Shown here piece after piece: positions 1 through 64,000 of a stretch of DNA of 64,000 nucleotides. The notes below the pieces were generated by a model. The model ran no database searches and was not told the DNA's origin. It was given only the letters and a program-made list of their open reading frames with translations. Made by a program: the position numbers and the translations under genes. The number at the start of each line of letters is the position of its first letter. Position 1 is the first letter of the stretch. The stretch comes from Cellulomonas timonensis. GTDB lineage: Bacteria; Actinomycetota; Actinomycetes; Actinomycetales; Cellulomonadaceae. Where the stretch lies: positions 1 to 64,000 of the forward strand of contig NZ_FCOT01000012.1 in NCBI RefSeq assembly GCF_900046455.1, written 5' to 3'.

Positions 1-35
1 CAGAAAGAGCCACCCCATAGGGGTGGCTCTTTCTG
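1..35 (-). terminator. rRNA operon terminator hairpin
   Basis: A perfect 16-bp inverted repeat with a 3-nt loop (arms 1-16 and 20-35) lies 6 bp beyond the 3' end of the 5S gene on the minus strand. The arm ends in TCTTTCTG rather than a clean U-tract. Position and stem strength fit an intrinsic terminator for the rRNA operon; it could also act on transcripts arriving from the other side. Confidence 0.8.
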
Positions 36-41
36 AATGAT

Positions 42-160
42 GTTCCGGCGGCGACCTACTCTCCCACACCCTGGCGAGTGCAGTACCATCGGCGCAGAGG
101 GGCTTAGCTTCCGGGTTCGGAATGGGACCGGGCGTTTCCCCCTCGCTATGACCGCCGTAA
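42..160 (-). rRNA. rrf: 5S ribosomal RNA
   Basis: On the minus strand the sequence begins TTACGGCGGTCATAGC and ends GGTCGCCGCCGGAAC, the complementary ends that close helix I of actinobacterial 5S rRNA; the length is about 119 nt. It is the last gene of the 16S-23S-5S operon, about 80 bp after 23S, and is followed by a terminator hairpin. Ends are good to a few bases. Confidence 0.95.
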
Positions 161-239
161 CTCTATGGAGATATGAATCTCGGGATGATTCCCGTTCGTA
201 TCTCGGGAACCGCACAGTGGACGCGTAGCAATGTAGTGT

Positions 240-5278
<5,039 letters not shown>

Positions 5279-5560
5279 GATGTCTCATGGCACCCTGCCA
5301 CCGAAGCGGCAAGGAAACCGACACACGAAACAGCCCCACTCGAAAGCAGGACCAGTTAATTCGGCTGATTCGAGCATGCCACCCACGGGGTGGACGACAC
5401 ACTCAGTCAACCAAGACTCACCAACCAGCAACCCCCCACCGAAAAGCGGGGAACCACCAGACGATGAACCATCTTGGCATCGACTACTTGGCACACTGTT
5501 GAGTTCTCAAGGAACAGACGCGCATCCTGCAGGCCTCGCAACCTGCCCGGAGGCAACCGT
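5279..5560 (-). other. rRNA operon leader with conserved processing/antitermination segment
   Basis: The transcribed leader between the proximal promoter and 16S. At 5492-5510 the minus strand reads TTGAGAACTCAACAGTGTG, a segment widely conserved in actinobacterial rRNA leaders and associated with antitermination or RNase III processing. A related segment recurs in the 16S-23S spacer (3381-3399). No protein-coding gene is supported here. Confidence 0.65.
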
Positions 5561-5563
5561 TCT

Positions 5564-5592
5564 AACCTACCGGAGATGCTTCCCTCAGTCAA
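5564..5592 (-). promoter_or_regulatory. rRNA promoter, proximal
   Basis: Minus strand: -35 TTGACT (5587-5592), 17-bp spacer, -10 TAGGTT (5564-5569), followed by the segment GAACGGTTGCCTCCG. The spacer starts GAGGGAAGC, as in the middle promoter, so the two look like duplicated promoter modules. Confidence 0.75.
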
Positions 5593-5756
5593 GTCCCTCA
5601 TTCGAGGCACCGAACTGGAGGAGCTCCTCCGTTCCCAGCGCGACACTCTCACAGCGGCGAGACCGCTGCGATCGTGGTGTGTGGGTGGCTGCTCCGGCGA
5701 TCGGCCGCCGAGGTCCTTCCCTCGGTGTCCGCTGCTCGCTCGGAGGCAACCGTTCA

Positions 5757-5785
5757 AACTTAGCCGAGCCGCTTCCCTCCGTCAA
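5757..5785 (-). promoter_or_regulatory. rRNA promoter, middle
   Basis: Minus strand: -35 TTGACG (5780-5785), 17-bp spacer, -10 TAAGTT (5757-5762), followed by GAACGGTTGCCTCCG, identical to the segment after the proximal promoter. This is the best -10/-35 pair in the region. Confidence 0.78.
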
Positions 5786-5954
5786 ACCCGCCGCTTCCGG
5801 CTGATCCTCGGGGTGAGACCGCGTCTCTGACCGGGCATCGTTCCGAGACCACGACATGGTCGCGATCTCGATGACACCTGGGTGGCCGCTCCGCGGGACC
5901 GGCCTCCGAGGATCTCTCCTCGTGTCCGTTCCTCCCTGCCGGGCGACATCCAGA

Positions 5955-5984
5955 ACATTACGAGTGGGTCGCGCCGAGCGTCAA
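5955..5984 (-). promoter_or_regulatory. rRNA promoter, distal
   Basis: Minus strand: -35 TTGACG (5979-5984), 18-bp spacer, -10 TAATGT (5955-5960). It does not share the downstream GAACGGTTGCCTCCG segment of the other two promoters. Between this promoter and the next gene (6120) the only other element seen is a terminator hairpin. Confidence 0.6.
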
Positions 5985-6046
5985 GCGAGCAAGCCGTGAT
6001 CTGAGTCACGGGCGCATCCAGGTCGTTGAGCAGCCGGAACGTCGAA

Positions 6047-6086
6047 GGGCCGGCGCTGGACGCGTAGATCGCGCGGGCGCCGGCCC
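6047..6086 (-). terminator. terminator-like hairpin after the 6120-7067 gene
   Basis: Arms GGGCCGGCGC (6047-6056) and GCGCCGGCCC (6077-6086) form a perfect 10-bp GC stem with a 20-nt loop, 34 bp past the stop codon of the minus-strand gene. No U-tract follows, as is often the case in high-GC Actinobacteria. Confidence 0.5.
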
Positions 6087-6119
6087 CTCCACCACGTCGG
6101 CCCGCACAGGGCCGCGCGC

Positions 6120-7067
6120 TCAGTACAACGCGTTCGCGAGCGCTCGCCGGGCCGCCACCACCCGGGGGTCGTCCCCGCCGGCGACCTCGAACAGGTCGAC
6201 GAGTCGCTGCCGCACGGCCTCGCGCTCGTCGCCCGCGGTGACCCGGACGACGTCGATCAGGCGCGCGAAGGCGTCCTCGACCTTCCCACCCAGCACATCG
6301 AGGTCGGCGACCAGGAGCTGGGCGGCGACATCGGACTGGTTCGCGGCAGCGGCGGCGCGGGCAGCGGCCAGGTCGGCGTCACGGGTCCGCTCGAGCAGGC
6401 CGACCTGGGCGAGGCCAGCCCGCGCCATGTCGTCGCGCGGGTTCTCCTGGAGCGCCTGCGTGTACGCCTCTTGGGCTGCAGCGAGGTCGTCGCGCTCGAT
6501 CGCGTCGAAGGCGGCCTGGTGCAGCGGGGGAAGCGGCGGCTCCTCCTCTTCGGCCGGCACGTCGGCCGGGGCGGCCTGGTCGGCCAGCGGCGCGACCCCG
6601 GTGATCCCGTTTGCCGCGGCGGCGGCGAGGACCTGGTCGAGCACCCCGCGGACCTGGTCCATCGGGAGGGCGCCCTGGAACAGCGGGAGCGGCTGACCGG
6701 CGAGCACCGCGACGACCATCGGCACCGACTGCGCCTGGAAGGCCTGTGCCACCTGCGGGTTGGCCTCGACATCGATGCGCGCGAGCAGGAACCTGCCGTC
6801 ATGCTCGGCGGCGAGGGCCCCCAGGTCGCGGGCCAGCGCCGTGCTCACCTCGCTCCACGCCGCCCAGAGCAGCACCACGACCGGGTATTGCGTCGAGGAC
6901 TGGACGAGCGCGGGGAAGCTGGCCTCGTCGACGTCCACCGTGTACGGACCCGGGGCGGGCGGGCCGCCCGGGGCGCCCGGCGGCGGCGTGGACGGGCGCG
7001 CGAGACCCGAGAGGTCGATCGCGCCCCGGACATCGAGGGGCGGCTGCTGGCTCGGCGGCTGGCTCAT
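6120..7067 (-). CDS. Thioredoxin-fold / TPR protein, CnoX (YbbN)-like
   Basis: 315 aa. After a Pro/Gly-rich N-terminus (1-38) comes a thioredoxin-like domain (about 42-150). At the active-site position it reads WAAWSEVS: both redox cysteines are absent, so it cannot be a disulfide oxidoreductase. Residues 180-315 form TPR-like helices ending DDPRVVAARRALANALY, the typical C-terminus of CnoX/YbbN. In E. coli CnoX is a chaperedoxin that holds clients for GroEL/DnaK; a chaperone or scaffold role here is inference. The start has a good RBS (AGGAGA). No signal peptide, so cytoplasmic. It lies 28 bp downstream of the lipoprotein gene and is probably cotranscribed with it. Confidence 0.85.
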   Translation of the reverse strand: MSQPPSQQPPLDVRGAIDLSGLARPSTPPPGAPGGPPAPGPYTVDVDEASFPALVQSSTQYPVVVLLWAAWSEVSTALARDLGALAAEHDGRFLLARIDVEANPQVAQAFQAQSVPMVVAVLAGQPLPLFQGALPMDQVRGVLDQVLAAAAANGITGVAPLADQAAPADVPAEEEEPPLPPLHQAAFDAIERDDLAAAQEAYTQALQENPRDDMARAGLAQVGLLERTRDADLAAARAAAAANQSDVAAQLLVADLDVLGGKVEDAFARLIDVVRVTAGDEREAVRQRLVDLFEVAGGDDPRVVAARRALANALY

Positions 7068-7095
7068 CGTCAGTTCTCCTGCGTGGGCGTGTGGC

Positions 7096-8094
7096 TCACT
7101 CGCCGGTGACGGCGGTGAGGGAGTGCTCGGCGGCGAGCACCTGGACCTGTGTCGTCACCGAGCCTGTGGGCGGCACGTAGAAGACGATGACGTCCGACCA
7201 CGTCCTGGAGAGATTGTTCCCGACACTGGCCTTGCCAGCCAACGCCACCTCGAACGGGTCGGTGAGCGTGAGACTCCCCCGCGTGATCGCCAGGGTCGTC
7301 ACCGTGCTCATCTCGGCCACCACGAGCGCTCCCCCGTCGGCCGTGGACAGCGCGATGACATCGCCCACCGGGGTGTACGTCTCGGTGGCCGTGCCGACGG
7401 CCTCCACGCTCGCCTGCGACTCCGCGCGCCGACCCTCGATCGTCGTGCGGAAGAAGTCCGAGGCGAACGTCGCGGCATGCGGCGACGCGTCACCGTTCGT
7501 CAGCACGTCGACATACTGCGCGACCAGGTCTGCCGGCTTCACGACGAGCGTCTCGTCGTCGAGCGCCACCGGGTTGCTGCCGATCTCGATGTCTGCCGTG
7601 CGCGGCATCTGCACGCCGCCGCCCAACCGCGCCCAGCCCCACAACTTGTAGGGCTCGCGAGGCGACGCCTGCTGCAGCACCAGGATGCGCGGCGCCTGCA
7701 GGTCCTCGGGCTGCTCCGTCACGACGAGCTGGGTGCGCGGCCACGTGGTGGTGTCCGGCACGATGCTCGACTGCGCCGCGACGGGCAGCACGGTGGGCAA
7801 CTTGGCCCCCGCGGTCGCGGTGGCCCGGACGTACTCAGCCGTGCGGGCGGCCAGCGCCGGTCCCGTGACCCGCTCGGCGAGCAGGGCCGGGTCGAGCGCG
7901 GCGTCCGCCTCGGCCAAGACCTCGCCCAGACGAGTGAGGACATTCTCGGACTGCGCGGCGGTCAGCACCGGAGGCGCCACGGCCTGGGCCGCCTCCGGCT
8001 GCGGCTGCGGGAGCGGGCTCGAGCACGCCCCCAGGGCGAGGCAGCCCGCGAGGACCACGGCCCCGGCGCGGGCGCGGCGGATCCGGGAGGTCAT
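7096..8094 (-). CDS. Putative lipoprotein of unknown function
   Basis: 332 aa. The N-terminus MTSRIRRARAG, a hydrophobic stretch and the lipobox LALGAC (Cys about 24) mark an exported lipid-anchored protein. The mature part is mixed alpha/beta without cysteines in the visible core; I recognise no named domain. The start codon overlaps the stop of the upstream membrane-protein gene by 4 bp (ATGA), so the two are translationally coupled and probably act together at the membrane. Function unknown. Confidence 0.8.
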   Translation of the reverse strand: MTSRIRRARAGAVVLAGCLALGACSSPLPQPQPEAAQAVAPPVLTAAQSENVLTRLGEVLAEADAALDPALLAERVTGPALAARTAEYVRATATAGAKLPTVLPVAAQSSIVPDTTTWPRTQLVVTEQPEDLQAPRILVLQQASPREPYKLWGWARLGGGVQMPRTADIEIGSNPVALDDETLVVKPADLVAQYVDVLTNGDASPHAATFASDFFRTTIEGRRAESQASVEAVGTATETYTPVGDVIALSTADGGALVVAEMSTVTTLAITRGSLTLTDPFEVALAGKASVGNNLSRTWSDVIVFYVPPTGSVTTQVQVLAAEHSLTAVTGE

Positions 8095-10067
8095 CTGTGC
8101 TCACTCTCCTCCGGGTCGCGGCCCGGCTCGTCGTCGGCGGGGGTGATGCCCCCGGGGATGCCCCAGGCCCGGCGCCAGGCGTCGCCCCGGGGCGCGGCGC
8201 CCTCGGGGTCGCCGACGTGGGACCAGCTGGGCTGGGCGGCGGACGGGGTCGAGCCGGCCGGGCCACCGGGGCCGCGGGTGTCGGCGGCGTCGGGACGGCT
8301 GCCCGTCGGGGGCACGGCGCCCCAGGCGGGTCCGGCGGACACGCCCCGCGGCTCGGCTGCCGGCCGGGGGCCGTCGACTCCTGCCCGACGGAGCTCGGCG
8401 CGCGACAGCGGGCGGGTCGTCCCGCCGGGCTGGCCCGGCTCCGAGGGCTCGGGCACCGGCGACGAGGGCCGGGCGCCGCGGGAGACCCAACGGCTGCCCA
8501 GCGTCGGCATCTCGCGTCGACGGCGCGGGTCGGGCGTGGCGTCGTCCAGGGCGGACGGGCTCCCGGCAGGGACGTCAGGGCCTGCCGGCCGCGCGGACGG
8601 GGCCGCCGCCCCGCTCACATGGGAAGGCAGCGGCACGGCCGCCGCGGCAGGAGCCTCGTCGGCCGGGCGGCCGAGCAGCCACGACGGCCGACGCGACGCG
8701 GGCCGGTCGTCCGAAGCAGCGGTGGGTGACGGCGCAGCGGGTGACGGCGCGGCGGGTGACGCTGGTGAGGGCGTGGCCGCCGACGGCGCCGGGCTCTGCG
8801 CGCGATGGCCTGTGGTAGTCGCATCGGCGCGATCGGGCCCACGCCGAGAGAGCCACGACGGTGTCGCGGGGCCGGGCACGTGGGCTGGGCCGGGCCCCGT
8901 GGGATTCGCGTCGAGGCGGCCCGCTGGAGCCTGACCGTCGTGGCCGGCGGAAGCGGGGCGTGCAGGTCCCGCCGAGGTCGCGCCGGCGACGGATGCGGCG
9001 TCGGCGGGCGCGCCGGATGTCGCGCGCGCGGGGGTCGCAGCCGGAGAGCTGGGCGCCGACGGGGCCGATATGGGCGACCTGTCGGACGTCGGGGCCTCCG
9101 CGGCAGTGGAGTCGGCGTCATGAGCGCGGTCGGCGCCCTGGCGGCTGGGAGCCGCTGCGGCGCCAGCGGAGCTGAGCTCGCGGAGCTGTCGCCGCGTGAG
9201 CCCGGCGGTGGATCCGCGCGAGCCCACGGTGCCCGTGATGGCGGGGATGGCGCCGGTCAAGACGGGGTGCCACTCGGGCTCGGCCTGGCCGCGGCGGGCG
9301 CGCCGCCACTGCCGCACGCCAAGGAAGAGGCCAGCGGCGATCAGGAGGCCGCCGACGACCAGTGCCGGCACGAGCCACGGCGTGGTCACGGCGCGCGGCC
9401 ACGACAGCGTCAGGGTGGGGGCGTCAGAGCCGACGCTCGCCACGAGCAGGCTCCAGCGCCCCGGCTGGTCCTCCCAGGTGAGCGTGGCCGTGCCGTTCCC
9501 CGTCGCCTCCGCCACCCACAGGTCGGAGCCACGGGGGTCGGCGGCCGTCACGGCCTCGTCGGCGCCCTCGGCCGCGGCGTCGCCCTCGGGCACAGCGCCG
9601 TCCTCGGGCACGGCGCCGTCTTCGGTCGCGCCGTCTTCAGGCGCGGTGCTCTCCTCAGGCGCGGTGCTCTCCTCAGGCGCGGTGCTCTCCTCAGGCGCGG
9701 TGCCCTCGTCAGTCGCCGTGTCATCGGCGGCGCCCGTGCCTGCCACGTCCTCAGTGCGGAGCTGGTCCCAGCTGGACAGGCCGGTGACGCGCACGTGCGC
9801 GTCTTCCCCCACCCAGCCCGACACATCGGTGTCGCGGCCGACGGCGATGGCCACCGGCGTGTCGCCCGGGGCCTCGACCGTCACGGTGACCGGATCCGCA
9901 AGATCGAGCACGCCGGGGTCGGCCACGAGCAGATGGGCGTCCCCCTGGGGGGTGGCCGAGGCCACGAGCACGTCGTCGCCCCGCCACACCGTCGCGGACG
10001 CGACGCCGAGGCCGATGACGAGCAGGCCGAGGGCGCTGAGAATGGCGGCAGTAAGTCGATGGAGCAC
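8091..10067 (-). CDS. Membrane protein with extracytoplasmic domain and long Ala/Pro-rich cytoplasmic tail
   Basis: 658 aa. A hydrophobic N-terminal segment (about 5-27) is followed by an extracytoplasmic region with an acidic repeat of APEEST units (about 120-145), a beta-rich stretch, a second membrane span (about 224-246, followed by RQWRRARR) and then about 400 residues of Ala/Pro/Ser-rich, probably disordered sequence. The short arginine cluster after the second span puts the tail in the cytoplasm. It is coupled by a 4-bp overlap to the downstream lipoprotein gene. No family recognised. It is transcribed divergently from the coiled-coil gene at 10281. Confidence 0.75.
   Translation of the reverse strand: MLHRLTAAILSALGLLVIGLGVASATVWRGDDVLVASATPQGDAHLLVADPGVLDLADPVTVTVEAPGDTPVAIAVGRDTDVSGWVGEDAHVRVTGLSSWDQLRTEDVAGTGAADDTATDEGTAPEESTAPEESTAPEESTAPEDGATEDGAVPEDGAVPEGDAAAEGADEAVTAADPRGSDLWVAEATGNGTATLTWEDQPGRWSLLVASVGSDAPTLTLSWPRAVTTPWLVPALVVGGLLIAAGLFLGVRQWRRARRGQAEPEWHPVLTGAIPAITGTVGSRGSTAGLTRRQLRELSSAGAAAAPSRQGADRAHDADSTAAEAPTSDRSPISAPSAPSSPAATPARATSGAPADAASVAGATSAGPARPASAGHDGQAPAGRLDANPTGPGPAHVPGPATPSWLSRRGPDRADATTTGHRAQSPAPSAATPSPASPAAPSPAAPSPTAASDDRPASRRPSWLLGRPADEAPAAAAVPLPSHVSGAAAPSARPAGPDVPAGSPSALDDATPDPRRRREMPTLGSRWVSRGARPSSPVPEPSEPGQPGGTTRPLSRAELRRAGVDGPRPAAEPRGVSAGPAWGAVPPTGSRPDAADTRGPGGPAGSTPSAAQPSWSHVGDPEGAAPRGDAWRRAWGIPGGITPADDEPGRDPEESEHR
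9637..9708 (-). repeat. 18-bp tandem repeat, 4 copies, encoding APEEST
   Basis: Four head-to-tail copies of an 18-bp unit at 9637-9654, 9655-9672, 9673-9690 and 9691-9708; the first three are identical and the last differs at two bases. They sit in frame in the 658-aa membrane protein, so copy-number change would lengthen or shorten its extracytoplasmic acidic stretch without a frameshift. Confidence 0.9.
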
Positions 10068-10280
10068 GCAGGATCCTCCCGAACGTCGACCGCCAGGGTA
10101 GACGAGGGCGCTGGATGCTTCCGGACGAACCCGTCACCCCCGGAACCGGCTCGCCGCCCGGCGATGTGGAGGACTCCCCCGTAACCGGCCAGTATCCTGG
10201 CGCCGGACTACCGGCCGACCGTGCCGAGCCTTGATCGAGGCCGTCCCGGACCGGCGCTCAAGCGCCCAGGAGGATCCCCC

Positions 10281-12521
10281 GTGGCAGAGGACCGTTCACC
10301 CTTCCCCGTCGTCAACTTCCGTGGCTACGAACGAGCCCCGGTCGATGCCCGGATCGAGGCGCTGGAGAAGGCGTTGGCGGACGCTCGCGCGCAGGTCGAG
10401 TCATTGGACTCCCGCACCATGCAGGTCGCCGGGGAGCTCTCGGAGGCGCACCGCCAGCTCCGTGAGGCGGAGCGTCCCACCTACTCCGGCCTGGGCTCGC
10501 GCATCGAGCACCTGCTGCGCTCGGCCGAGGAGCAGTCCTCCGACGTGGTCCAGCAGGCCAACGCGCAGGCCTCGGACGCCCTGGCGCGGGCCAAGCTCGC
10601 CGCGGGCCAGCTCCGCGCCCGTGCCGAGAACGAGGTCGCCGAGCTGCTCGGGACGGCCCGCCGGGAGGCGGAGGAGGTCCGCAGCACCGCCAACGCCGAG
10701 GCGGAGAGCGCGCTCGCCGCCGCCCAGCGCCGCGCCGAGGAGCTCGTCGGCTCCGCCGAGCGCGAGGCCGCGCGCATCCAGAGCGCGATCACCACCGAGG
10801 AGAGCGAGCGCCGGAGCACGCTCGAGCGCGAGCTCGGGACGTTGCGGGCCACCGTCGAGCGCGAGGCCACCGAGCTGCGCATCTCCACCGAGCGCGCCGC
10901 CACCGAGCTGCGCACCCGCACCGAGGCCGAGACGAGCGCCGAGCGCGCCGAGGCCGAGCGGTACGCCCAGGACCTGCGGCAGGGGGCCGAGGCCGACACC
11001 ACAGCGCTGCGGCAGCGCGCGGACGCCGAGATCGCCGCGATGCGCGCCGACGCCGAGCGGTTCGCGGCGATGCAGCGCTCGGTCGCCGCCACCGAGGTCG
11101 CCGAGGCGCGCCAGGCCATCGCCGCCGAGGTCACGTCGCTGCGCGCCGAGGCGCACGAGTACGCCGACAACGTCCGCTCCAAGGCCGAGCGCGAGACCGC
11201 CGCCCTGGAGCAGCGCGTCGCCGCCGAGGTCACCGCGCTGCGCGCCGAGGCCGAGCAGTACGCCGGCTACGTGCGGGCCAGCGCCGAGCGGGAGACTGGC
11301 GAGCTGCGCGCCGCGACGGCCGACGAGGTCGCCGCCGCCCGGTCGGAGGCCGAGCAGTCCATCACCTCGATGCGCCTGGAGGCCGAGCACTACTCGGTGG
11401 AGGTCCGCGCCCAGGCCGAGCGGGAGACCGCCGAGCTGCGCGAGCGTGCCGAGCACGAGACGCAGCACCTGCGCGCCGCCGCCGAGCGCGAGACCACCGA
11501 GCTGCGGGACACCGCGCAGCGCGAGGTCGCGGAGCTGCGCGAGCAGGCCGAGCGGGAGACCGCCGAGCTGCGCGAGAGCACCCGTGTCGAGGTGGAGCGC
11601 CAGCTCACCGAGACGCACCGCACTGTCGCCGAGATGACGGCGACGGCCAAGGCCAGCGCCGACGCGCTGGTCCGGCAGACGGAGGAGGCGCTGACCGACG
11701 CCGAGCTGTCCATCGCGGCACGCCGCGAGGCAGCCGAGCGCGCCGACGCCGAGCGGCACGAGGCGGCGCGCCGGGAGACCGAGCGCCTGGTCGGGGACGC
11801 CGAGGCGCACGCCAGCGAGGCCGAGCAGCGCGTGGCGAAGGCGCTCCAGCAGGCGGAGAAGGTCCGCACCGACTCCGAGGCCCACGCGAAGGAGCTGCTC
11901 AGCAACGCGCGCCGCAACGCGGACCGCGTGGTCGCCGAGGCGCGTGAGCACGCCGAGAAGCAGCTCACCGAGGCGATGACGGAGGCCGAGCGCGAGCGCA
12001 CGTCGGCCCAGCGCCAGGTCGAGGACCTCAACCGCCAGCGCGAGTCGATCACGTCCTACCTGGACGAGCTGCGGAACCTGCTGGGGAACGACCCCGTCCC
12101 CACTCGTCAGACCCTGGAGCAGGCCGAGAAGGCCGAGGCCCAGTTCGCCGCGGCGCAGAGTGACCGCCCCGCCGCGACGCGGACCGAGCAGCCCACCCCG
12201 CCCGCGAGCACGGGGACGCTGCGGTCCGTGCGCCCCGTGGGCAAGGTGCGTCCGGCGCCCGTCTCGGCGGCCTCGACGGCGTCCCAGCCCGCAGTCGCCC
12301 AGCCTGCAGTGGCTCGCGACGCGAAGCCGGCGGGCAAGGCCTCGGACAACGGCACGCGGAAGGCGGCCGACAAGCCGTCTGACAGCGCCAAGCCTGCCGA
12401 CAGCGCGAAGACTGCTGGTGGCGCCAAGTCCATGCCGGCAGAGAGCAGCAAGCCGGCAGAGAGCAGCAAGCCGGCTGAGAGCAGCAAGGCCGCGGACGGC
12501 GCCAAGCCCTCGGACGGCTGA
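10281..12521 (+). CDS. Long hendecad coiled-coil protein, DivIVA/Scy-like
   Basis: 746 aa from GTG at 10281, chosen because AGGAGG lies 7 nt upstream; an in-frame ATG at 10221 lacks an RBS. The N-terminus (FPVVNFRGYERAPVDARI) resembles the DivIVA/Wag31 lipid-binding start, which targets polar membrane. Residues about 35-610 are almost pure coiled coil built on 11-residue units such as ERETAELRERA, with a 33-residue higher-order repeat around 11120-11450. A disordered tail (about 640-746) contains PAESSK repeats. By analogy with Streptomyces Scy/FilP it may be a polar cytoskeletal scaffold; that role is inference. It is followed 26 bp later by a small gene. Confidence 0.8.
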   Translation: MAEDRSPFPVVNFRGYERAPVDARIEALEKALADARAQVESLDSRTMQVAGELSEAHRQLREAERPTYSGLGSRIEHLLRSAEEQSSDVVQQANAQASDALARAKLAAGQLRARAENEVAELLGTARREAEEVRSTANAEAESALAAAQRRAEELVGSAEREAARIQSAITTEESERRSTLERELGTLRATVEREATELRISTERAATELRTRTEAETSAERAEAERYAQDLRQGAEADTTALRQRADAEIAAMRADAERFAAMQRSVAATEVAEARQAIAAEVTSLRAEAHEYADNVRSKAERETAALEQRVAAEVTALRAEAEQYAGYVRASAERETGELRAATADEVAAARSEAEQSITSMRLEAEHYSVEVRAQAERETAELRERAEHETQHLRAAAERETTELRDTAQREVAELREQAERETAELRESTRVEVERQLTETHRTVAEMTATAKASADALVRQTEEALTDAELSIAARREAAERADAERHEAARRETERLVGDAEAHASEAEQRVAKALQQAEKVRTDSEAHAKELLSNARRNADRVVAEAREHAEKQLTEAMTEAERERTSAQRQVEDLNRQRESITSYLDELRNLLGNDPVPTRQTLEQAEKAEAQFAAAQSDRPAATRTEQPTPPASTGTLRSVRPVGKVRPAPVSAASTASQPAVAQPAVARDAKPAGKASDNGTRKAADKPSDSAKPADSAKTAGGAKSMPAESSKPAESSKPAESSKAADGAKPSDG
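12435..12488 (+). repeat. 18-bp tandem repeat, 3 copies, in the coiled-coil gene tail
   Basis: Units at 12435-12452, 12453-12470 and 12471-12488 (CCGGCAGAGAGCAGCAAG, the last with one change) encode PAESSK near the C-terminus of the hendecad coiled-coil protein. Confidence 0.9.
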
Positions 12522-12547
12522 TCCCGGCACGGCGAGGAGGTCCACGG

Positions 12548-12979
12548 ATGAGCACTCCGGACGCGGCGAGCTGGCGTGAGCAGCGCAGCGAGGCCGCCGC
12601 AGTGCATGCCGAGGCGCTCGAGCGGCGCCGGGTGGCCGAGTCCGACCGTGCCCGCACGCTGATCGCCGCGTTCGTGCGCCAGGCGCGCGAACGCGGCGTC
12701 GAGCCGGCGCCGCTGCGTGCCCGCAGCTATGACGGGCGCCACCGGTACCGCACCCACCTGCGCGGGTGGTACTTGCGCCGGGACGAGAGCGTCGCCGTCG
12801 GCGTCGACGGCGAGTTCTACGTGCTGAGCGTCCCGGCGTCGCTGCAGGCGGCACTGCGCGGCGCGTCGGTGCCGCCGCGGGACCCGCCGCTGGTGATCGG
12901 CGCGGGCGGCAAGGACGGCGAGTCGCTCGCCCTGCCGATCGCGCTGGCCCGCGCGCTGGGCGACGGCCCGGGTCGCTGA
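12548..12979 (+). CDS. Conserved hypothetical protein, basic N-terminus
   Basis: 143 aa. The start is well supported by GAGGAGG 8 nt upstream. The first half is helical and charged (residues 8-60). The second half contains HLRGWYLRRDESVAVGVDGEFYVL, a short beta segment rich in aromatic residues, and a Gly-rich stretch near 115-125. No catalytic motif recognised. It lies 26 bp after the coiled-coil gene in the same direction and could be cotranscribed with it; it converges with the hydrolase gene at 13009. Confidence 0.75.
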   Translation: MSTPDAASWREQRSEAAAVHAEALERRRVAESDRARTLIAAFVRQARERGVEPAPLRARSYDGRHRYRTHLRGWYLRRDESVAVGVDGEFYVLSVPASLQAALRGASVPPRDPPLVIGAGGKDGESLALPIALARALGDGPGR

Positions 12980-13008
12980 GCGTCAGCCGAGGTGTCGGGC
13001 GGGCAGGA

Positions 13009-13839
13009 TCAGGCGTCGGCCGCGTCCACGCGCTGGGCCAGGTCGCCCAGTCCCGCCGCGACTGCGGCGGGGTCCTCGACGGCGGTCATATGCCCGCTGC
13101 GCACCACCACCACGAGTTGCGCGGCGGGCAGCGCCGCCGCCATCGGCTCGGCCACCGAGGCGGGCGTGACCTGGTCCTCGTCGCCGACCAGCACCATCGC
13201 GGGCCCCTCGAAGGCGCGCAGCAGGTGGCTGCGGTCCGGCCGCGCCGCCATGGCGCGCTGGGACCAGGCGACGCCGGTCGGCTGCTGGTCCTCGATCCAC
13301 GCGGTCAGGGTCGCGGCGAGCGTCGGGCGGGCGGCACGGGTGGACTCGCCGAGCAGGGCTGTCCCCATCGGCAGCACCTCGGCGACCGAGCCCGTCTCCT
13401 CCACGGCGTCGGCGATCCGGAGCCGGTTCACCCGCGCGTCGTCGTCGTCGGCCGTGGCCTTGGTGTCGAGCAGCCCGAGCCCGGCCACCAGGGCGGGGTG
13501 GCGCTCCAGCAGCGCGAGGGCGACATAGCCGCCCATCGACAGGCCTGCCACGACAGCACGGTCGATGCCCCGCTCGGCGAGGGCCAGCGCGACCGCGTCG
13601 GCGGCGGCCTCGAGCGCGGGCGGGGTGGGCAGGTCGACATCGGCCGAGCCGCCGAGGCCGGGGAGGTCGACGCCCAGCACAGTCCGGTCGCCGGGGAGCT
13701 GGGCCACAGTGGACTCCCACATGCGCGAGTCCACCGGGAAGCCGTGCAGCAGCACCAGCGGCGTGGAGCCGGCCGTGCCGCCGCGCAGCTCGCGGACCGC
13801 GAGCGCGGGGATGGGCGCGTCGCCTGGGGTGGCGGTCAT
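13009..13839 (-). CDS. Alpha/beta-fold hydrolase
   Basis: 276 aa. Oxyanion-hole motif LLHGFPVDSRMW (30-41), nucleophile elbow GLSMGGY with Ser101, and the C-terminal histidine in SGHMTAVEDP (about 252) make a complete catalytic triad scaffold. It is of the small soluble esterase / carbon-carbon hydrolase type without a signal peptide. The substrate cannot be read from the sequence. It is separated by about 90 bp from the HAD gene upstream on the same strand. Confidence 0.85.
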   Translation of the reverse strand: MTATPGDAPIPALAVRELRGGTAGSTPLVLLHGFPVDSRMWESTVAQLPGDRTVLGVDLPGLGGSADVDLPTPPALEAAADAVALALAERGIDRAVVAGLSMGGYVALALLERHPALVAGLGLLDTKATADDDDARVNRLRIADAVEETGSVAEVLPMGTALLGESTRAARPTLAATLTAWIEDQQPTGVAWSQRAMAARPDRSHLLRAFEGPAMVLVGDEDQVTPASVAEPMAAALPAAQLVVVVRSGHMTAVEDPAAVAAGLGDLAQRVDAADA

Positions 13840-13932
13840 ACGGTCTCCTCGGTGTCGGACGCCGGGCCGGCCGCGGCGTCGGGCTCGGCGCCGATGACGG
13901 GGCCGGACCAGGTGTGGGCAGCGTCGACGAGC

Positions 13933-14772
13933 CTATCCGCGCCGGGCGAGGCCTTCGAGTGCGGCCTCGAGCTGCCGGGCGACCCCGTCGTCATCGTTCG
14001 AGGCGCAGGTCCGCGACGCCGCGGCGCGCACTGCCGGGTAGGCATTCGCCACCGCGAAGGACTCCCCCGCCCACGCGAGCATCGGCAGGTCGTTGGGCGC
14101 GTCGCCGAACGCCCACACGTCCGCCGCCTCGATGCCGTGGCCGGCGGCCCAGTGCGCGAGGGTCGAGGCCTTCGTGACCCCGGGGCCGGTGATCTCCGCG
14201 AGGCCCTGGGCGCCCGAGTCGGCGACGATCGCGCGCTCGGCCAGTGCCGCGTGGACGTGCTCGAGCAGCTCGACGGGCCCGAGCGCCGTGGAGCGCAGGA
14301 GCAGCTTGAGCGTCGAGCCGGCGAGGGCGTGGGTCACGTCGACGGTGTGCGCGGCGTCCCACGGCGGGGCGGCGTTGGCGCCGAAGCCCGGCTCGGCGGC
14401 GAGGCCGTGGATGCTCTCGACGGCGAACGACGCCCCCGCGACGGCCCGCCGCAGGTCGTCGACGAGCTCGGCGACCAGCTCGGGGCCCATGCCGCGGTCC
14501 ACCAGCACGCTGCGCTCGTGCACGTCGTAGACGGCCGAGCCGTTGGCGCAGATCGCGGCCCCGTGCCCGCCCACGGCGGCGCGCAGCTCGTCCACCCAGC
14601 GCGGCGGACGCGCGGTGACGAAGACGACGCCGATCCCGGCGTCCTCGACGGCGCGCAACGCGTCGCGGGTACGGGCCGAGAGGGCGCCGTCCGACCGCAG
14701 CAAAGTGCCGTCGAGGTCGGTGGCGATGAGGCGGGGGACGCGGGGGTGCACCTGGCCGACCCTAGCCGCCAC
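13933..14772 (-). CDS. HAD-superfamily (Cof-type) phosphatase
   Basis: 279 aa. Motif I DLDGTLL near residue 19 supplies the nucleophile Asp; motif II lies in VVFVTARPP and motif IV in WAFGDAPNDLPML, all as in the Cof/YbiV subclass with a C2 cap. Such enzymes dephosphorylate small phosphorylated metabolites in the cytoplasm; the natural substrate is unknown. The GTG start at 14772 has no clear RBS; a GTG at 14751 (VHPRVPRL) is an alternative. Confidence 0.85.
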   Translation of the reverse strand: MAARVGQVHPRVPRLIATDLDGTLLRSDGALSARTRDALRAVEDAGIGVVFVTARPPRWVDELRAAVGGHGAAICANGSAVYDVHERSVLVDRGMGPELVAELVDDLRRAVAGASFAVESIHGLAAEPGFGANAAPPWDAAHTVDVTHALAGSTLKLLLRSTALGPVELLEHVHAALAERAIVADSGAQGLAEITGPGVTKASTLAHWAAGHGIEAADVWAFGDAPNDLPMLAWAGESFAVANAYPAVRAAASRTCASNDDDGVARQLEAALEGLARRG

Positions 14773-14814
14773 GGCGCGGCCGGACCGGGGACCCTCCGCT
14801 CAGCGGCGGGTGGC

Positions 14815-15123
14815 TCAGCGGCGTGGCCCGCGACGGCCTCGAGCGGCCCAGCACGCGTTGTGCCAGTGCCGGCGGTCGTCGAGCGCGGCCTCGGCCCCGA
14901 ACATCCCGTCGGCGGCCCAGGCGACGACGTGCGCGGTGCCGGGCGCGATGAGCTGATCGCAGCCGGGGCAGCGGTAGGGACGGTCAGAGCCGCGCACGTC
15001 CTGCACCGTCCACTCCCCGTCCGACCCGGCCTCGGTGCGGCGGCCGCCCCGCAGGCGGTCGGGGTCGAGCGGGACGTGCTCGGTCCCGTAGGGCCGTTTG
15101 GTCGATCGACGTCCGCTGGGCAC
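14815..15123 (-). CDS. Small conserved actinobacterial zinc-ribbon-like protein
   Basis: 102 aa. The centre reads RCPGCDQLI, then a hydrophobic strand and HWHNACW, giving a C-x2-C...H...C set that could hold one zinc. The N- and C-termini are basic. Proteins of this type are often labelled ATP/GTP-binding in actinobacterial genomes, but no P-loop is visible here. A nucleic-acid-binding role is possible but unproven. It is followed by the HAD gene 42 bp downstream; upstream lies a strong hairpin shared with the GH1 gene end. Confidence 0.75.
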   Translation of the reverse strand: MPSGRRSTKRPYGTEHVPLDPDRLRGGRRTEAGSDGEWTVQDVRGSDRPYRCPGCDQLIAPGTAHVVAWAADGMFGAEAALDDRRHWHNACWAARGRRGPRR

Positions 15124-15155
15124 GGGTCCATCCTCTCTCAGTCCCGCGCATGCGA

Positions 15156-15196
15156 ACGGCCGCCCGCCCTGTCGGCGGGACAGGGTGGGCGGCCGT
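15156..15196 (-). terminator. Strong terminator hairpin after the GH1 gene
   Basis: Arms 15156-15173 and 15179-15196 form an 18-bp stem with one G-U pair and a 5-nt loop. It lies 12 bp past the stop of the minus-strand GH1 gene and upstream of the 15123 gene, so it insulates the glycan locus from the housekeeping genes. Confidence 0.75.
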
Positions 15197-15207
15197 GGCG
15201 CTCGGGG

Positions 15208-16662
15208 TCAGCCCAGGCGGGGCGCCGACTCCACGGTCGGGATCTTGCCGGTGCGGACGAGCTCGCCGTACCAGTACGAGGAGTCCTTGCGGGTCCGCTC
15301 GAGAGTGTCGTAGTCCACGCGCACGATGCCGAACCGGCGGTCGTACCCGTAGGCCCACTCGAAGTTGTCGAGCAGCGACCACACGAAGTAGCCGCGCACG
15401 TCGACGCCCTTGTCCATGGCCGCGCCGACGGCGTCGATGTGGTCGTGCAGGTAGCTGACGCGGCGCTCGTCGTGCACGCGGCCGTCTGCGGAGAGCTCGT
15501 CGTCGAACGCGGCGCCGTTCTCGGTGATGGCCAGCGGCAGGCCCGGGTAGGCGTCGTGCAGGTCGAGCAGCAGCTCGGTGAGGCCGTCGGGGTCGATGTT
15601 CCAGCCCATCGAGGTGTGCGGGCCGGGCATGGCCATCCACTCGATGTCGTCGGTGGCGGGCCACGGGCTCAGCGGCGAGGACTTGTGGCCATCCGGGCCG
15701 GGGCTGCCGTCGCCCGGCACGCGGGGGGCGTCGGACTTGCGGACCATTCCGGTCGAGTAGTAGTTGACGCCGAGCACGTCGACCCCGCTGTTGATGATCT
15801 CCAGGTCGCCGTCCTGCACGAAGGACCAGTCGGTGACCGACGCGGTGTCCTGGAGCACATCGGCCGGGTAGGCGCCGTCGAGCAGCGGGCCGAGGAACAC
15901 GCCGTTGGCCAGGCCGTCGATGCGCCGCTTGGCGTCGACGTCCTCGGGGGCGGTGCTGGCGGCGCGGGTGACGTGCAGGTTGAGAGTGATGGAGATCTGC
16001 GCGTCGGCGCCGACGATCTCGCGGACCGCGCGCCCGCCCAGGCCGTGGGCCAGGTTGAGGTGGTGCACGGCGGCGAGGGAGTCGGCGTGGTTCTCCCGGC
16101 CCGGCGCGTGCACGCCCGAGGCGTAGCCCAAGTAGGCGGAGCACCACGGCTCGTTGAGGGTGGTCCAGATCTTCACGCGGTCGCCCAGCGCCCCGGCGAC
16201 CACTGCCGCGTAGTCGGCGAACCGGTAGGCCGTGTCGCGGGCGGGCCAGCCGCCGGCGTCCTCGAGGGCCTGCGGCAGGTCCCAGTGGTACAGCGTGACG
16301 ACGGGGTCGATGCCGGCCTCGACGAGCTGGTCGACGAGCCGCGAGTAGAAGTCGAGGCCCTTCTGGTTCACGGCGCCGGAGCCGGTGGGCTGGATGCGCG
16401 GCCAGGCGACGGAGAACCGGTAGGCGTCGAGCCCGTGCGCCTTCATCAGCGCGACGTCCTCGGCGGTGCGGTGGTAGTGGCCCACGGCCACGTCGCCGGT
16501 GTCGCCGTTGAGCACCTTGCCGGGCGTCTGGGAGAACGTGTCCCAGATCGACGGGCCGCGGCCGTCTTCGGTGGTCGCCCCCTCGATCTGGTAGGAGGCG
16601 GTGGCGGAGCCCCAGAGGAAGTCGGCGGGGAACTGCCGACCGGACGGGCGCGAGGTGGTCAT
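15208..16662 (-). CDS. bglB: GH1 beta-glucosidase
   Basis: 484 aa, full length for GH1. The fold start [15 protein letters not shown], the acid/base Glu171 in TLNEPW and the nucleophile Glu381 in ITENG are all present. No signal peptide, so it acts in the cytoplasm on cellobiose-type or other beta-linked oligosaccharides brought in by a transporter. It lies 162 bp downstream of the GH31 gene on the same strand, and that gap holds three operator-like sites. With GH31 and GH42 it fits hydrolysis of the glucan backbone of imported oligosaccharides; exact specificity is inferred. Confidence 0.95.
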
Positions 16663-16732
16663 CGTCGATCCTTCGTGGAGGGGCGTCCGGCGCCGTCGCT
16701 GGCGCCTCTCAACCGGCAGGCCAGGCTACCGA

Positions 16733-16746
16733 TCGAATCGTTACGA
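16733..16746 (-). promoter_or_regulatory. LacI-type operator candidate upstream of GH1
   Basis: TCGAATCGTTACGA matches the locus consensus TCGAARCGGTTCGA at 11 of 14 positions. It lies 71 bp upstream of the GH1 start in the gap after GH31. It is the weakest of the five copies in this locus. Confidence 0.5.
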
Positions 16747-16754
16747 TACAACAG

Positions 16755-16791
16755 TGGGAGCGTGACCGCGAGGTCTGCGGGAGCGTTTCCA
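16755..16791 (-). promoter_or_regulatory. Two CebR/CelR-like operator candidates upstream of GH1
   Basis: TGGGAGCGTGACCG (16755-16768) and CGGGAGCGTTTCCA (16778-16791) match the known actinobacterial cellobiose-regulator palindrome TGGGAGCGCTCCCA at 10 and 11 of 14 positions. In Streptomyces CebR controls a cellobiose importer and a GH1 enzyme, so this promoter may also answer to cellobiose. No cebR gene is in the window. Confidence 0.45.
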
Positions 16792-16824
16792 TCGCTCCGC
16801 GCAGACCCCGTCGGCGCCCTGGCC

Positions 16825-19104
16825 TCACAGGCGCAGCTCGACCACCCCGACTCCAGCGGGCGCCTCGCCGCGCGGGCCGCCCACGACCTGCACGGACCAT
16901 GGCAGGCCTGCGCCCGTGGCCTCGACGCGCACCAGGCCGCCGAGGCGCGTCACGGTGAACGTGGCGCCGCCCGTGCCGCCGAGCCCCGGCACCCAGGTGG
17001 TCGAGCGGTGGCCGTCCTCCACCTCGAACAGGTGCAGCGTCACACCGTCGGCATAGTCGTAGTCCGGCCGGTCGGAGCGCGCGCCGACCGGCAGCACCGT
17101 CCCGGGCCGCACCAGCAGGGGGAGCGAGTCGAAGCCGTGCCGCTGGCGCACCCAGCGCGGGCCCGTGACCTGATCGCCCGTCAGCAGGTCGGTCCAGACG
17201 CCCTCCGGCACGTACAGCTCCACGTCGCCCTCGGCGTTGAACACGGGGGCGACCAGCAGCGCGTCGCCCAGCATGTACTGCGTGTCGATGGCCGCCGTGC
17301 CGCGGTCCTCGGGGAACTCGAGCGCCATCGGGCGCATCACCGGCACGCCCTCCTCATGCGCCTGCGCGCCGATGCGCGCCAGATACGGCATGAGGGAGAG
17401 CTTGAGCCGGGTGAACCGGCGGGTAACGTCCACCGCCTCCTCGTCGAACGCCCACGGCACCCGGTAGGAGTCCGAGCCGTGCAGCCGGCTGTGCGAGGAC
17501 AGCAGCCCGAACGCGAGCCAGCGCTTGAACACCGCCGGGTCCGGGGTGCCCTCGAAGCCGCCGATGTCGTGGCTCCAGAACCCGAAGCCCGACATCGCCA
17601 GCGACAAGCCCCCGCGCAGCGACTCCGCCATCGACACGAAGGTCGACTCGCAGTCCCCGCCCCAGTGCACCGGGAACTGCTGCCCGCCCGCGGTGGCCGA
17701 GCGCGCGAACAACACCGCCTCCCCCGCGCCCTTCTCCTCCTCGAGCAGCTCGAAGACCGCCTTGTTGTAGAGGTGCGTGTAGTAGTTGTGCATCCCGGCC
17801 GGGTCGGAGCCGTCATGCCAGACGACGTCGGTGGGGATGCGCTCGCCGAAGTCCGTCTTGAACGCGTCGACGCCCATGTCCAGCAGCGCCCGCAGCTTGC
17901 CCTGGTACCAGGCCGTGGCCTCGGGGTTCGTGAAGTCGACGAGCGCCATGCCCGCCTGCCACAGGTTCCACTGCCACACCGAGCCGTCCGGGTTCGTCAC
18001 CAGGTACCCGCGCTCGCGCCCCTCCGCGAACAGCGCCGAGCGCTGCGCGATGTACGGGTTGATCCACACGCAGATCTTCAGGCCCTTGGCCTTGAGCCGC
18101 GCGAGCATGCCCGCCGGGTCGGGGAACGTGGCCGGGTCCCACACGAAGTCGCACCAGTGGAACTGGCGCATCCAGAAGCAGTCGAAGTGGAAGACCGACA
18201 ACGGCAGGTCCCGCTCGGCCATGCCGTCGATGAAGCTGGTGACAGTCGCCTCGTCGTAGCTCGTGGTGAAGGACGTGGAGAGCCACAGCCCGTACGACCA
18301 CTCGGGCACCCGCGCCGGGCGGCCCGTGAGCGCCGTGAGTTTGCGCAGGATGTCCTTGGGCGTGGGCCCGTAGATCACGTAGTACCGCAGCGACTGGCCC
18401 TCGACGCTGAACTGCGCGCGCGAGACGACCTCGGTGCCCACCTCGAACGAGACGCGCTCGGGCTGGTCGACGAAGACCCCATAGCCGGCGTCGGTCAGGT
18501 AGAAGGGCACGTTCTTGTAGGCCTGGTCGGAGGCGGTGCCGCCGTCGGCGTTCCAGATGTCGACGGTCTGGCCGTTCTTGACCAGCGCGCCGAACCGCTC
18601 GCCCAGCCCGTAGACATGCTCGCCGACGCCGAGCGTGAGCTGCTCGCGGACGAAGTGGCGGCCCTCTGCGTCAGTGATCACTCCGACGCTGCGCGGCGTC
18701 GACGTGGTCAGCGTGCGCCCGTCGGCCTGGAAGTCGACGGTCCACTCCCCCTCGGTCGCGACCCGCGCCGTCAGCCCCCCCGAGCGGAACGTCGCCACCG
18801 GCTCGCCGGTCAGCTCCGGCCCGGCGACCTTGACGTCGGCCACCGCGCTCGCGAGCTCGAACCTGGGGCCGCGCTCGACGCCGCCCTGGAAGTGCTCGAT
18901 GGTCACCCCCACCACGTCGTCCATCGGCGTGTGGAAGGACACGGTGATGAGCGGGCGGTTGAGCGTGTCGCCTCGCGTGGCGAGCGGGCCCGTCGCCGCG
19001 TACAGCGTCAACGTGTCGGCGCCGGCGACCACGTCGTCGACCGCCTGCGGCCGCAGGATGCTCACGCCCGGCAGGACCTGCCAATAGCCATCGGTGAACT
19101 TCAT
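16825..19104 (-). CDS. yicI: GH31 alpha-xylosidase (YicI type)
   Basis: 759 aa, close to E. coli YicI (772). Start chosen at ATG 19104, which overlaps the GH42 stop by 4 bp (ATGA); the frame stays open further upstream inside GH42 but without sense. Nucleophile Asp418 is in FKTDFGERIPTDV and the acid/base Asp484 in HWGGDCEST, both matching the YicI signature. FWSHDIGGFEG follows. YicI-type enzymes remove alpha-1,6-xylose from the non-reducing end of xyloglucan oligosaccharides. No signal peptide: cytoplasmic. It is translationally coupled to GH42. Confidence 0.93.
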   Translation of the reverse strand: MKFTDGYWQVLPGVSILRPQAVDDVVAGADTLTLYAATGPLATRGDTLNRPLITVSFHTPMDDVVGVTIEHFQGGVERGPRFELASAVADVKVAGPELTGEPVATFRSGGLTARVATEGEWTVDFQADGRTLTTSTPRSVGVITDAEGRHFVREQLTLGVGEHVYGLGERFGALVKNGQTVDIWNADGGTASDQAYKNVPFYLTDAGYGVFVDQPERVSFEVGTEVVSRAQFSVEGQSLRYYVIYGPTPKDILRKLTALTGRPARVPEWSYGLWLSTSFTTSYDEATVTSFIDGMAERDLPLSVFHFDCFWMRQFHWCDFVWDPATFPDPAGMLARLKAKGLKICVWINPYIAQRSALFAEGRERGYLVTNPDGSVWQWNLWQAGMALVDFTNPEATAWYQGKLRALLDMGVDAFKTDFGERIPTDVVWHDGSDPAGMHNYYTHLYNKAVFELLEEEKGAGEAVLFARSATAGGQQFPVHWGGDCESTFVSMAESLRGGLSLAMSGFGFWSHDIGGFEGTPDPAVFKRWLAFGLLSSHSRLHGSDSYRVPWAFDEEAVDVTRRFTRLKLSLMPYLARIGAQAHEEGVPVMRPMALEFPEDRGTAAIDTQYMLGDALLVAPVFNAEGDVELYVPEGVWTDLLTGDQVTGPRWVRQRHGFDSLPLLVRPGTVLPVGARSDRPDYDYADGVTLHLFEVEDGHRSTTWVPGLGGTGGATFTVTRLGGLVRVEATGAGLPWSVQVVGGPRGEAPAGVGVVELRL

Positions 19105-21158
19105 GAGGTCCTCTCGATCAAGGCGACGACGCCCTCGGGTGGGAGATGCGCCGTGCCAGCGTGGTGGGCGCCGGTCAGCAGGTCGTGGAACGAGCCCGGG
19201 AGCACGACCTTGCGCTCCTCGGAGCCCGCGTTGAACAGGAACAGCACGGGGCCGCGGCGCACGGCCTCGACACCGTCGGGCGGGTGGTCCAGCACGCCGC
19301 GCACCCCGGCCGCCTCGGCGCACTGCCGCACGACCTCGTCGAGCACCTGCTGCGGCGGCGTGGCGGCCACGTACCAGGCCTCGCCGCCCGACGAGTGGGG
19401 GTGGCGGACAATCGCGGGGCAGCCCTCGAGGTCGGCGCCCATGAACTCGGCCACCGCCTCGCCGCCCTCCAGGCGCAGGCGCTCGGCCCACATGTGCGCG
19501 GTGAAGTCCCAGATGGCGTCCGATGCCACCGGGGCGCCAGAGTCCGGCAGCGGGCACTGCTCCTCGCCGGACGCGCCGACCAAGTCGGCGAACGGCACGG
19601 GGAACCGCCCCTGGCGGACGTGCCCGTCGCGGTCCGCGACAGCGGAGAACGGCCCGAGCAGCAGCACGCCGCCGCGCTCGACGACGCCCCGCAGGTTCTG
19701 CGCATCTGGGTCCTCGAGGAGGTAGAGCTGCGGGACGACGACCAGGTCGTAGCCGGACAGGTCGGAGCCAGGATGCACGACGTCGACGGCGACGCCCGCC
19801 TGCCACAGCGGCCGGTAGTAGGCCCGCACCTGGTCCATCACGCGCAGCCGGTCGGAGGGCTGGGCGGGCTCCTCGGCGGCCCACCAGCTCGACCAGTCGA
19901 ACGCGATCGCCACGCGCGCCTCCACGCGCTCCCCCACCACCGACGCCAGCAGGCGGAGCTCCGCGCCGTGCGCGCGCACCGCCCGGTGCAGGCGCGTGTC
20001 GGGCCCGGCATGGGGCAGCAGCGCCGAGTGGAACCGCTCGGCGCCGAAGGCCGAGGCCCGCCACTGGAAGAAGCAGGAGCCGTCGGCGCCGCGGGCGATG
20101 GCGCGCAGCGAGTCCAGGCGCATCCGCGCGGGGGACTTGGGCACGTTGTGGGCGCGCCAGTTCACGGCGCCGGCGGCCTGCTCCATGACCATCCACGGGC
20201 CCCCGCCCGCCAGCGAGCGCATCAGGTCGTGGGTCAGCGCCAGCATCGCCGGCGATTGCGCGTCCGCCGGGTCGCCGTAGACGTCGTCGGCGACGACGTC
20301 GACGTGGGGCGCCCAGCGCCAGTAGTCGGTGGCGCGGTGGAAGCCCATGAGATTGGTGGTGACGGGGACTCCGGGCGCGAGCTGCCGCACCAGGTCGCGC
20401 TGCTCCAGGTAGAGCGCCAGGAGCTGGTCGGAGACGAACCGCTGGTGGTCAAGCACCTGCGAGGGGTTGAGCAGGTAGGGGGCGGCGCGCGGCGGGACGA
20501 TCTCGCCCCAGTCGTCGTAGCGCTGGCTCCAGAACGACGTGCCCCACGCCCGGTTGAGCTCGGCGATGGTCCCGTGGCGGCGACGCAGCCAGGCCTGCAG
20601 CTCGGCCCCGCACAGGTCGCAGTGGCACACCTGGCCGTACTCGTTGCCGATGTGCCACATGCGCACGGCCGGGTGGGCGCCGTAGCGCTCGACGAGCGCC
20701 CGGGCGATGGCGAGCGACCGCTCGCGGTAGACCGGGGACGACGGGCAGAAGTGGTTGCGCGAGCCATGGCTGAGCCGCACCCCGTCCCTCGTCACCGCGC
20801 GGGCCTCGGGCCACCGGAGCCCGAGCCACGGGGGCGGCGAGGCGGTGGGCGTGGCCAGGTCGACGGCGATGCCGGCCGCGTGCAGCAGCCCCAGCACCTC
20901 ATCGAGCCAGTCGAAGTCGTAGTCGCCGGGCCGCGGCTCGAGGCGGGCCCAGCTGAAGACGCCGAGCGTCACGAGGTTGACCCCGGCCTCGCGCATGAGC
21001 GCCACATCCTCGCGCCACACCTCGCGCGGCCACTGCTCGGGGTTGTAGTCGCCGCCGTACAGGATCCCGAGGTCGCGGGTCAGGGCGTCGAGGCCCGGCC
21101 GGGCTCCCGCTGGCCCTGGCGCCGCTGCGCCCATCCGGCCCTGCGTGGTGATGTCCAC
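19101..21158 (-). CDS. GH42 beta-galactosidase
   Basis: 685 aa from GTG 21158. An upstream in-frame start at 21266 would place the operator at 21202 inside the gene, and an ATG at 21134 is an alternative. N-terminal GILYGGDYNPEQWP is typical of GH42. Acid/base Glu173 is in HIGNEYG and nucleophile Glu326 in MVMEQAAG. Cys138, Cys178, Cys180 and Cys183 form the structural zinc cluster known in this family. It removes terminal beta-galactose, such as that capping xyloglucan side chains. No signal peptide. First gene of the GH42-GH31 operon, divergent from the LacI gene. Confidence 0.92.
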   Translation of the reverse strand: MDITTQGRMGAAAPGPAGARPGLDALTRDLGILYGGDYNPEQWPREVWREDVALMREAGVNLVTLGVFSWARLEPRPGDYDFDWLDEVLGLLHAAGIAVDLATPTASPPPWLGLRWPEARAVTRDGVRLSHGSRNHFCPSSPVYRERSLAIARALVERYGAHPAVRMWHIGNEYGQVCHCDLCGAELQAWLRRRHGTIAELNRAWGTSFWSQRYDDWGEIVPPRAAPYLLNPSQVLDHQRFVSDQLLALYLEQRDLVRQLAPGVPVTTNLMGFHRATDYWRWAPHVDVVADDVYGDPADAQSPAMLALTHDLMRSLAGGGPWMVMEQAAGAVNWRAHNVPKSPARMRLDSLRAIARGADGSCFFQWRASAFGAERFHSALLPHAGPDTRLHRAVRAHGAELRLLASVVGERVEARVAIAFDWSSWWAAEEPAQPSDRLRVMDQVRAYYRPLWQAGVAVDVVHPGSDLSGYDLVVVPQLYLLEDPDAQNLRGVVERGGVLLLGPFSAVADRDGHVRQGRFPVPFADLVGASGEEQCPLPDSGAPVASDAIWDFTAHMWAERLRLEGGEAVAEFMGADLEGCPAIVRHPHSSGGEAWYVAATPPQQVLDEVVRQCAEAAGVRGVLDHPPDGVEAVRRGPVLFLFNAGSEERKVVLPGSFHDLLTGAHHAGTAHLPPEGVVALIERTS

Positions 21159-21201
21159 GTTGCCCCCGTCGTCACCAGTGTCCGTCGCGTTCGGCGAATC
21201 A

Positions 21202-21215
21202 TCGAAGCGGTTCAA
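21202..21215. promoter_or_regulatory. LacI-type operator upstream of GH42
   Basis: TCGAAGCGGTTCAA matches the locus consensus at 13 of 14 positions. It lies 44 bp upstream of the chosen GH42 start in the GH42/LacI divergent region. Confidence 0.7.
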
Positions 21216-21291
21216 CACGCTAACCCCCGAAAGTGAGCGCGTCCAGCAGGTATCCCCCGCATCCATGGACTGAACGGGTGGTAATTCATCG

Positions 21292-21305
21292 TCGAAGCGC
21301 TTGCT
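21292..21305. promoter_or_regulatory. LacI-type operator near the regulator promoter
   Basis: TCGAAGCGCTTGCT holds a perfect 8-bp centre AAGCGCTT and shares the left half-site with the other copies; the right half is degenerate. It is 90 bp after the first operator and about 140 bp before the regulator start, a spacing that could allow looping or autoregulation. Confidence 0.55.
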
Positions 21306-21445
21306 TCACTCGTCCGGGCCGAGGCACCACCGTCGACTCCCCGCGCCCCGCTAAAGTGTCCGCAGCCGGGACGCAGCGACCCCGGCCGACCACTCGCCGT
21401 CAGGGCGAGACTCGTCGTCAGGGCGAGATCAGAAGGGGGCGCCCC

Positions 21446-22471
21446 ATGGCGACCATCGACGACGTGGCACGAGCGGCAGGAGTCTCCACGTCGACCGTGT
21501 CCTACGTGCTCTCCGGCAAGCGGCCCATCTCCGCGCCCACCCGCCAGCGGGTCGAGCGCAGCATTCGCGACCTCGGCTACCGGCCCCACGCCGGCGCCCG
21601 GGCGCTCGCGTCGAGCCGCACCCAGGTGCTCGCCCTGATGGCGCCGCTGCGCGCGGACGTCAACGTGAACGTGATCATGCAGTTCGTCACCGGGGTGGTC
21701 ACCAGCGCGCGGGCCTTCGAGCACGACGTGCTGCTGCTGACCCAGGACGACACGACAGGCCTCGAGCGGGTGGCCGACGGCTCGATGGTGGACGCGCTGA
21801 TCATGATGGACGTCGAGGCCGACGACCCCCGCGTGCCCGTGCTGGTGGGGCTGCGCCAGCCCACCGTCCTCATCGGCCTGCCCCAGGACCCCGCAGGGCT
21901 CTCCTGCGTCGACCTGGACTTCGAGGCCGCAGGTCGCGTCGCGGTGCGCCACCTCGCCGAGCTCGGACACCGCCACGTCGCCCTGATCGGCTCCCCGCGC
22001 GCCGTGCTCGAGCGGCACACCTCCTACGCCGACCGGATGCTGCGCGGCTTCACCCTCGAGGCCGCCGCGCTCGGGCTGACCAGCACCGTCCAGTCGTGCG
22101 AGTCCTCGCACAACGGCGCCGTCGAGGCCGTCGACGCCGTGCTGGCGAGGATGCCCGCCGTGACCGGCGTCGTCGTGCACAACGAGGTGGCGCTGCCAGC
22201 CGTGGTCGCCACCCTCCGCGAGCGTGGGCGCAGCGTGCCCGACGACGTCTCCGTCGTCGCCATCTGCCCCCAGGACGTCGCCATCGGGCAGCCGACGCCG
22301 CTGACCTCCGTCGACATCCCCGCCCACACGATCGGCCGCGTGGCCGTGGAGATGGCGATGGCCCGCGTCGAGGGCGAGCAGCCCGCGGAGACCCGGCTGC
22401 TCGCGCCCGTGCTCACGGCCCGCGCCACCAGCGCGCCCGCCCCGGCAGGTCAGGGCCAACTCAGCCCTTGA
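21446..22471 (+). CDS. LacI-family transcriptional regulator of the glycan locus
   Basis: 341 aa from ATG 21446, preceded by AAGGGGG; open sequence upstream of this start is not conserved-looking. The N-terminal helix-turn-helix ATIDDVARAAGVSTSTVSYVLSG and the hinge region around YRPHAGARAL are typical of LacI/GalR. The rest is a periplasmic-binding-protein-like sensor domain that would bind a sugar or sugar phosphate. Its gene sits between the hydrolase operon and the importer, and five copies of one palindrome surround it, so it is the likely repressor of all of them. Its 3' end overlaps the 3' end of the convergent permease gene by 11 bp. Confidence 0.92.
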   Translation: MATIDDVARAAGVSTSTVSYVLSGKRPISAPTRQRVERSIRDLGYRPHAGARALASSRTQVLALMAPLRADVNVNVIMQFVTGVVTSARAFEHDVLLLTQDDTTGLERVADGSMVDALIMMDVEADDPRVPVLVGLRQPTVLIGLPQDPAGLSCVDLDFEAAGRVAVRHLAELGHRHVALIGSPRAVLERHTSYADRMLRGFTLEAAALGLTSTVQSCESSHNGAVEAVDAVLARMPAVTGVVVHNEVALPAVVATLRERGRSVPDDVSVVAICPQDVAIGQPTPLTSVDIPAHTIGRVAVEMAMARVEGEQPAETRLLAPVLTARATSAPAPAGQGQLSP

Positions 22472-23456
22472 TGGCGCCGAAGATGACGCCCTTGGTGAAG
22501 TGCCGCTGCACGAACGGGTAGACCAGCAGGATTGGCACCACGGCCAGCACCATCACAGCCATCTGCACTGGCAGCCCAGTGACGACGCCCGTCGCCACGT
22601 CCACAGTGCCGGTGCCGCCGCCCGGCAGCGAGACGCCCTGCAGCACGTATGAGCGCAGCACCATCTGGATGGGCCACTTCTCGTTGTCGTTGATGTAGAG
22701 CATCGCGTTGAAGAACGCGTTCCAGTAGCCGACCCCGTAGAACAACGCGACGACGGCGATCGCGGCCTTCGACATGGGCAGGACGATCGCGCGCAGGATG
22801 CGCCAGTCCCCCGCGCCGTCGATGCGCGCCGCGTCGAGGATCGCCGGCTCCACGCCCATGAAGAAGTTGCGCAGGATCAGCACGTTGAACGCGGACACCG
22901 CCCCCGGCAGGATCAGCGCCCAGTACGAGTTGATCAGGCCGAGGCCGCTCACCAGCAGATACGTCGGGATGAGCCCGGCGCCGAAGAACATGGTGATGAG
23001 GAAGACGAACAGGATGGGCCGGTGCATGAACGAGCCCGGCCGGGACAGCCCATACGCCGCGAGCACTGACACCACCGTGGACAGCACCGTGCCGACGGCC
23101 GTGATGCCGACGCTGACCAGCGCGGCCCGCGTCACCACCCCGCCGGACAGGATCTGCGTGTACGCGTTGAGGGTCATCTCGCCCGGGATGGTGACGAGCC
23201 CGCCGGCGCGGATCGTCTCCGCCTGCGTCGACACGCTGGTGAGCACCACCGTGTAGAGCGGGAACACCACGGTCAGCACCACGACGGCCAGGATCACGAA
23301 CTTCGAGACGGCGCCGGCCTTCGAGGGCGGCTCCTCCCAGGCCGGCCGGTGCGTGGGGCGCCTCGGCCGTGGCCGGGCCGGGCGCTCTGACCCGAAGGGC
23401 ACGACGGGGGGCGTGGGCGCCGCTCCCGGCGTGAGCTGTGAGACCTGTCCGCTCAT
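22461..23456 (-). CDS. Carbohydrate ABC transporter permease (YtcP/MalG-like)
   Basis: 331 aa from ATG 23456, which overlaps the upstream permease stop by 4 bp (ATGA). Six membrane spans starting near residue 52 follow a Pro/Arg-rich cytoplasmic N-terminus. The cytoplasmic loop ILDAARIDGAGDWRILRAIVLP is the EAA motif that docks the ATPase. It is the third gene of the binding protein-permease-permease operon. No ATPase gene is present here; CUT1 importers of Actinobacteria usually share a multitask ATPase such as MsiK encoded elsewhere. Confidence 0.92.
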   Translation of the reverse strand: MSGQVSQLTPGAAPTPPVVPFGSERPARPRPRRPTHRPAWEEPPSKAGAVSKFVILAVVVLTVVFPLYTVVLTSVSTQAETIRAGGLVTIPGEMTLNAYTQILSGGVVTRAALVSVGITAVGTVLSTVVSVLAAYGLSRPGSFMHRPILFVFLITMFFGAGLIPTYLLVSGLGLINSYWALILPGAVSAFNVLILRNFFMGVEPAILDAARIDGAGDWRILRAIVLPMSKAAIAVVALFYGVGYWNAFFNAMLYINDNEKWPIQMVLRSYVLQGVSLPGGGTGTVDVATGVVTGLPVQMAVMVLAVVPILLVYPFVQRHFTKGVIFGAIKG

Positions 23457-24460
23457 GCGCGTTTGTACACTCCCGACTCGCCGAAGACGTGCGCCAGCTT
23501 GTTCGCCCCCAGGACGAGCGCGAGGCTGACGACCCCCTTGACCAGGCCCGCCGCCGCGGCGAAGCTCCAGTCGCCGTACACCACGCCCTGGTAGTAGACG
23601 AAGGTGTCGATGACATCCGAGACGCCCACCCCCACGGCGGCGCGCTGCAGGATGAGCTGCTCGAACCCGACGGTGAGCGAGTCGCCCAGGCGCAGGATGA
23701 GCAGCAGGATGACCACGGGCCGCAGCGCGGGCAGCGTGATGTGCCACATCCGCCGCCACCGATTCGCGCCGTCCACCGCCGCCGCCTCGTACAGCTCCGG
23801 CGAGACGGTGCTCAGGGCCGCGAGGAAGATGATGATGCCCCAGCCCGCGTCCTTCCAGACCGACTGCATGGTGATGAGCACCAGGAACGTGTCCGGGTTC
23901 GTCATCAGGTCGAAGCCCTCGTACCCGTGCTGTCGCAGGTTCTGGCTCAGCAGCCCGGCGCCGCCGAACATCTGCTGGAAGAGGGTCACCACCAGCACCC
24001 ACGAGAAGAAGTGCGGCAGATAGACGATCGACTGGATCGTCGTGCGGATGCGCGGGGACAGCACGCTGTTGAGCAGCAGCGCCAGGAAGATCGGCACCGG
24101 GAAGAAGAACACGAGCTGGAAGGCCGTGATGGCCAGGGTGTTGCCGACCGCGTTGAGGAACAGCGGGTTGCTGAACACCCGCTCGAAGTTCTCCCAGCCG
24201 ATCCACGGGCTCCCGAAGAAGCCCTGGTAGGGCGAGTAGGACGACCACGCCATGATGTTGCCGAACATCGGCACGTAGGCGAACACCGCCAGCAGCACGA
24301 CGGCGGGCAGCACCATGATCAGCAGCGAGCGGTCGCGGGCGATCTGCGCACGCCTGCTGAGGCGGCGGGGCTGCCCCGACGGCGCGGTGGCAGCCGCGCC
24401 GTCGGGACGTTCGGCGTCCGACGCCTTGGGGCGCCGGCGATGCAGCAGCGGGACCGTCAC
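23453..24460 (-). CDS. Carbohydrate ABC transporter permease (LplB/UgpA-like)
   Basis: 335 aa. The start is GTG at 24460, whose bases overlap the stop of the binding-protein gene (GTGA), with AAGGAG just upstream. About 50 cytoplasmic residues are followed by six spans and the EAA motif YEAAAVDGANRWRRMWHITLP. The LplB type is found in importers for larger oligosaccharides. It pairs with the YtcP-like permease downstream. Confidence 0.92.
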   Translation of the reverse strand: MTVPLLHRRRPKASDAERPDGAAATAPSGQPRRLSRRAQIARDRSLLIMVLPAVVLLAVFAYVPMFGNIMAWSSYSPYQGFFGSPWIGWENFERVFSNPLFLNAVGNTLAITAFQLVFFFPVPIFLALLLNSVLSPRIRTTIQSIVYLPHFFSWVLVVTLFQQMFGGAGLLSQNLRQHGYEGFDLMTNPDTFLVLITMQSVWKDAGWGIIIFLAALSTVSPELYEAAAVDGANRWRRMWHITLPALRPVVILLLILRLGDSLTVGFEQLILQRAAVGVGVSDVIDTFVYYQGVVYGDWSFAAAAGLVKGVVSLALVLGANKLAHVFGESGVYKRA

Positions 24461-26130
24461 TCCTTGTCCAGGATGTCCTGGTAGAAGGCGCGGAGCTCGT
24501 CACCGCCCGAGGACTTCCAGGTCTGCACGGCGTCCTCGAGGTCGTCCAGGGACTTGCGGCCGCGCGAGATGTCCTTCTCGAGATCCTGGAACGGCTGCCC
24601 GATCGACGCGTACTGCTGCGGCTCGGCGATCTGCCGGCCGAAGAACAGTGGGTCGGTGAGGTACTGGGCGGCGTCGGCCTGCCAGGCGGAGGCCGCCTCG
24701 ACGTAGCCGGGGTACTGCACCTTGGCGTTCGCGATGGGACCGCCGACCAGGAACATGTACGTCGGCTGCACCTCGGTGGCCGCCAGGTCTGTGGGCACGG
24801 GCAGGCCGTCGGCGTCCTTGGTGTAGTGCACGCCCTCGACGCCGTAGTTGACCAGGTCGAACTCGGTGGTGCCGAAGGGTCCCGCGAGCACGTTCGCCAG
24901 CGCGAGGAGCTCCTTGATGCGGTCCTCGTCGTCGGACTTCTTGAGGAACGAGTAGATGTTGGCGGGGTTGCCCTTGAACAGCACGGGCGTGCCGCCGTCG
25001 CCGGCGAACGGCGCGAAGGGCTGCTGCCAGAACGCGGGGTTGGCGCCGAGGTTGTCGCGCAGTGCCTCGTTCCAGCTCCCCAAGCCGTCGGCCATGATCA
25101 GCGACTTGCCGGACTGGAACCGCTGCTTCGCGTCGCCGTCCTGTCCGGCGACCGCGTCGGGGTGCACGGCGCCGGAGGCGAAGAGCTTCGCGTTCCAGGC
25201 GAGGGCCGCGCGGTACTCCTCGGTCTCGATCCGGTGCACGAGCTTGTCGCCGTCGAGACGCCACTTGGGCGGCACCGCGTGGATGATCGCGGCGGTGGTC
25301 CACAGGTCCTCGGCGCCCCAGCGGCCCGAGCCCGTGTCGGTGAGCTCGAGGGCGAGGGCGATGAGGTCCTCGCCGTTCTTGACGTCCGGGGAGATACCGA
25401 GCTGCTCGAGCACGTCCTGCCGGTAGAAGGTCGCGTCCGTGAGCACCTCGCCGGGCATCGGCAGTCCGTACAGGCGGCCGTTGAACACGCAGAACTTCCA
25501 CACGTCGGAGGGGATGTTCGCGAGGTTCGGGTAGTCCTTGACCTTGTCGCCCGCGAGGAACGGCGTGAGGTCCTGGAAGACGTTGCCGACGATCTCGGAG
25601 GCGAAGCGGGGTGGGAGGTTCCAGTTCGGCACGCACACCCAGTCGGGCACGTCCTTGGACGAGGCGAGCACGGTGGCGAGCTTGTCGCCGTAGGTGTTGC
25701 CGTCGGCGATCTGGAATTGGACCGTGGAGCCGAGCGCCTCGTTGACCGCCTCGTAGTACTTGTTGCCCTTGGTGGGTGGGATCGTCCCCCACAGCGGGGT
25801 CATCGCGACGAAGGTCGCGCCGCTCCCGGGCGGTGCTGACACCGACTGCACCAGCGCGTCGGGCAGGCTCGCGAATCCAGGGGTGGAGCCGTTGACGCTC
25901 GGGAAGTCCGGCTCGACGTACTCCTGCGGGATGTACGAGGGGATCGCGTCCTCGAGCTTGACCCCGGCCGCCTCCCCACCCTGGGGCGCGTCCGAGCTCC
26001 CGCAGCCGGTCAGCAGCGCGGGGACGCCGACGACTGCCGCGCCCGCGGCGACCATCCCGAGGAAGGACCTCCGCTCGACGGGGACGTCCGCGACCCGGCT
26101 GGCCTTGCGGAGGTGTGTGGTGGTGTTCAT
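24457..26130 (-). CDS. Oligosaccharide ABC transporter substrate-binding lipoprotein (LplA-like)
   Basis: 557 aa, the large size class of LplA-type binding proteins. The N-terminus carries a Tat-like motif (RRSFLGM, about 21-27) and a lipobox ALLTGC (Cys about 43), so it is probably exported folded and lipid-anchored outside the membrane. It captures an oligosaccharide and delivers it to the two permeases, whose genes are coupled downstream. The 382-bp region upstream is shared with the divergent GH3 gene and contains two strong operator copies. Confidence 0.92.
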   Translation of the reverse strand: MNTTTHLRKASRVADVPVERRSFLGMVAAGAAVVGVPALLTGCGSSDAPQGGEAAGVKLEDAIPSYIPQEYVEPDFPSVNGSTPGFASLPDALVQSVSAPPGSGATFVAMTPLWGTIPPTKGNKYYEAVNEALGSTVQFQIADGNTYGDKLATVLASSKDVPDWVCVPNWNLPPRFASEIVGNVFQDLTPFLAGDKVKDYPNLANIPSDVWKFCVFNGRLYGLPMPGEVLTDATFYRQDVLEQLGISPDVKNGEDLIALALELTDTGSGRWGAEDLWTTAAIIHAVPPKWRLDGDKLVHRIETEEYRAALAWNAKLFASGAVHPDAVAGQDGDAKQRFQSGKSLIMADGLGSWNEALRDNLGANPAFWQQPFAPFAGDGGTPVLFKGNPANIYSFLKKSDDEDRIKELLALANVLAGPFGTTEFDLVNYGVEGVHYTKDADGLPVPTDLAATEVQPTYMFLVGGPIANAKVQYPGYVEAASAWQADAAQYLTDPLFFGRQIAEPQQYASIGQPFQDLEKDISRGRKSLDDLEDAVQTWKSSGGDELRAFYQDILDKE

Positions 26131-26271
26131 CAGCGCCCTTCACTCCCTTGTGGAAACGCACGACTGCGAGGAGACCGCCGTGCGCGGGGGCACGCCGGCG
26201 TGGTGCTCCGGAGCCGATCAGCAGTGATCAGACGACCGGGTGGCTCGGATGAACGCTTCGACGAATCAACA

Positions 26272-26285
26272 TCGAAGCGGTTCGA
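26272..26285. promoter_or_regulatory. LacI-type operator before the importer operon
   Basis: TCGAAGCGGTTCGA, the best copy of the palindrome, 142 bp upstream of the binding-protein start. A further half-site CGCTTCGA lies at 26254-26261. Between 26131 and 26512 no coding sequence is supported. Confidence 0.75.
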
Positions 26286-26435
26286 CGGGCCGACTCTAGG
26301 GCAGCCGTTTCGGTCCCGCAACACCCCGGTCGCGCCGTGACCAAGTTGTCATCTTCCTGGCAGTTGCTCCCTTTCAGCGGTCCGAAAGAGCCGACTTCGC
26401 GTACGGTGTGCGGAGGCCGCCAGCAGAACTCATCG

Positions 26436-26449
26436 TCGAAACGGTTCGA
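26436..26449. promoter_or_regulatory. LacI-type operator before GH3
   Basis: TCGAAACGGTTCGA, matching the consensus at every position, 64 bp upstream of the chosen GH3 start. It supports starting GH3 at 26513 rather than at the earlier ATG at 26408. Confidence 0.72.
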
Positions 26450-26512
26450 CCACAGGGTCGCCACTGGCGCCGAGAACATCCGACCATCAGCGCACCGAAG
26501 CCGAGGACCAGC

Positions 26513-29428
26513 GTGGCCGACGACGACGTCCAGCCCGACCAGCACGACCTGGCGGCCGACTCCCCCACCGACCCCGCGGCCATCGGTGCCGCACGCGCCG
26601 CACGCGCCCGCGCGCTGCTCGCCGAGCTCGCCCTCGACGAGAAGATCGCCCTGCTGCACCAGCACGCCCCCGCCGTCGAGCGGCTCGGGCTGCGCGCCTT
26701 CCACACGGGCGCCGAGGCGCTGCACGGCGTGGCGTGGCTCGGGACCGCCACCGTGTTCCCCCAGCCCGTGGGCCTCGCGGCGACCTGGTCCACCGAGCTG
26801 CTCACCCGGGTGGGCGAGGTCGTGGGCGTCGAGCTCCGCGCCAAGCACGCCGCCGACCCGGCCGTCAGCCTCAACGCCTGGGCGCCCGTGGTGAACCCCC
26901 TGCGTCATCCGCTCTGGGGGCGCAACGAGGAGGGCTACTCCGAGGACCCGCACCTCACCGCCGAGCTCGCCACCGCCTACGCGCGCGGGCTGCGCGGCGA
27001 CCACCCGGTGTTCTGGCGCACGGTCCCCACCCTCAAGCACTTCCTCGCCTACAACAACGAGACCGATCGCGCGCTGACCAGCTCGCGCCTGCGGCCCCGC
27101 GTGCTGCGCGAGTACGAGCTCCCCGCCTACCGCGGCCCCATCGAGGCGGGTGTCGTCGGCGCCGTCATGCCCTCGTACAACCTCGTCAACGGAAGGCCCA
27201 ACCACGTCGCCCGCGAGCTGCTCGACGAGTTGCGAAGCTGGTCGCCCGCCTCGCTGCTCGTCGTCTCCGACGCCGCCGCGCCCGGCAACCTTGTCACCTT
27301 CGAGCGGTTCTACCCCGACCACGTCACCGGCCACGCCGCGATGCTGCGCGCCGGTGTCGACTCGTTCACCGACAACGACGCCGACGCGGGGCCCACCACC
27401 ACCCGGATCGCCGCCGCGCTCGAGCGCGGCCTGATCACCGAGGCGGACATCGACCAGGCCGCGCTGCGCCACCTCGAGCTGCGCCTCGCCACCGGCGAGC
27501 TGGACCCTGAGCTCGACCCCTACGCCGGGATCGGCCCCGACCAGATCGACCTGCCCGAGCACCGCGCACTCGCCCGCGAGGCCGTCGCCCGGTCCGTGGT
27601 GCTCCTCGCCAACGACGGCGTGCTCCCCCTGGCCACCGGCCAGCGGATCGCCGTGGTCGGGCCGCATGCCGACCGGGTGCTGCACGACTGGTATTCGGGG
27701 CCGCCCCCGTATCTGGCGGGCATCGCCAGCGCGCTCGCCGCGCGGTTCCCCGGCGCGGTGCGGACAGCCGACGGCGCCGATCGCATCGCGCTGCGCTCCA
27801 CCAGCACCGGCGGATACCTGCGCCCGGGCGTCGATGGCGCCCCCCTCGCCGACGGGCCCGCCGCCGGCCCCGAGGCCCAGACCGACGTCACCGCCGGGGG
27901 CGAGGGCATCGTGACGCTGCGCGCGGTGGCCACTGGCCTGCTGTGGTCGGGCGGCGGCTGGGTGATCCGCGCCGCCGCCGGGCGGGTGGGCGGCTGGGTC
28001 GCGCAGGAGAGCTTCCGCCTGCACCGCCACGACGACGGCGCCTGGTCGCTGCGGCACCTGGGCAGCGGGCGATGGCTCCGCGTGCAGCACGGCCAGGGGC
28101 TGCTCGCCGCCGACGCCGCCGAGCTCGCCGACGCCGAGCGGTTCACGCTGCGCACCGTGCGCCACGGGCACGCGCACGTCGCCGAGGTGTCCGCCGCCGC
28201 GGACGTCGTGCTGGTCGCCGTCGGCAACGACCCCCACCTGCTGGGCCGTGAGACCGAGGACAGGCCCCACCTCCGGCTCCCCCACGAGCAGGCCGAGCTG
28301 TGGCGCGCCGCGCGCGAGGCCAACCCGCGGGCCGTGCTCACCGTCGTGTCGTCCTACCCGTACGTGCTCGGCGATATCGCCGACCACGCCGCCGCAGTGG
28401 TGTGGACCTCGCACGGGGGCCAGGAGCTCGGGAACGGGCTGGCCGACGTGCTCGCCGGCGACGTCGAGCCCAGCGGCCGGCTTGCGCAGGGCTGGCCCGC
28501 CGACGAGTCGCATGTGGGCGACTTGCTCGACTACGACGTCATCGAGGCCAAGTCGACCTACTGGTACGCCGAGCACCCAGCCCTGTACGCCTTCGGCCAC
28601 GGGCTGTCCTACACCGACGTGGAGTACACGGCCCTCACCCTGGACACCACGGACGTGGACCCCGACGGGCAGGTCCACGCGCACGTCACCGTCGCCAACC
28701 GCGGCGCCCGCGCGGTCGACGAGCTCGTCCAGGTGTACGCCGCGTCACCCGGCCACCGGCTGCCCGTCCCCCGCCGACGGCTCGTCGCGCACACCCGGGC
28801 GACGCTCGCCCCCGGCGAGATCCGCACCGTCGAGCTCATCGTGCGGATGGAGCAGCTCGCCATCTGGGATGTGAGCCGCGACCAGCACGTGGTGGAGCCC
28901 GGCCGACACGAGCTGCACGCCGGACCGTCCAGCGCCGAGCAGCCGCTGCGCGCTGAACTGCGCGTCAGCGGCGAGCCCGTGCCGCCCCGCGCCGCCCTCG
29001 GCGCCGTGCTCCGGCTGGCCGACTACGACGAGCAGGACGCGACGACCCTCGCCGAGCGCACCCGGGAGGCCGGTGACGCGGTGCAGCCCGCCCCTGGCCG
29101 CCGTAGCGGCTGGGTGCTGTTGCGGTCCGTGGACGCGCAAGGGGCACAGGGCATGCGGGTGACGCTGGCGCGCACCGGGCCGGGCCCAGCACACGCCCGG
29201 GTCGAGGTGCGCGAGAGCACCGACTCCCCTCGGCTGGCGTCGGAGGACGACACGGCCTGGCAGCTCGCCGGCACGGCCGAGGCGCCCACCAAGGGCGGCC
29301 GCTACGACTGGTCGGCTGAGCCCGTGGCCGCCGGGCTCGGCTGGGAGACGCTGGCCGGCAAAGTGGTCGACGTGCGCGTCGTGCTCACCGGGCCGGTCCG
29401 CGCGGGTGAGCTGTCCGTGACGCCCTGA
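26513..29428 (+). CDS. GH3 glycosidase with inserted beta-trefoil-like domain
   Basis: 971 aa from GTG 26513 (GAGGA just upstream). Residues about 25-330 are the GH3 TIM-barrel, with nucleophile Asp253 in LVVSDAAAP. The second domain begins near 370 (RIAVVGPHAD). It is interrupted at about 420-560 by a segment of YL-containing repeats (LRSTSTGGYLRPG, LRHLGSGRWLRVQ) resembling a fascin/actin-crosslinking beta-trefoil, where other GH3 enzymes carry PA14. It resumes at VVLVAVGNDP, then a fibronectin-III-like domain (about 700-780) and a C-terminal beta domain. No signal peptide: cytoplasmic. Divergent from the importer, under a LacI-type operator. Its last 127 bp overlap nagA antisense. Confidence 0.88.
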   Translation: MADDDVQPDQHDLAADSPTDPAAIGAARAARARALLAELALDEKIALLHQHAPAVERLGLRAFHTGAEALHGVAWLGTATVFPQPVGLAATWSTELLTRVGEVVGVELRAKHAADPAVSLNAWAPVVNPLRHPLWGRNEEGYSEDPHLTAELATAYARGLRGDHPVFWRTVPTLKHFLAYNNETDRALTSSRLRPRVLREYELPAYRGPIEAGVVGAVMPSYNLVNGRPNHVARELLDELRSWSPASLLVVSDAAAPGNLVTFERFYPDHVTGHAAMLRAGVDSFTDNDADAGPTTTRIAAALERGLITEADIDQAALRHLELRLATGELDPELDPYAGIGPDQIDLPEHRALAREAVARSVVLLANDGVLPLATGQRIAVVGPHADRVLHDWYSGPPPYLAGIASALAARFPGAVRTADGADRIALRSTSTGGYLRPGVDGAPLADGPAAGPEAQTDVTAGGEGIVTLRAVATGLLWSGGGWVIRAAAGRVGGWVAQESFRLHRHDDGAWSLRHLGSGRWLRVQHGQGLLAADAAELADAERFTLRTVRHGHAHVAEVSAAADVVLVAVGNDPHLLGRETEDRPHLRLPHEQAELWRAAREANPRAVLTVVSSYPYVLGDIADHAAAVVWTSHGGQELGNGLADVLAGDVEPSGRLAQGWPADESHVGDLLDYDVIEAKSTYWYAEHPALYAFGHGLSYTDVEYTALTLDTTDVDPDGQVHAHVTVANRGARAVDELVQVYAASPGHRLPVPRRRLVAHTRATLAPGEIRTVELIVRMEQLAIWDVSRDQHVVEPGRHELHAGPSSAEQPLRAELRVSGEPVPPRAALGAVLRLADYDEQDATTLAERTREAGDAVQPAPGRRSGWVLLRSVDAQGAQGMRVTLARTGPGPAHARVEVRESTDSPRLASEDDTAWQLAGTAEAPTKGGRYDWSAEPVAAGLGWETLAGKVVDVRVVLTGPVRAGELSVTP

Positions 29429-30723
29429 ACGACCCGTCCCGCACGTCGCACCCGCACCGGGCGCAGGTCGTCATCCACGACCAGCACGTCGGCGCGCCTG
29501 CCTGCCTCCAAGGCGCCGAGGTCCGGGCGTCCGAGCACCTCCGCCGGGGTGGTCGCGGCGGCGAGCACCGCGTCGACGAGCCGCACGCCGCCGAGCACCG
29601 TCGCGCGCACCACGTCCAGCAGATGCGCGGTGCCCCCGGCGATGGCCCCGCCGCCGTCCCCGTCGACGCCGTCGGGCGAGGCCAGCCGCGCGACGCCGCC
29701 CTGGACGCGCACCGCCAGCGCGCCGAGCTCGTAGTCCCCGTCCGGCATGCCGGTGGCGGCCATCGCGTCGGTCACCAGGGCCACGGCGCCCGGGCCCACC
29801 AGGTCGAACACCGCGCGCACCGTGGCCGCGTCCAAGTGGACGCCATCCGCGACGAGCTCGACCACCAGCTCGCCCCGCGCGGCCGCCGCGAGGCAGGCGG
29901 CCACGGGGCCCGCGTCCCGATGGTGCGGCGGGCGCATCCCGTTGAACAAGTGCGTCGCCGTCGGCCGCGCCGACAGCGCCCCCACGTGCCCCGCGAGCAG
30001 TGCCCGCGCCCGGACCACGCCCGCGTCCACCTGCTCGGCACTCGCGTCGGTGTGGCCGAACGATGGCAGCGCACCGGCGCGCACCAGTGCGGCCACCGCG
30101 TCGTCACCGCCGTCCACCACGCCCGGCGCCTCGGGCGCCACCGTCATCGTGGCCAACCCGCCGCGCGCGGCGACCGCCACCTCACGGACGAGCCCCGCGT
30201 CCCCGGGCGTCATCGCGCCCGGGTCCTGCGCGCCGCACCTCCGCGCCGAGAGGAACGGGCCCTCGAGGTGGATGCCGATGATCTCACCCTCGTCCACCAG
30301 ATCCGCCAGCAGGCCCGTGCGGGCCAGCAGCACGTCGCGCGGGGCCGTGACCAGCGAGGCGACGACACTCGTGGTGCCATGCCGCAGATGCTCACGCGCC
30401 GCGCGCCGGGCCTCATCCACCGTGGTGGCATCCGGGAAGCCGACGCCGCCCCCGCCGTGGTTGTGGAGGTCCACGAGCCCCGGCAGGACGCTCCGGCCGG
30501 GGACGACCACCGTCGCCGCGACCGCGTCCGCCCACCTGGGGGGCGCCTCAGCGGCATCGCCCACCCACACGATCCGCTCACCGTCGATCACCACGGCGCC
30601 GTCCGCGATCACACCGCGCGGGCTGACAACCTGGCCACGCTCGACCACGACCGGCTGGGCATCGGCGGGCTGGGCGTCGGCGGGCTGGGCGTCGGCAGGC
30701 TCAGCGCCGCGGGGAGTGCTCAT
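29302..30723 (-). CDS. nagA: N-acetylglucosamine-6-phosphate deacetylase
   Basis: 473 aa. Metal-site motifs of the amidohydrolase fold are present: HNHGGGGVGF, IHLEGPF with the metal Glu, FGHTDAS, THLFNGM and catalytic Asp in VTDAMAATG. The reaction is GlcNAc-6-P to GlcN-6-P plus acetate in amino-sugar catabolism and wall recycling. The N-terminus has a triple PADAQ repeat. The enzyme core ends near VRRAGRVVQG; the last 35-40 residues are Ser/Thr-rich and partly come from reading antisense to the GH3 end. No nagB is adjacent. Confidence 0.92.
   Translation of the reverse strand: MSTPRGAEPADAQPADAQPADAQPVVVERGQVVSPRGVIADGAVVIDGERIVWVGDAAEAPPRWADAVAATVVVPGRSVLPGLVDLHNHGGGGVGFPDATTVDEARRAAREHLRHGTTSVVASLVTAPRDVLLARTGLLADLVDEGEIIGIHLEGPFLSARRCGAQDPGAMTPGDAGLVREVAVAARGGLATMTVAPEAPGVVDGGDDAVAALVRAGALPSFGHTDASAEQVDAGVVRARALLAGHVGALSARPTATHLFNGMRPPHHRDAGPVAACLAAAARGELVVELVADGVHLDAATVRAVFDLVGPGAVALVTDAMAATGMPDGDYELGALAVRVQGGVARLASPDGVDGDGGGAIAGGTAHLLDVVRATVLGGVRLVDAVLAAATTPAEVLGRPDLGALEAGRRADVLVVDDDLRPVRVRRAGRVVQGVTDSSPARTGPVSTTRTSTTLPASVSQPSPAATGSADQS
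30653..30697 (-). repeat. 15-bp tandem repeat, 3 copies, at the nagA start
   Basis: Units 30653-30667, 30668-30682 and 30683-30697 differ by one base each and encode the PADAQ pentapeptide near the N-terminus of NagA, outside the catalytic domain. Confidence 0.85.
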
Positions 30724-30800
30724 CGGGCCATCTTGCCGCGACGGAGCCGTGGCTGTCCGGCAACCGGCCGAGGAAGCGTCACCACGTCGAGCGGAGCCGG

Positions 30801-31496
30801 TCAGAACAGGCGCGAGTCCACGTCGTCGACTCCGCGCATCGCGTCATAGTCGAGGACGAGGCAGCCGATCCCGCGATCCTGGGCCAGCACGCGCGCCTGC
30901 GGCTTGATCTCCTGCGCGGCGAACACCCCGCGCACTGGGGCGATCAGCGGGTCCCGGTTCAGCAGCTCGAGGTAGCGCGTGAGCTGCTCGACCCCGTCGA
31001 TGTCCCCGCGCCGCTTGATCTCGACGGCCACGGTGCCGCCGCTGGCGTCCCGCGCCAGGATGTCGACGGGCCCGATCGCCGTCGGGAACTCCCGTCGGAC
31101 CAGGGTCAGGCCGGCGCCGAGCAGGTCGATCTGCGCCGCCAGCATCTCCTGCAGGTGCGCCTCGACGCCGTCCTTGACCAGGCCGGGGTCGATGCCCAGG
31201 TCGTGCGCCGAGTCGTGCAGCACCTCGAACAACTCGATCTCGAGCCGGTCGTCGCTCTTGGTGTGCTGGACGTGCCACACCTCGGTCACGCCGCGCTCAC
31301 GCGCCGCATCGTCCACCTTGCGCACCGCGAGGACGCATGGGGGGCTCATCCAGTTCAGCGGCTTGTACGAGCCGCCGTCGGAGTGCAGCAGCACGCTGCC
31401 GTCGGCCTTGACCACCAGCAGGCGCGTCGCCTCAGGCAGGTGCGCGTTCAACCGGCCGCTATACCGCGCGGCACAGCGTGCGACGACAAGTCGCAA
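30801..31496 (-). CDS. nucS: Mismatch-specific endonuclease NucS (EndoMS)
   Basis: 231 aa from a TTG start at 31496, which aligns with the family N-terminus (RLVVARC...YSGRL). NWMSPPCVL and the RecB-like nuclease motif GPVDILARD...[21 protein letters not shown] contain the catalytic Asp, Glu and Lys. The C-terminus DDVDSRLF is the type that binds the sliding clamp. NucS replaces MutS/MutL mismatch repair in Actinobacteria by cutting both strands at mismatches. The start lies 1 bp after the DUF2550 stop, so expression is coupled. Confidence 0.93.
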
Positions 31497-31497
31497 C

Positions 31498-31908
31498 TCA
31501 GATCACCCTGCCCACTGCGGCCGGAGCCGCCTCGATCCATGAGGTGAGGCCGGCGTAGGCCTCGCGTGACATCGTCAGCTCGAACGACTCGTCACCCGCC
31601 TGGCAGGTGACGAGCACCCGCCCGGGCTCGTCCATCGGCTCACGCGACACGATCACCAGTGCGGTGCGAGACCAGCACTGCGACGGCCGTAGCGCGAGCG
31701 ACCAGGACCGCCACCAGTAGAGGCGCTCAGCGCCGTACTGGCCGATCCCGGCCTTCCAACCAGCGGGCAGGTCCTTGTTCATGCGGGAACCGCACTCGAA
31801 GGACCCCACCCGTCCTGACAGCGTGCGCATCCGGGAGGTCCAGACTACGGCCACCACGAACGCGGCGAGCAGCAGCCCGCCGAGGATCAGGCCGAGCCAC
31901 AGCCCCAT
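31498..31908 (-). CDS. DUF2550 membrane protein
   Basis: 136 aa with one N-terminal membrane span (about 3-23), then a small soluble domain rich in Trp ([15 protein letters not shown]). This family sits between atpC and nucS in many Actinobacteria. Function unknown. It lies 12 bp after atpC and immediately before nucS, so all three are probably on one transcript. Confidence 0.88.
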
Positions 31909-31920
31909 CCTCGCCTGCCG

Positions 31921-32211
31921 TCAGTGCGAGGTCGGGGCGGAGGGGCCGCCCGAGACCTGCTCGACGGAGTCGACGACGACCGTCACATTGTCGGCGTCCA
32001 CAGAGAGGAACCCACCCTCGACGATCCAGCGCTTGGGCGCGCCGCCGGCGCCCGCGACCCGCAGCTCCCCGCGCCGCAGCACGGAGAGCAACGGGGTGTG
32101 GCCCACACGGATGCCGATCTCGCCGTCGGCGGCAGGCGCACTGACCTGCTGCGCCGTGCCCGACCAGATCTTGCCGTCGGGGGCGACGATGTCGACCTCG
32201 AGCTCTGCCAC
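31921..32211 (-). CDS. atpC: ATP synthase epsilon subunit
   Basis: 96 aa from GTG 32211, chosen because AAGGAG lies 5 nt upstream. It contains the beta-sandwich domain (LEVDIVAPDGKIWSG, GEIGIRVGHTPLL). The C-terminal helical hairpin is missing, as in many short actinobacterial epsilon subunits. It is part of the F1 central stalk and coupling control. Last structural gene of the atp operon, 43 bp after atpD. Confidence 0.95.
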   Translation of the reverse strand: MAELEVDIVAPDGKIWSGTAQQVSAPAADGEIGIRVGHTPLLSVLRRGELRVAGAGGAPKRWIVEGGFLSVDADNVTVVVDSVEQVSGGPSAPTSH

Positions 32212-32254
32212 GCTCACTCCTTCACAGGTGGGGGGACGGGGGAAGGCGACGTCC

Positions 32255-34691
<2,437 letters not shown>

Positions 34692-34693
34692 TC

Positions 34694-36322
34694 TCAGCCC
34701 TTCTTCTGTCGGACGATCTGCTCCTGCTCGACGGGCGCGGCCTCGTCAGCGGCCTCGCCCCCGATGAGCGGGGTGCCGTCACCCTTGAGGAAGCCGGCGC
34801 GGAAGTCGTCGATCGCCGTGGCGAGCTCCTTCTCCACGTCGTCGTCGAGCTTGCCGGTCGCGGCGATCGTGCTCAGCACGCTCGTGTTGCGACGCAGGCT
34901 CTCGAGCAGCTCGGCCTCGAAGCGGCGCACGTCGTCGATCGGCACGTCGTCGAGCTTGCCCTTGGTGCCGGCCCAGATCGACGCGACCTGGTCCTCGACC
35001 GGGTACGGGCTGTACTGGCCCTGCTTGAGCAGCTCCATGAGGCGCGCGCCACGGGTGAGCTGGCCACGGGAGGCCGCGTCCAGGTCGGAGGCGAACATCG
35101 CGAAGGCCTCGAGCGAGCGGAACTGCGCGAGGTCGATCTTCAGCGTGCCGGAGACCTTCTTCATCGCCTTGACCTGTGCGGCGCCACCGACGCGGGACAC
35201 CGAGATGCCGACGTCGACGGCGGGGCGCTGGTCCGCGTTGAAGAGGTCCGACTGGAGGAAGATCTGGCCGTCGGTGATCGAGATGACGTTCGTCGGGATG
35301 TAGGCCGAGACGTCGTTGGCCTTCGTCTCGATGATCGGCAGGCCCGTCATCGAGCCGCCGCCCAGCTCGTCCGAGAGCTTGGCACAACGCTCGAGCAGAC
35401 GGGAGTGCAGGTAGAAGACGTCACCGGGGTACGCCTCGCGGCCCGGCGGGCGCCGCAGCAGCAGCGACACGGCACGGTAGGCCTCGGCCTGCTTCGACAG
35501 GTCGTCGAAGACGATGAGGACGTGCTTGCCGCCGTACATCCAGTGCTGGCCGATGGCCGAGCCGGTGTAGGGGGCCAGGTACTTGAAGCCGGCCGGGTCG
35601 GACGCGGGGGCCGCGACGATCGTCGTGTACTCGAGCGCGCCGGACTCCTCGAGCGCGCTGCGCACAGCGGCGATCGTCGAGCCCTTCTGGCCGATGGCGA
35701 CGTAGATGCAGCGGACCTGCTTGGTCGGGTCGCCCGTCTCCCAGTTGGCCTTCTGGTTGATGATCGTGTCGACCGCGATGGCCGTCTTGCCGGTCTGGCG
35801 GTCGCCGATGATGAGCTGGCGCTGGCCGCGGCCGATCGGGATCATCGCGTCGATGGCCTTGAGGCCGGTCTGCAGCGGCTCGTGCACGCTCTTGCGGTCC
35901 ATGACGCCGGGGGCCTGCAGCTCCAGTGCGCGGCGTCCCTCCGTCGCGAGCTCGCCCAGGCCGTCGATGGGCTGGCCGAGCGGGTCGACCACGCGGCCGA
36001 GGTAGCCATCGCCGACCGCCACCGAGAGCACCTCGCCGGTGCGGCGGACCTCCTGGCCCTCCTCGATGCCGGTGAACTCGCCGAGCACGACGACGCCGAT
36101 CTCGCGGACGTCGAGGCTGAGCGCCAGGCCGAGCGTGCCGTCCTCGAAGCGGAGCAGCTCGTTGGCCATCGCGCCGGGCAGACCCGAGACCTGCGCGATG
36201 CCGTCGCCTGCCAGCGTGACGCGCCCGACCTCTTCGGTCACCGCGCCGCTCGGCTCGTAGGACTTCACGAAGCTGTCCAGAGCGGACCGGATGTCCTCCG
36301 GCCGGATCGTCAGCTCAGCCAT
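34694..36322 (-). CDS. atpA: ATP synthase alpha subunit
   Basis: 542 aa with RBS AGGAGAAG before ATG 36322. P-loop GDRQTGKT and the [11 protein letters not shown] motif are present. It is the regulatory nucleotide-binding subunit of F1. A charged 30-residue tail ([17 protein letters not shown]) extends past the conserved end. Confidence 0.98.
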
Positions 36323-36400
36323 TGCTCTTCTCCTGTCATGACTGCACGTTGCGTGCGGTCGAACACGTTCTCGGGACGGCGCGTCGGACGGACGCGGGCG

Positions 36401-37215
36401 TCAGCTGGCAAGTCGTCGTCGGGCATCGGCAAGCCGGGACAGGACCGTCGCGTCGACGACCTCGGGACCCACCTGGACCCGCAGCCCGCCGATGACGTTC
36501 GGGTCCTCGATCACGTTGAGCTGCATCGCATGCCCGTAGGCCTGCTCAAGGATCTGGGTCAGCCGCGCGCGCTGGGCGTCGCTGAGCCCCGCCGCCGTGG
36601 TGACCGTGGCGACCTGGCGGTTGCGGCGGTCGGCGATGAGGTCGGAGAGGTGGTTCAGCGTGGCCACGTAGCGCCGGCCCCGGGGGGCTGTCGCGGCGCG
36701 CCGCGCCAGGATCTCGGTCGCCGGGGCGCCCTGGCCGCCGAGCAGCTCGTCGACCACGGCGCCGCGTCCAGCGGCGCCGATCTTCTCCTCGAAGAGCGCC
36801 CGGCGCAGCTCCCGCTGCCCGGCGAGCGCCTTGCCGAGTGTGAACAGCTCCTCCTCGACGCGCTCCAGGCCGCCGGGAGAGGCCTGCGCCGAGGCGAGCA
36901 CCGCGTGGAACGCGAGGTGCTCGACCGCCTCGGCCAGGTCGGCGTCGGCGGACCAGCGCGAGCGGACGAGGCCGCTGACGGCCTCGACCGTGCGCGGGTC
37001 CGCGTCAGCGAGGAGCTGACCGGCCAGCCGGGCCTTGGCGTCGCCGTCAATCGACGGGTCGGCCAACGTCCGCCGGAGCGAGCCGGATGAGTCCAGCGCG
37101 TCCACCAGGGCGAACAGCTGCTCGCCCAACGTCGACGCCTGGGCGCCAGCGGCGCGCAGCACCGGCTCGAACCGGGCCTCCGCGGCGTCCAGCGACACCT
37201 GACTCGTCCCGCGCA

Positions 37216-37216
<1 letters not shown>
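36401..37216 (-). CDS. atpH: ATP synthase delta subunit
   Basis: 271 aa, the long actinobacterial form. The C-terminal half contains the conserved NRQVATVTTAAGLSDAQRARL and NVIGGLRVQVGPEVVDATVLSRL. It connects F1 to the peripheral stalk. Its start overlaps the atpF stop by one base (TGATG). Confidence 0.95.
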
Positions 37217-39003
<1,787 letters not shown>

Positions 39004-39043
39004 GCCGTCGGCACCAGGCCGTCATGGATGATTGAAGCCTAAC

Positions 39044-39529
39044 CTATGCCTGACTGTTGTCTGAACGTCCGTCTTGCTGCGAGACGGGCTCCACGTAGGG
39101 CACTCGCCCGTTGGCCACGGCGCGGTAGTCGAGCAGCGCGGAGCCGATCACGCCGACCGCCACGACGATGGCCAGGACGCCCCGGCTGTAGAAGTCCATG
39201 TCCCGCAGGATCGCCAGGACGACGATCACCACGACGATCTTGCCGAGCCATGCGCCCATCACCACGGCGGCCATGGTCGCCGGGCTGGACCCGGATGTGC
39301 GCAGCATCGACAGGACGGTGGTGCCGGAGAAGACGAGCACCAGGGCGACCCCGATCAGCGCGCCCCACACGCCGGGCGTGCCGGCGACGAGCGCGCCGAT
39401 GCCGACGCCCAGCACCGTGACGAGGGCGAGCAGGACGAGCATGCCGCGCAGCGCGGCGCGGAACACGTCATCCGCCGCGGTGCGCTCGCTCCGCGGTGTG
39501 AGGGGCTGGGACTGGGGTGTGGTGGTCAC
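39044..39529 (-). CDS. AtpI-like small membrane protein
   Basis: 161 aa from GTG 39529, overlapping the upstream wecA stop (GTGA). Four predicted spans: about 27-45, 49-67, 82-101 and 108-126. It occupies the place of atpI in this operon, where such proteins help assemble the c ring; sequence similarity by eye is weak, so the name rests mainly on position and topology. Confidence 0.75.
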   Translation of the reverse strand: MTTTPQSQPLTPRSERTAADDVFRAALRGMLVLLALVTVLGVGIGALVAGTPGVWGALIGVALVLVFSGTTVLSMLRTSGSSPATMAAVVMGAWLGKIVVVIVVLAILRDMDFYSRGVLAIVVAVGVIGSALLDYRAVANGRVPYVEPVSQQDGRSDNSQA

Positions 39530-40644
39530 GCGTGGTCTCCCGAGCTGACGGGCGCGGCACGCTTGCCGCGCAGGGGGCCGAGGGTGAGCAGGACGGCGAC
39601 GACGACGCCGATGCCGAGCGCCCACAGGGCCATGGTCGTGGACACGACCACCAGGGCGGCGCCGCCGAACGCGAAGACGGCCGTCCAGATGTACATGATG
39701 CCCACCGCGCGGCGGTGCGAGTGGCCGATGCCCAACAGCCGGTGGTGCAGGTGCATGCGGTCCGGGTGGAACGGCGAGTTGCCCTTGCCGACCCGGCGGA
39801 TGATGGCCAGGCCCATGTCGAGCAGCGGGAGCATCAGCACCGCGACAGGCAGCAGGATGGGCAGGAACGCGGGGAAGAACTGCCGGGTGGACACCACTGA
39901 CGGGTCGATCTGGCCGGTGACCCGGATGGCGGCGGCCGCGAAGACGAGGCCGAGCAGCATCGAGCCCGAGTCCCCCATGAAGATCCGCGCGGGGTACACG
40001 TTGTGCGGCAGGAACCCCAGGCAGATGCCGACCAGCACCGCCATCACCAGCGTCGCCAGGCTCGAGTAGTCCATCGAGCCGGCCGTGACGGTCAACAGGT
40101 ACGAGTAGAGGAAGAACGCCGTGCCGCCGATGGCGATGACGCCGGCCGCGAGCCCGTCGAGGCCGTCCACGAAGTTCACCGCGTTCATCGCGACCACGAC
40201 GGTCAGCACCGACAGCAGGAATGTGGTGCGCCCGGAGTAGACCATCACCCCGGCGATCGGCAGCTGGTAGAGCTGGACGCCGCTCCAGGCGACGATGCCG
40301 CCCGCGAGGATCTGGCCCATCAGCTTGGTGAGCCAGTCGAGGTCCCAGATGTCGTCAGCGACCCCGAGCAGGCACACGAGCGCCGCCCCGCCGACGATGC
40401 CGAGCAACGGCGCCGGGTCGGCGTACACGTCGGAGAGGAACGGCAGGCGGCTGGCCATCATGAACGCCACCACCAGCCCGATGAGCATGGCCAGGCCGCC
40501 CAGACGCGGGGTCGGGATCGCGTGGACATCGCGGTCGCGGACCGCAGTGATGGCCCCCCAGCGCAGCGCGCACCATCGGGCGAGCGGCGTCATGAGGTAC
40601 GTCACCGCCGCCGCGACGATCAGCACCAGGAGGTAGGCCCTCAC
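39526..40644 (-). CDS. wecA: Polyprenyl-phosphate GlcNAc-1-phosphate transferase (WecA/TagO family)
   Basis: 372 aa, about ten membrane spans. The MraY-family motifs are present: NFVDGLDGLAAG (metal Asp pair), FMGDSGSMLLG and HLHHRLLGIGHSHR. It transfers a sugar phosphate to undecaprenyl phosphate at the inner face, starting wall-polymer or arabinogalactan-like glycan synthesis. It starts with GTG overlapping the tsaC stop (GTGA). Confidence 0.92.
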   Translation of the reverse strand: MRAYLLVLIVAAAVTYLMTPLARWCALRWGAITAVRDRDVHAIPTPRLGGLAMLIGLVVAFMMASRLPFLSDVYADPAPLLGIVGGAALVCLLGVADDIWDLDWLTKLMGQILAGGIVAWSGVQLYQLPIAGVMVYSGRTTFLLSVLTVVVAMNAVNFVDGLDGLAAGVIAIGGTAFFLYSYLLTVTAGSMDYSSLATLVMAVLVGICLGFLPHNVYPARIFMGDSGSMLLGLVFAAAAIRVTGQIDPSVVSTRQFFPAFLPILLPVAVLMLPLLDMGLAIIRRVGKGNSPFHPDRMHLHHRLLGIGHSHRRAVGIMYIWTAVFAFGGAALVVVSTTMALWALGIGVVVAVLLTLGPLRGKRAAPVSSGDHA

Positions 40645-41399
40645 CTCTCGCGCTCACCCTCCGCGGAGTCGGCGGCTTCGGGGGCCGCGGCGTCGGGGGC
40701 CACAGTGTCGGGGGCCGCACTGTTCGGGGCTGCGTCGTCGGGCGTCGCCTCGGACGGGTCCTCGACGGCGGCCACCTCGCGCAGCTGCGCGAGGCTCAGC
40801 GCGCCCGCGCGCACGATCCGCAGCGTCGGGCCTGTCGCGTCGATGATCGTCGAGGCCACCTGCCCCGGCGCCTGCCCGCCGTCGAGGAAGACCGGCACCA
40901 CGGCGCCGAGCTGCTTGTACGCGTCCTCGACGGTGACGGCGGCCGGGCGGCCGGTCAGGTTGGCGCTGGAGACGGCGAGCGGCCCCGTGCGCCGCAGCAC
41001 CGCCAGGGCGACGGGGTGGTCGGGCACGCGCAGCGCGACGGTGCCGTGCGTCTCGCCCAGGTCCCAGGCCAGCGACGGCTGCGCCCGCAGGATCAGGGTC
41101 AGGCCACCGGGCCAGAACGCCTCGGCCAGATCCCGGGCCCCGTCGGGAATGTCGATGGCGAGGCCGTCGAGGGTGCGCACATCGGGGATGAGCACGGGTG
41201 GCGGCGCCTGCCGCCCACGGCCCTTGGCGTCGAGCAGCGCCTGCACGGCCTCGGGGGTGAACGCGTCGGCGCCCACGCCGTAGACGGTGTCGGTGGGCAT
41301 CACGATGAGCTCGCCACGCGAGATGGTGTGCACTGCCTCGTCGATGGCAGGTCCCCATGTGCTGGGGTCGGTCGCGTCCTTGATGCGGATCAGACTCAC
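40641..41399 (-). CDS. tsaC: L-threonylcarbamoyladenylate synthase
   Basis: 252 aa. The YrdC/Sua5 fold is shown by GELIVMPTDTVYGVGADAF and by SSANLTGRPAA. It makes threonylcarbamoyl-AMP for the t6A37 modification of ANN-decoding tRNAs. The catalytic domain ends near 208; an acidic Ala/Pro tail with AAPD-type repeats follows. Start GTG overlaps the prmC stop. Confidence 0.93.
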   Translation of the reverse strand: MSLIRIKDATDPSTWGPAIDEAVHTISRGELIVMPTDTVYGVGADAFTPEAVQALLDAKGRGRQAPPPVLIPDVRTLDGLAIDIPDGARDLAEAFWPGGLTLILRAQPSLAWDLGETHGTVALRVPDHPVALAVLRRTGPLAVSSANLTGRPAAVTVEDAYKQLGAVVPVFLDGGQAPGQVASTIIDATGPTLRIVRAGALSLAQLREVAAVEDPSEATPDDAAPNSAAPDTVAPDAAAPEAADSAEGERER

Positions 41400-42340
41400 G
41401 GCTGCGAGTCTCCCATGCCGACGGACCCCGCAGCACCGTCGACCCGGCGGCGGGCCACCACCATGCGCGCGCGGCCCGTGAGGTCCACGTCGGTCCGGAT
41501 GCCGTCGAAGGCTCCGGTCGCGGCGACCATGGCGCGCGCGGCGGTGTCCTGCACCTCGGCGTGCTCCATGACGAGCAGCCCGCCCGGACGCAGCAGGCGC
41601 ACGGCAGCCGCGGTGATCCCGCGCGGCACCTCCAGGCCGTCGGCGCCCAACCCGTACAGCGCCACGGCCGGATCGTGCTCGGCGACCTCGGGATCCACCG
41701 GCACAGCGCCCGGCGGCACATACGGCGGGTTCGACACGACCACGTCGACAGTCCCGTCGAGCTCGCGCAGCGCGGTGCGGGCGTCGCCGCGCAGCAGCCG
41801 GACCCCGGGCGCGACGGCCGCCACGTTGCGGGCCGCCCAGGCGTGCGCTGCGGCGTCGAGCTCCACGGCGTGCACCTCGGCGCCGGGCGCCTCATGGGCC
41901 ACGGCCAGCGCGATGGCGCCGGACCCCGTGCACAGGTCGACGACCCGGGCTGCGCCGCCTCCCGCCAGCAGGGCCAGCGCCTCGGCGACCGCATGCTCGG
42001 CGACCGGCTCGGTCTCGGGACGCGGCACGAACACCCCGGGGCCGACGGCGAGCTCGAGCCCGCGGAACGCCGCCGTGCCCACCAGGTGCTGCAGCGGCTC
42101 GCGCGCGGCCCGGCGTGCGATGAGCTCCGAGAGCCCCGCCGGGGTGGCGCGGCCGAGGATCGCCGCCGACTGCACCTCGCCGCGGCTCATCGCCCGGCCG
42201 GCCTCCAGGCCGAGCAGGTGCGCGGCCAGCAGCTCGGCGTCGGCCCGGGGGCTCGGCACCCCCGCGGCGGCCAGCGACTTCTCGGCCACGCGCAACGCGT
42301 CGGGCAACAGGTCGGGCAGCGCGTCCGGCAGCGGCTCCAT
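41396..42340 (-). CDS. prmC: Release factor glutamine methyltransferase
   Basis: 314 aa. SAM-binding motif [16 protein letters not shown] and the catalytic NPPYVPPG motif are intact. It methylates the glutamine of the GGQ motif in release factors, here encoded by prfA 2 bp upstream. An insertion-free N-terminal helical domain recognises the factor. Confidence 0.95.
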
Positions 42341-42342
42341 GC

Positions 42343-43428
42343 TCAGTGCCCCGCGGCTTCGAGCTGCGCCGCCTCGTCGGCCTCGATAGCCGAGCGGACC
42401 ACCGGCTCCAAGTCGCCGTCGAGCACCGCGTCGAGGTTGTAGGCCTTGTACCCGGTGCGGTGGTCGGCGATGCGGTTCTCGGGGTAGTTGTACGTGCGGA
42501 TCCGCTCGGAGCGGTCGACGGTGCGCACCTGCGAGCGGCGCGCCTCGCTGGCCGCGGCGGCGGCCTCCTCCTGCTGCGCGGCGAGCAGCCGGGCCCGCAG
42601 CACCCGCATCGCCTGCTCGCGGTTCTGCAGCTGCGACTTCTCGTTCTGCATCGAGACGACGATGCCGGTGGGCACGTGCGTGATCCGCACCGCGGAGTCG
42701 GTGGTGTTGACGGACTGCCCACCCGGGCCCGACGAGCGGAACACGTCGATGCGCAGGTCATGGGCGTCGATCTCGACCTCGCCGGCGTCCTCCGCCTCAG
42801 GCAGCACCAACACGCCGGCGGCCGAGGTGTGGATGCGCCCCTGCGACTCGGTCACGGGCACCCGCTGCACGCGGTGCACCCCGCCCTCGTATTTCAGGCT
42901 CGCCCAGACGCCCTGGGCGGGGTCGGTGACCCCGCGCGCCTTCACGGCGACCTGCACGTCCTTGTACCCGCCCAGGTCGGACTCGGTGCTCTCGAGGATC
43001 TCGGTGCGCCAGCCGCGCCGCTCCGCGTAGCGGAGGTACATGCGCAGCAGGTCGCCGGCGAACAGCGCGGACTCCTCGCCGCCCTCCCCCGCCTTGATCT
43101 CGAGGATCACATCGCGCGCGTCGTCCGGGTCACGCGGGATGAGCACCCGGCGCAGGCGCTCGGCGGCGGCGTCGGCCGCGGCCTGCAGCTCGGGCAGCTC
43201 AGCGGCGAACGCGTCGTCGGTCTCCGCGAGCTCGGTGGCGTCCGCGAGGTCGTCGGCGGCGGCGCGCCAGGTGCGGTACGCGGCCACGACCTGGCCGAGC
43301 TCGGCGTACCTGCGGCCCAGCGTCCGCGCCCGCCCGGCGTCGGCATGCACATCCGGGTCGGCCATCTGCCGTTCGATCTGCGCGTGCTCCTCGAGAAGGG
43401 TCTCAGCGGCCCCGAACTGCTCCGTCAT
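42343..43428 (-). CDS. prfA: Peptide chain release factor 1
   Basis: 361 aa from ATG 43428 with GGAGAC-type RBS upstream. The catalytic GGQ is in [20 protein letters not shown], and the C-terminal region carries [15 protein letters not shown]. It reads UAG and UAA. It is cotranscribed with prmC, which modifies it. Confidence 0.97.
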
Positions 43429-43482
43429 CGCCGGTCTCCTCTCGTCCGTGCCCTCGCGCCCACCGGTCGGCAGGCACGACAA

Positions 43483-43528
43483 CGCCGGTGGGACAGGACT
43501 CGTCGTGACGAGAACCGTCCCACCGGCG
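43483..43528 (-). terminator. Terminator hairpin after rpmE
   Basis: Arms 43483-43494 (CGCCGGTGGGAC) and 43517-43528 form a perfect 12-bp stem with a 22-nt loop, immediately after the rpmE stop and before prfA. It may uncouple the abundant ribosomal protein from the downstream operon. Confidence 0.65.
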
Positions 43529-43536
43529 CAGGAGGA

Positions 43537-43749
43537 CTAGTTGGCCTTCTTGCCGTAGCGCGCCTCGAAGCGGGCGACGCGGCCGCCGGTGTCGAGGATC
43601 TTCTGCTTGCCCGTGTAGAACGGGTGGCAGGCGCTGCACACGTCGGCGCGGATCTGGCCGGAGGGCTCGGTCGAGCGCGTCGTGAACGAGTTGCCGCACG
43701 TGCAGGTCACCTCTGTGACCACGTATGCGGGGTGGATGTCAGACTTCAC
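43537..43749 (-). CDS. rpmE: 50S ribosomal protein L31
   Basis: 70 aa from GTG 43749 with AAGGAGA upstream. It is the zinc-binding (C+) form: CTCGNSF and [10 protein letters not shown] supply the cysteines. DIHPAYVV and [13 protein letters not shown] are typical. It stands alone between two terminator hairpins, 168 bp after rho. Confidence 0.97.
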
Positions 43750-43876
43750 AGGGATTCTCCTTGACTGGGATGCCTCCGGGTCGGCAAGCGCATGTGCGCC
43801 CCCGTGAACCGCAGACCGAGGGGTCATTCTGCCAGAACTGCGCCAGGCCCCGAAATCTTCCGGCTGACCTGGGCCG

Positions 43877-43910
43877 GAGCGTGCCCCGCCGCGCACGACG
43901 GGGCACGCTC
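43877..43910 (-). terminator. Terminator hairpin after rho
   Basis: Arms GAGCGTGCCCCG (43877-43888) and CGGGGCACGCTC (43899-43910) form a perfect 12-bp stem with a 10-nt loop, 6 bp past the rho stop on the minus strand. The remaining region to rpmE (43750-43876) shows no gene. Confidence 0.75.
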
Positions 43911-43916
43911 GACGGC

Positions 43917-45998
43917 TCACGTGTCGTTCGGGCCGCCCATGCCGGGCGTCGTCTTCTGCACCTGGAGCAGGAACTCGACGTTCGACTTGGTCTCGCGCAA
44001 CTTGCCGAGCAGCAGCTCGATGGCCTGCTGCTGGTCGAGGGCGCCCATCACGCGGCGGAGCTTCCAGACGATCTTGAGCTCGTCCGGCGACATGAGGATC
44101 TCCTCGCGGCGCGTGCCCGAGGCGTTGACGTCCACCGCCGGGAAGATGCGCTTGTCCGCGAGCGAGCGGGTGAGCCGAAGCTCCATGTTCCCGGTGCCCT
44201 TGAACTCCTCGAAGATGACCTCGTCCATCTTGGACCCAGTCTCCACGAGCGCCGAGGCGAGGATCGTGAGCGATCCGCCGTGCTCGATGTTGCGCGCCGC
44301 GCCGAAGAACCGCTTGGGCGGGTACAGCGCCGAGGCGTCGACACCACCCGAGAGGATGCGCCCCGAGGCCGGGGCCGCGAGGTTGTAGGCCCGCGACAGG
44401 CGGGTCAGCGAGTCGAGCAGCACGACGACGTCCTGGCCCAGCTCGACCAGGCGCTTGGCGCGCTCGATCGCGAGCTCGGCGACGATCGTGTGGTCGGAGG
44501 CGGGGCGGTCGAACGTCGAGGCGATGACCTCGCCCTTGACCGTCCGCTCCATGTCGGTGACCTCTTCAGGCCGCTCGTCCACGAGCACCACCATGAGGTG
44601 GACCTCAGGGTTGTTGGTCGTGATGGCGTTGGCGATCTGCTGCATGATGATCGTCTTGCCGGCCTTCGGCGGCGACACGATGAGGCCACGCTGGCCCTTG
44701 CCGATCGGCGCGACGATGTCGATCACGCGCGGGGTGACCTGGCTCGGGTCGTGCTCCAGGCGCAGGCGCTCCTGCGGGTAGAGCGGCGTGAGCTTCGAGA
44801 AGTCGGGGCGCTGGCGCGCCTCCTCGGGCGACATGCCGTTGACCGTGTCCAGGCGGACCAGCGCGTTGAACTTCGAGCGCGCGCTGTTGCCCTGCGGCTG
44901 CGGGTCGCCCTCGCGAGGCTGGCGGACGGCGCCGGTGATCGCGTCGCCGCGGCGCAGGCCGGCCTTCTTGACCTGGCCGAGCGACACGTACACGTCGTTG
45001 GCGCCCGGCAGGTAGCCGCTGGTGCGCACGAATGCGTAGCTGTCGAGGATGTCGAGGATGCCCGCGACGGGCAGCAGCACGTCGTCCGCGCTGACCTCGA
45101 CCTCTTCGTAGCCGGCGAGGTCGCCGCCGGGGCCACGGCCGCCACGCGTGCGGCCCTTGTTGCGGTCGCGGTCGCGGTAACGGTCACGCGAGCGGCGACG
45201 ACGGCCGCCGCGCTCGTCGTCATCCTGCGAGCCGTGCTCGCGCTGCTGGCCGTTCTGCGCCTGCTGGGCATCGCGCTGCTGGCCCTGCTGGCTGTCACGC
45301 GACTGGCCGTCACGCGACTGCCCATCACGCTGCTGGCCCTCACGCTGCTGGCCCTCACGCTGCTGGCCCTCACGCTGCTGGCGCTGGCCCTGGCCGCCCT
45401 CGCGGTGCTGCCCGGCCTGCTCCGCGCGCTCGGCGCCGCGCTGGTGGCCGGCCTCGGCCTGCTCGGCTGCGTCCTGGCGCGGGGCGGCGTCGACCGCTGC
45501 CTCGCCGGCCTCGACGCGCGGGGCGCCGGCGCCTCGGCCCGAGCGCCGCGAGCGGCGCTCTCCGGTCACGGAGCCCACCGCGTCGGCGGCGCGCGCGGCA
45601 CGGTCGTCGCGGGTCTCGCCGGCGGCGATGCGCTGGTCGAGTGTGCGCTCGACGGCCTGCAGCTCGGCGGCGATGTCGGGGCGGCGTGCGGGGGCGTCGG
45701 CGGACGACGTGGTGCGCGGGGCGCGCGCCTGCTCGACGTCCACGCGGATCTCGGGCACGGCCGGGGTCTGGGGCGACTCGACGGGCTCGGCGCGGCGCGC
45801 CGCGGACTTCGGCGCGGAGCCACCGCGCTTGGCCTTGATGGCCTCGACGAGATCGCTCTTGCGCATCTTCGACGTGCCGGTGACCCCGAGCTCGGCGGCG
45901 AGCGCCTGGAGCTGGGGCAGGCGCAGTGCGGAGATCGCGCCAGTGGTGCTGGGTCCGTCGGAGTTCTTGCTCACGGCGGCCTCGATGGTGTCAGTCAC
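43917..45998 (-). CDS. rho: Transcription termination factor Rho, long actinobacterial form
   Basis: 693 aa from GTG 45998 (GGAAGG 7 nt upstream). Residues about 25-60 form the Rho N-terminal helix bundle. About 220 residues of Gln/Arg/Asp/Gly-rich low-complexity sequence follow, including GQQRE repeats and an Arg-rich cluster, then the cold-shock RNA-binding domain (from about 290, [20 protein letters not shown]) and the ATPase with P-loop SPPKAGKT. The insert is typical in kind for high-GC Gram-positives, where it adds RNA contacts and can drive condensate formation. It is followed by its own hairpin. Confidence 0.97.
45326..45385 (-). repeat. 15-bp tandem repeat, 4 copies, in the rho insert
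   Basis: Units start at 45326, 45341, 45356 and 45371 (CACGCTGCTGGCCCT on the plus strand, the last with one change). On the minus strand they encode repeated REGQQ in the disordered insert of Rho. Confidence 0.9.
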
Positions 45999-46273
45999 GA
46001 AGGACCCTTCCCCCTCGTCGGTGGCGGCGCCTCTGGCGCGGCCTACGCCCGGCCGTTGCAGCCGGATCGGTGTGGAGATGCAGCACGTGCGTACGACGAC
46101 GTCTGAGCACGTGGGCTGGATCGTTCCCGACTCGTCAGTTCTCAACAGAACTGTGCGGCTGAACGCGCGTGGCGTGGCCATGGCGTGAAGGCACGAGGCC
46201 AGGGAACTCGATCATCGTAACACCGCGCCGAATCCCGAAGACCGCACAAACACCGTTCACCCGAAGGGCTGAA

Positions 46274-46296
46274 CGGGCGCCGTTGTCAGGCGCCCG
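46274..46296 (-). terminator. Hairpin spanning the thrB stop codon
   Basis: Arms CGGGCGCC (46274-46281) and GGCGCCCG (46289-46296) form a perfect 8-bp stem with a 7-nt loop; the thrB stop (46286-46288) lies in the loop. It probably ends the threonine operon before the rho leader. Between here and rho (45999-46273) no gene is supported. Confidence 0.55.
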
Positions 46297-47224
46297 ATCG
46301 CGTCTGCGCGCCGCCGGAGTCCACACCCGGTCGGAGCATCCGCCAGGAGTCGGTGCGCGCGGCGGCCACCCCGGCGAGCGCCTCGTCGGCGTCGGTGCCC
46401 CCGCCCGCTCGACGGGTCAGCGCCAGCACCGTCGGGCCCGCGCCCGACACGACTGCGGCCACGCCGAGCGCACGCAACTCGTCGACCAGCGCGAGGGACT
46501 CCGGCATGACCTCGCGGCGGTGCTCCTGGTGCAGGCGGTCCTCGGTGGCGGGCAGCAGCAGGTCGGGGCGGCGGCTCAGCGCCTCCACGAGCAGGGCCGC
46601 GCGGCCGGCCTGGAACGCCGCGTCGCGGTGGGCCACCACAGCGGGCAGGACGCTGCGCGCGTGCTGCGTGGAGAGCCGCGCCTCGGGCACCAGGACGACG
46701 GGGACGATGTCGGGGTGCACCGGGTAGGACGCCGCGTGGGCCTGGCGGGAGCCGTGGGCGTCCTCGATCCAGGCGATCGTCGCGTCGCCCAGCAACGCGG
46801 GCGCCGCGTTGTCCGGGTGGCCCTCGAGCCGGGTGGCCAGGGCCAGCACGGTGTCGTCGTCCAGTGCCGCGGGGTCGGCCAGCAGGGCGCGCGCGAGCAG
46901 CAGCCCGCCCACGGCAGCCGCCGCGGAGGAGCCGAGGCCCCGGCCGTGCGGGATGCGGTTCACGCAGGTCAGCGCCAGCCCGGGCTGCTCGGCGCCCACG
47001 TGGTCGAGTGCCATCCGCAGCGCGCGCAGCACCAGGTGGCTCTCGCCGTCGGGCACCTCGCCGGCGCCCTCCCCGGTCACCTGCACCCGCACCCCGGCGG
47101 GCTGGACCCGCACCTCGAGGTCGTCGTGCAGCGCGAGGGCCAGGCCGAGCGAGTCGAAGCCGGGGCCCAGGTTCGCGCTGGTCGCCGGGACGCGCACCCG
47201 CGCCTGGTCGTGGCCGAGGATCAT
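46286..47224 (-). CDS. thrB: Homoserine kinase
   Basis: 312 aa. The GHMP-kinase ATP loop PHGRGLGSSAAAAVGG and the N-terminal VRVPATSANLGPGFDSLGLAL are diagnostic. It phosphorylates homoserine in threonine synthesis. It follows thrC by 7 bp and completes the hom-thrC-thrB operon. Confidence 0.96.
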   Translation of the reverse strand: MILGHDQARVRVPATSANLGPGFDSLGLALALHDDLEVRVQPAGVRVQVTGEGAGEVPDGESHLVLRALRMALDHVGAEQPGLALTCVNRIPHGRGLGSSAAAAVGGLLLARALLADPAALDDDTVLALATRLEGHPDNAAPALLGDATIAWIEDAHGSRQAHAASYPVHPDIVPVVLVPEARLSTQHARSVLPAVVAHRDAAFQAGRAALLVEALSRRPDLLLPATEDRLHQEHRREVMPESLALVDELRALGVAAVVSGAGPTVLALTRRAGGGTDADEALAGVAAARTDSWRMLRPGVDSGGAQTRSGA

Positions 47225-47231
47225 GGGCTGC

Positions 47232-48323
47232 TCAGCCGAGCTCGAGCGCGTCGGCGATCGACATGACGTCGGCCGTCACCCGCTGCGGCGTCACGTCGGA
47301 GCCGTCGGCGTTGCGCAGGGCCCACTGCGGGTCCTTGAGGCCGTGGCCGGTCACCGTCACCACGATGCGCGCGCCAGCCGGCACCCGGCCCTGCTCCGCG
47401 AGCATGAGGATGCCGGCCACACCCGCCGCCGAGGCGGGCTCGACGAAGACGCCGACCTCGCTCGACAGAATGCGGTGCGCCGCGAGGATCTGCTCGTCGG
47501 TGACGGCCTCGATGAGCCCGCCCGAGGCGTCCCGGGCCTGCTCGGCCTGCTGCCACGAGGCCGGGTTGCCGATCCGGATGGCCGTCGCGATGGTCTCGGG
47601 ATGCGTGATCGGGTGGCCCGCGACGATCGGCGCGGAGCCCGCCGCCTGGAAGCCCCACATCGCGGGGGTGCGCGTCGCGACGGCGGGCAGGTCGCTGCCC
47701 GCGTCCAGGCCAGCGTACTCGCGGAAGCCCTTCCAGTACGCGGTGATGTTGCCCGCGTTGCCCACCGGCAGCGCGTGGATGTCCGGGGCGTCGCCGAGCG
47801 CGTCGACGATCTCGAAGGCCCCGGTCTTCTGGCCCTCGATACGGTCCGGGTTGACGGAGTTCACGAGCTCCACCGGGTAGACCTCGGCGAGCTTGCGGGC
47901 CGCCACCAGGCAGTCGTCGAAGTTGCCGTCGACCTGCAGCAGCTTGGCGCCGTGCGCGATGGCCTGGCTGAGCTTGCCCATCGCGATCTTGCCGTCCGGC
48001 ACCAGCACCACGCAGAGCATGCCCGCCGCCGTGGCGTATGCGGCGGCCGAGGCGGACGTGTTGCCCGTCGAGGCGCACACCACGGCCTTGGCGCCGCGGC
48101 CCGCGGCCGACGAGATCGCCGTGGTCATCCCGCGGTCCTTGAAGGAGCCCGTGGGGTTCATGCCCTCGACCTTGACGAACACCTCGGCGCCCGTGCGCTC
48201 CGAGAGGGCCGGCGCGGCGACGAGCGGCGTGCCGCCCTCCCCCAGGGTCACCACCCGCTCCTTGAGGTGGGCGGGCAGGCGGTCGGCGTACTCGGCGATG
48301 ATCCCTCGCCACTGGTGTGCCAT
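47232..48323 (-). CDS. thrC: Threonine synthase
   Basis: 363 aa, the short bacterial type. The PLP lysine is in [12 protein letters not shown] and the phosphate-binding loop in GNAGN. It converts O-phosphohomoserine to threonine. It lies 5 bp after hom and 7 bp before thrB. Confidence 0.96.
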
Positions 48324-48328
48324 CGGGC

Positions 48329-49690
48329 TCAGGCTCCTTCGACTCGCAGCACGGAGATGACGCGGCGCACCGCGTCGAGGCCGGCGACCGCCGCCACAGT
48401 GGCGGCGAGCGCCTCCTCCGACGCCTGGTGCGTCGTGAGGATCAGGCGGGCGAACCCGACGCCGTCGGGGCCGAGCGGGGCGGGCGCCTGGCGCATCGCC
48501 TCGATCGAGACGCCATGGGTGGCGAAGACCGCCGCGACGGTGGCCAGCACGCCCGGCCGGTCGTCCACGTCGATGCGGACCTGGTACCGGGTGCGGGCCG
48601 CCGAGGCGGGCAGCACCGCGAGCGCCGCGTATGACGACTCCACGGGGCCCTTGCCGCCGAGGACCCGGTGGCGGGCCACCGAGACGACGTCGCCGAGCAC
48701 CGCCGACGCGGTGGGGGCGCCACCGGCGCCACGGCCGTAGAACATGAGCTCGCCGGCGGCCTCGGCCTCGACGAACACCGCGTTGTAGGCGCCCCGCACA
48801 CCGGCCAGCGGGTGGGTCAGCGGCACCAGCGCGGGATGCACCCGCACCTGGACGCCCTCGTCGCTGCGCTCGGCGATGGCCAGCAGCTTGATCGCGTAGC
48901 CCGTGCGCTCGGCCCAGACCACGTCGTCGGCTGTGATGCCGCTGATGCCCTCGCGGTCGACGTCGTCAATCGAGACGCGGGTGTGGAAGGCAAGGGACGC
49001 CAAGATCGCGGCCTTCGCGGCGGCGTCATATCCCTCGACGTCGGCCGTCGGGTCGGCCTCCGCGTAGCCCAGCGCCTGCGCCTCCTTGACGGCGGCGTCC
49101 GGGTCGAGGCCCTCGGTGGACATCTTGTCCAGCACGTAGTTCGTGGTGCCGTTGACGATGCCGAGCACGCGCTGCACCCGGTCGCCCACCAGGGACTCGC
49201 GGACGGGGCGGACGATCGGGATGGCGCCCGCGACGGCGGCCTCGAAGTACAGGTCCACACCGGCGGCGTCGGCGGCCGCGTACAGCGTGGGGCCGTCCTG
49301 GGCGAGCAGCGCCTTGTTGGCCGTGACGACGGCGGCGCCGTGCTCGATGGCGCGCAGCAGCAGCGTCCGGGCGGGCTCGATGCCGCCCATGACCTCGACG
49401 ACCACGTCGGCCCGCTCGACGAGCCCCTCGGCGTCGTCCGTGAGCAGCGCGCGGTCCACCACGGCGTCGCGCTCGACGGACGTGTCGCGCACCGCGATGC
49501 CCACCAGCTCGAGCGGGGCGCCCACCCGGGCCGCGAGGTCGCTCGACTGCGTGGTGAGGAGCCGGACGACCTCGGTGCCGACGACACCGCAGCCGAGCAC
49601 GGCCACGCGCAGCGCCCGGCCCGTCTCGGTGGACGTCGACGTCGACGTCGACGCGACGGAATCAGGTTGGGGCTGCTGGGGCACTGCCAC
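48329..49690 (-). CDS. hom: Homoserine dehydrogenase
   Basis: 453 aa from GTG 49690 with AGGAGG 9 nt upstream. The NAD(P) motif [13 protein letters not shown] follows a 28-residue N-terminal extension with an STSTSTST run. The catalytic segment contains [13 protein letters not shown]-terminal ACT domain ([21 protein letters not shown]) indicates feedback control by threonine. First enzyme of the threonine operon; it follows lysA by 144 bp, a gap that holds hairpins. Confidence 0.96.
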
Positions 49691-49786
49691 GGTCAGGCGC
49701 CTCCTTCGGGGGCCGGTCCAGGACCGGAGGGGTCGGAAGCGAGCGAGGTCGTCGCTCGGCGACCTCAGGGTAGTGCGCCGCCCCCG

Positions 49787-49806
49787 GCACCCGGACGCGG
49801 GTCCGG
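49787..49806 (-). terminator. Hairpin between lysA and hom
   Basis: Arms ACCCGGAC (49787-49794) and GTCCGGGT (49799-49806) make a perfect 8-bp stem with a 4-nt loop, 28 bp past the lysA stop. A second stem, GAGGTCG/CGACCTC (49743-49749 with 49758-49764), lies closer to hom. They may be a lysA terminator and part of the hom leader. Confidence 0.5.
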
Positions 49807-49834
49807 GTACTGGGCGCGGCGGCCGTCGAGCGCG

Positions 49835-51232
49835 TCAGCCCAGGTCGAGCGCGAGCAGGTCCGCCTCGGTCTCGCGCCGCACGATCACCCGCGCCGCGCC
49901 GTCGCGCACCGCGATGACGGGCGGGCGCGGCACGTGGTTGTAGTTCGACGCCATGGACCGCCCGTAGGCGCCCGTGGCGGGCACGGCCAGCAGGTCCCCG
50001 GTGCGGACGTCGCCCGGCAGGCGCACCTCGTGCACCACGATGTCGCCGCTCTCGCAGTGCTTGCCCACCACGCGCGCGAGCACCGGGGCCTCGTCGCCCA
50101 TGCGCGACGCGAGCTCGGCGTGGTACTGCGCGCCGTACAGCGCAGGCCGCAGGTTGTCGCTCATCCCGCCGTCCACGGACACGTAGCGCCGCGTGAACGG
50201 CTCGGGCCCGTCGCCGACCGTCACGTCCTTGACGGTGCCGACCGTGTACAGCGTGAGCGTGCTGGCGCCGACGATCGCGCGGCCCGGCTCGATCGAGATC
50301 CGCGGCAGCGGGGTGCCGTGCTCGCCGCAGGCGCCCTGGACGGCGGAGGCGAGGTCCTTCGCGACCCGCACGGGGTCGAGCGGCACGTCCTGCGGAAGGT
50401 AGGCGATGCCGAAGCCGCCACCCAGGTCCACCTCGGGCACCAGGACGCCGGTCTGCGCGGCGAGCTCCGCGCGCAGGCCCATGACCTTGTGCGCGGCGAC
50501 CTCGAAGCCCGACGGGTCGAGGATCTGCGAGCCGATGTGCGAGTGGATGCCCAGCAGGCGCAGCTCGGGGTGGTCGAGCACCAGGCGCAACGCGGTGAGC
50601 GCGGGGCTCGCCGCGCCGTCATGGGCCGCGGCCATCGACAGGCCGAACTTCTGGTCCTCACGCGCCGTGGAGATGTACTCGTGGCCGCCCGCGTGCACGC
50701 CGGTGGTCACCCGCACCATCACGGGCGCCGGCTCGCCGCCCCGGGAGCGCACCGCCGCGGCGATGCGCTCCACCTCGCCGAGGGAGTCGATGATGATCCG
50801 CCCGACCCCCGCCTCCAGGGCGCGGTCGATCTCCGCGTCGGACTTGCTGTTGCCGTGCAGCCCGATGTCCGCGCCGGGGATCCCGGCGCGGAGGGCCACC
50901 GCGAGCTCGCCGCCGGTGGCGGTGTCGACCCGCAGGCCCTCCTCATGCGCCCAGCGGGCCACCGCCACGGACAGGAACGCCTTGCCGGCGTAATACACGT
51001 CGACACCCGTGCCGATCGCGGCGAACGCGTGCTCGAAGGCCTCGCGGTAGCCGCGCGCCCGGGAGCGGAAGTCCGCCTCGTCGAGCACGTAGGCGGGGGT
51101 GCCGTGCTCCGCGGCGAGGGCGCGCAGGTCGAGACCCGCCACGCTGAGCGCGCCGTCGGGCGTGCGCGTGGCGCCGCTGGACCAGGGCTGGCCCAGGGCG
51201 GTCCCGGCAGCCGCCGCAGCAGGCGTGCTCAC
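49835..51232 (-). CDS. lysA: Diaminopimelate decarboxylase
   Basis: 465 aa from GTG 51232, which overlaps the argS stop. PLP lysine is in VYYAGKAFL; the glycine-rich loop is [11 protein letters not shown] and the substrate/PLP segment is GKHCESGD. It makes lysine from meso-diaminopimelate, the last step of the pathway and a drain on a wall precursor. Coupled to argS, an arrangement conserved in Actinobacteria. Confidence 0.96.
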
Positions 51233-52908
51233 ATCCGCTCCGGAGCGCTGACACCCAGCAGGTCCAGGCCGTTGGCGAGGACCTGGCGCGTCGCGTCGTT
51301 GAGCCACAGCCGCGTGCGGTGCACGTCCGTGACCTCCTCGTCACCGAAGGGCATGACGCGGCGCTGGTCGTACCACTTGTGGTAGCTGCCCGCGAGCTCC
51401 TCGAGGTAGCGGGCCACGCGGTGCGGCTCACGCAGCTCGGCCGCCTGGGCGATGATGCGCGGGAACTCCGCGAGCGAGCCCAGCAACACCGTCTCCGACG
51501 GGTGGTCGAGCAGCGCGGCGTCGAAGCCGTCCTCGCGCCGGACGCCGGAGTCGGCGGCGTTGCGCGCCACGTTGACCGTGCGGGCGTGCGCGTACTGCAC
51601 GTAGTAGACGGGGTTGTCGTTCGAGGCGGTGACCAGCAGGTCCAGGTCGATGTCCAGGCTGGAGTTGGCGGCCGAGCGGGCCAGCGAGTACCGGGCCGCG
51701 TCGACGCCCACCGCGTCCACCAGGTCGTCGATGGTGACGATCGTGCCCGCGCGCTTGGACATCCGCACCGGCTCGCCGTTGCGCATCAGGTTGACCATCT
51801 GGCCGATCAGGATCTCCAGGTTGACCCACGGGGTGTCCCCGAAGGCCGCGACCATGGCCATCATGCGGCCGATGTACCCGTGGTGGTCCGCGCCGAGCAT
51901 GATGATCGCCCGGTCGAAGCCGCGCTCGCGCTTGTCCAGGTAGTACGCGAGGTCGCCGGAGATGTAGGCGCCCTCGCCATCGGACTTGATGATGACGCGG
52001 TCCTTGTCGTCACCGAAGTCCGTGGTCCGCAGCCACAGCGCGCCATCGGCCTCGAAGATGTGGCCGAGCTCGCGCAGCCGCTCGACGGCACGCTCCACGG
52101 CGCCGGACTCGTGCAGCGAGTCCTCGTGGAAGTACACGTCGAAGTCGACGCGGAAGTCATGCAGCTTGGCCTTGATCTCGCCGAACATGAGCTCGACGCC
52201 GCGGCTGCGGAAGACCTCCTGCGCCTCGGGCTCGGGCAGCGTGCGCGGGTCCGGGTCGCCGGCGGCGATCGCCTGCGCGATGACGGCGTCGGCGATGTCG
52301 CCGATGTACTGGCCGCCGTAGCCGTCCTCCGGGGCGGGCCGGCCGAGCGCGCGGGCCAGCAGCGACTGCGCGAAGCGGTCGATCTGCGACCCGTGGTCGT
52401 TGAAGTAGTACTCGCGGGTCACGTCCGCGCCCGCGGCCTGCAACACCCGGGCCAGGCTGTCGCCCACGGCCGCCCAGCGCACCCCGCCGATGTGGATGGG
52501 GCCCGTCGGGTTCGCGGAGACGAACTCGAGGTTGATCTTCTCGCCCGCGAGCGCCTCGGAGCGCCCGTAGGCCGGTCCCGCGTCGACGATGCCGCGCGCG
52601 AGCTCGCCCGCAGCAGCGGTGTCGAGGGTGATGTTGAGGAAGCCGGGGCCCGCGACGTCGACCTTCGCGACGCCGGGCGCGGCCTTGAGGCGGGTGGCCA
52701 GCTCCTCCGCGAACGCGCGCGGGTTCGTGCCCGCCTTCTTGCCGAGCTGCATCGCGACGTTCGTCGCCCAGTCGCCGTGCTCGCGCTGCCGGGGTCGCTC
52801 CACGTGCACGGTGGTGGGGATGTCGGCGGGGTCGAGGGCGAAGGCGCCGTCGGCGACCGCCGCCACGAGGGCGTCACGGAGGGCAGCAGAGAGCTCAGCA
52901 GGGGTCAC
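51229..52908 (-). CDS. argS: Arginyl-tRNA synthetase
   Basis: 559 aa from GTG 52908. Class I motifs: HIGH-equivalent [12 protein letters not shown] and KMSKS-equivalent RMSKRAGT. The N-terminal tRNA D-loop domain and the C-terminal anticodon-binding DALR domain ([15 protein letters not shown]...[14 protein letters not shown]) are complete. It begins the argS-lysA transcript; 231 bp separate it from the divergent FadR-type gene. In many Actinobacteria lysA is regulated with argS. Confidence 0.97.
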
Positions 52909-53139
52909 GACACCAGGGTAGCGAGGCCTGCCTGGTGCCCCGCACAGATATCCGCCGCACGCGATGCCGCCTTTGCGCCCCTGTGTGCCGCGCCTCACGT
53001 GGCCGGGCCTGCGCAGACATGGGACGTTGGTCTGGCGGCCGACGGCGTCGGCGGTGTTGACTGCTCCGACCACGTGCCGACAACGACGTCCGCACAGCGG
53101 TCGCCCCGGTCAGGGCGACGATGAGGGAGGACTCCACAC

Positions 53140-53793
53140 ATGCGGCGACGCACTGGACTGATCGACACCGCTGTCGATGGGATCCGCGAGCGCATCACCT
53201 CGGGACGGTGGCCCGTCGGCACCCGTATCCCGCCCGAGCCGGCCCTCGCCGAACTGCTGGGCGTGGGCCGCAACACCGTGCGCGAGGCGGTGCAGTCGCT
53301 CGTGCACGCTGGGCTCCTCGCCCGACGCCAGGGCTCCGGCACGTATGTGCTGTCCACGTCCGAGCTCGCCGTGACGATGGGCCGTCAGATCGCCGACGCG
53401 CACCAGCGCGACGTGGTCGAGGTCCGGCGCAGCCTCGAGGTGGAGGCCGCCCGGCTCGCCGCCCGCCGCCGCACCACCGCCGACGTCGCGGCGCTCGAGC
53501 AGCTCCGCGACCAGCGGGCCACCGCCTACTCGCTGGGCGACTTGGACGCGATGGTGGCCTCCGACCTGGCCCTGCACCTCGCGATCGCGCGCGCCGCGCA
53601 CAACCCCGTGCTGCTCTCGCTCTACGAGAGCCTGCTCGACGCGATCACCGAGAACATCCGCTTCAACTTCGAGCGCCCGGTCGACGACGACCCCGGCCAC
53701 GACGACCTCGTCGCGGCCATCACCGCCGGCGACGACGTCGCGGCCATGACCGAGGTCGACACCTACCTCTCACGCCTCATCGACGTCTCCTGA
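53140..53793 (+). CDS. FadR-subfamily GntR transcriptional regulator
   Basis: 217 aa. The winged helix (about 8-72: RIPPEPALAELLGVGRNTVREAVQSLVHAGLLARRQGSGTYV) is followed by an FCD ligand domain (about 90-210) with DLALHLAIARAAHNPVLLSLYESLL; its His and Asp residues can bind a metal and a carboxylate effector. RBS GAGGGAGG is upstream. Its target is not evident: it is divergent from argS and followed by a tRNA. The 230 bp upstream include a TTGACT hexamer at about 53056. Confidence 0.88.
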   Translation: MRRRTGLIDTAVDGIRERITSGRWPVGTRIPPEPALAELLGVGRNTVREAVQSLVHAGLLARRQGSGTYVLSTSELAVTMGRQIADAHQRDVVEVRRSLEVEAARLAARRRTTADVAALEQLRDQRATAYSLGDLDAMVASDLALHLAIARAAHNPVLLSLYESLLDAITENIRFNFERPVDDDPGHDDLVAAITAGDDVAAMTEVDTYLSRLIDVS

Positions 53794-53861
53794 CGGAGCC
53801 GGCTGGCGGTCGAGGCCGTGGTTGCTGGTAGTCTCGGGACCTGCGCCAGCAACTTGCGCAC

Positions 53862-53937
53862 GCCCGCGTAGCTCAGTGGATAGAGCGTCTGCCTCCGGAG
53901 CAGAAGGTCGAAGGTTCGAGTCCTTTCGCGGGCACCA
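53862..53937 (+). tRNA. tRNA-Arg (anticodon CCG)
   Basis: 76 nt including an encoded CCA. The acceptor arms GCCCGCG and CGCGGGC pair perfectly; D-arm GCTCAGTGGATAGAGC, anticodon arm TCTGC-CTCCGGA-GCAGA and T-arm with GGTTCGAGTCC are all present. The anticodon CCG reads CGG arginine codons. A terminator hairpin follows. Confidence 0.97.
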
Positions 53938-53942
53938 CAGGC

Positions 53943-53972
53943 AAGGCCCGGCCCCCTCGGGGACCGGGCCTT
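53943..53972 (+). terminator. Terminator hairpin after tRNA-Arg
   Basis: AAGGCCCGG and CCGGGCCTT pair, extended by CCCC/GGGG with one bulge, around a short loop 6 bp past the tRNA. A short T-containing stretch (TTCGTCGT) follows. Confidence 0.7.
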
Positions 53973-54042
53973 CGTCGTGCCTGCCGTCCCCCTCGGACGC
54001 GCACTCTCGACCCGCGCGTCCGCCACCGCTATCTTGCGGCGC

Positions 54043-54513
54043 ATGAGCGCGATCCGCCGCCGTGTCGCCACCCAGTCCTGTGCTGTCGTCGTGCTGTGCT
54101 CGGCCGCGTGCGCGTCGGGGCCGGCCGCCGGCACCGGGCCCACCGAGGAGCCCTCACCCTCGCCCGGCCAGGCCGTCGAGTGCCCGATGCAGCCGGCGGA
54201 CCCGGTTGCCCCCGAGCACGCGGCCGCATGTGTGTACCAGGCGTGGATCACCGATGACGAGGCGTTGGAGCGCGCGCACGGCGCCGAGGGGGTGACCGAC
54301 GGGCTGCCGACCGTCATGGCTGAGCCTGTGATGACGTTCAACGGTTGCGCGGAGGGCAGCGGGACGGTGCTGACAGGGCTCGTCTGCACGTGGACCGGTG
54401 AGAACATCCAGCCCGACGTGACCCTGGAGATGGCGCTCACCGGCAGCGCTGCCGAGGGATACCGGGTCACCGAGATCGACGAAGTGCTCGAGGGCGTCGT
54501 CCTCGAGGGCTGA
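54043..54513 (+). CDS. Small putative lipoprotein
   Basis: 156 aa from ATG 54043. The N-terminus SAIRRRVATQ, a hydrophobic run and the lipobox LCSAAC (Cys about 22) mark a lipoprotein; an earlier ATG at 53977 would add 22 residues before the signal and fall in the terminator region. Mature cysteines (in VECPM, AACVY, FNGCAE and LVCTW) could form two disulfides. No family recognised. The mature domain is about 120 aa and acidic. Confidence 0.7.
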   Translation: MSAIRRRVATQSCAVVVLCSAACASGPAAGTGPTEEPSPSPGQAVECPMQPADPVAPEHAAACVYQAWITDDEALERAHGAEGVTDGLPTVMAEPVMTFNGCAEGSGTVLTGLVCTWTGENIQPDVTLEMALTGSAAEGYRVTEIDEVLEGVVLEG

Positions 54514-54687
54514 CTGCGCGGGCTCGATGAGAATCGCCTCACACTCCACCAGCGGCCGTGATCCTCCTGTTACTTTCGGCGAGCCGCTGGGAAAGCCCTT
54601 GCCTGACCGACTGCCCCACCGCCCCACTGCCCCACCGGCGACGTCCACCGAGCACAGGCGCTCGGCCACGCCGGACAGGAGCCCCCG

Positions 54688-56121
54688 ATGGACACGAGCA
54701 CCCCGCCCCGCGCCTCCCGCTCGCAGATCCGCCGCCGTGTGCGGCAAGCCCGCCAGGCACGCCGACTGCGCCGCGGCAGGGTCACCGCAATGCTCGTCGC
54801 CGCGTCCGTGACGCTCGTGGGGGCGGGGGTGGCCGGCGCCACGCTCGCGTCCGCGGCCGTGCGGTGCGCCGTCGACTTCTCGACCACCGCGCAGTGGAAC
54901 ACCGGGCACACCAGCTCCACCGTCATCCGCAACACGGGTGACCGCCTGGACGGCTGGACCCTGACGTGGCGGTTCGCCTCGGGCGAGCGGCTCACCCAGG
55001 GGTGGCTCGGCGACTTCACCTCCAGCGGCGCGCAGGTGACGGTGACGCAGCCGTCCTGGGCGCGCGTCATCGAGGCCGGGGGCTCCGCCACGATCGGCTG
55101 GAACGCCACCCATACCGGCGCGGTGTCGACGCCCGCCGACGTGCGCCTCAACGGGGTCGCCTGCACGGTGAACGGCGTCGCCCCCGGCACGACGACGCCC
55201 AGCGCGACACCCACGACCGCCGGGCCCAGCGCCACCCCGACGCGCACGCCGACCCCGTCGGCCTCGCCGACGCCGACGCCCACGCCGTCCCCGACGCCTT
55301 CCCCGACGCCGAGCCCGAGCACGTCGCCCACCACCACTCCCACGACGACGCCCACCCCGACGCCGACCTCCGCCCCCTGGTCGCCGCCGGCCAGCATGTC
55401 CCAGGCCCTGGACCAGGTCTGGGCCCATCAGGAGCAGACCTACAACAACGGCAACCTCTACGCCTTCAAGAACTACGGCTGGGACCAGGTCATGGCCAAC
55501 GGGGGCTACCTGAACATCTGCGTGCGCTGGGACTCCGACCAGCCGGTCAGCGCCGCCTTGCGCGACCAGATCCACGCGAAGTACGCCGAGCAGTACGCCA
55601 AGTGGTTCGACACGCTGCGTGAGAACGGCCAGCGCTGGAACGGCTGGCCCTACGACCAGGTGAAGATCACCGTGGTCGGCTGGGCGGTGCGTGACCGCAG
55701 CCTGCTGCAGTGGACCGACAACAGCGTCGACATCTACGTCAACGACATCCGCGAGAACGCGCCGCAGTGCGCCGAGAGCCGCGGCCGGTTCTTCCACCAG
55801 GACGGCGTCTACCCCGGCGGCGCGGAACGGCACTACGACCAGTCGCTGTGGCTGACCAAGGGCATGGGCGGCGGCGCCGGCGGCGACTGGGGCCAGCGCA
55901 TGGGCAGCGAGTACTTCGTCGGTGCCCTGGGCAGCCCGGACGTGACGATCCTCCAGCACGAGATCGGGCACACGTTCGGCCTGGACGACTTCTATGACTG
56001 GACGCCGACGGGGCAGAACAGCTTCGTGATGCTGGCCGGCTCCTCACCCCGCATCACGCAGTTCGACGCGTGGATGCTCCGCGACTGGTGGCGGCACCTC
56101 AAGCCGCGCTACGGGCTGTGA
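54688..56121 (+). CDS. Secreted cellulose-binding (CBM2) metzincin-like metalloprotein
   Basis: 477 aa. A basic N-terminus (1-31) and a hydrophobic signal (33-57, ending ASA) are followed by a CBM2 (about 58-160) with the flanking cysteines and exposed tryptophans typical of cellulose binding. A Pro/Thr/Ser linker (about 165-235) joins it to a C-terminal domain of 240 residues with HEIGHTFGLDD (His424, Glu425, His428, Asp434), the HExxHxxGxxD zinc-peptidase signature, and a later methionine turn candidate (SFVMLAG). It likely binds cellulose outside the cell and either cleaves protein or is an inactive relative; the substrate is unknown. Confidence 0.85.
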   Translation: MDTSTPPRASRSQIRRRVRQARQARRLRRGRVTAMLVAASVTLVGAGVAGATLASAAVRCAVDFSTTAQWNTGHTSSTVIRNTGDRLDGWTLTWRFASGERLTQGWLGDFTSSGAQVTVTQPSWARVIEAGGSATIGWNATHTGAVSTPADVRLNGVACTVNGVAPGTTTPSATPTTAGPSATPTRTPTPSASPTPTPTPSPTPSPTPSPSTSPTTTPTTTPTPTPTSAPWSPPASMSQALDQVWAHQEQTYNNGNLYAFKNYGWDQVMANGGYLNICVRWDSDQPVSAALRDQIHAKYAEQYAKWFDTLRENGQRWNGWPYDQVKITVVGWAVRDRSLLQWTDNSVDIYVNDIRENAPQCAESRGRFFHQDGVYPGGAERHYDQSLWLTKGMGGGAGGDWGQRMGSEYFVGALGSPDVTILQHEIGHTFGLDDFYDWTPTGQNSFVMLAGSSPRITQFDAWMLRDWWRHLKPRYGL

Positions 56122-56158
56122 GGCGGTGAGGCGGCGGCCGTCGGCCTAGGGTGCCGGT

Positions 56159-56563
56159 GTGCCCCACCCCCCGCGCCGCCGCACGGCGTTCCTCCTCCTC
56201 GTGCCCGTCGTCGTCGCGGCAGGCCTCGTCGTCACCCGTGCCGTCGAGGGCCTGCCCGGGGACCTGCTCGGCGGCGTGCTGTACGCGGCGCTCGTGTACG
56301 TCCTCCTCGGCGCGGCGCGCCCGTCATGGCGGGTCCCGGTCCTGGCCGGTGTGGCGCTCGGCGTGTGCGCCGTCGTCGAGCTCGCGCAGCTCACGGGCGT
56401 GCCCGCGCTGGTGGTCGACGTGTTCGAGCCGGCCCGGTACGTGCTCGGCACCACGTTCACCGCCCATGACCTGCCCGCCTACGCGGTGGGCGCGCTGCTC
56501 GCCGGGGCCGCCGACACGTGGGCCCTGCGTCGCGCGGCCGCCAGCGGTACTTTGCGGACATGA
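56159..56563 (+). CDS. DUF2809 membrane protein
   Basis: 134 aa from GTG 56159. Four hydrophobic segments: about 9-26, 37-50, 57-76 and 103-117. The conserved VELAQLTGVPALVVDVFEPARYVLGTTFTAHDLPAYAVG pattern is that of DUF2809. Function unknown. Its stop overlaps the PPK2 start (ATGA), so the two genes are coupled. Confidence 0.82.
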   Translation: MPHPPRRRTAFLLLVPVVVAAGLVVTRAVEGLPGDLLGGVLYAALVYVLLGAARPSWRVPVLAGVALGVCAVVELAQLTGVPALVVDVFEPARYVLGTTFTAHDLPAYAVGALLAGAADTWALRRAAASGTLRT

Positions 56564-57465
56564 CGAAGACGTCGGACGACGCGTCCACCGCCGCGCAGCA
56601 GACCCGGGCGAAGAGGTCTGGCAAGAAGGCCAAGGGCGCGGCCGCGCGCCCGGCGAAGATCCCCAACGCCGTCTACGAGGCCGAGTTGTTCCGCCTCCAG
56701 GCCGAGCTGGTGAAGCTGCAGCTCTGGGCGCAGGCGACAGGGGCGCGCGTCGTCGTGATCTTCGAGGGGCGGGACGCGGCCGGCAAGGGCGGCACCATCA
56801 AGCGGATCACCGAGTACCTCAGCCCCCGGGTCGCGCGGATCGCGGCGCTGCCCACGCCCACCGAGCGCGAGCGCACGCAGTGGTACTACCAGCGGTACAT
56901 CGAGCACCTGCCGGCTGCCGGGGAGATCGTGCTGTTCGACAGGTCCTGGTACAACCGGGCGGGCGTCGAGCGGGTCATGGGGTTCTGCACCCCGCAGGAG
57001 TACGCGCAGTTCATGCGCCAGACCCCGATCTTCGAGCAGATGCTCGTCGAGGACGGCATCCTGCTGCGCAAGTACTGGTTCTCGGTGTCCGACGACGAGC
57101 AGCTCAAGCGGTTCCGCTCACGCCTCGGCGACCCGGTGCGGCAGTGGAAGTTGAGCCCGATGGACCTGGAGTCCATCCACCGCTGGGAGGACTACTCGCG
57201 GGCGAAGGACGAGATGCTCGTGCACACCGACGTGCCCGCGAGCCCGTGGTACATCGTCGAGTCGGACATCAAGAAGCACGCCCGGCTCAACATGATCGCC
57301 CACCTGCTCTCCACGATCCCGTACACCGACGTGCCACACGAGAAGGTGGTGCTGCCGGAGCGCCCCGCCGCGTCCAGCGGGTACGTGCGCCCACCCCGGG
57401 AGATGTCCACGTACGTCACGGACCACGTGGCCGAGCTGATGGGCGACCCGGAGCGGTACGCCTGA
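56560..57465 (+). CDS. ppk2: Polyphosphate kinase 2 family protein
   Basis: 301 aa from ATG 56560. Walker A is in EGRDAAGKGGTIK (69-81), Walker B in VLFDRSWYNRAGVERVMGFC, and the lid has RSRLGDPVRQWKLSPMD. It is a single-domain PPK2, which phosphorylates nucleoside mono- or diphosphates with polyphosphate. The N-terminus (1-33) is Lys-rich. The class (ADP- or AMP-preferring) is not resolved by eye. It is coupled to DUF2809 and converges on the mutarotase gene. Confidence 0.93.
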   Translation: MTKTSDDASTAAQQTRAKRSGKKAKGAAARPAKIPNAVYEAELFRLQAELVKLQLWAQATGARVVVIFEGRDAAGKGGTIKRITEYLSPRVARIAALPTPTERERTQWYYQRYIEHLPAAGEIVLFDRSWYNRAGVERVMGFCTPQEYAQFMRQTPIFEQMLVEDGILLRKYWFSVSDDEQLKRFRSRLGDPVRQWKLSPMDLESIHRWEDYSRAKDEMLVHTDVPASPWYIVESDIKKHARLNMIAHLLSTIPYTDVPHEKVVLPERPAASSGYVRPPREMSTYVTDHVAELMGDPERYA

Positions 57466-57484
57466 CGCGCTCTCCCACGAGGGG

Positions 57485-58366
57485 TCAGGCCAGCGGCGCG
57501 AGCCCCACGTGGGCGGTCATCTGGTGGCCCTCGCCGGGCGCCAGCCGCACCGCGTCGACGCCCACGTTGCCGGTCTCGACGCAGAGCATCCCCGTCCACT
57601 CGTCGTCGCCGAAGTCGGGCATGGCGGCGGCCTTGGCGGCCCACGGGTTCCACACCACCGTGGACGCGGAGCCGGACTTGGCCACCGTCACCGCCCGCGC
57701 GCGGGACGGGTCCTCGACGAGGGCTGTCGCGCGCGTCCCGAGGTAGACGCGATCGGTCTCGGCGGTGAACCGGATCGGGCCGTCCTGTGCGACCAGCTCC
57801 GGCGCCGCGAGCTTGTCGATGTACCACGCGCCCTCCAGCCCAGTGACACGCGCCTCGCGCACATCGCCGACGGAGAGGTACGTGTGCAGCGCCTCCTCGA
57901 CCACCACGTCCCGGTCGTCACGGTTGACGACGTCGAGCGTCACCGACAACCAGGGCCCGATCGTCACGGTGCAGGTGGCCTCGAACCGGTGCGGCCACGC
58001 TCCCGCGCGCGTCGCCGCGGAGTCGTGCAGCCCGAACCGGACCCGCATGTCGTCACCGTCCTCCTCGGCGCCCAGCAGGTCCCACGCGGTGCGGCGCGCG
58101 AACCCGTGCGCGGGGGCGGCGGGATCGGCGGCGTGCGCCCCGAACCACGGGAAGCACAGCGGGATGCCTCCGCGCAGCGGCTGCCCCGGCGAGTACCCGC
58201 TCGCGGCGCTCATCCACAGCACGTCGCCCTGGCCGTCCGGGCGCCAGGACGTGACGTGCGCCCCGTTGAGGTAGATCTCGCCCGATGCGGCGGGCCCGGC
58301 CACGCGCACGCGCGGGAGGCCCCCACGTCCCGGCGAGACGGTCACCGACTGCGGCAGGGAGGACAT
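57485..58366 (-). CDS. D-hexose-6-phosphate mutarotase (YeaD-like)
   Basis: 293 aa. Beta-sandwich aldose-1-epimerase family: GGIPLCFPWFG, catalytic His in HGFARRTAW, EALHTYLSVGD, and Glu in CVETGNV. It interconverts alpha and beta anomers of hexose 6-phosphates in the cytoplasm. It starts 5 bp after the MscS gene stop and is probably cotranscribed. Confidence 0.9.
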   Translation of the reverse strand: MSSLPQSVTVSPGRGGLPRVRVAGPAASGEIYLNGAHVTSWRPDGQGDVLWMSAASGYSPGQPLRGGIPLCFPWFGAHAADPAAPAHGFARRTAWDLLGAEEDGDDMRVRFGLHDSAATRAGAWPHRFEATCTVTIGPWLSVTLDVVNRDDRDVVVEEALHTYLSVGDVREARVTGLEGAWYIDKLAAPELVAQDGPIRFTAETDRVYLGTRATALVEDPSRARAVTVAKSGSASTVVWNPWAAKAAAMPDFGDDEWTGMLCVETGNVGVDAVRLAPGEGHQMTAHVGLAPLA

Positions 58367-58371
58367 CTCGC

Positions 58372-59901
58372 TCAGTAGTCCCGCAGCTCGCGGCGGCTGG
58401 ACCGTCGCTCAGAGGTGTCGAACACCTGCGTCTCGGCGGCTCCCGCGTCGGCGTCGCGGGGCGCCTCGTCGTACAGGTGCGCGACCTGTGCCGGGTCGAG
58501 CACCTGGGTCTGGTCGACTCCGGCCCCTCCCCCGGTCCAGGGCCCTGACGGCGGGGCCGTGGGCGTGCGCCGCGCGAGCGTGGGCACTGCCTGGTCCTCG
58601 AGGAAGGCCGGCAGCGCCTGTGCGGGCGGAGGCGTCTGCGGCATGGCGCTGCGCCGCTCGGGCAGGCGTGCCGCTCCGTGATCACGTGGCGGCTCCGCGG
58701 CGCGCACCGGCTCAGCGGCCCGCACTGGCTCCGCTGCTCGCACCGGCTCCGCCGCGCGCTGGGGCTCGGCGCCGCGCGTCGGCGTGGCGATCGCGGCAGC
58801 GGTCTGCCGCCACGCGCTCGACGCCGCCGCGCCGCTGGCACCCGACCAGGCGCCGGACCGGCCGGCCACCGCAGAGGTCGCCTGGACGCCGAGCAGCCAG
58901 CCCACGAGCTCCTCGCGCAGATGCTCGCGGAGCTCGAGCAGCGTCGCCGCCTCGGAGGCGCTGGCCGCAGCCAGGACCCGCACGTGGGAGCCCACGACCC
59001 CTGTCACCTGGAGGTGTCCCACGCGCCCGTCCCACAGTCGCGTCCCGTCGAGCACGTGCTGCAGCGCGGCGCGCAGGTCGGCCAGGTCGATCCCGCTGTC
59101 GACGTCGAGCTCGACGGTTCCCACCACGGCGTCGGCGGCTCCCCGGGTGCGGTTCTCGAACCGTCCGGTGGCCACCTGCGCGGCGGGCAGCGCCACCCGG
59201 CGCCCGTCGGCCAGGCGCACCGTCACGGTGGTGAGCGTGACGGCCTCGACCAGCCCCCAGGCGCCGTCGACGACCACGACGTCCTCGACGCGCACGGAGT
59301 CGGTGTAGGCGATGCGCACCCCGGCGATGACGTCGGCCAGGAGCTCCCGGGCGGCGAGGCCCAGCACCACACCGGTGACGGCCACGAGCGCGAGCAGCCC
59401 CACGCCGACGGGTCGCATGATCGGGAAGACGAGGAGCGCTGAGCCCACGCCCAGGCACCAGAACAGGGCGCGGGTCGCGCCCCGCAGCAGCGAGCGCACC
59501 CGCGTCTGGAGCGCGAGGGCGTCCGGGTCGGAGCCGTCCCGGTCCTGCTCGCGCGCAAGGGCGGCGCGGGCCTGGTGGTGGGCCAGCGCAGCGTCCTCCA
59601 AGCGGAGCGCGACGGCGCCGAGCAGCCAGGCGACAGCGAGGACGACGGTGACGAGCAGCGCGGTCTCCAGCGCATGGATCGCGGGGGTGGCCTCGGTTGT
59701 CACGCCGAGCGCGATCCACGCGGCTGCTGCCCCGAGCACGGCCTTCAGCGGGCGGCGGCTCACGGCGATGACGGCGAGTGCGAGCGGCGCGCGGCGCGCG
59801 GCGCGGTGGGCGAACGTGGCGACGAAGATCTCCGCGACGAAGGCCACGATGACGGCGATGAGGACGCTCAGGACGGGGGGCACGCGGACCAGGGTAGACA
59901 C
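58372..59901 (-). CDS. MscS-type mechanosensitive channel with repeat-rich cytoplasmic tail
   Basis: 509 aa. About five spans in residues 1-200 lead into the MscS beta domain (VRVEDVVVVDGAWGLVEAVTLTTVTVRLADGRRV...FENRT) near 215-265 and an alpha/beta vestibule domain to about 340. A cytoplasmic tail of about 160 residues follows, with imperfect AAEPVR repeats encoded at about 58691-58765. It is likely an osmotic safety valve; the tail is not part of classic MscS (286 aa) and its role is unknown. Confidence 0.85.
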   Translation of the reverse strand: MSTLVRVPPVLSVLIAVIVAFVAEIFVATFAHRAARRAPLALAVIAVSRRPLKAVLGAAAAWIALGVTTEATPAIHALETALLVTVVLAVAWLLGAVALRLEDAALAHHQARAALAREQDRDGSDPDALALQTRVRSLLRGATRALFWCLGVGSALLVFPIMRPVGVGLLALVAVTGVVLGLAARELLADVIAGVRIAYTDSVRVEDVVVVDGAWGLVEAVTLTTVTVRLADGRRVALPAAQVATGRFENRTRGAADAVVGTVELDVDSGIDLADLRAALQHVLDGTRLWDGRVGHLQVTGVVGSHVRVLAAASASEAATLLELREHLREELVGWLLGVQATSAVAGRSGAWSGASGAAASSAWRQTAAAIATPTRGAEPQRAAEPVRAAEPVRAAEPVRAAEPPRDHGAARLPERRSAMPQTPPPAQALPAFLEDQAVPTLARRTPTAPPSGPWTGGGAGVDQTQVLDPAQVAHLYDEAPRDADAGAAETQVFDTSERRSSRRELRDY

Positions 59902-60063
59902 TCGCGCCCGATTCGTCCGAAGCCAGCACGTTGACGATGGGCGCCGACCTCGCGTCGTGGCGCCCTCACCGGCCCGGCGCCACGGGCTCCCTGCCTGCTC
60001 TCGGCGAGGTCACAGGCTCGCGCCCTACCGTCGTCTCGACTTCCCGGGTCGATCGAGAGGCTG

Positions 60064-61701
60064 ATGTGGATGCACGTGATCGAGATCTTCGCGCTCGTGG
60101 CGGGCGCAGTGCTCATCACGGCACTGTGCCGCCGGCAGGGTTGGCCGGCGCCGCTGGTCCTCGTGGCCGCGGGGCTCGTCGCCTCGTTCGTCCCCGGGGT
60201 TCCGCGGTTCGAGGTCGACCCTGAGCTGATCCTCGACTTCGTGCTCCCGCCGCTGCTCTTCTCCGCGGCGCTGGCGACGTCGTACCAGGACTTCCGCCGC
60301 TCGCTGAACTCCATCACCCGGCTGGGCGTCGGGCTCGTGCTGGTCTCGGCGCTCGCCGTCGCTGTCGCCGCATGGCTGCTGGCCCCCGCTCTCCCCTTCG
60401 CCGCGGCCCTCGTCCTCGGCGCCGTCGTCGCGCCCCCCGACGCTGTGGCCGCGGCTGCGGTGGGCCGCCGGCTCGGGCTGCCGCGACGGGTCATGACCTT
60501 GCTGACGGGCGAGAGCCTGATCAACGACGCCACGTCGCTGACGCTCTACAAGGTCGCGCTCGCGGGCGTGGCCACGGGCGTGTGGTCGTTCAGCGAGGGC
60601 CTGCAGGTGTTCGCCGTGGCCGTGGTCGCAGGGGTCGGTGTGGGGCTCGTGCTGGGGTGGTTGCTGCACCAGTTGCGCCTCCGGCTCGACGACCCCGTCG
60701 TGGCCTCGGCCATCGGGGTGCTGACCCCGTTCGCGGCGTACTGGGGCGCCGAGGCGATCGGTGGCTCTGGTGTGCTCGCGGTCGTCGCGGCGGGCCTGCT
60801 CCTTGCCTCCACGTCACCCCGTGCCGGGTACGCGACGCGGCTCTACCAGGAGCCCGTGTGGTCCACTGTCGACCTGCTGCTCGAGGCGTTCACGTTCGCG
60901 CTGATCGGCATCCAGCTCAAGTGGCTCATCGCCGACGTCAACGCCTCCGACCAGGGGCTCGGCCAGGCGGCGCTCCTCGCGGTGGTGGTCCTCGCGGTGG
61001 CGATGCTGGTGCGCCCGGCCTATGTGCTGGCGACCGCCGGGATGGACCGGGTGCGCATGCGCGGGAGCCACCGCACCGCTGACGACGCGTTGACCCGCAG
61101 GGAGTCCCTCGTGGTCTCGTGGGCGGGGATGCGCGGGGTGGTCACGCTCGCCGCCGCCGCGGCGATCCCCACGACACTGGCGGGCGAGGCCTTCCCACAG
61201 CGCGCGACGCTGCAGCTCGTCGCGTACGCCGTCGCGATCGGCACACTGCTGTTGCAGGGCCTCACCCTGCCCGGGGTCATCCGGCGCCTCGACGTGGGCT
61301 CCGGATCGGAGCGGCGGCAGGACGCGATCCAGGAGGCCCAGGTGCGCGTGGCCACAGCCGAGGCCGCGCAGCAGGTCATCGCGCGACGACGGCCGGAGAT
61401 CGCCGCGCAGCTGGGCGATGAGCGGGCGGACCGGGTCATCTCCACCGTGGTCGCCGCCCTGAACGCGCGCGGGCGCGCCGCGGCCGAGCTGCTGGACCCG
61501 GACCGGGCCGTCGAGGGCGCCTCGCGCTGGCCTGGACGGCGCGCGCAGGCGCTGCGCCGCGAGGTCATCGCCGCGCAGCGCGAGGTGCTCGTGGAGCGCC
61601 GCGACTCGGGTGAGCTGGACGAGGCGGTGATGCAGCGGGTGCTGCGCGAGCTCGACCTCGAGGAAGGGCGGATGTCCGCCTCGTGGGTCACCCGGCTCTG
61701 A
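60064..61701 (+). CDS. CPA1-family Na+/H+ antiporter
   Basis: 545 aa from ATG 60064 with GAGAGG upstream; an ATG at 60070 is possible. Twelve or so spans include the signature LTGESLINDATSLTLYKVAL and VVAPPDAVAAAAV, with the transport Asp/Asn pair, and SWAGMRGVVTLAAA. A cytoplasmic helical tail (about 430-545) follows. It exchanges sodium (or another cation) for protons at the cell membrane. About 165 bp separate it from adhE, without a clear terminator. Confidence 0.92.
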   Translation: MWMHVIEIFALVAGAVLITALCRRQGWPAPLVLVAAGLVASFVPGVPRFEVDPELILDFVLPPLLFSAALATSYQDFRRSLNSITRLGVGLVLVSALAVAVAAWLLAPALPFAAALVLGAVVAPPDAVAAAAVGRRLGLPRRVMTLLTGESLINDATSLTLYKVALAGVATGVWSFSEGLQVFAVAVVAGVGVGLVLGWLLHQLRLRLDDPVVASAIGVLTPFAAYWGAEAIGGSGVLAVVAAGLLLASTSPRAGYATRLYQEPVWSTVDLLLEAFTFALIGIQLKWLIADVNASDQGLGQAALLAVVVLAVAMLVRPAYVLATAGMDRVRMRGSHRTADDALTRRESLVVSWAGMRGVVTLAAAAAIPTTLAGEAFPQRATLQLVAYAVAIGTLLLQGLTLPGVIRRLDVGSGSERRQDAIQEAQVRVATAEAAQQVIARRRPEIAAQLGDERADRVISTVVAALNARGRAAAELLDPDRAVEGASRWPGRRAQALRREVIAAQREVLVERRDSGELDEAVMQRVLRELDLEEGRMSASWVTRL

Positions 61702-61766
61702 GCCCGCGCCTGCTGGGGCCACGCCGCTCGCCGTGCGCGAACACGGCGAAGTCCGCGTAAAAATCA

Positions 61767-61785
61767 GGACCTTGGGCACAGGTCC
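61767..61785 (+). promoter_or_regulatory. Palindrome in the adhE promoter region
   Basis: GGACCTTGGGCACAGGTCC is a perfect 6-bp inverted repeat with a 7-nt centre, located just upstream of a possible -10 hexamer TAACGT (61803-61808) and 82 bp before adhE. It could bind a redox or hypoxia regulator. The reverse strand GGGACCTGTGCCC resembles DosR-type boxes but is one base short. Confidence 0.45.
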
Positions 61786-61866
61786 CATGACTTTTCGCCT
61801 CCTAACGTGTGAACCGAGGTCAACGGCGACTTCTCACACTCACCGCGACCCGAGGGAGAACCTCCC

Positions 61867-64000
61867 GTGAGCACAACTGCCCGCCCCGACGCCAGCATCG
61901 GCGGCGCCATCGACGGACTCGTCGCCAACGCCGCGAAGGCCCTCGCGGAGTACGCGCGATTCACTCAGGAAGACGTCGACCACCTGGTCAAGAAGGCGGC
62001 CGTCGCCGCGCTCGACCAGCACGGCGAGCTGGCACGCCACGCCGTGGAGGAGACCGGCCGCGGGGTGTTCGAGGACAAGGCCGTGAAGAACATCTTCGCG
62101 TGCGAGCACGTCACGAACTCCATGCGCTCGCTCAAGACCGTCGGCGTGATCAGCCGCGACGACCTGAGCGGGATCACCGAGATCGCCGAGCCCGTGGGCG
62201 TCATCTGCGCGATGACCCCGGTGACGAACCCGACGTCGACGGCGATCTTCAAGGCGCTCATCGCGCTGAAGACCCGCAACCCGATCATCTTCGCGTTCCA
62301 CCCGAGCGCGCAGGCGTCCTCGGTGGCCGCCGCCAAGGTCGTGCGCGACGCGGCCGTGGCCGCTGGCGCCCCGGAGCACTGCGTCCAGTGGGTCGAGCAG
62401 CCGTCGATGGAGGCCACCGGCCTGCTGATGAACCACCCGGGCGTCGCCCTCATCCTCGCCACCGGCGGGAACGCGATGGTCCGCGCCGCCTACTCGTGTG
62501 GCAAGCCCGCCCTCGGCGTCGGCGCGGGAAACGTCCCCGCTTACATCGAGAAGTCCGCGAAGCTCAAGCGCGCGGTCAATGACGTGGTGCTGTCCAAGGC
62601 CTTCGACAACGGCATGATCTGCGCCTCGGAGCAGGCCGTGATCCTGGACGACGAGATCTACGACGCCGCGATGGCCGAGTTCGCCACGCTGCACGCGTAC
62701 CGGGTGAACGCCAAGGAGAAGGCGCTCCTCGAGAAGTTCATCTTCGGGGTGCAGGCGCAGGGCAAGAACTGCGGCGAGGCCAAGCTCAACGCCTCGGTCG
62801 TGGGCCAGTCGCCCGCCTGGATCGCCGAGCACGCCGGCTTCACAGTCCCCGCCGAGACGTCGATCATCCTGGCCGAGGTCAGCGGTGTCGGCCCGCAGGA
62901 GCCCCTCACCCGCGAGAAGCTCTGCCCCGTCCTCGCCGTGCTGCGCGCCGGCTCGACCGAGCAGGGCATCTCGTACGCCGAGCAGATGGTGGAGTTCGAC
63001 GGGCTGGGCCACAGCGCCGCGATCCACACGCAGGACGAGAAGCTGACCGAGGTCTACGGCAGCCGCGTCAAGGCGATCCGCGTCATTGCCAACGCGCCGT
63101 CCTCCCTGGGCGGGATCGGAGACATCTACAACGCCTTCATCCCGTCCCTGACGCTCGGCTGCGGCTCGTACGGCCACAACTCGGTCTCCAACAACGTCTC
63201 GGCGGTCAACCTGGTGAACATCAAGCGCATCGGCCGCCGGAACAACAACCTGCAGTGGCTCAAGGTCCCGGCCAAGACGTACTTCGAGCCGAACGCGATC
63301 CGCTACCTCGCGGACATGGCGGACGTCGAGCGCGTGACCATCGTGACCGACTCGACCATGACGACCCTCGGCTTCGTCGACCGCATTATCGAGGTCCTCA
63401 ACCGCCGCCCCAACAAGGTCGCGCTGCAGATCATCGACCAGGTCGAGCCCGAGCCGAGCGTGCGCACCGTCCAGGCGGGCGCCGCGCAGATGCGCCACTT
63501 CCGCCCCGACACGATCATCGCGCTGGGCGGCGGCTCGCCCATGGACGCCGCGAAGGTCATGTGGCTGCTGTACGAGCACCCGGAGATCGTCTTCTCCGAC
63601 CTCAAGCAGAAGTTCTTCGACGTCCGCAAGCGCGCGTTCAAGTTCCCGGTGCTGGGAGAGCTCGCCAAGCTCGTGTGCATCCCGACCACGTCCGGCACGG
63701 GCGCCGAGGTCACGCCGTTCGCCGTCATCTCGGACCCTGACGCGGGCAAGAAGTACCCGCTGGCCGACTACGCGCTCACGCCGACCGTCGCGATCATCGA
63801 CCCGGTGCTGACCGCGAAGATGCCCCGCTCGCTCGCCGCCGACTCCGGCTTCGACGCCCTGACGCACGCCACCGAGGCCTACGTCAGCGTCTACGCGAAC
63901 GACTTCACGGACGGCATGGCCCTGCAGGCCATCCGGCTCATCTTCGACAACCTGGCCGCCAGCGTGAACGGCGAGCCGGGCGCCCCGGACACGGCCGACG
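61867..64000 (+). CDS. adhE: Bifunctional acetaldehyde-CoA/alcohol dehydrogenase (partial, runs off window)
   Basis: GTG start at 61867 after GAGGGAGAA; about 711 codons are present of the usual 870-890, and the 3' end lies past 64000. The N-terminal aldehyde dehydrogenase domain has the thioester Cys252 in GMICASEQAV and GVGAGNVPAYIE. The iron-dependent alcohol dehydrogenase part starts around 450 with GGGSPMDAAKVMW, IPTTSGTGAEVTPF and the metal-ligand region DALTHATEAY. It reduces acetyl-CoA to ethanol, regenerating NAD+ in anaerobic growth. AdhE forms spirosomes in other bacteria. Confidence 0.95.
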   Translation, partial: MSTTARPDASIGGAIDGLVANAAKALAEYARFTQEDVDHLVKKAAVAALDQHGELARHAVEETGRGVFEDKAVKNIFACEHVTNSMRSLKTVGVISRDDLSGITEIAEPVGVICAMTPVTNPTSTAIFKALIALKTRNPIIFAFHPSAQASSVAAAKVVRDAAVAAGAPEHCVQWVEQPSMEATGLLMNHPGVALILATGGNAMVRAAYSCGKPALGVGAGNVPAYIEKSAKLKRAVNDVVLSKAFDNGMICASEQAVILDDEIYDAAMAEFATLHAYRVNAKEKALLEKFIFGVQAQGKNCGEAKLNASVVGQSPAWIAEHAGFTVPAETSIILAEVSGVGPQEPLTREKLCPVLAVLRAGSTEQGISYAEQMVEFDGLGHSAAIHTQDEKLTEVYGSRVKAIRVIANAPSSLGGIGDIYNAFIPSLTLGCGSYGHNSVSNNVSAVNLVNIKRIGRRNNNLQWLKVPAKTYFEPNAIRYLADMADVERVTIVTDSTMTTLGFVDRIIEVLNRRPNKVALQIIDQVEPEPSVRTVQAGAAQMRHFRPDTIIALGGGSPMDAAKVMWLLYEHPEIVFSDLKQKFFDVRKRAFKFPVLGELAKLVCIPTTSGTGAEVTPFAVISDPDAGKKYPLADYALTPTVAIIDPVLTAKMPRSLAADSGFDALTHATEAYVSVYANDFTDGMALQAIRLIFDNLAASVNGEPGAPDTAD

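Follow-up and report, generated by a model that had tools for sequence, protein, structure and literature searches.

Xyloglucan is a major polymer of plant cell walls, and cellulomonads are classic degraders of plant matter. The xyloglucan loci of Cellvibrio japonicus and the Bacteroidetes place an alpha-xylosidase beside side-chain enzymes, as does the locus described here, but they belong to Gram-negative organisms with other uptake systems and enzyme families. In actinobacteria, the cellulose regulator CelR, to which we return below, has sites such as TGGGAGCGCTCCCA.

Assayed xyloglucan precedents come from two systems (PMC12710961 and the available part of PMC4780118). In the latter, the Ruminiclostridium cellulolyticum cluster Ccel_2451-2458 encodes Gal42A, Xyl31A, Glu3A and an ABC importer, and its GH42 side-chain beta-galactosidase and GH31 alpha-xylosidase were assayed. 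Fig. 12b of the same source shows similar clusters in bacteria described as 'more distantly related', and the gene cluster may thus already have been published for actinobacteria. A single GH74-CBM2 is present in each of Cellulomonas fimi and C. gilvus, and both gained optical density in xyloglucan medium (PMC3544764, available part). In the accessible parts of the cellulomonad literature we found no account of how xyloglucan fragments are imported or controlled, and a literature search reaching few of the subscription journals returned no description of a LacI xyloglucan regulon in Cellulomonas. Here, we analyze 64,000 nucleotides of a Cellulomonas timonensis contig (the window) and conclude that one of its loci is very likely the part of a LacI-controlled xyloglucan regulon that handles import and digestion in the cytoplasm.

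Genes for a GH1, a YicI-type GH31, a GH42, a LacI regulator, two permeases, a large sugar-binding protein (SBP) and a GH3 all lie within positions 15208-29428, each with a Pfam score above its cut-off (Table 1). An earlier note on this DNA had grouped three hydrolases with a LacI regulator, an LplA/LplB/YtcP-type importer and a GH3 enzyme; Pfam and NCBIfam matches confirm the grouping and, together with matches to solved structures, uphold the family assignments. GH42-GH31-GH1 and SBP-LplB-YtcP lie on the minus strand while LacI and GH3 lie on the plus strand, and the eight genes are therefore not a single operon. The set is conserved in Cellulomonas and its relatives. The search of relatives that the note had proposed found all eight genes together in four of the 80 named GH31 loci (L026, L028, L029 and L032), and the SBP with both permeases in 11 of the 80, a conserved linkage indicating that the grouping is more than chance. 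The gene ends are those of maximal open reading frames (ORFs), inside which the true starts may lie; because operators fall within the longer ORFs, we placed the likely GH42 and GH3 starts further inward. We call the hydrolases cytoplasmic because no signal peptide was seen by eye. No endo-xyloglucanase was found among the scanned window ORFs, which are a subset of all ORFs, in agreement with the note's statement that the window has no secreted one; a GH74 candidate is encoded on another contig.

Table 1. Positions of the genes and operator-like sites of the locus, and of its GH74 partner gene
Feature	Position	Strand	Remarks
GH1, predicted beta-glucosidase	15208..16662	-	484 aa; signal peptide absent by eye
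GH31, predicted YicI-type alpha-xylosidase	16825..19104	-	759 aa; start overlaps GH42 stop by four bases
GH42, predicted beta-galactosidase	19101..21266	-	Maximal ORF; start probably near 21134
Operator TCGAAGCGGTTCAA	21202..21215		67 nt before likely GH42 start
Weaker operator-like site	21292..21305		3 mismatches; between GH42 and LacI
LacI-family regulator	21446..22471	+	Recognition helix STSTVSYVL; LacI 60 and Peripla_BP_3 101 bits (Pfam), also NCBIfam
YtcP/UgpE-type permease	22461..23414	-	Start not fixed; Pfam and NCBIfam
LplB/UgpA-type permease	23453..24460	-	Pfam and NCBIfam
Solute-binding protein (SBP)	24457..26130	-	557 aa; lipobox-like N terminus by eye; SBP_bac_1 68 bits
Operator TCGAAGCGGTTCGA	26272..26285		141 nt before SBP start
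GH3 enzyme	26408..29428	+	Maximal ORF; start probably near 26513; signal peptide absent by eye
Operator TCGAAACGGTTCGA	26436..26449		63 nt before likely GH3 start
GH74-CBM2 partner gene	L106:6096-8837, another contig		Sole Sortilin-Vps10/GH74 match of genome

The GH31 protein scores 321.6 bits against the Pfam TIM barrel, 1259.9 bits against the NCBIfam model 'alpha-xylosidase' (PRK10658; cut-off 606) and 977 bits against structures of Escherichia coli YicI. The Asp418/Asp484 motifs pointed out in the note (counted from the ATG at 19104) align with the YicI catalytic residues Asp416/Asp482. Among the positions that we take to form the YicI catalytic pair and pocket, the ten falling in the typed stretches of the alignment (F277, C307, F308, W315, W345, W380, K414, D416, R466 and D482) are all identical in GH31. 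By family, GH31 is a YicI-type enzyme and a predicted alpha-xylosidase. The GH42 protein (Pfam, 473.4 bits) has the beta-galactosidase LacZ 9ta3 as its nearest solved structure (579.9 bits), and the likeness to the assayed R. cellulolyticum enzymes supports a side-chain beta-galactosidase role for GH42 and an alpha-xylosidase role for GH31. GH1 scores 535.9 bits in Pfam and 602.5 bits against the NCBIfam BGL model (cut-off 478.5); its nearest solved structure is the beta-glucosidase 1gnx (641 bits). GH3 has N, C and Fn3-like Pfam domains; its C domain contains an insert, and its C-terminal tail has diverged. It reaches 151.6 bits against the isoprimeverose-producing enzymes 5yot and 21ji and 230.9 bits against a beta-xylosidase entry, and sequence similarity does not favor an isoprimeverose-producing role. 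In an alignment of 20 GH3 proteins, 13 have a detectable CBM6 and four a ricin-type trefoil match; the window GH3 has neither. The CBM6 in these relatives is reminiscent of the Oerskovia IPase.

The two permeases match BPD_transp_1 at 30.5 and 61 bits (Pfam cut-off 26.4), and across the 11 SBP-bearing named loci the YtcP/UgpE permease is 61-86% identical and the LplB/UgpA permease 67-84% identical. The predicted SBP structure is of modest quality (mean pLDDT 66.4); a fold search places it closest to AlgQ1/AlgQ2, 5gub/5gx8, NgtS and FusA. In this model the SBP has the Cluster G characteristics, a large protein with a fold nearest AlgQ1/AlgQ2/FusA. The approximate fold thus resembles that of binders of large oligosaccharides, which are its predicted ligands.

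We now turn to the operator that connects the locus to a distant gene. The 4.06 Mb genome has four perfect copies of the palindrome TCGAA(A/G)CG(C/G)TTC(G/A)A, of which three are in the locus and the fourth lies 68 nt before the only GH74 gene detected in the genome. A looser consensus, TCGAANCGNTTCRA, occurs at six places in the genome, and its reversed control at none in any of seven genomes. With one mismatch allowed, the genome yields 23 match rows compared with 12 for the reversed control, and imperfect sites therefore mean little; by a rough ORF caller, ten of the 15 one-mismatch places outside the locus fall inside a called ORF and five outside. In all 11 SBP-bearing named loci an operator lies between GH3 and the SBP or directly before the SBP (in L068, only the variant TCGAATCGATTCGA), and in nine of the 11 one lies on the GH42/GH31/LacI side (in L036, before a second importer). 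The window LacI would be the protein that binds the palindrome. Sites of the form TCGAATCG(A/T)TTCGA were set aside as probably another regulator's. The palindrome also precedes a TatA-like gene in two relatives and stands among flagellar-looking genes in one, placements that make no xyloglucan sense.

The GH74 protein matches the solved GH74 xyloglucanase 6p2o at 1078 bits over residues 40-763, carries a CBM2 and has a signal-like N terminus by eye; by sequence, it is probably a secreted endo-xyloglucanase. The operator tests were prompted by this gene (L121) and by the GH5 loci of two relatives (G006 and G001). Across the family genomes, a site matching the looser consensus at 13 or more of 14 positions lies upstream of 27 of the 28 GH74 loci (E ≤ 1e-100). 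The single miss (L149) is the second gene of a GH74 tandem pair in G022, downstream of the site-bearing L135; a partial match outside the 28 (L125, E 3.5e-45) has no site upstream of the match, and two sites fall inside GH74 match bodies among 29 bodies. A close site also precedes 13 of 22 GH5-CBM46 (GH5-CBM_X2-CBM46) loci, the nine best-scoring included, or 11 of 20 when G006 and G001 are left out; the C. timonensis genome has no match of this type at E ≤ 1e-60, and its two other GH5 matches are not of that type. As a control, the operator precedes none of 30 GH9 loci, these being 30 of 62 rows scanned over 1.5 kb, beyond which some promoters may lie. The genome's own GH9 was not among these 30; its nearby site TCGAAACGCTTCAC (C12:769609; 13/14 positions, ~171 nt before the likely start) was excluded from the regulon as uncertain. 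In one relative (G088) GH74 lies inside the same cluster, with neither GH3 nor GH42 within the 26 kb looked at. The note had proposed that the locus is the uptake and final-degradation part of a pathway; the same perfect operator at the locus and before GH74, in a pairing conserved in relatives, supports this role and largely answers the question of the missing endo-enzyme.

Co-occurrence points the same way. Of the 27 genomes with GH74, 26 have the LacI, compared with 32 of the 94 that lack GH74 (Fisher p 2.8e-9, a test that ignores shared ancestry), and the association persists in GH9-bearing and GH9-free genomes alike. The SBP occurs in 19 of the 27 GH74 genomes, being missing from the other eight at the cut-off used, and in 11 of the 94 others; every SBP genome (30/30) holds the LacI. 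GH31 is more weakly associated (25/27 versus 63/94; Fisher p 0.007, ancestry ignored) because it is common in the family. With ancestry likewise ignored, GH9 accompanies the LacI (25/39 versus 33/82, p 0.019) and the SBP (17/39 versus 13/82, p 0.0015) more than expected, and part of the co-occurrence therefore reflects a shared plant-matter lifestyle. Two genomes (G003 and G004) have LacI and GH31 and lack GH74, which counts against a regulon. The note's xyloglucan-oligosaccharide reading is nevertheless supported by the operator common to the locus and GH74, the LacI-GH74 co-occurrence, the SBP model and the YicI-type GH31.

The locus might instead serve small alpha-xylosides such as isoprimeverose, or mixed small beta-glucosides and galactosides, with an incidental link to GH74. 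YicI itself acts on isoprimeverose. The clostridial GH31 does so too (PMC4780118, available part), in many other actinobacteria the permease pair ahead of GH31 shares only 24-32% identity with that of the window, and in G004 GH31 stands behind another importer whose binding protein has 461 aa. Against these points, the window SBP is larger and its model lies nearest to large-oligosaccharide binders, the site before GH74 is conserved and GH42 is part of the set, making this explanation improbable. It is less probable still that two unrelated functions are neighbors, a galactoside/glucoside operon (GH42 and GH1) beside a separate importer with GH3: transcription is divergent and some relatives have GH31-GH1 with another importer, but the operator recurs on both sides of the SBP-bearing loci, as counted above, and no SBP genome is without the LacI.

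A further alternative, compatible with a xyloglucan role for the locus, places GH74 under a different regulator, such as a second LacI or a general cellulase regulator that recognizes a similar palindrome. The palindrome is not confined to loci with this LacI: it is also present in 19 of the 27 named loci in which no LacI reaches 48% identity, and in several of these the adjacent LacI is 35-38% identical and has almost the same recognition helix. The LacI proteins next to the palindrome belong to more than one subfamily. The predicted C. flavigena cellulase site CNAA(T/A)CGNTTCNNNG is also similar (available part of PMC3377646), although at the sixth palindrome position it has T/A where the sites here have A/G. 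The absence of the site before the 30 scanned GH9 loci speaks against this alternative, the LacI beside the genome's own GH31 paralogue (the one other LacI inspected) has a different recognition helix, and the variant TCGAATCGATTCGA is also found in G005, in which neither this LacI nor GH31 was detected at the cut-offs applied. On this evidence, separate control of GH74 is unlikely.

On the established gene identities, conserved linkage, shared operator, co-occurrence and approximate fold, we infer a substrate, reaction order, inducer, mode of repression and ATPase for the xyloglucan regulon. The probably secreted GH74-CBM2 would cut xyloglucan into XXXG-type oligosaccharides, which the Lpl-type importer with its large binding protein would carry inward, powered by a shared ATPase encoded elsewhere. 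In the cytoplasm, GH42 would strip galactose and GH31 the alpha-xylose at the non-reducing end; GH3 and/or GH1 would take off the exposed backbone glucose, and GH1 would finish cellobiose. Until a substrate fragment is bound, LacI would repress GH3 and GH74 together with two operons, GH42-GH31-GH1 and that of the importer. A common operator would thereby link an import and digestion locus to the probably secreted, fragment-releasing enzyme elsewhere in the genome, and it can be used to search for all members of the regulon and yields a regulator-target map open to direct testing. More tentatively, with a likelihood somewhat short of even, one palindrome and related LacI proteins may define a widespread actinobacterial xyloglucan regulon, with a constant core of LacI, GH31 and operator, interchangeable importers and endo-enzymes, and GH3 as an intracellular exo-enzyme specialized for xyloglucan oligosaccharides. 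Its interchangeable modules would be importers, either Lpl-type and accompanied by GH42 and GH3 or of other CUT1-like types, and secreted endo-enzymes, GH74 or GH5-CBM46; its GH3 would have the insert and a CBM6-like tail.

Finally, we compare the locus with the known systems. The Athe_2052-2054 importer of Anaerocellum (Caldicellulosiruptor) bescii has a 551-aa binding protein with an AlgQ/FusA-like Cluster G fold, similar in size to the window SBP, and likewise has two permeases, no ATPase gene nearby and a GH31 near (PMC12710961); it was not among the window-SBP matches in the PDB copies searched by sequence or fold, which may not contain its entry. A. bescii uses AraC-type regulators (PMC8579813, available part), whereas the window has a LacI. 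The CelR cellulose regulons of actinobacteria, as the available part of PMC3377646 describes them, resemble the window in having a LacI-family regulator with operators scattered before secreted enzymes and an importer; they differ in their palindrome and mainly cellulose targets, though the Actinosynnema mirum regulon includes a xyloglucanase. According to the available part of PMC4780118, the R. cellulolyticum locus shares with the window GH42, GH31 and GH3 enzymes that lack typical signal peptides and are encoded next to an ABC importer, and secreted endo-enzymes including a GH74 (here probably secreted) encoded elsewhere. On the same source, the window differs by its added GH1, by a free GH74-CBM2 where the clostridial endo-enzyme is cellulosomal, and by a LacI operator that also precedes GH74 and, in relatives, GH5-CBM46. 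None of the eight window genes encodes a sensor kinase, and a LacI takes the place of the clostridial AraC-type two-component system; we therefore regard the locus as one that would work like the clostridial locus, rather than as a member of its type.

The window, with a G+C content of 71%, sits on contig 12 of a genome of 13 contigs and 4.06 Mb. According to their coordinates, GH42 and GH31 overlap by four bases, as do the solute-binding protein (SBP) gene and LplB; short overlaps of this sort are frequent in coupled genes.

Genes of the studied locus and the matches that identify them
Feature	Position	Strand	Basis
GH1, GH31, GH42	within 15208-29428	minus	Pfam profile matches
LacI regulator	within 15208-29428	plus	Pfam profile matches
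Two permeases and SBP	within 15208-29428	minus	Pfam profile matches
GH3	within 15208-29428	plus	Pfam profile matches

Genes for an alpha/beta hydrolase and a Cof-type HAD phosphatase follow downstream of GH1 (13009-14772, minus strand), and are also adjacent to the cluster in the comparison loci L026-L029. Elsewhere in the window (54688-56121, plus strand), a secreted-looking protein joins a CBM2 to a C-terminal part that has no Pfam match and bears a HEIGH zinc-protease-like motif; its sequence suggests that it is possibly a cellulose-bound metalloprotease.

The operator TCGAA(A/G)CG(C/G)TTC(G/A)A occurs without mismatch at four places in the whole genome, three of them inside the locus (21202, 26272 and 26436, with a weaker operator-like site at 21292) and the fourth on contig 13, at 860813. 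Permitting one mismatch yields 23 rows genome-wide versus 12 for the reversed control, and consequently imperfect sites are weak evidence. The pattern TCGAANCGNTTCRA is found without mismatch at six places in the same genome, the two additional ones being TCGAATCG(A/T)TTCGA forms, and its reversed control at zero places in any of seven genus genomes. A 13/14 operator (L019:1501; contig 12, 771586) lies about 171 nt upstream of the likely start of this genome's second GH9 gene, which is a possible further regulon member. The palindrome TCGAATCGATTCGA, which resembles a published predicted C. flavigena cellulase site, is present in all but one of the seven genus genomes, including G005, where a window-type LacI was not found; in the window's own genome (L206:4020) it stands before a GH3.

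The contig 13 site is located 68 nt upstream of the ATG for a protein of 914 residues, which combines a GH74 module, scoring 1078 bits against xyloglucanase 6p2o, with a CBM2 and has an N terminus that is signal-like by eye; it is the genome's only Sortilin-Vps10/GH74 match. Searching 121 family genomes (E ≤ 1e-100) returned 28 GH74 rows in 27 genomes, and with a consensus somewhat looser than the operator, a site matching at least 13 of 14 positions was found within 700 bases upstream of the match at 27 of these 28 loci. At the lone exception, L149 on contig 3 of genome G022, the gene stands second in a tandem GH74 pair whose first gene (L135) alone has the operator. Across these 27 sites, the majority base accounts on average for a fraction of 0.94 in the core, which served for selection, and of 0.52 in the 20-base flanks. 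By eye, a TAnnnT-like hexamer often comes next, an order that could reflect a promoter shut off by a bound repressor. In genome G088, GH74 belongs to the cluster itself, standing roughly 7 kb away from SBP, and operators precede both genes; neither GH3 nor GH42 was found across the 26 kb examined. The GH74 to SBP interval there (L261:5484-11078) holds two more genes of lipoprotein-like type and another LplB/YtcP pair with 34-35% identity.

A gene for a GH5-CBM_X2-CBM46 protein likewise follows the site in two members of the genus, G001 and G006, and this protein has 4v2x among its closest solved relatives; enzymes of this architecture hydrolyse xyloglucan and other beta-glucans (PMC4817029). 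The site is found at 13 of 22 GH5-CBM46 loci (17 genomes), including all nine best-scoring ones, or at 11 of 20 when the two discovery cases are removed. For the GH9 control, it was present at 0 of 30 loci when 1.5 kb upstream was scanned, these being 30 of 62 rows that leave the own second GH9 outside.

Ignoring shared ancestry in all p values, LacI (E ≤ 1e-90) is found in 26/27 GH74 genomes vs 32/94 others (p 2.8e-9) and in 17/17 GH5-CBM46 genomes vs 41/104 others (p 8.9e-7), while GH9 is linked more weakly to LacI (p 0.019) and to SBP with p 0.0015. The GH74-LacI link persists in both GH9 strata (18/19 vs 7/20; 8/8 vs 25/74). SBP (E ≤ 1e-100) occurs in 19/27 GH74 genomes vs 11/94 others, and all 30 SBP genomes have LacI. 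Two genomes speak against the xyloglucan reading: the family genome search did not find GH74 in G003 and G004, although LacI and GH31 are present. The G004 locus (L204:5859-14668) has the same LacI, GH31, GH1 and operators, with an SBP_bac_8-type importer in place of the Lpl importer.

Judged from sequence, the window LacI would be the protein that binds the palindrome. This identity is an inference, and speaking against it the palindrome is also found at 19 of 27 named loci without a window-type LacI at ≥48% identity, several of which have a LacI 35-38% identical with a near-same recognition helix. Sites off the xyloglucan theme include perfect palindromes that lie 26 nt before a TatA-like gene in G001 and G006 (L198:5035, L202:5035) and a site among flagellar-looking genes in G006, with the genes identified by eye; these may be chance occurrences. 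Another operator lies upstream of an AA10 LPMO-CBM2 gene in G001 (L196:5039), and the matching G006 site (L201:5074) adjoins the same HAD-like neighbour gene. Four Cellulomonas AA10 enzymes are described as inactive on tamarind xyloglucan (PMC7828015).

GH31 aligns to E. coli YicI with 977 bits and scores 1259.9 bits against the NCBIfam alpha-xylosidase model (cut-off 606). The catalytic pair falls at Asp418 and Asp484, as the earlier note had read from the motifs, and all 10 YicI positions inspected, which we took to be functionally important, are identical. Its closest named relatives, in a search that possibly left out own-genome records, are Cellulomonas proteins at 82% and 80% identity. 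A second YicI-like GH31, 62% identical (L205:6156-9559, contig 11), adjoins its own LacI, whose recognition helix SIATVSFVV is unlike that of the window LacI; no operator copy was found across the surrounding 15 kb. The closest solved structure to GH1 is beta-glucosidase 1gnx, a Streptomyces enzyme. The C domain of GH3 contains an insertion and its tail has diverged, and in a 20-protein alignment, where 13 proteins carry CBM6 and four a ricin-type trefoil, the same profile comparison found neither in the window's own GH3.

The earlier note's suggested search of relatives for the same gene set found all eight genes together in Cellulomonas (L026, L028, L029) and Cellulosimicrobium (L032); at L027, the contig ends ahead of GH3. 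An SBP relative and both permeases accompany 11 of 80 named GH31 loci, 10 of them also with LacI, which was not found in the stretch examined at L064 (Kribbella). Within the stretches examined, GH42 is missing from L036, GH3 from L079 and GH1 from L068, L080 and L085; the GH42-like match of L085 stands apart. In many other actinobacteria, including Streptomyces and Micromonospora, GH31 lies behind a permease pair just 24-32% identical to the window's.

This kind of system is already known. In R. cellulolyticum, the oligosaccharides first lose galactose to Gal42A; Xyl31A then cleaves off the terminal xylose and Glu3A takes the glucose that has become exposed, leaving glucose, xylose, galactose and cellobiose (PMC4780118). 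The families of all three enzymes are present in the window, which adds a GH1 that could finish cellobiose. The regulators differ: the clostridial system uses an AraC-type two-component system (PMC4780118; cited as XygS/XygR in PMC8579813), and AraC-type regulators are predicted in A. bescii (PMC8579813), whereas the window has a LacI. The literature searched contained no LacI regulon spanning an importer locus and distant GH74 and GH5-CBM46 genes, and Fig. 12b of PMC4780118 may contain actinobacterial clusters. The proposed LacI control reaching from the importer locus out to these distant genes would be the new part, one that is solid and testable, if not startling.
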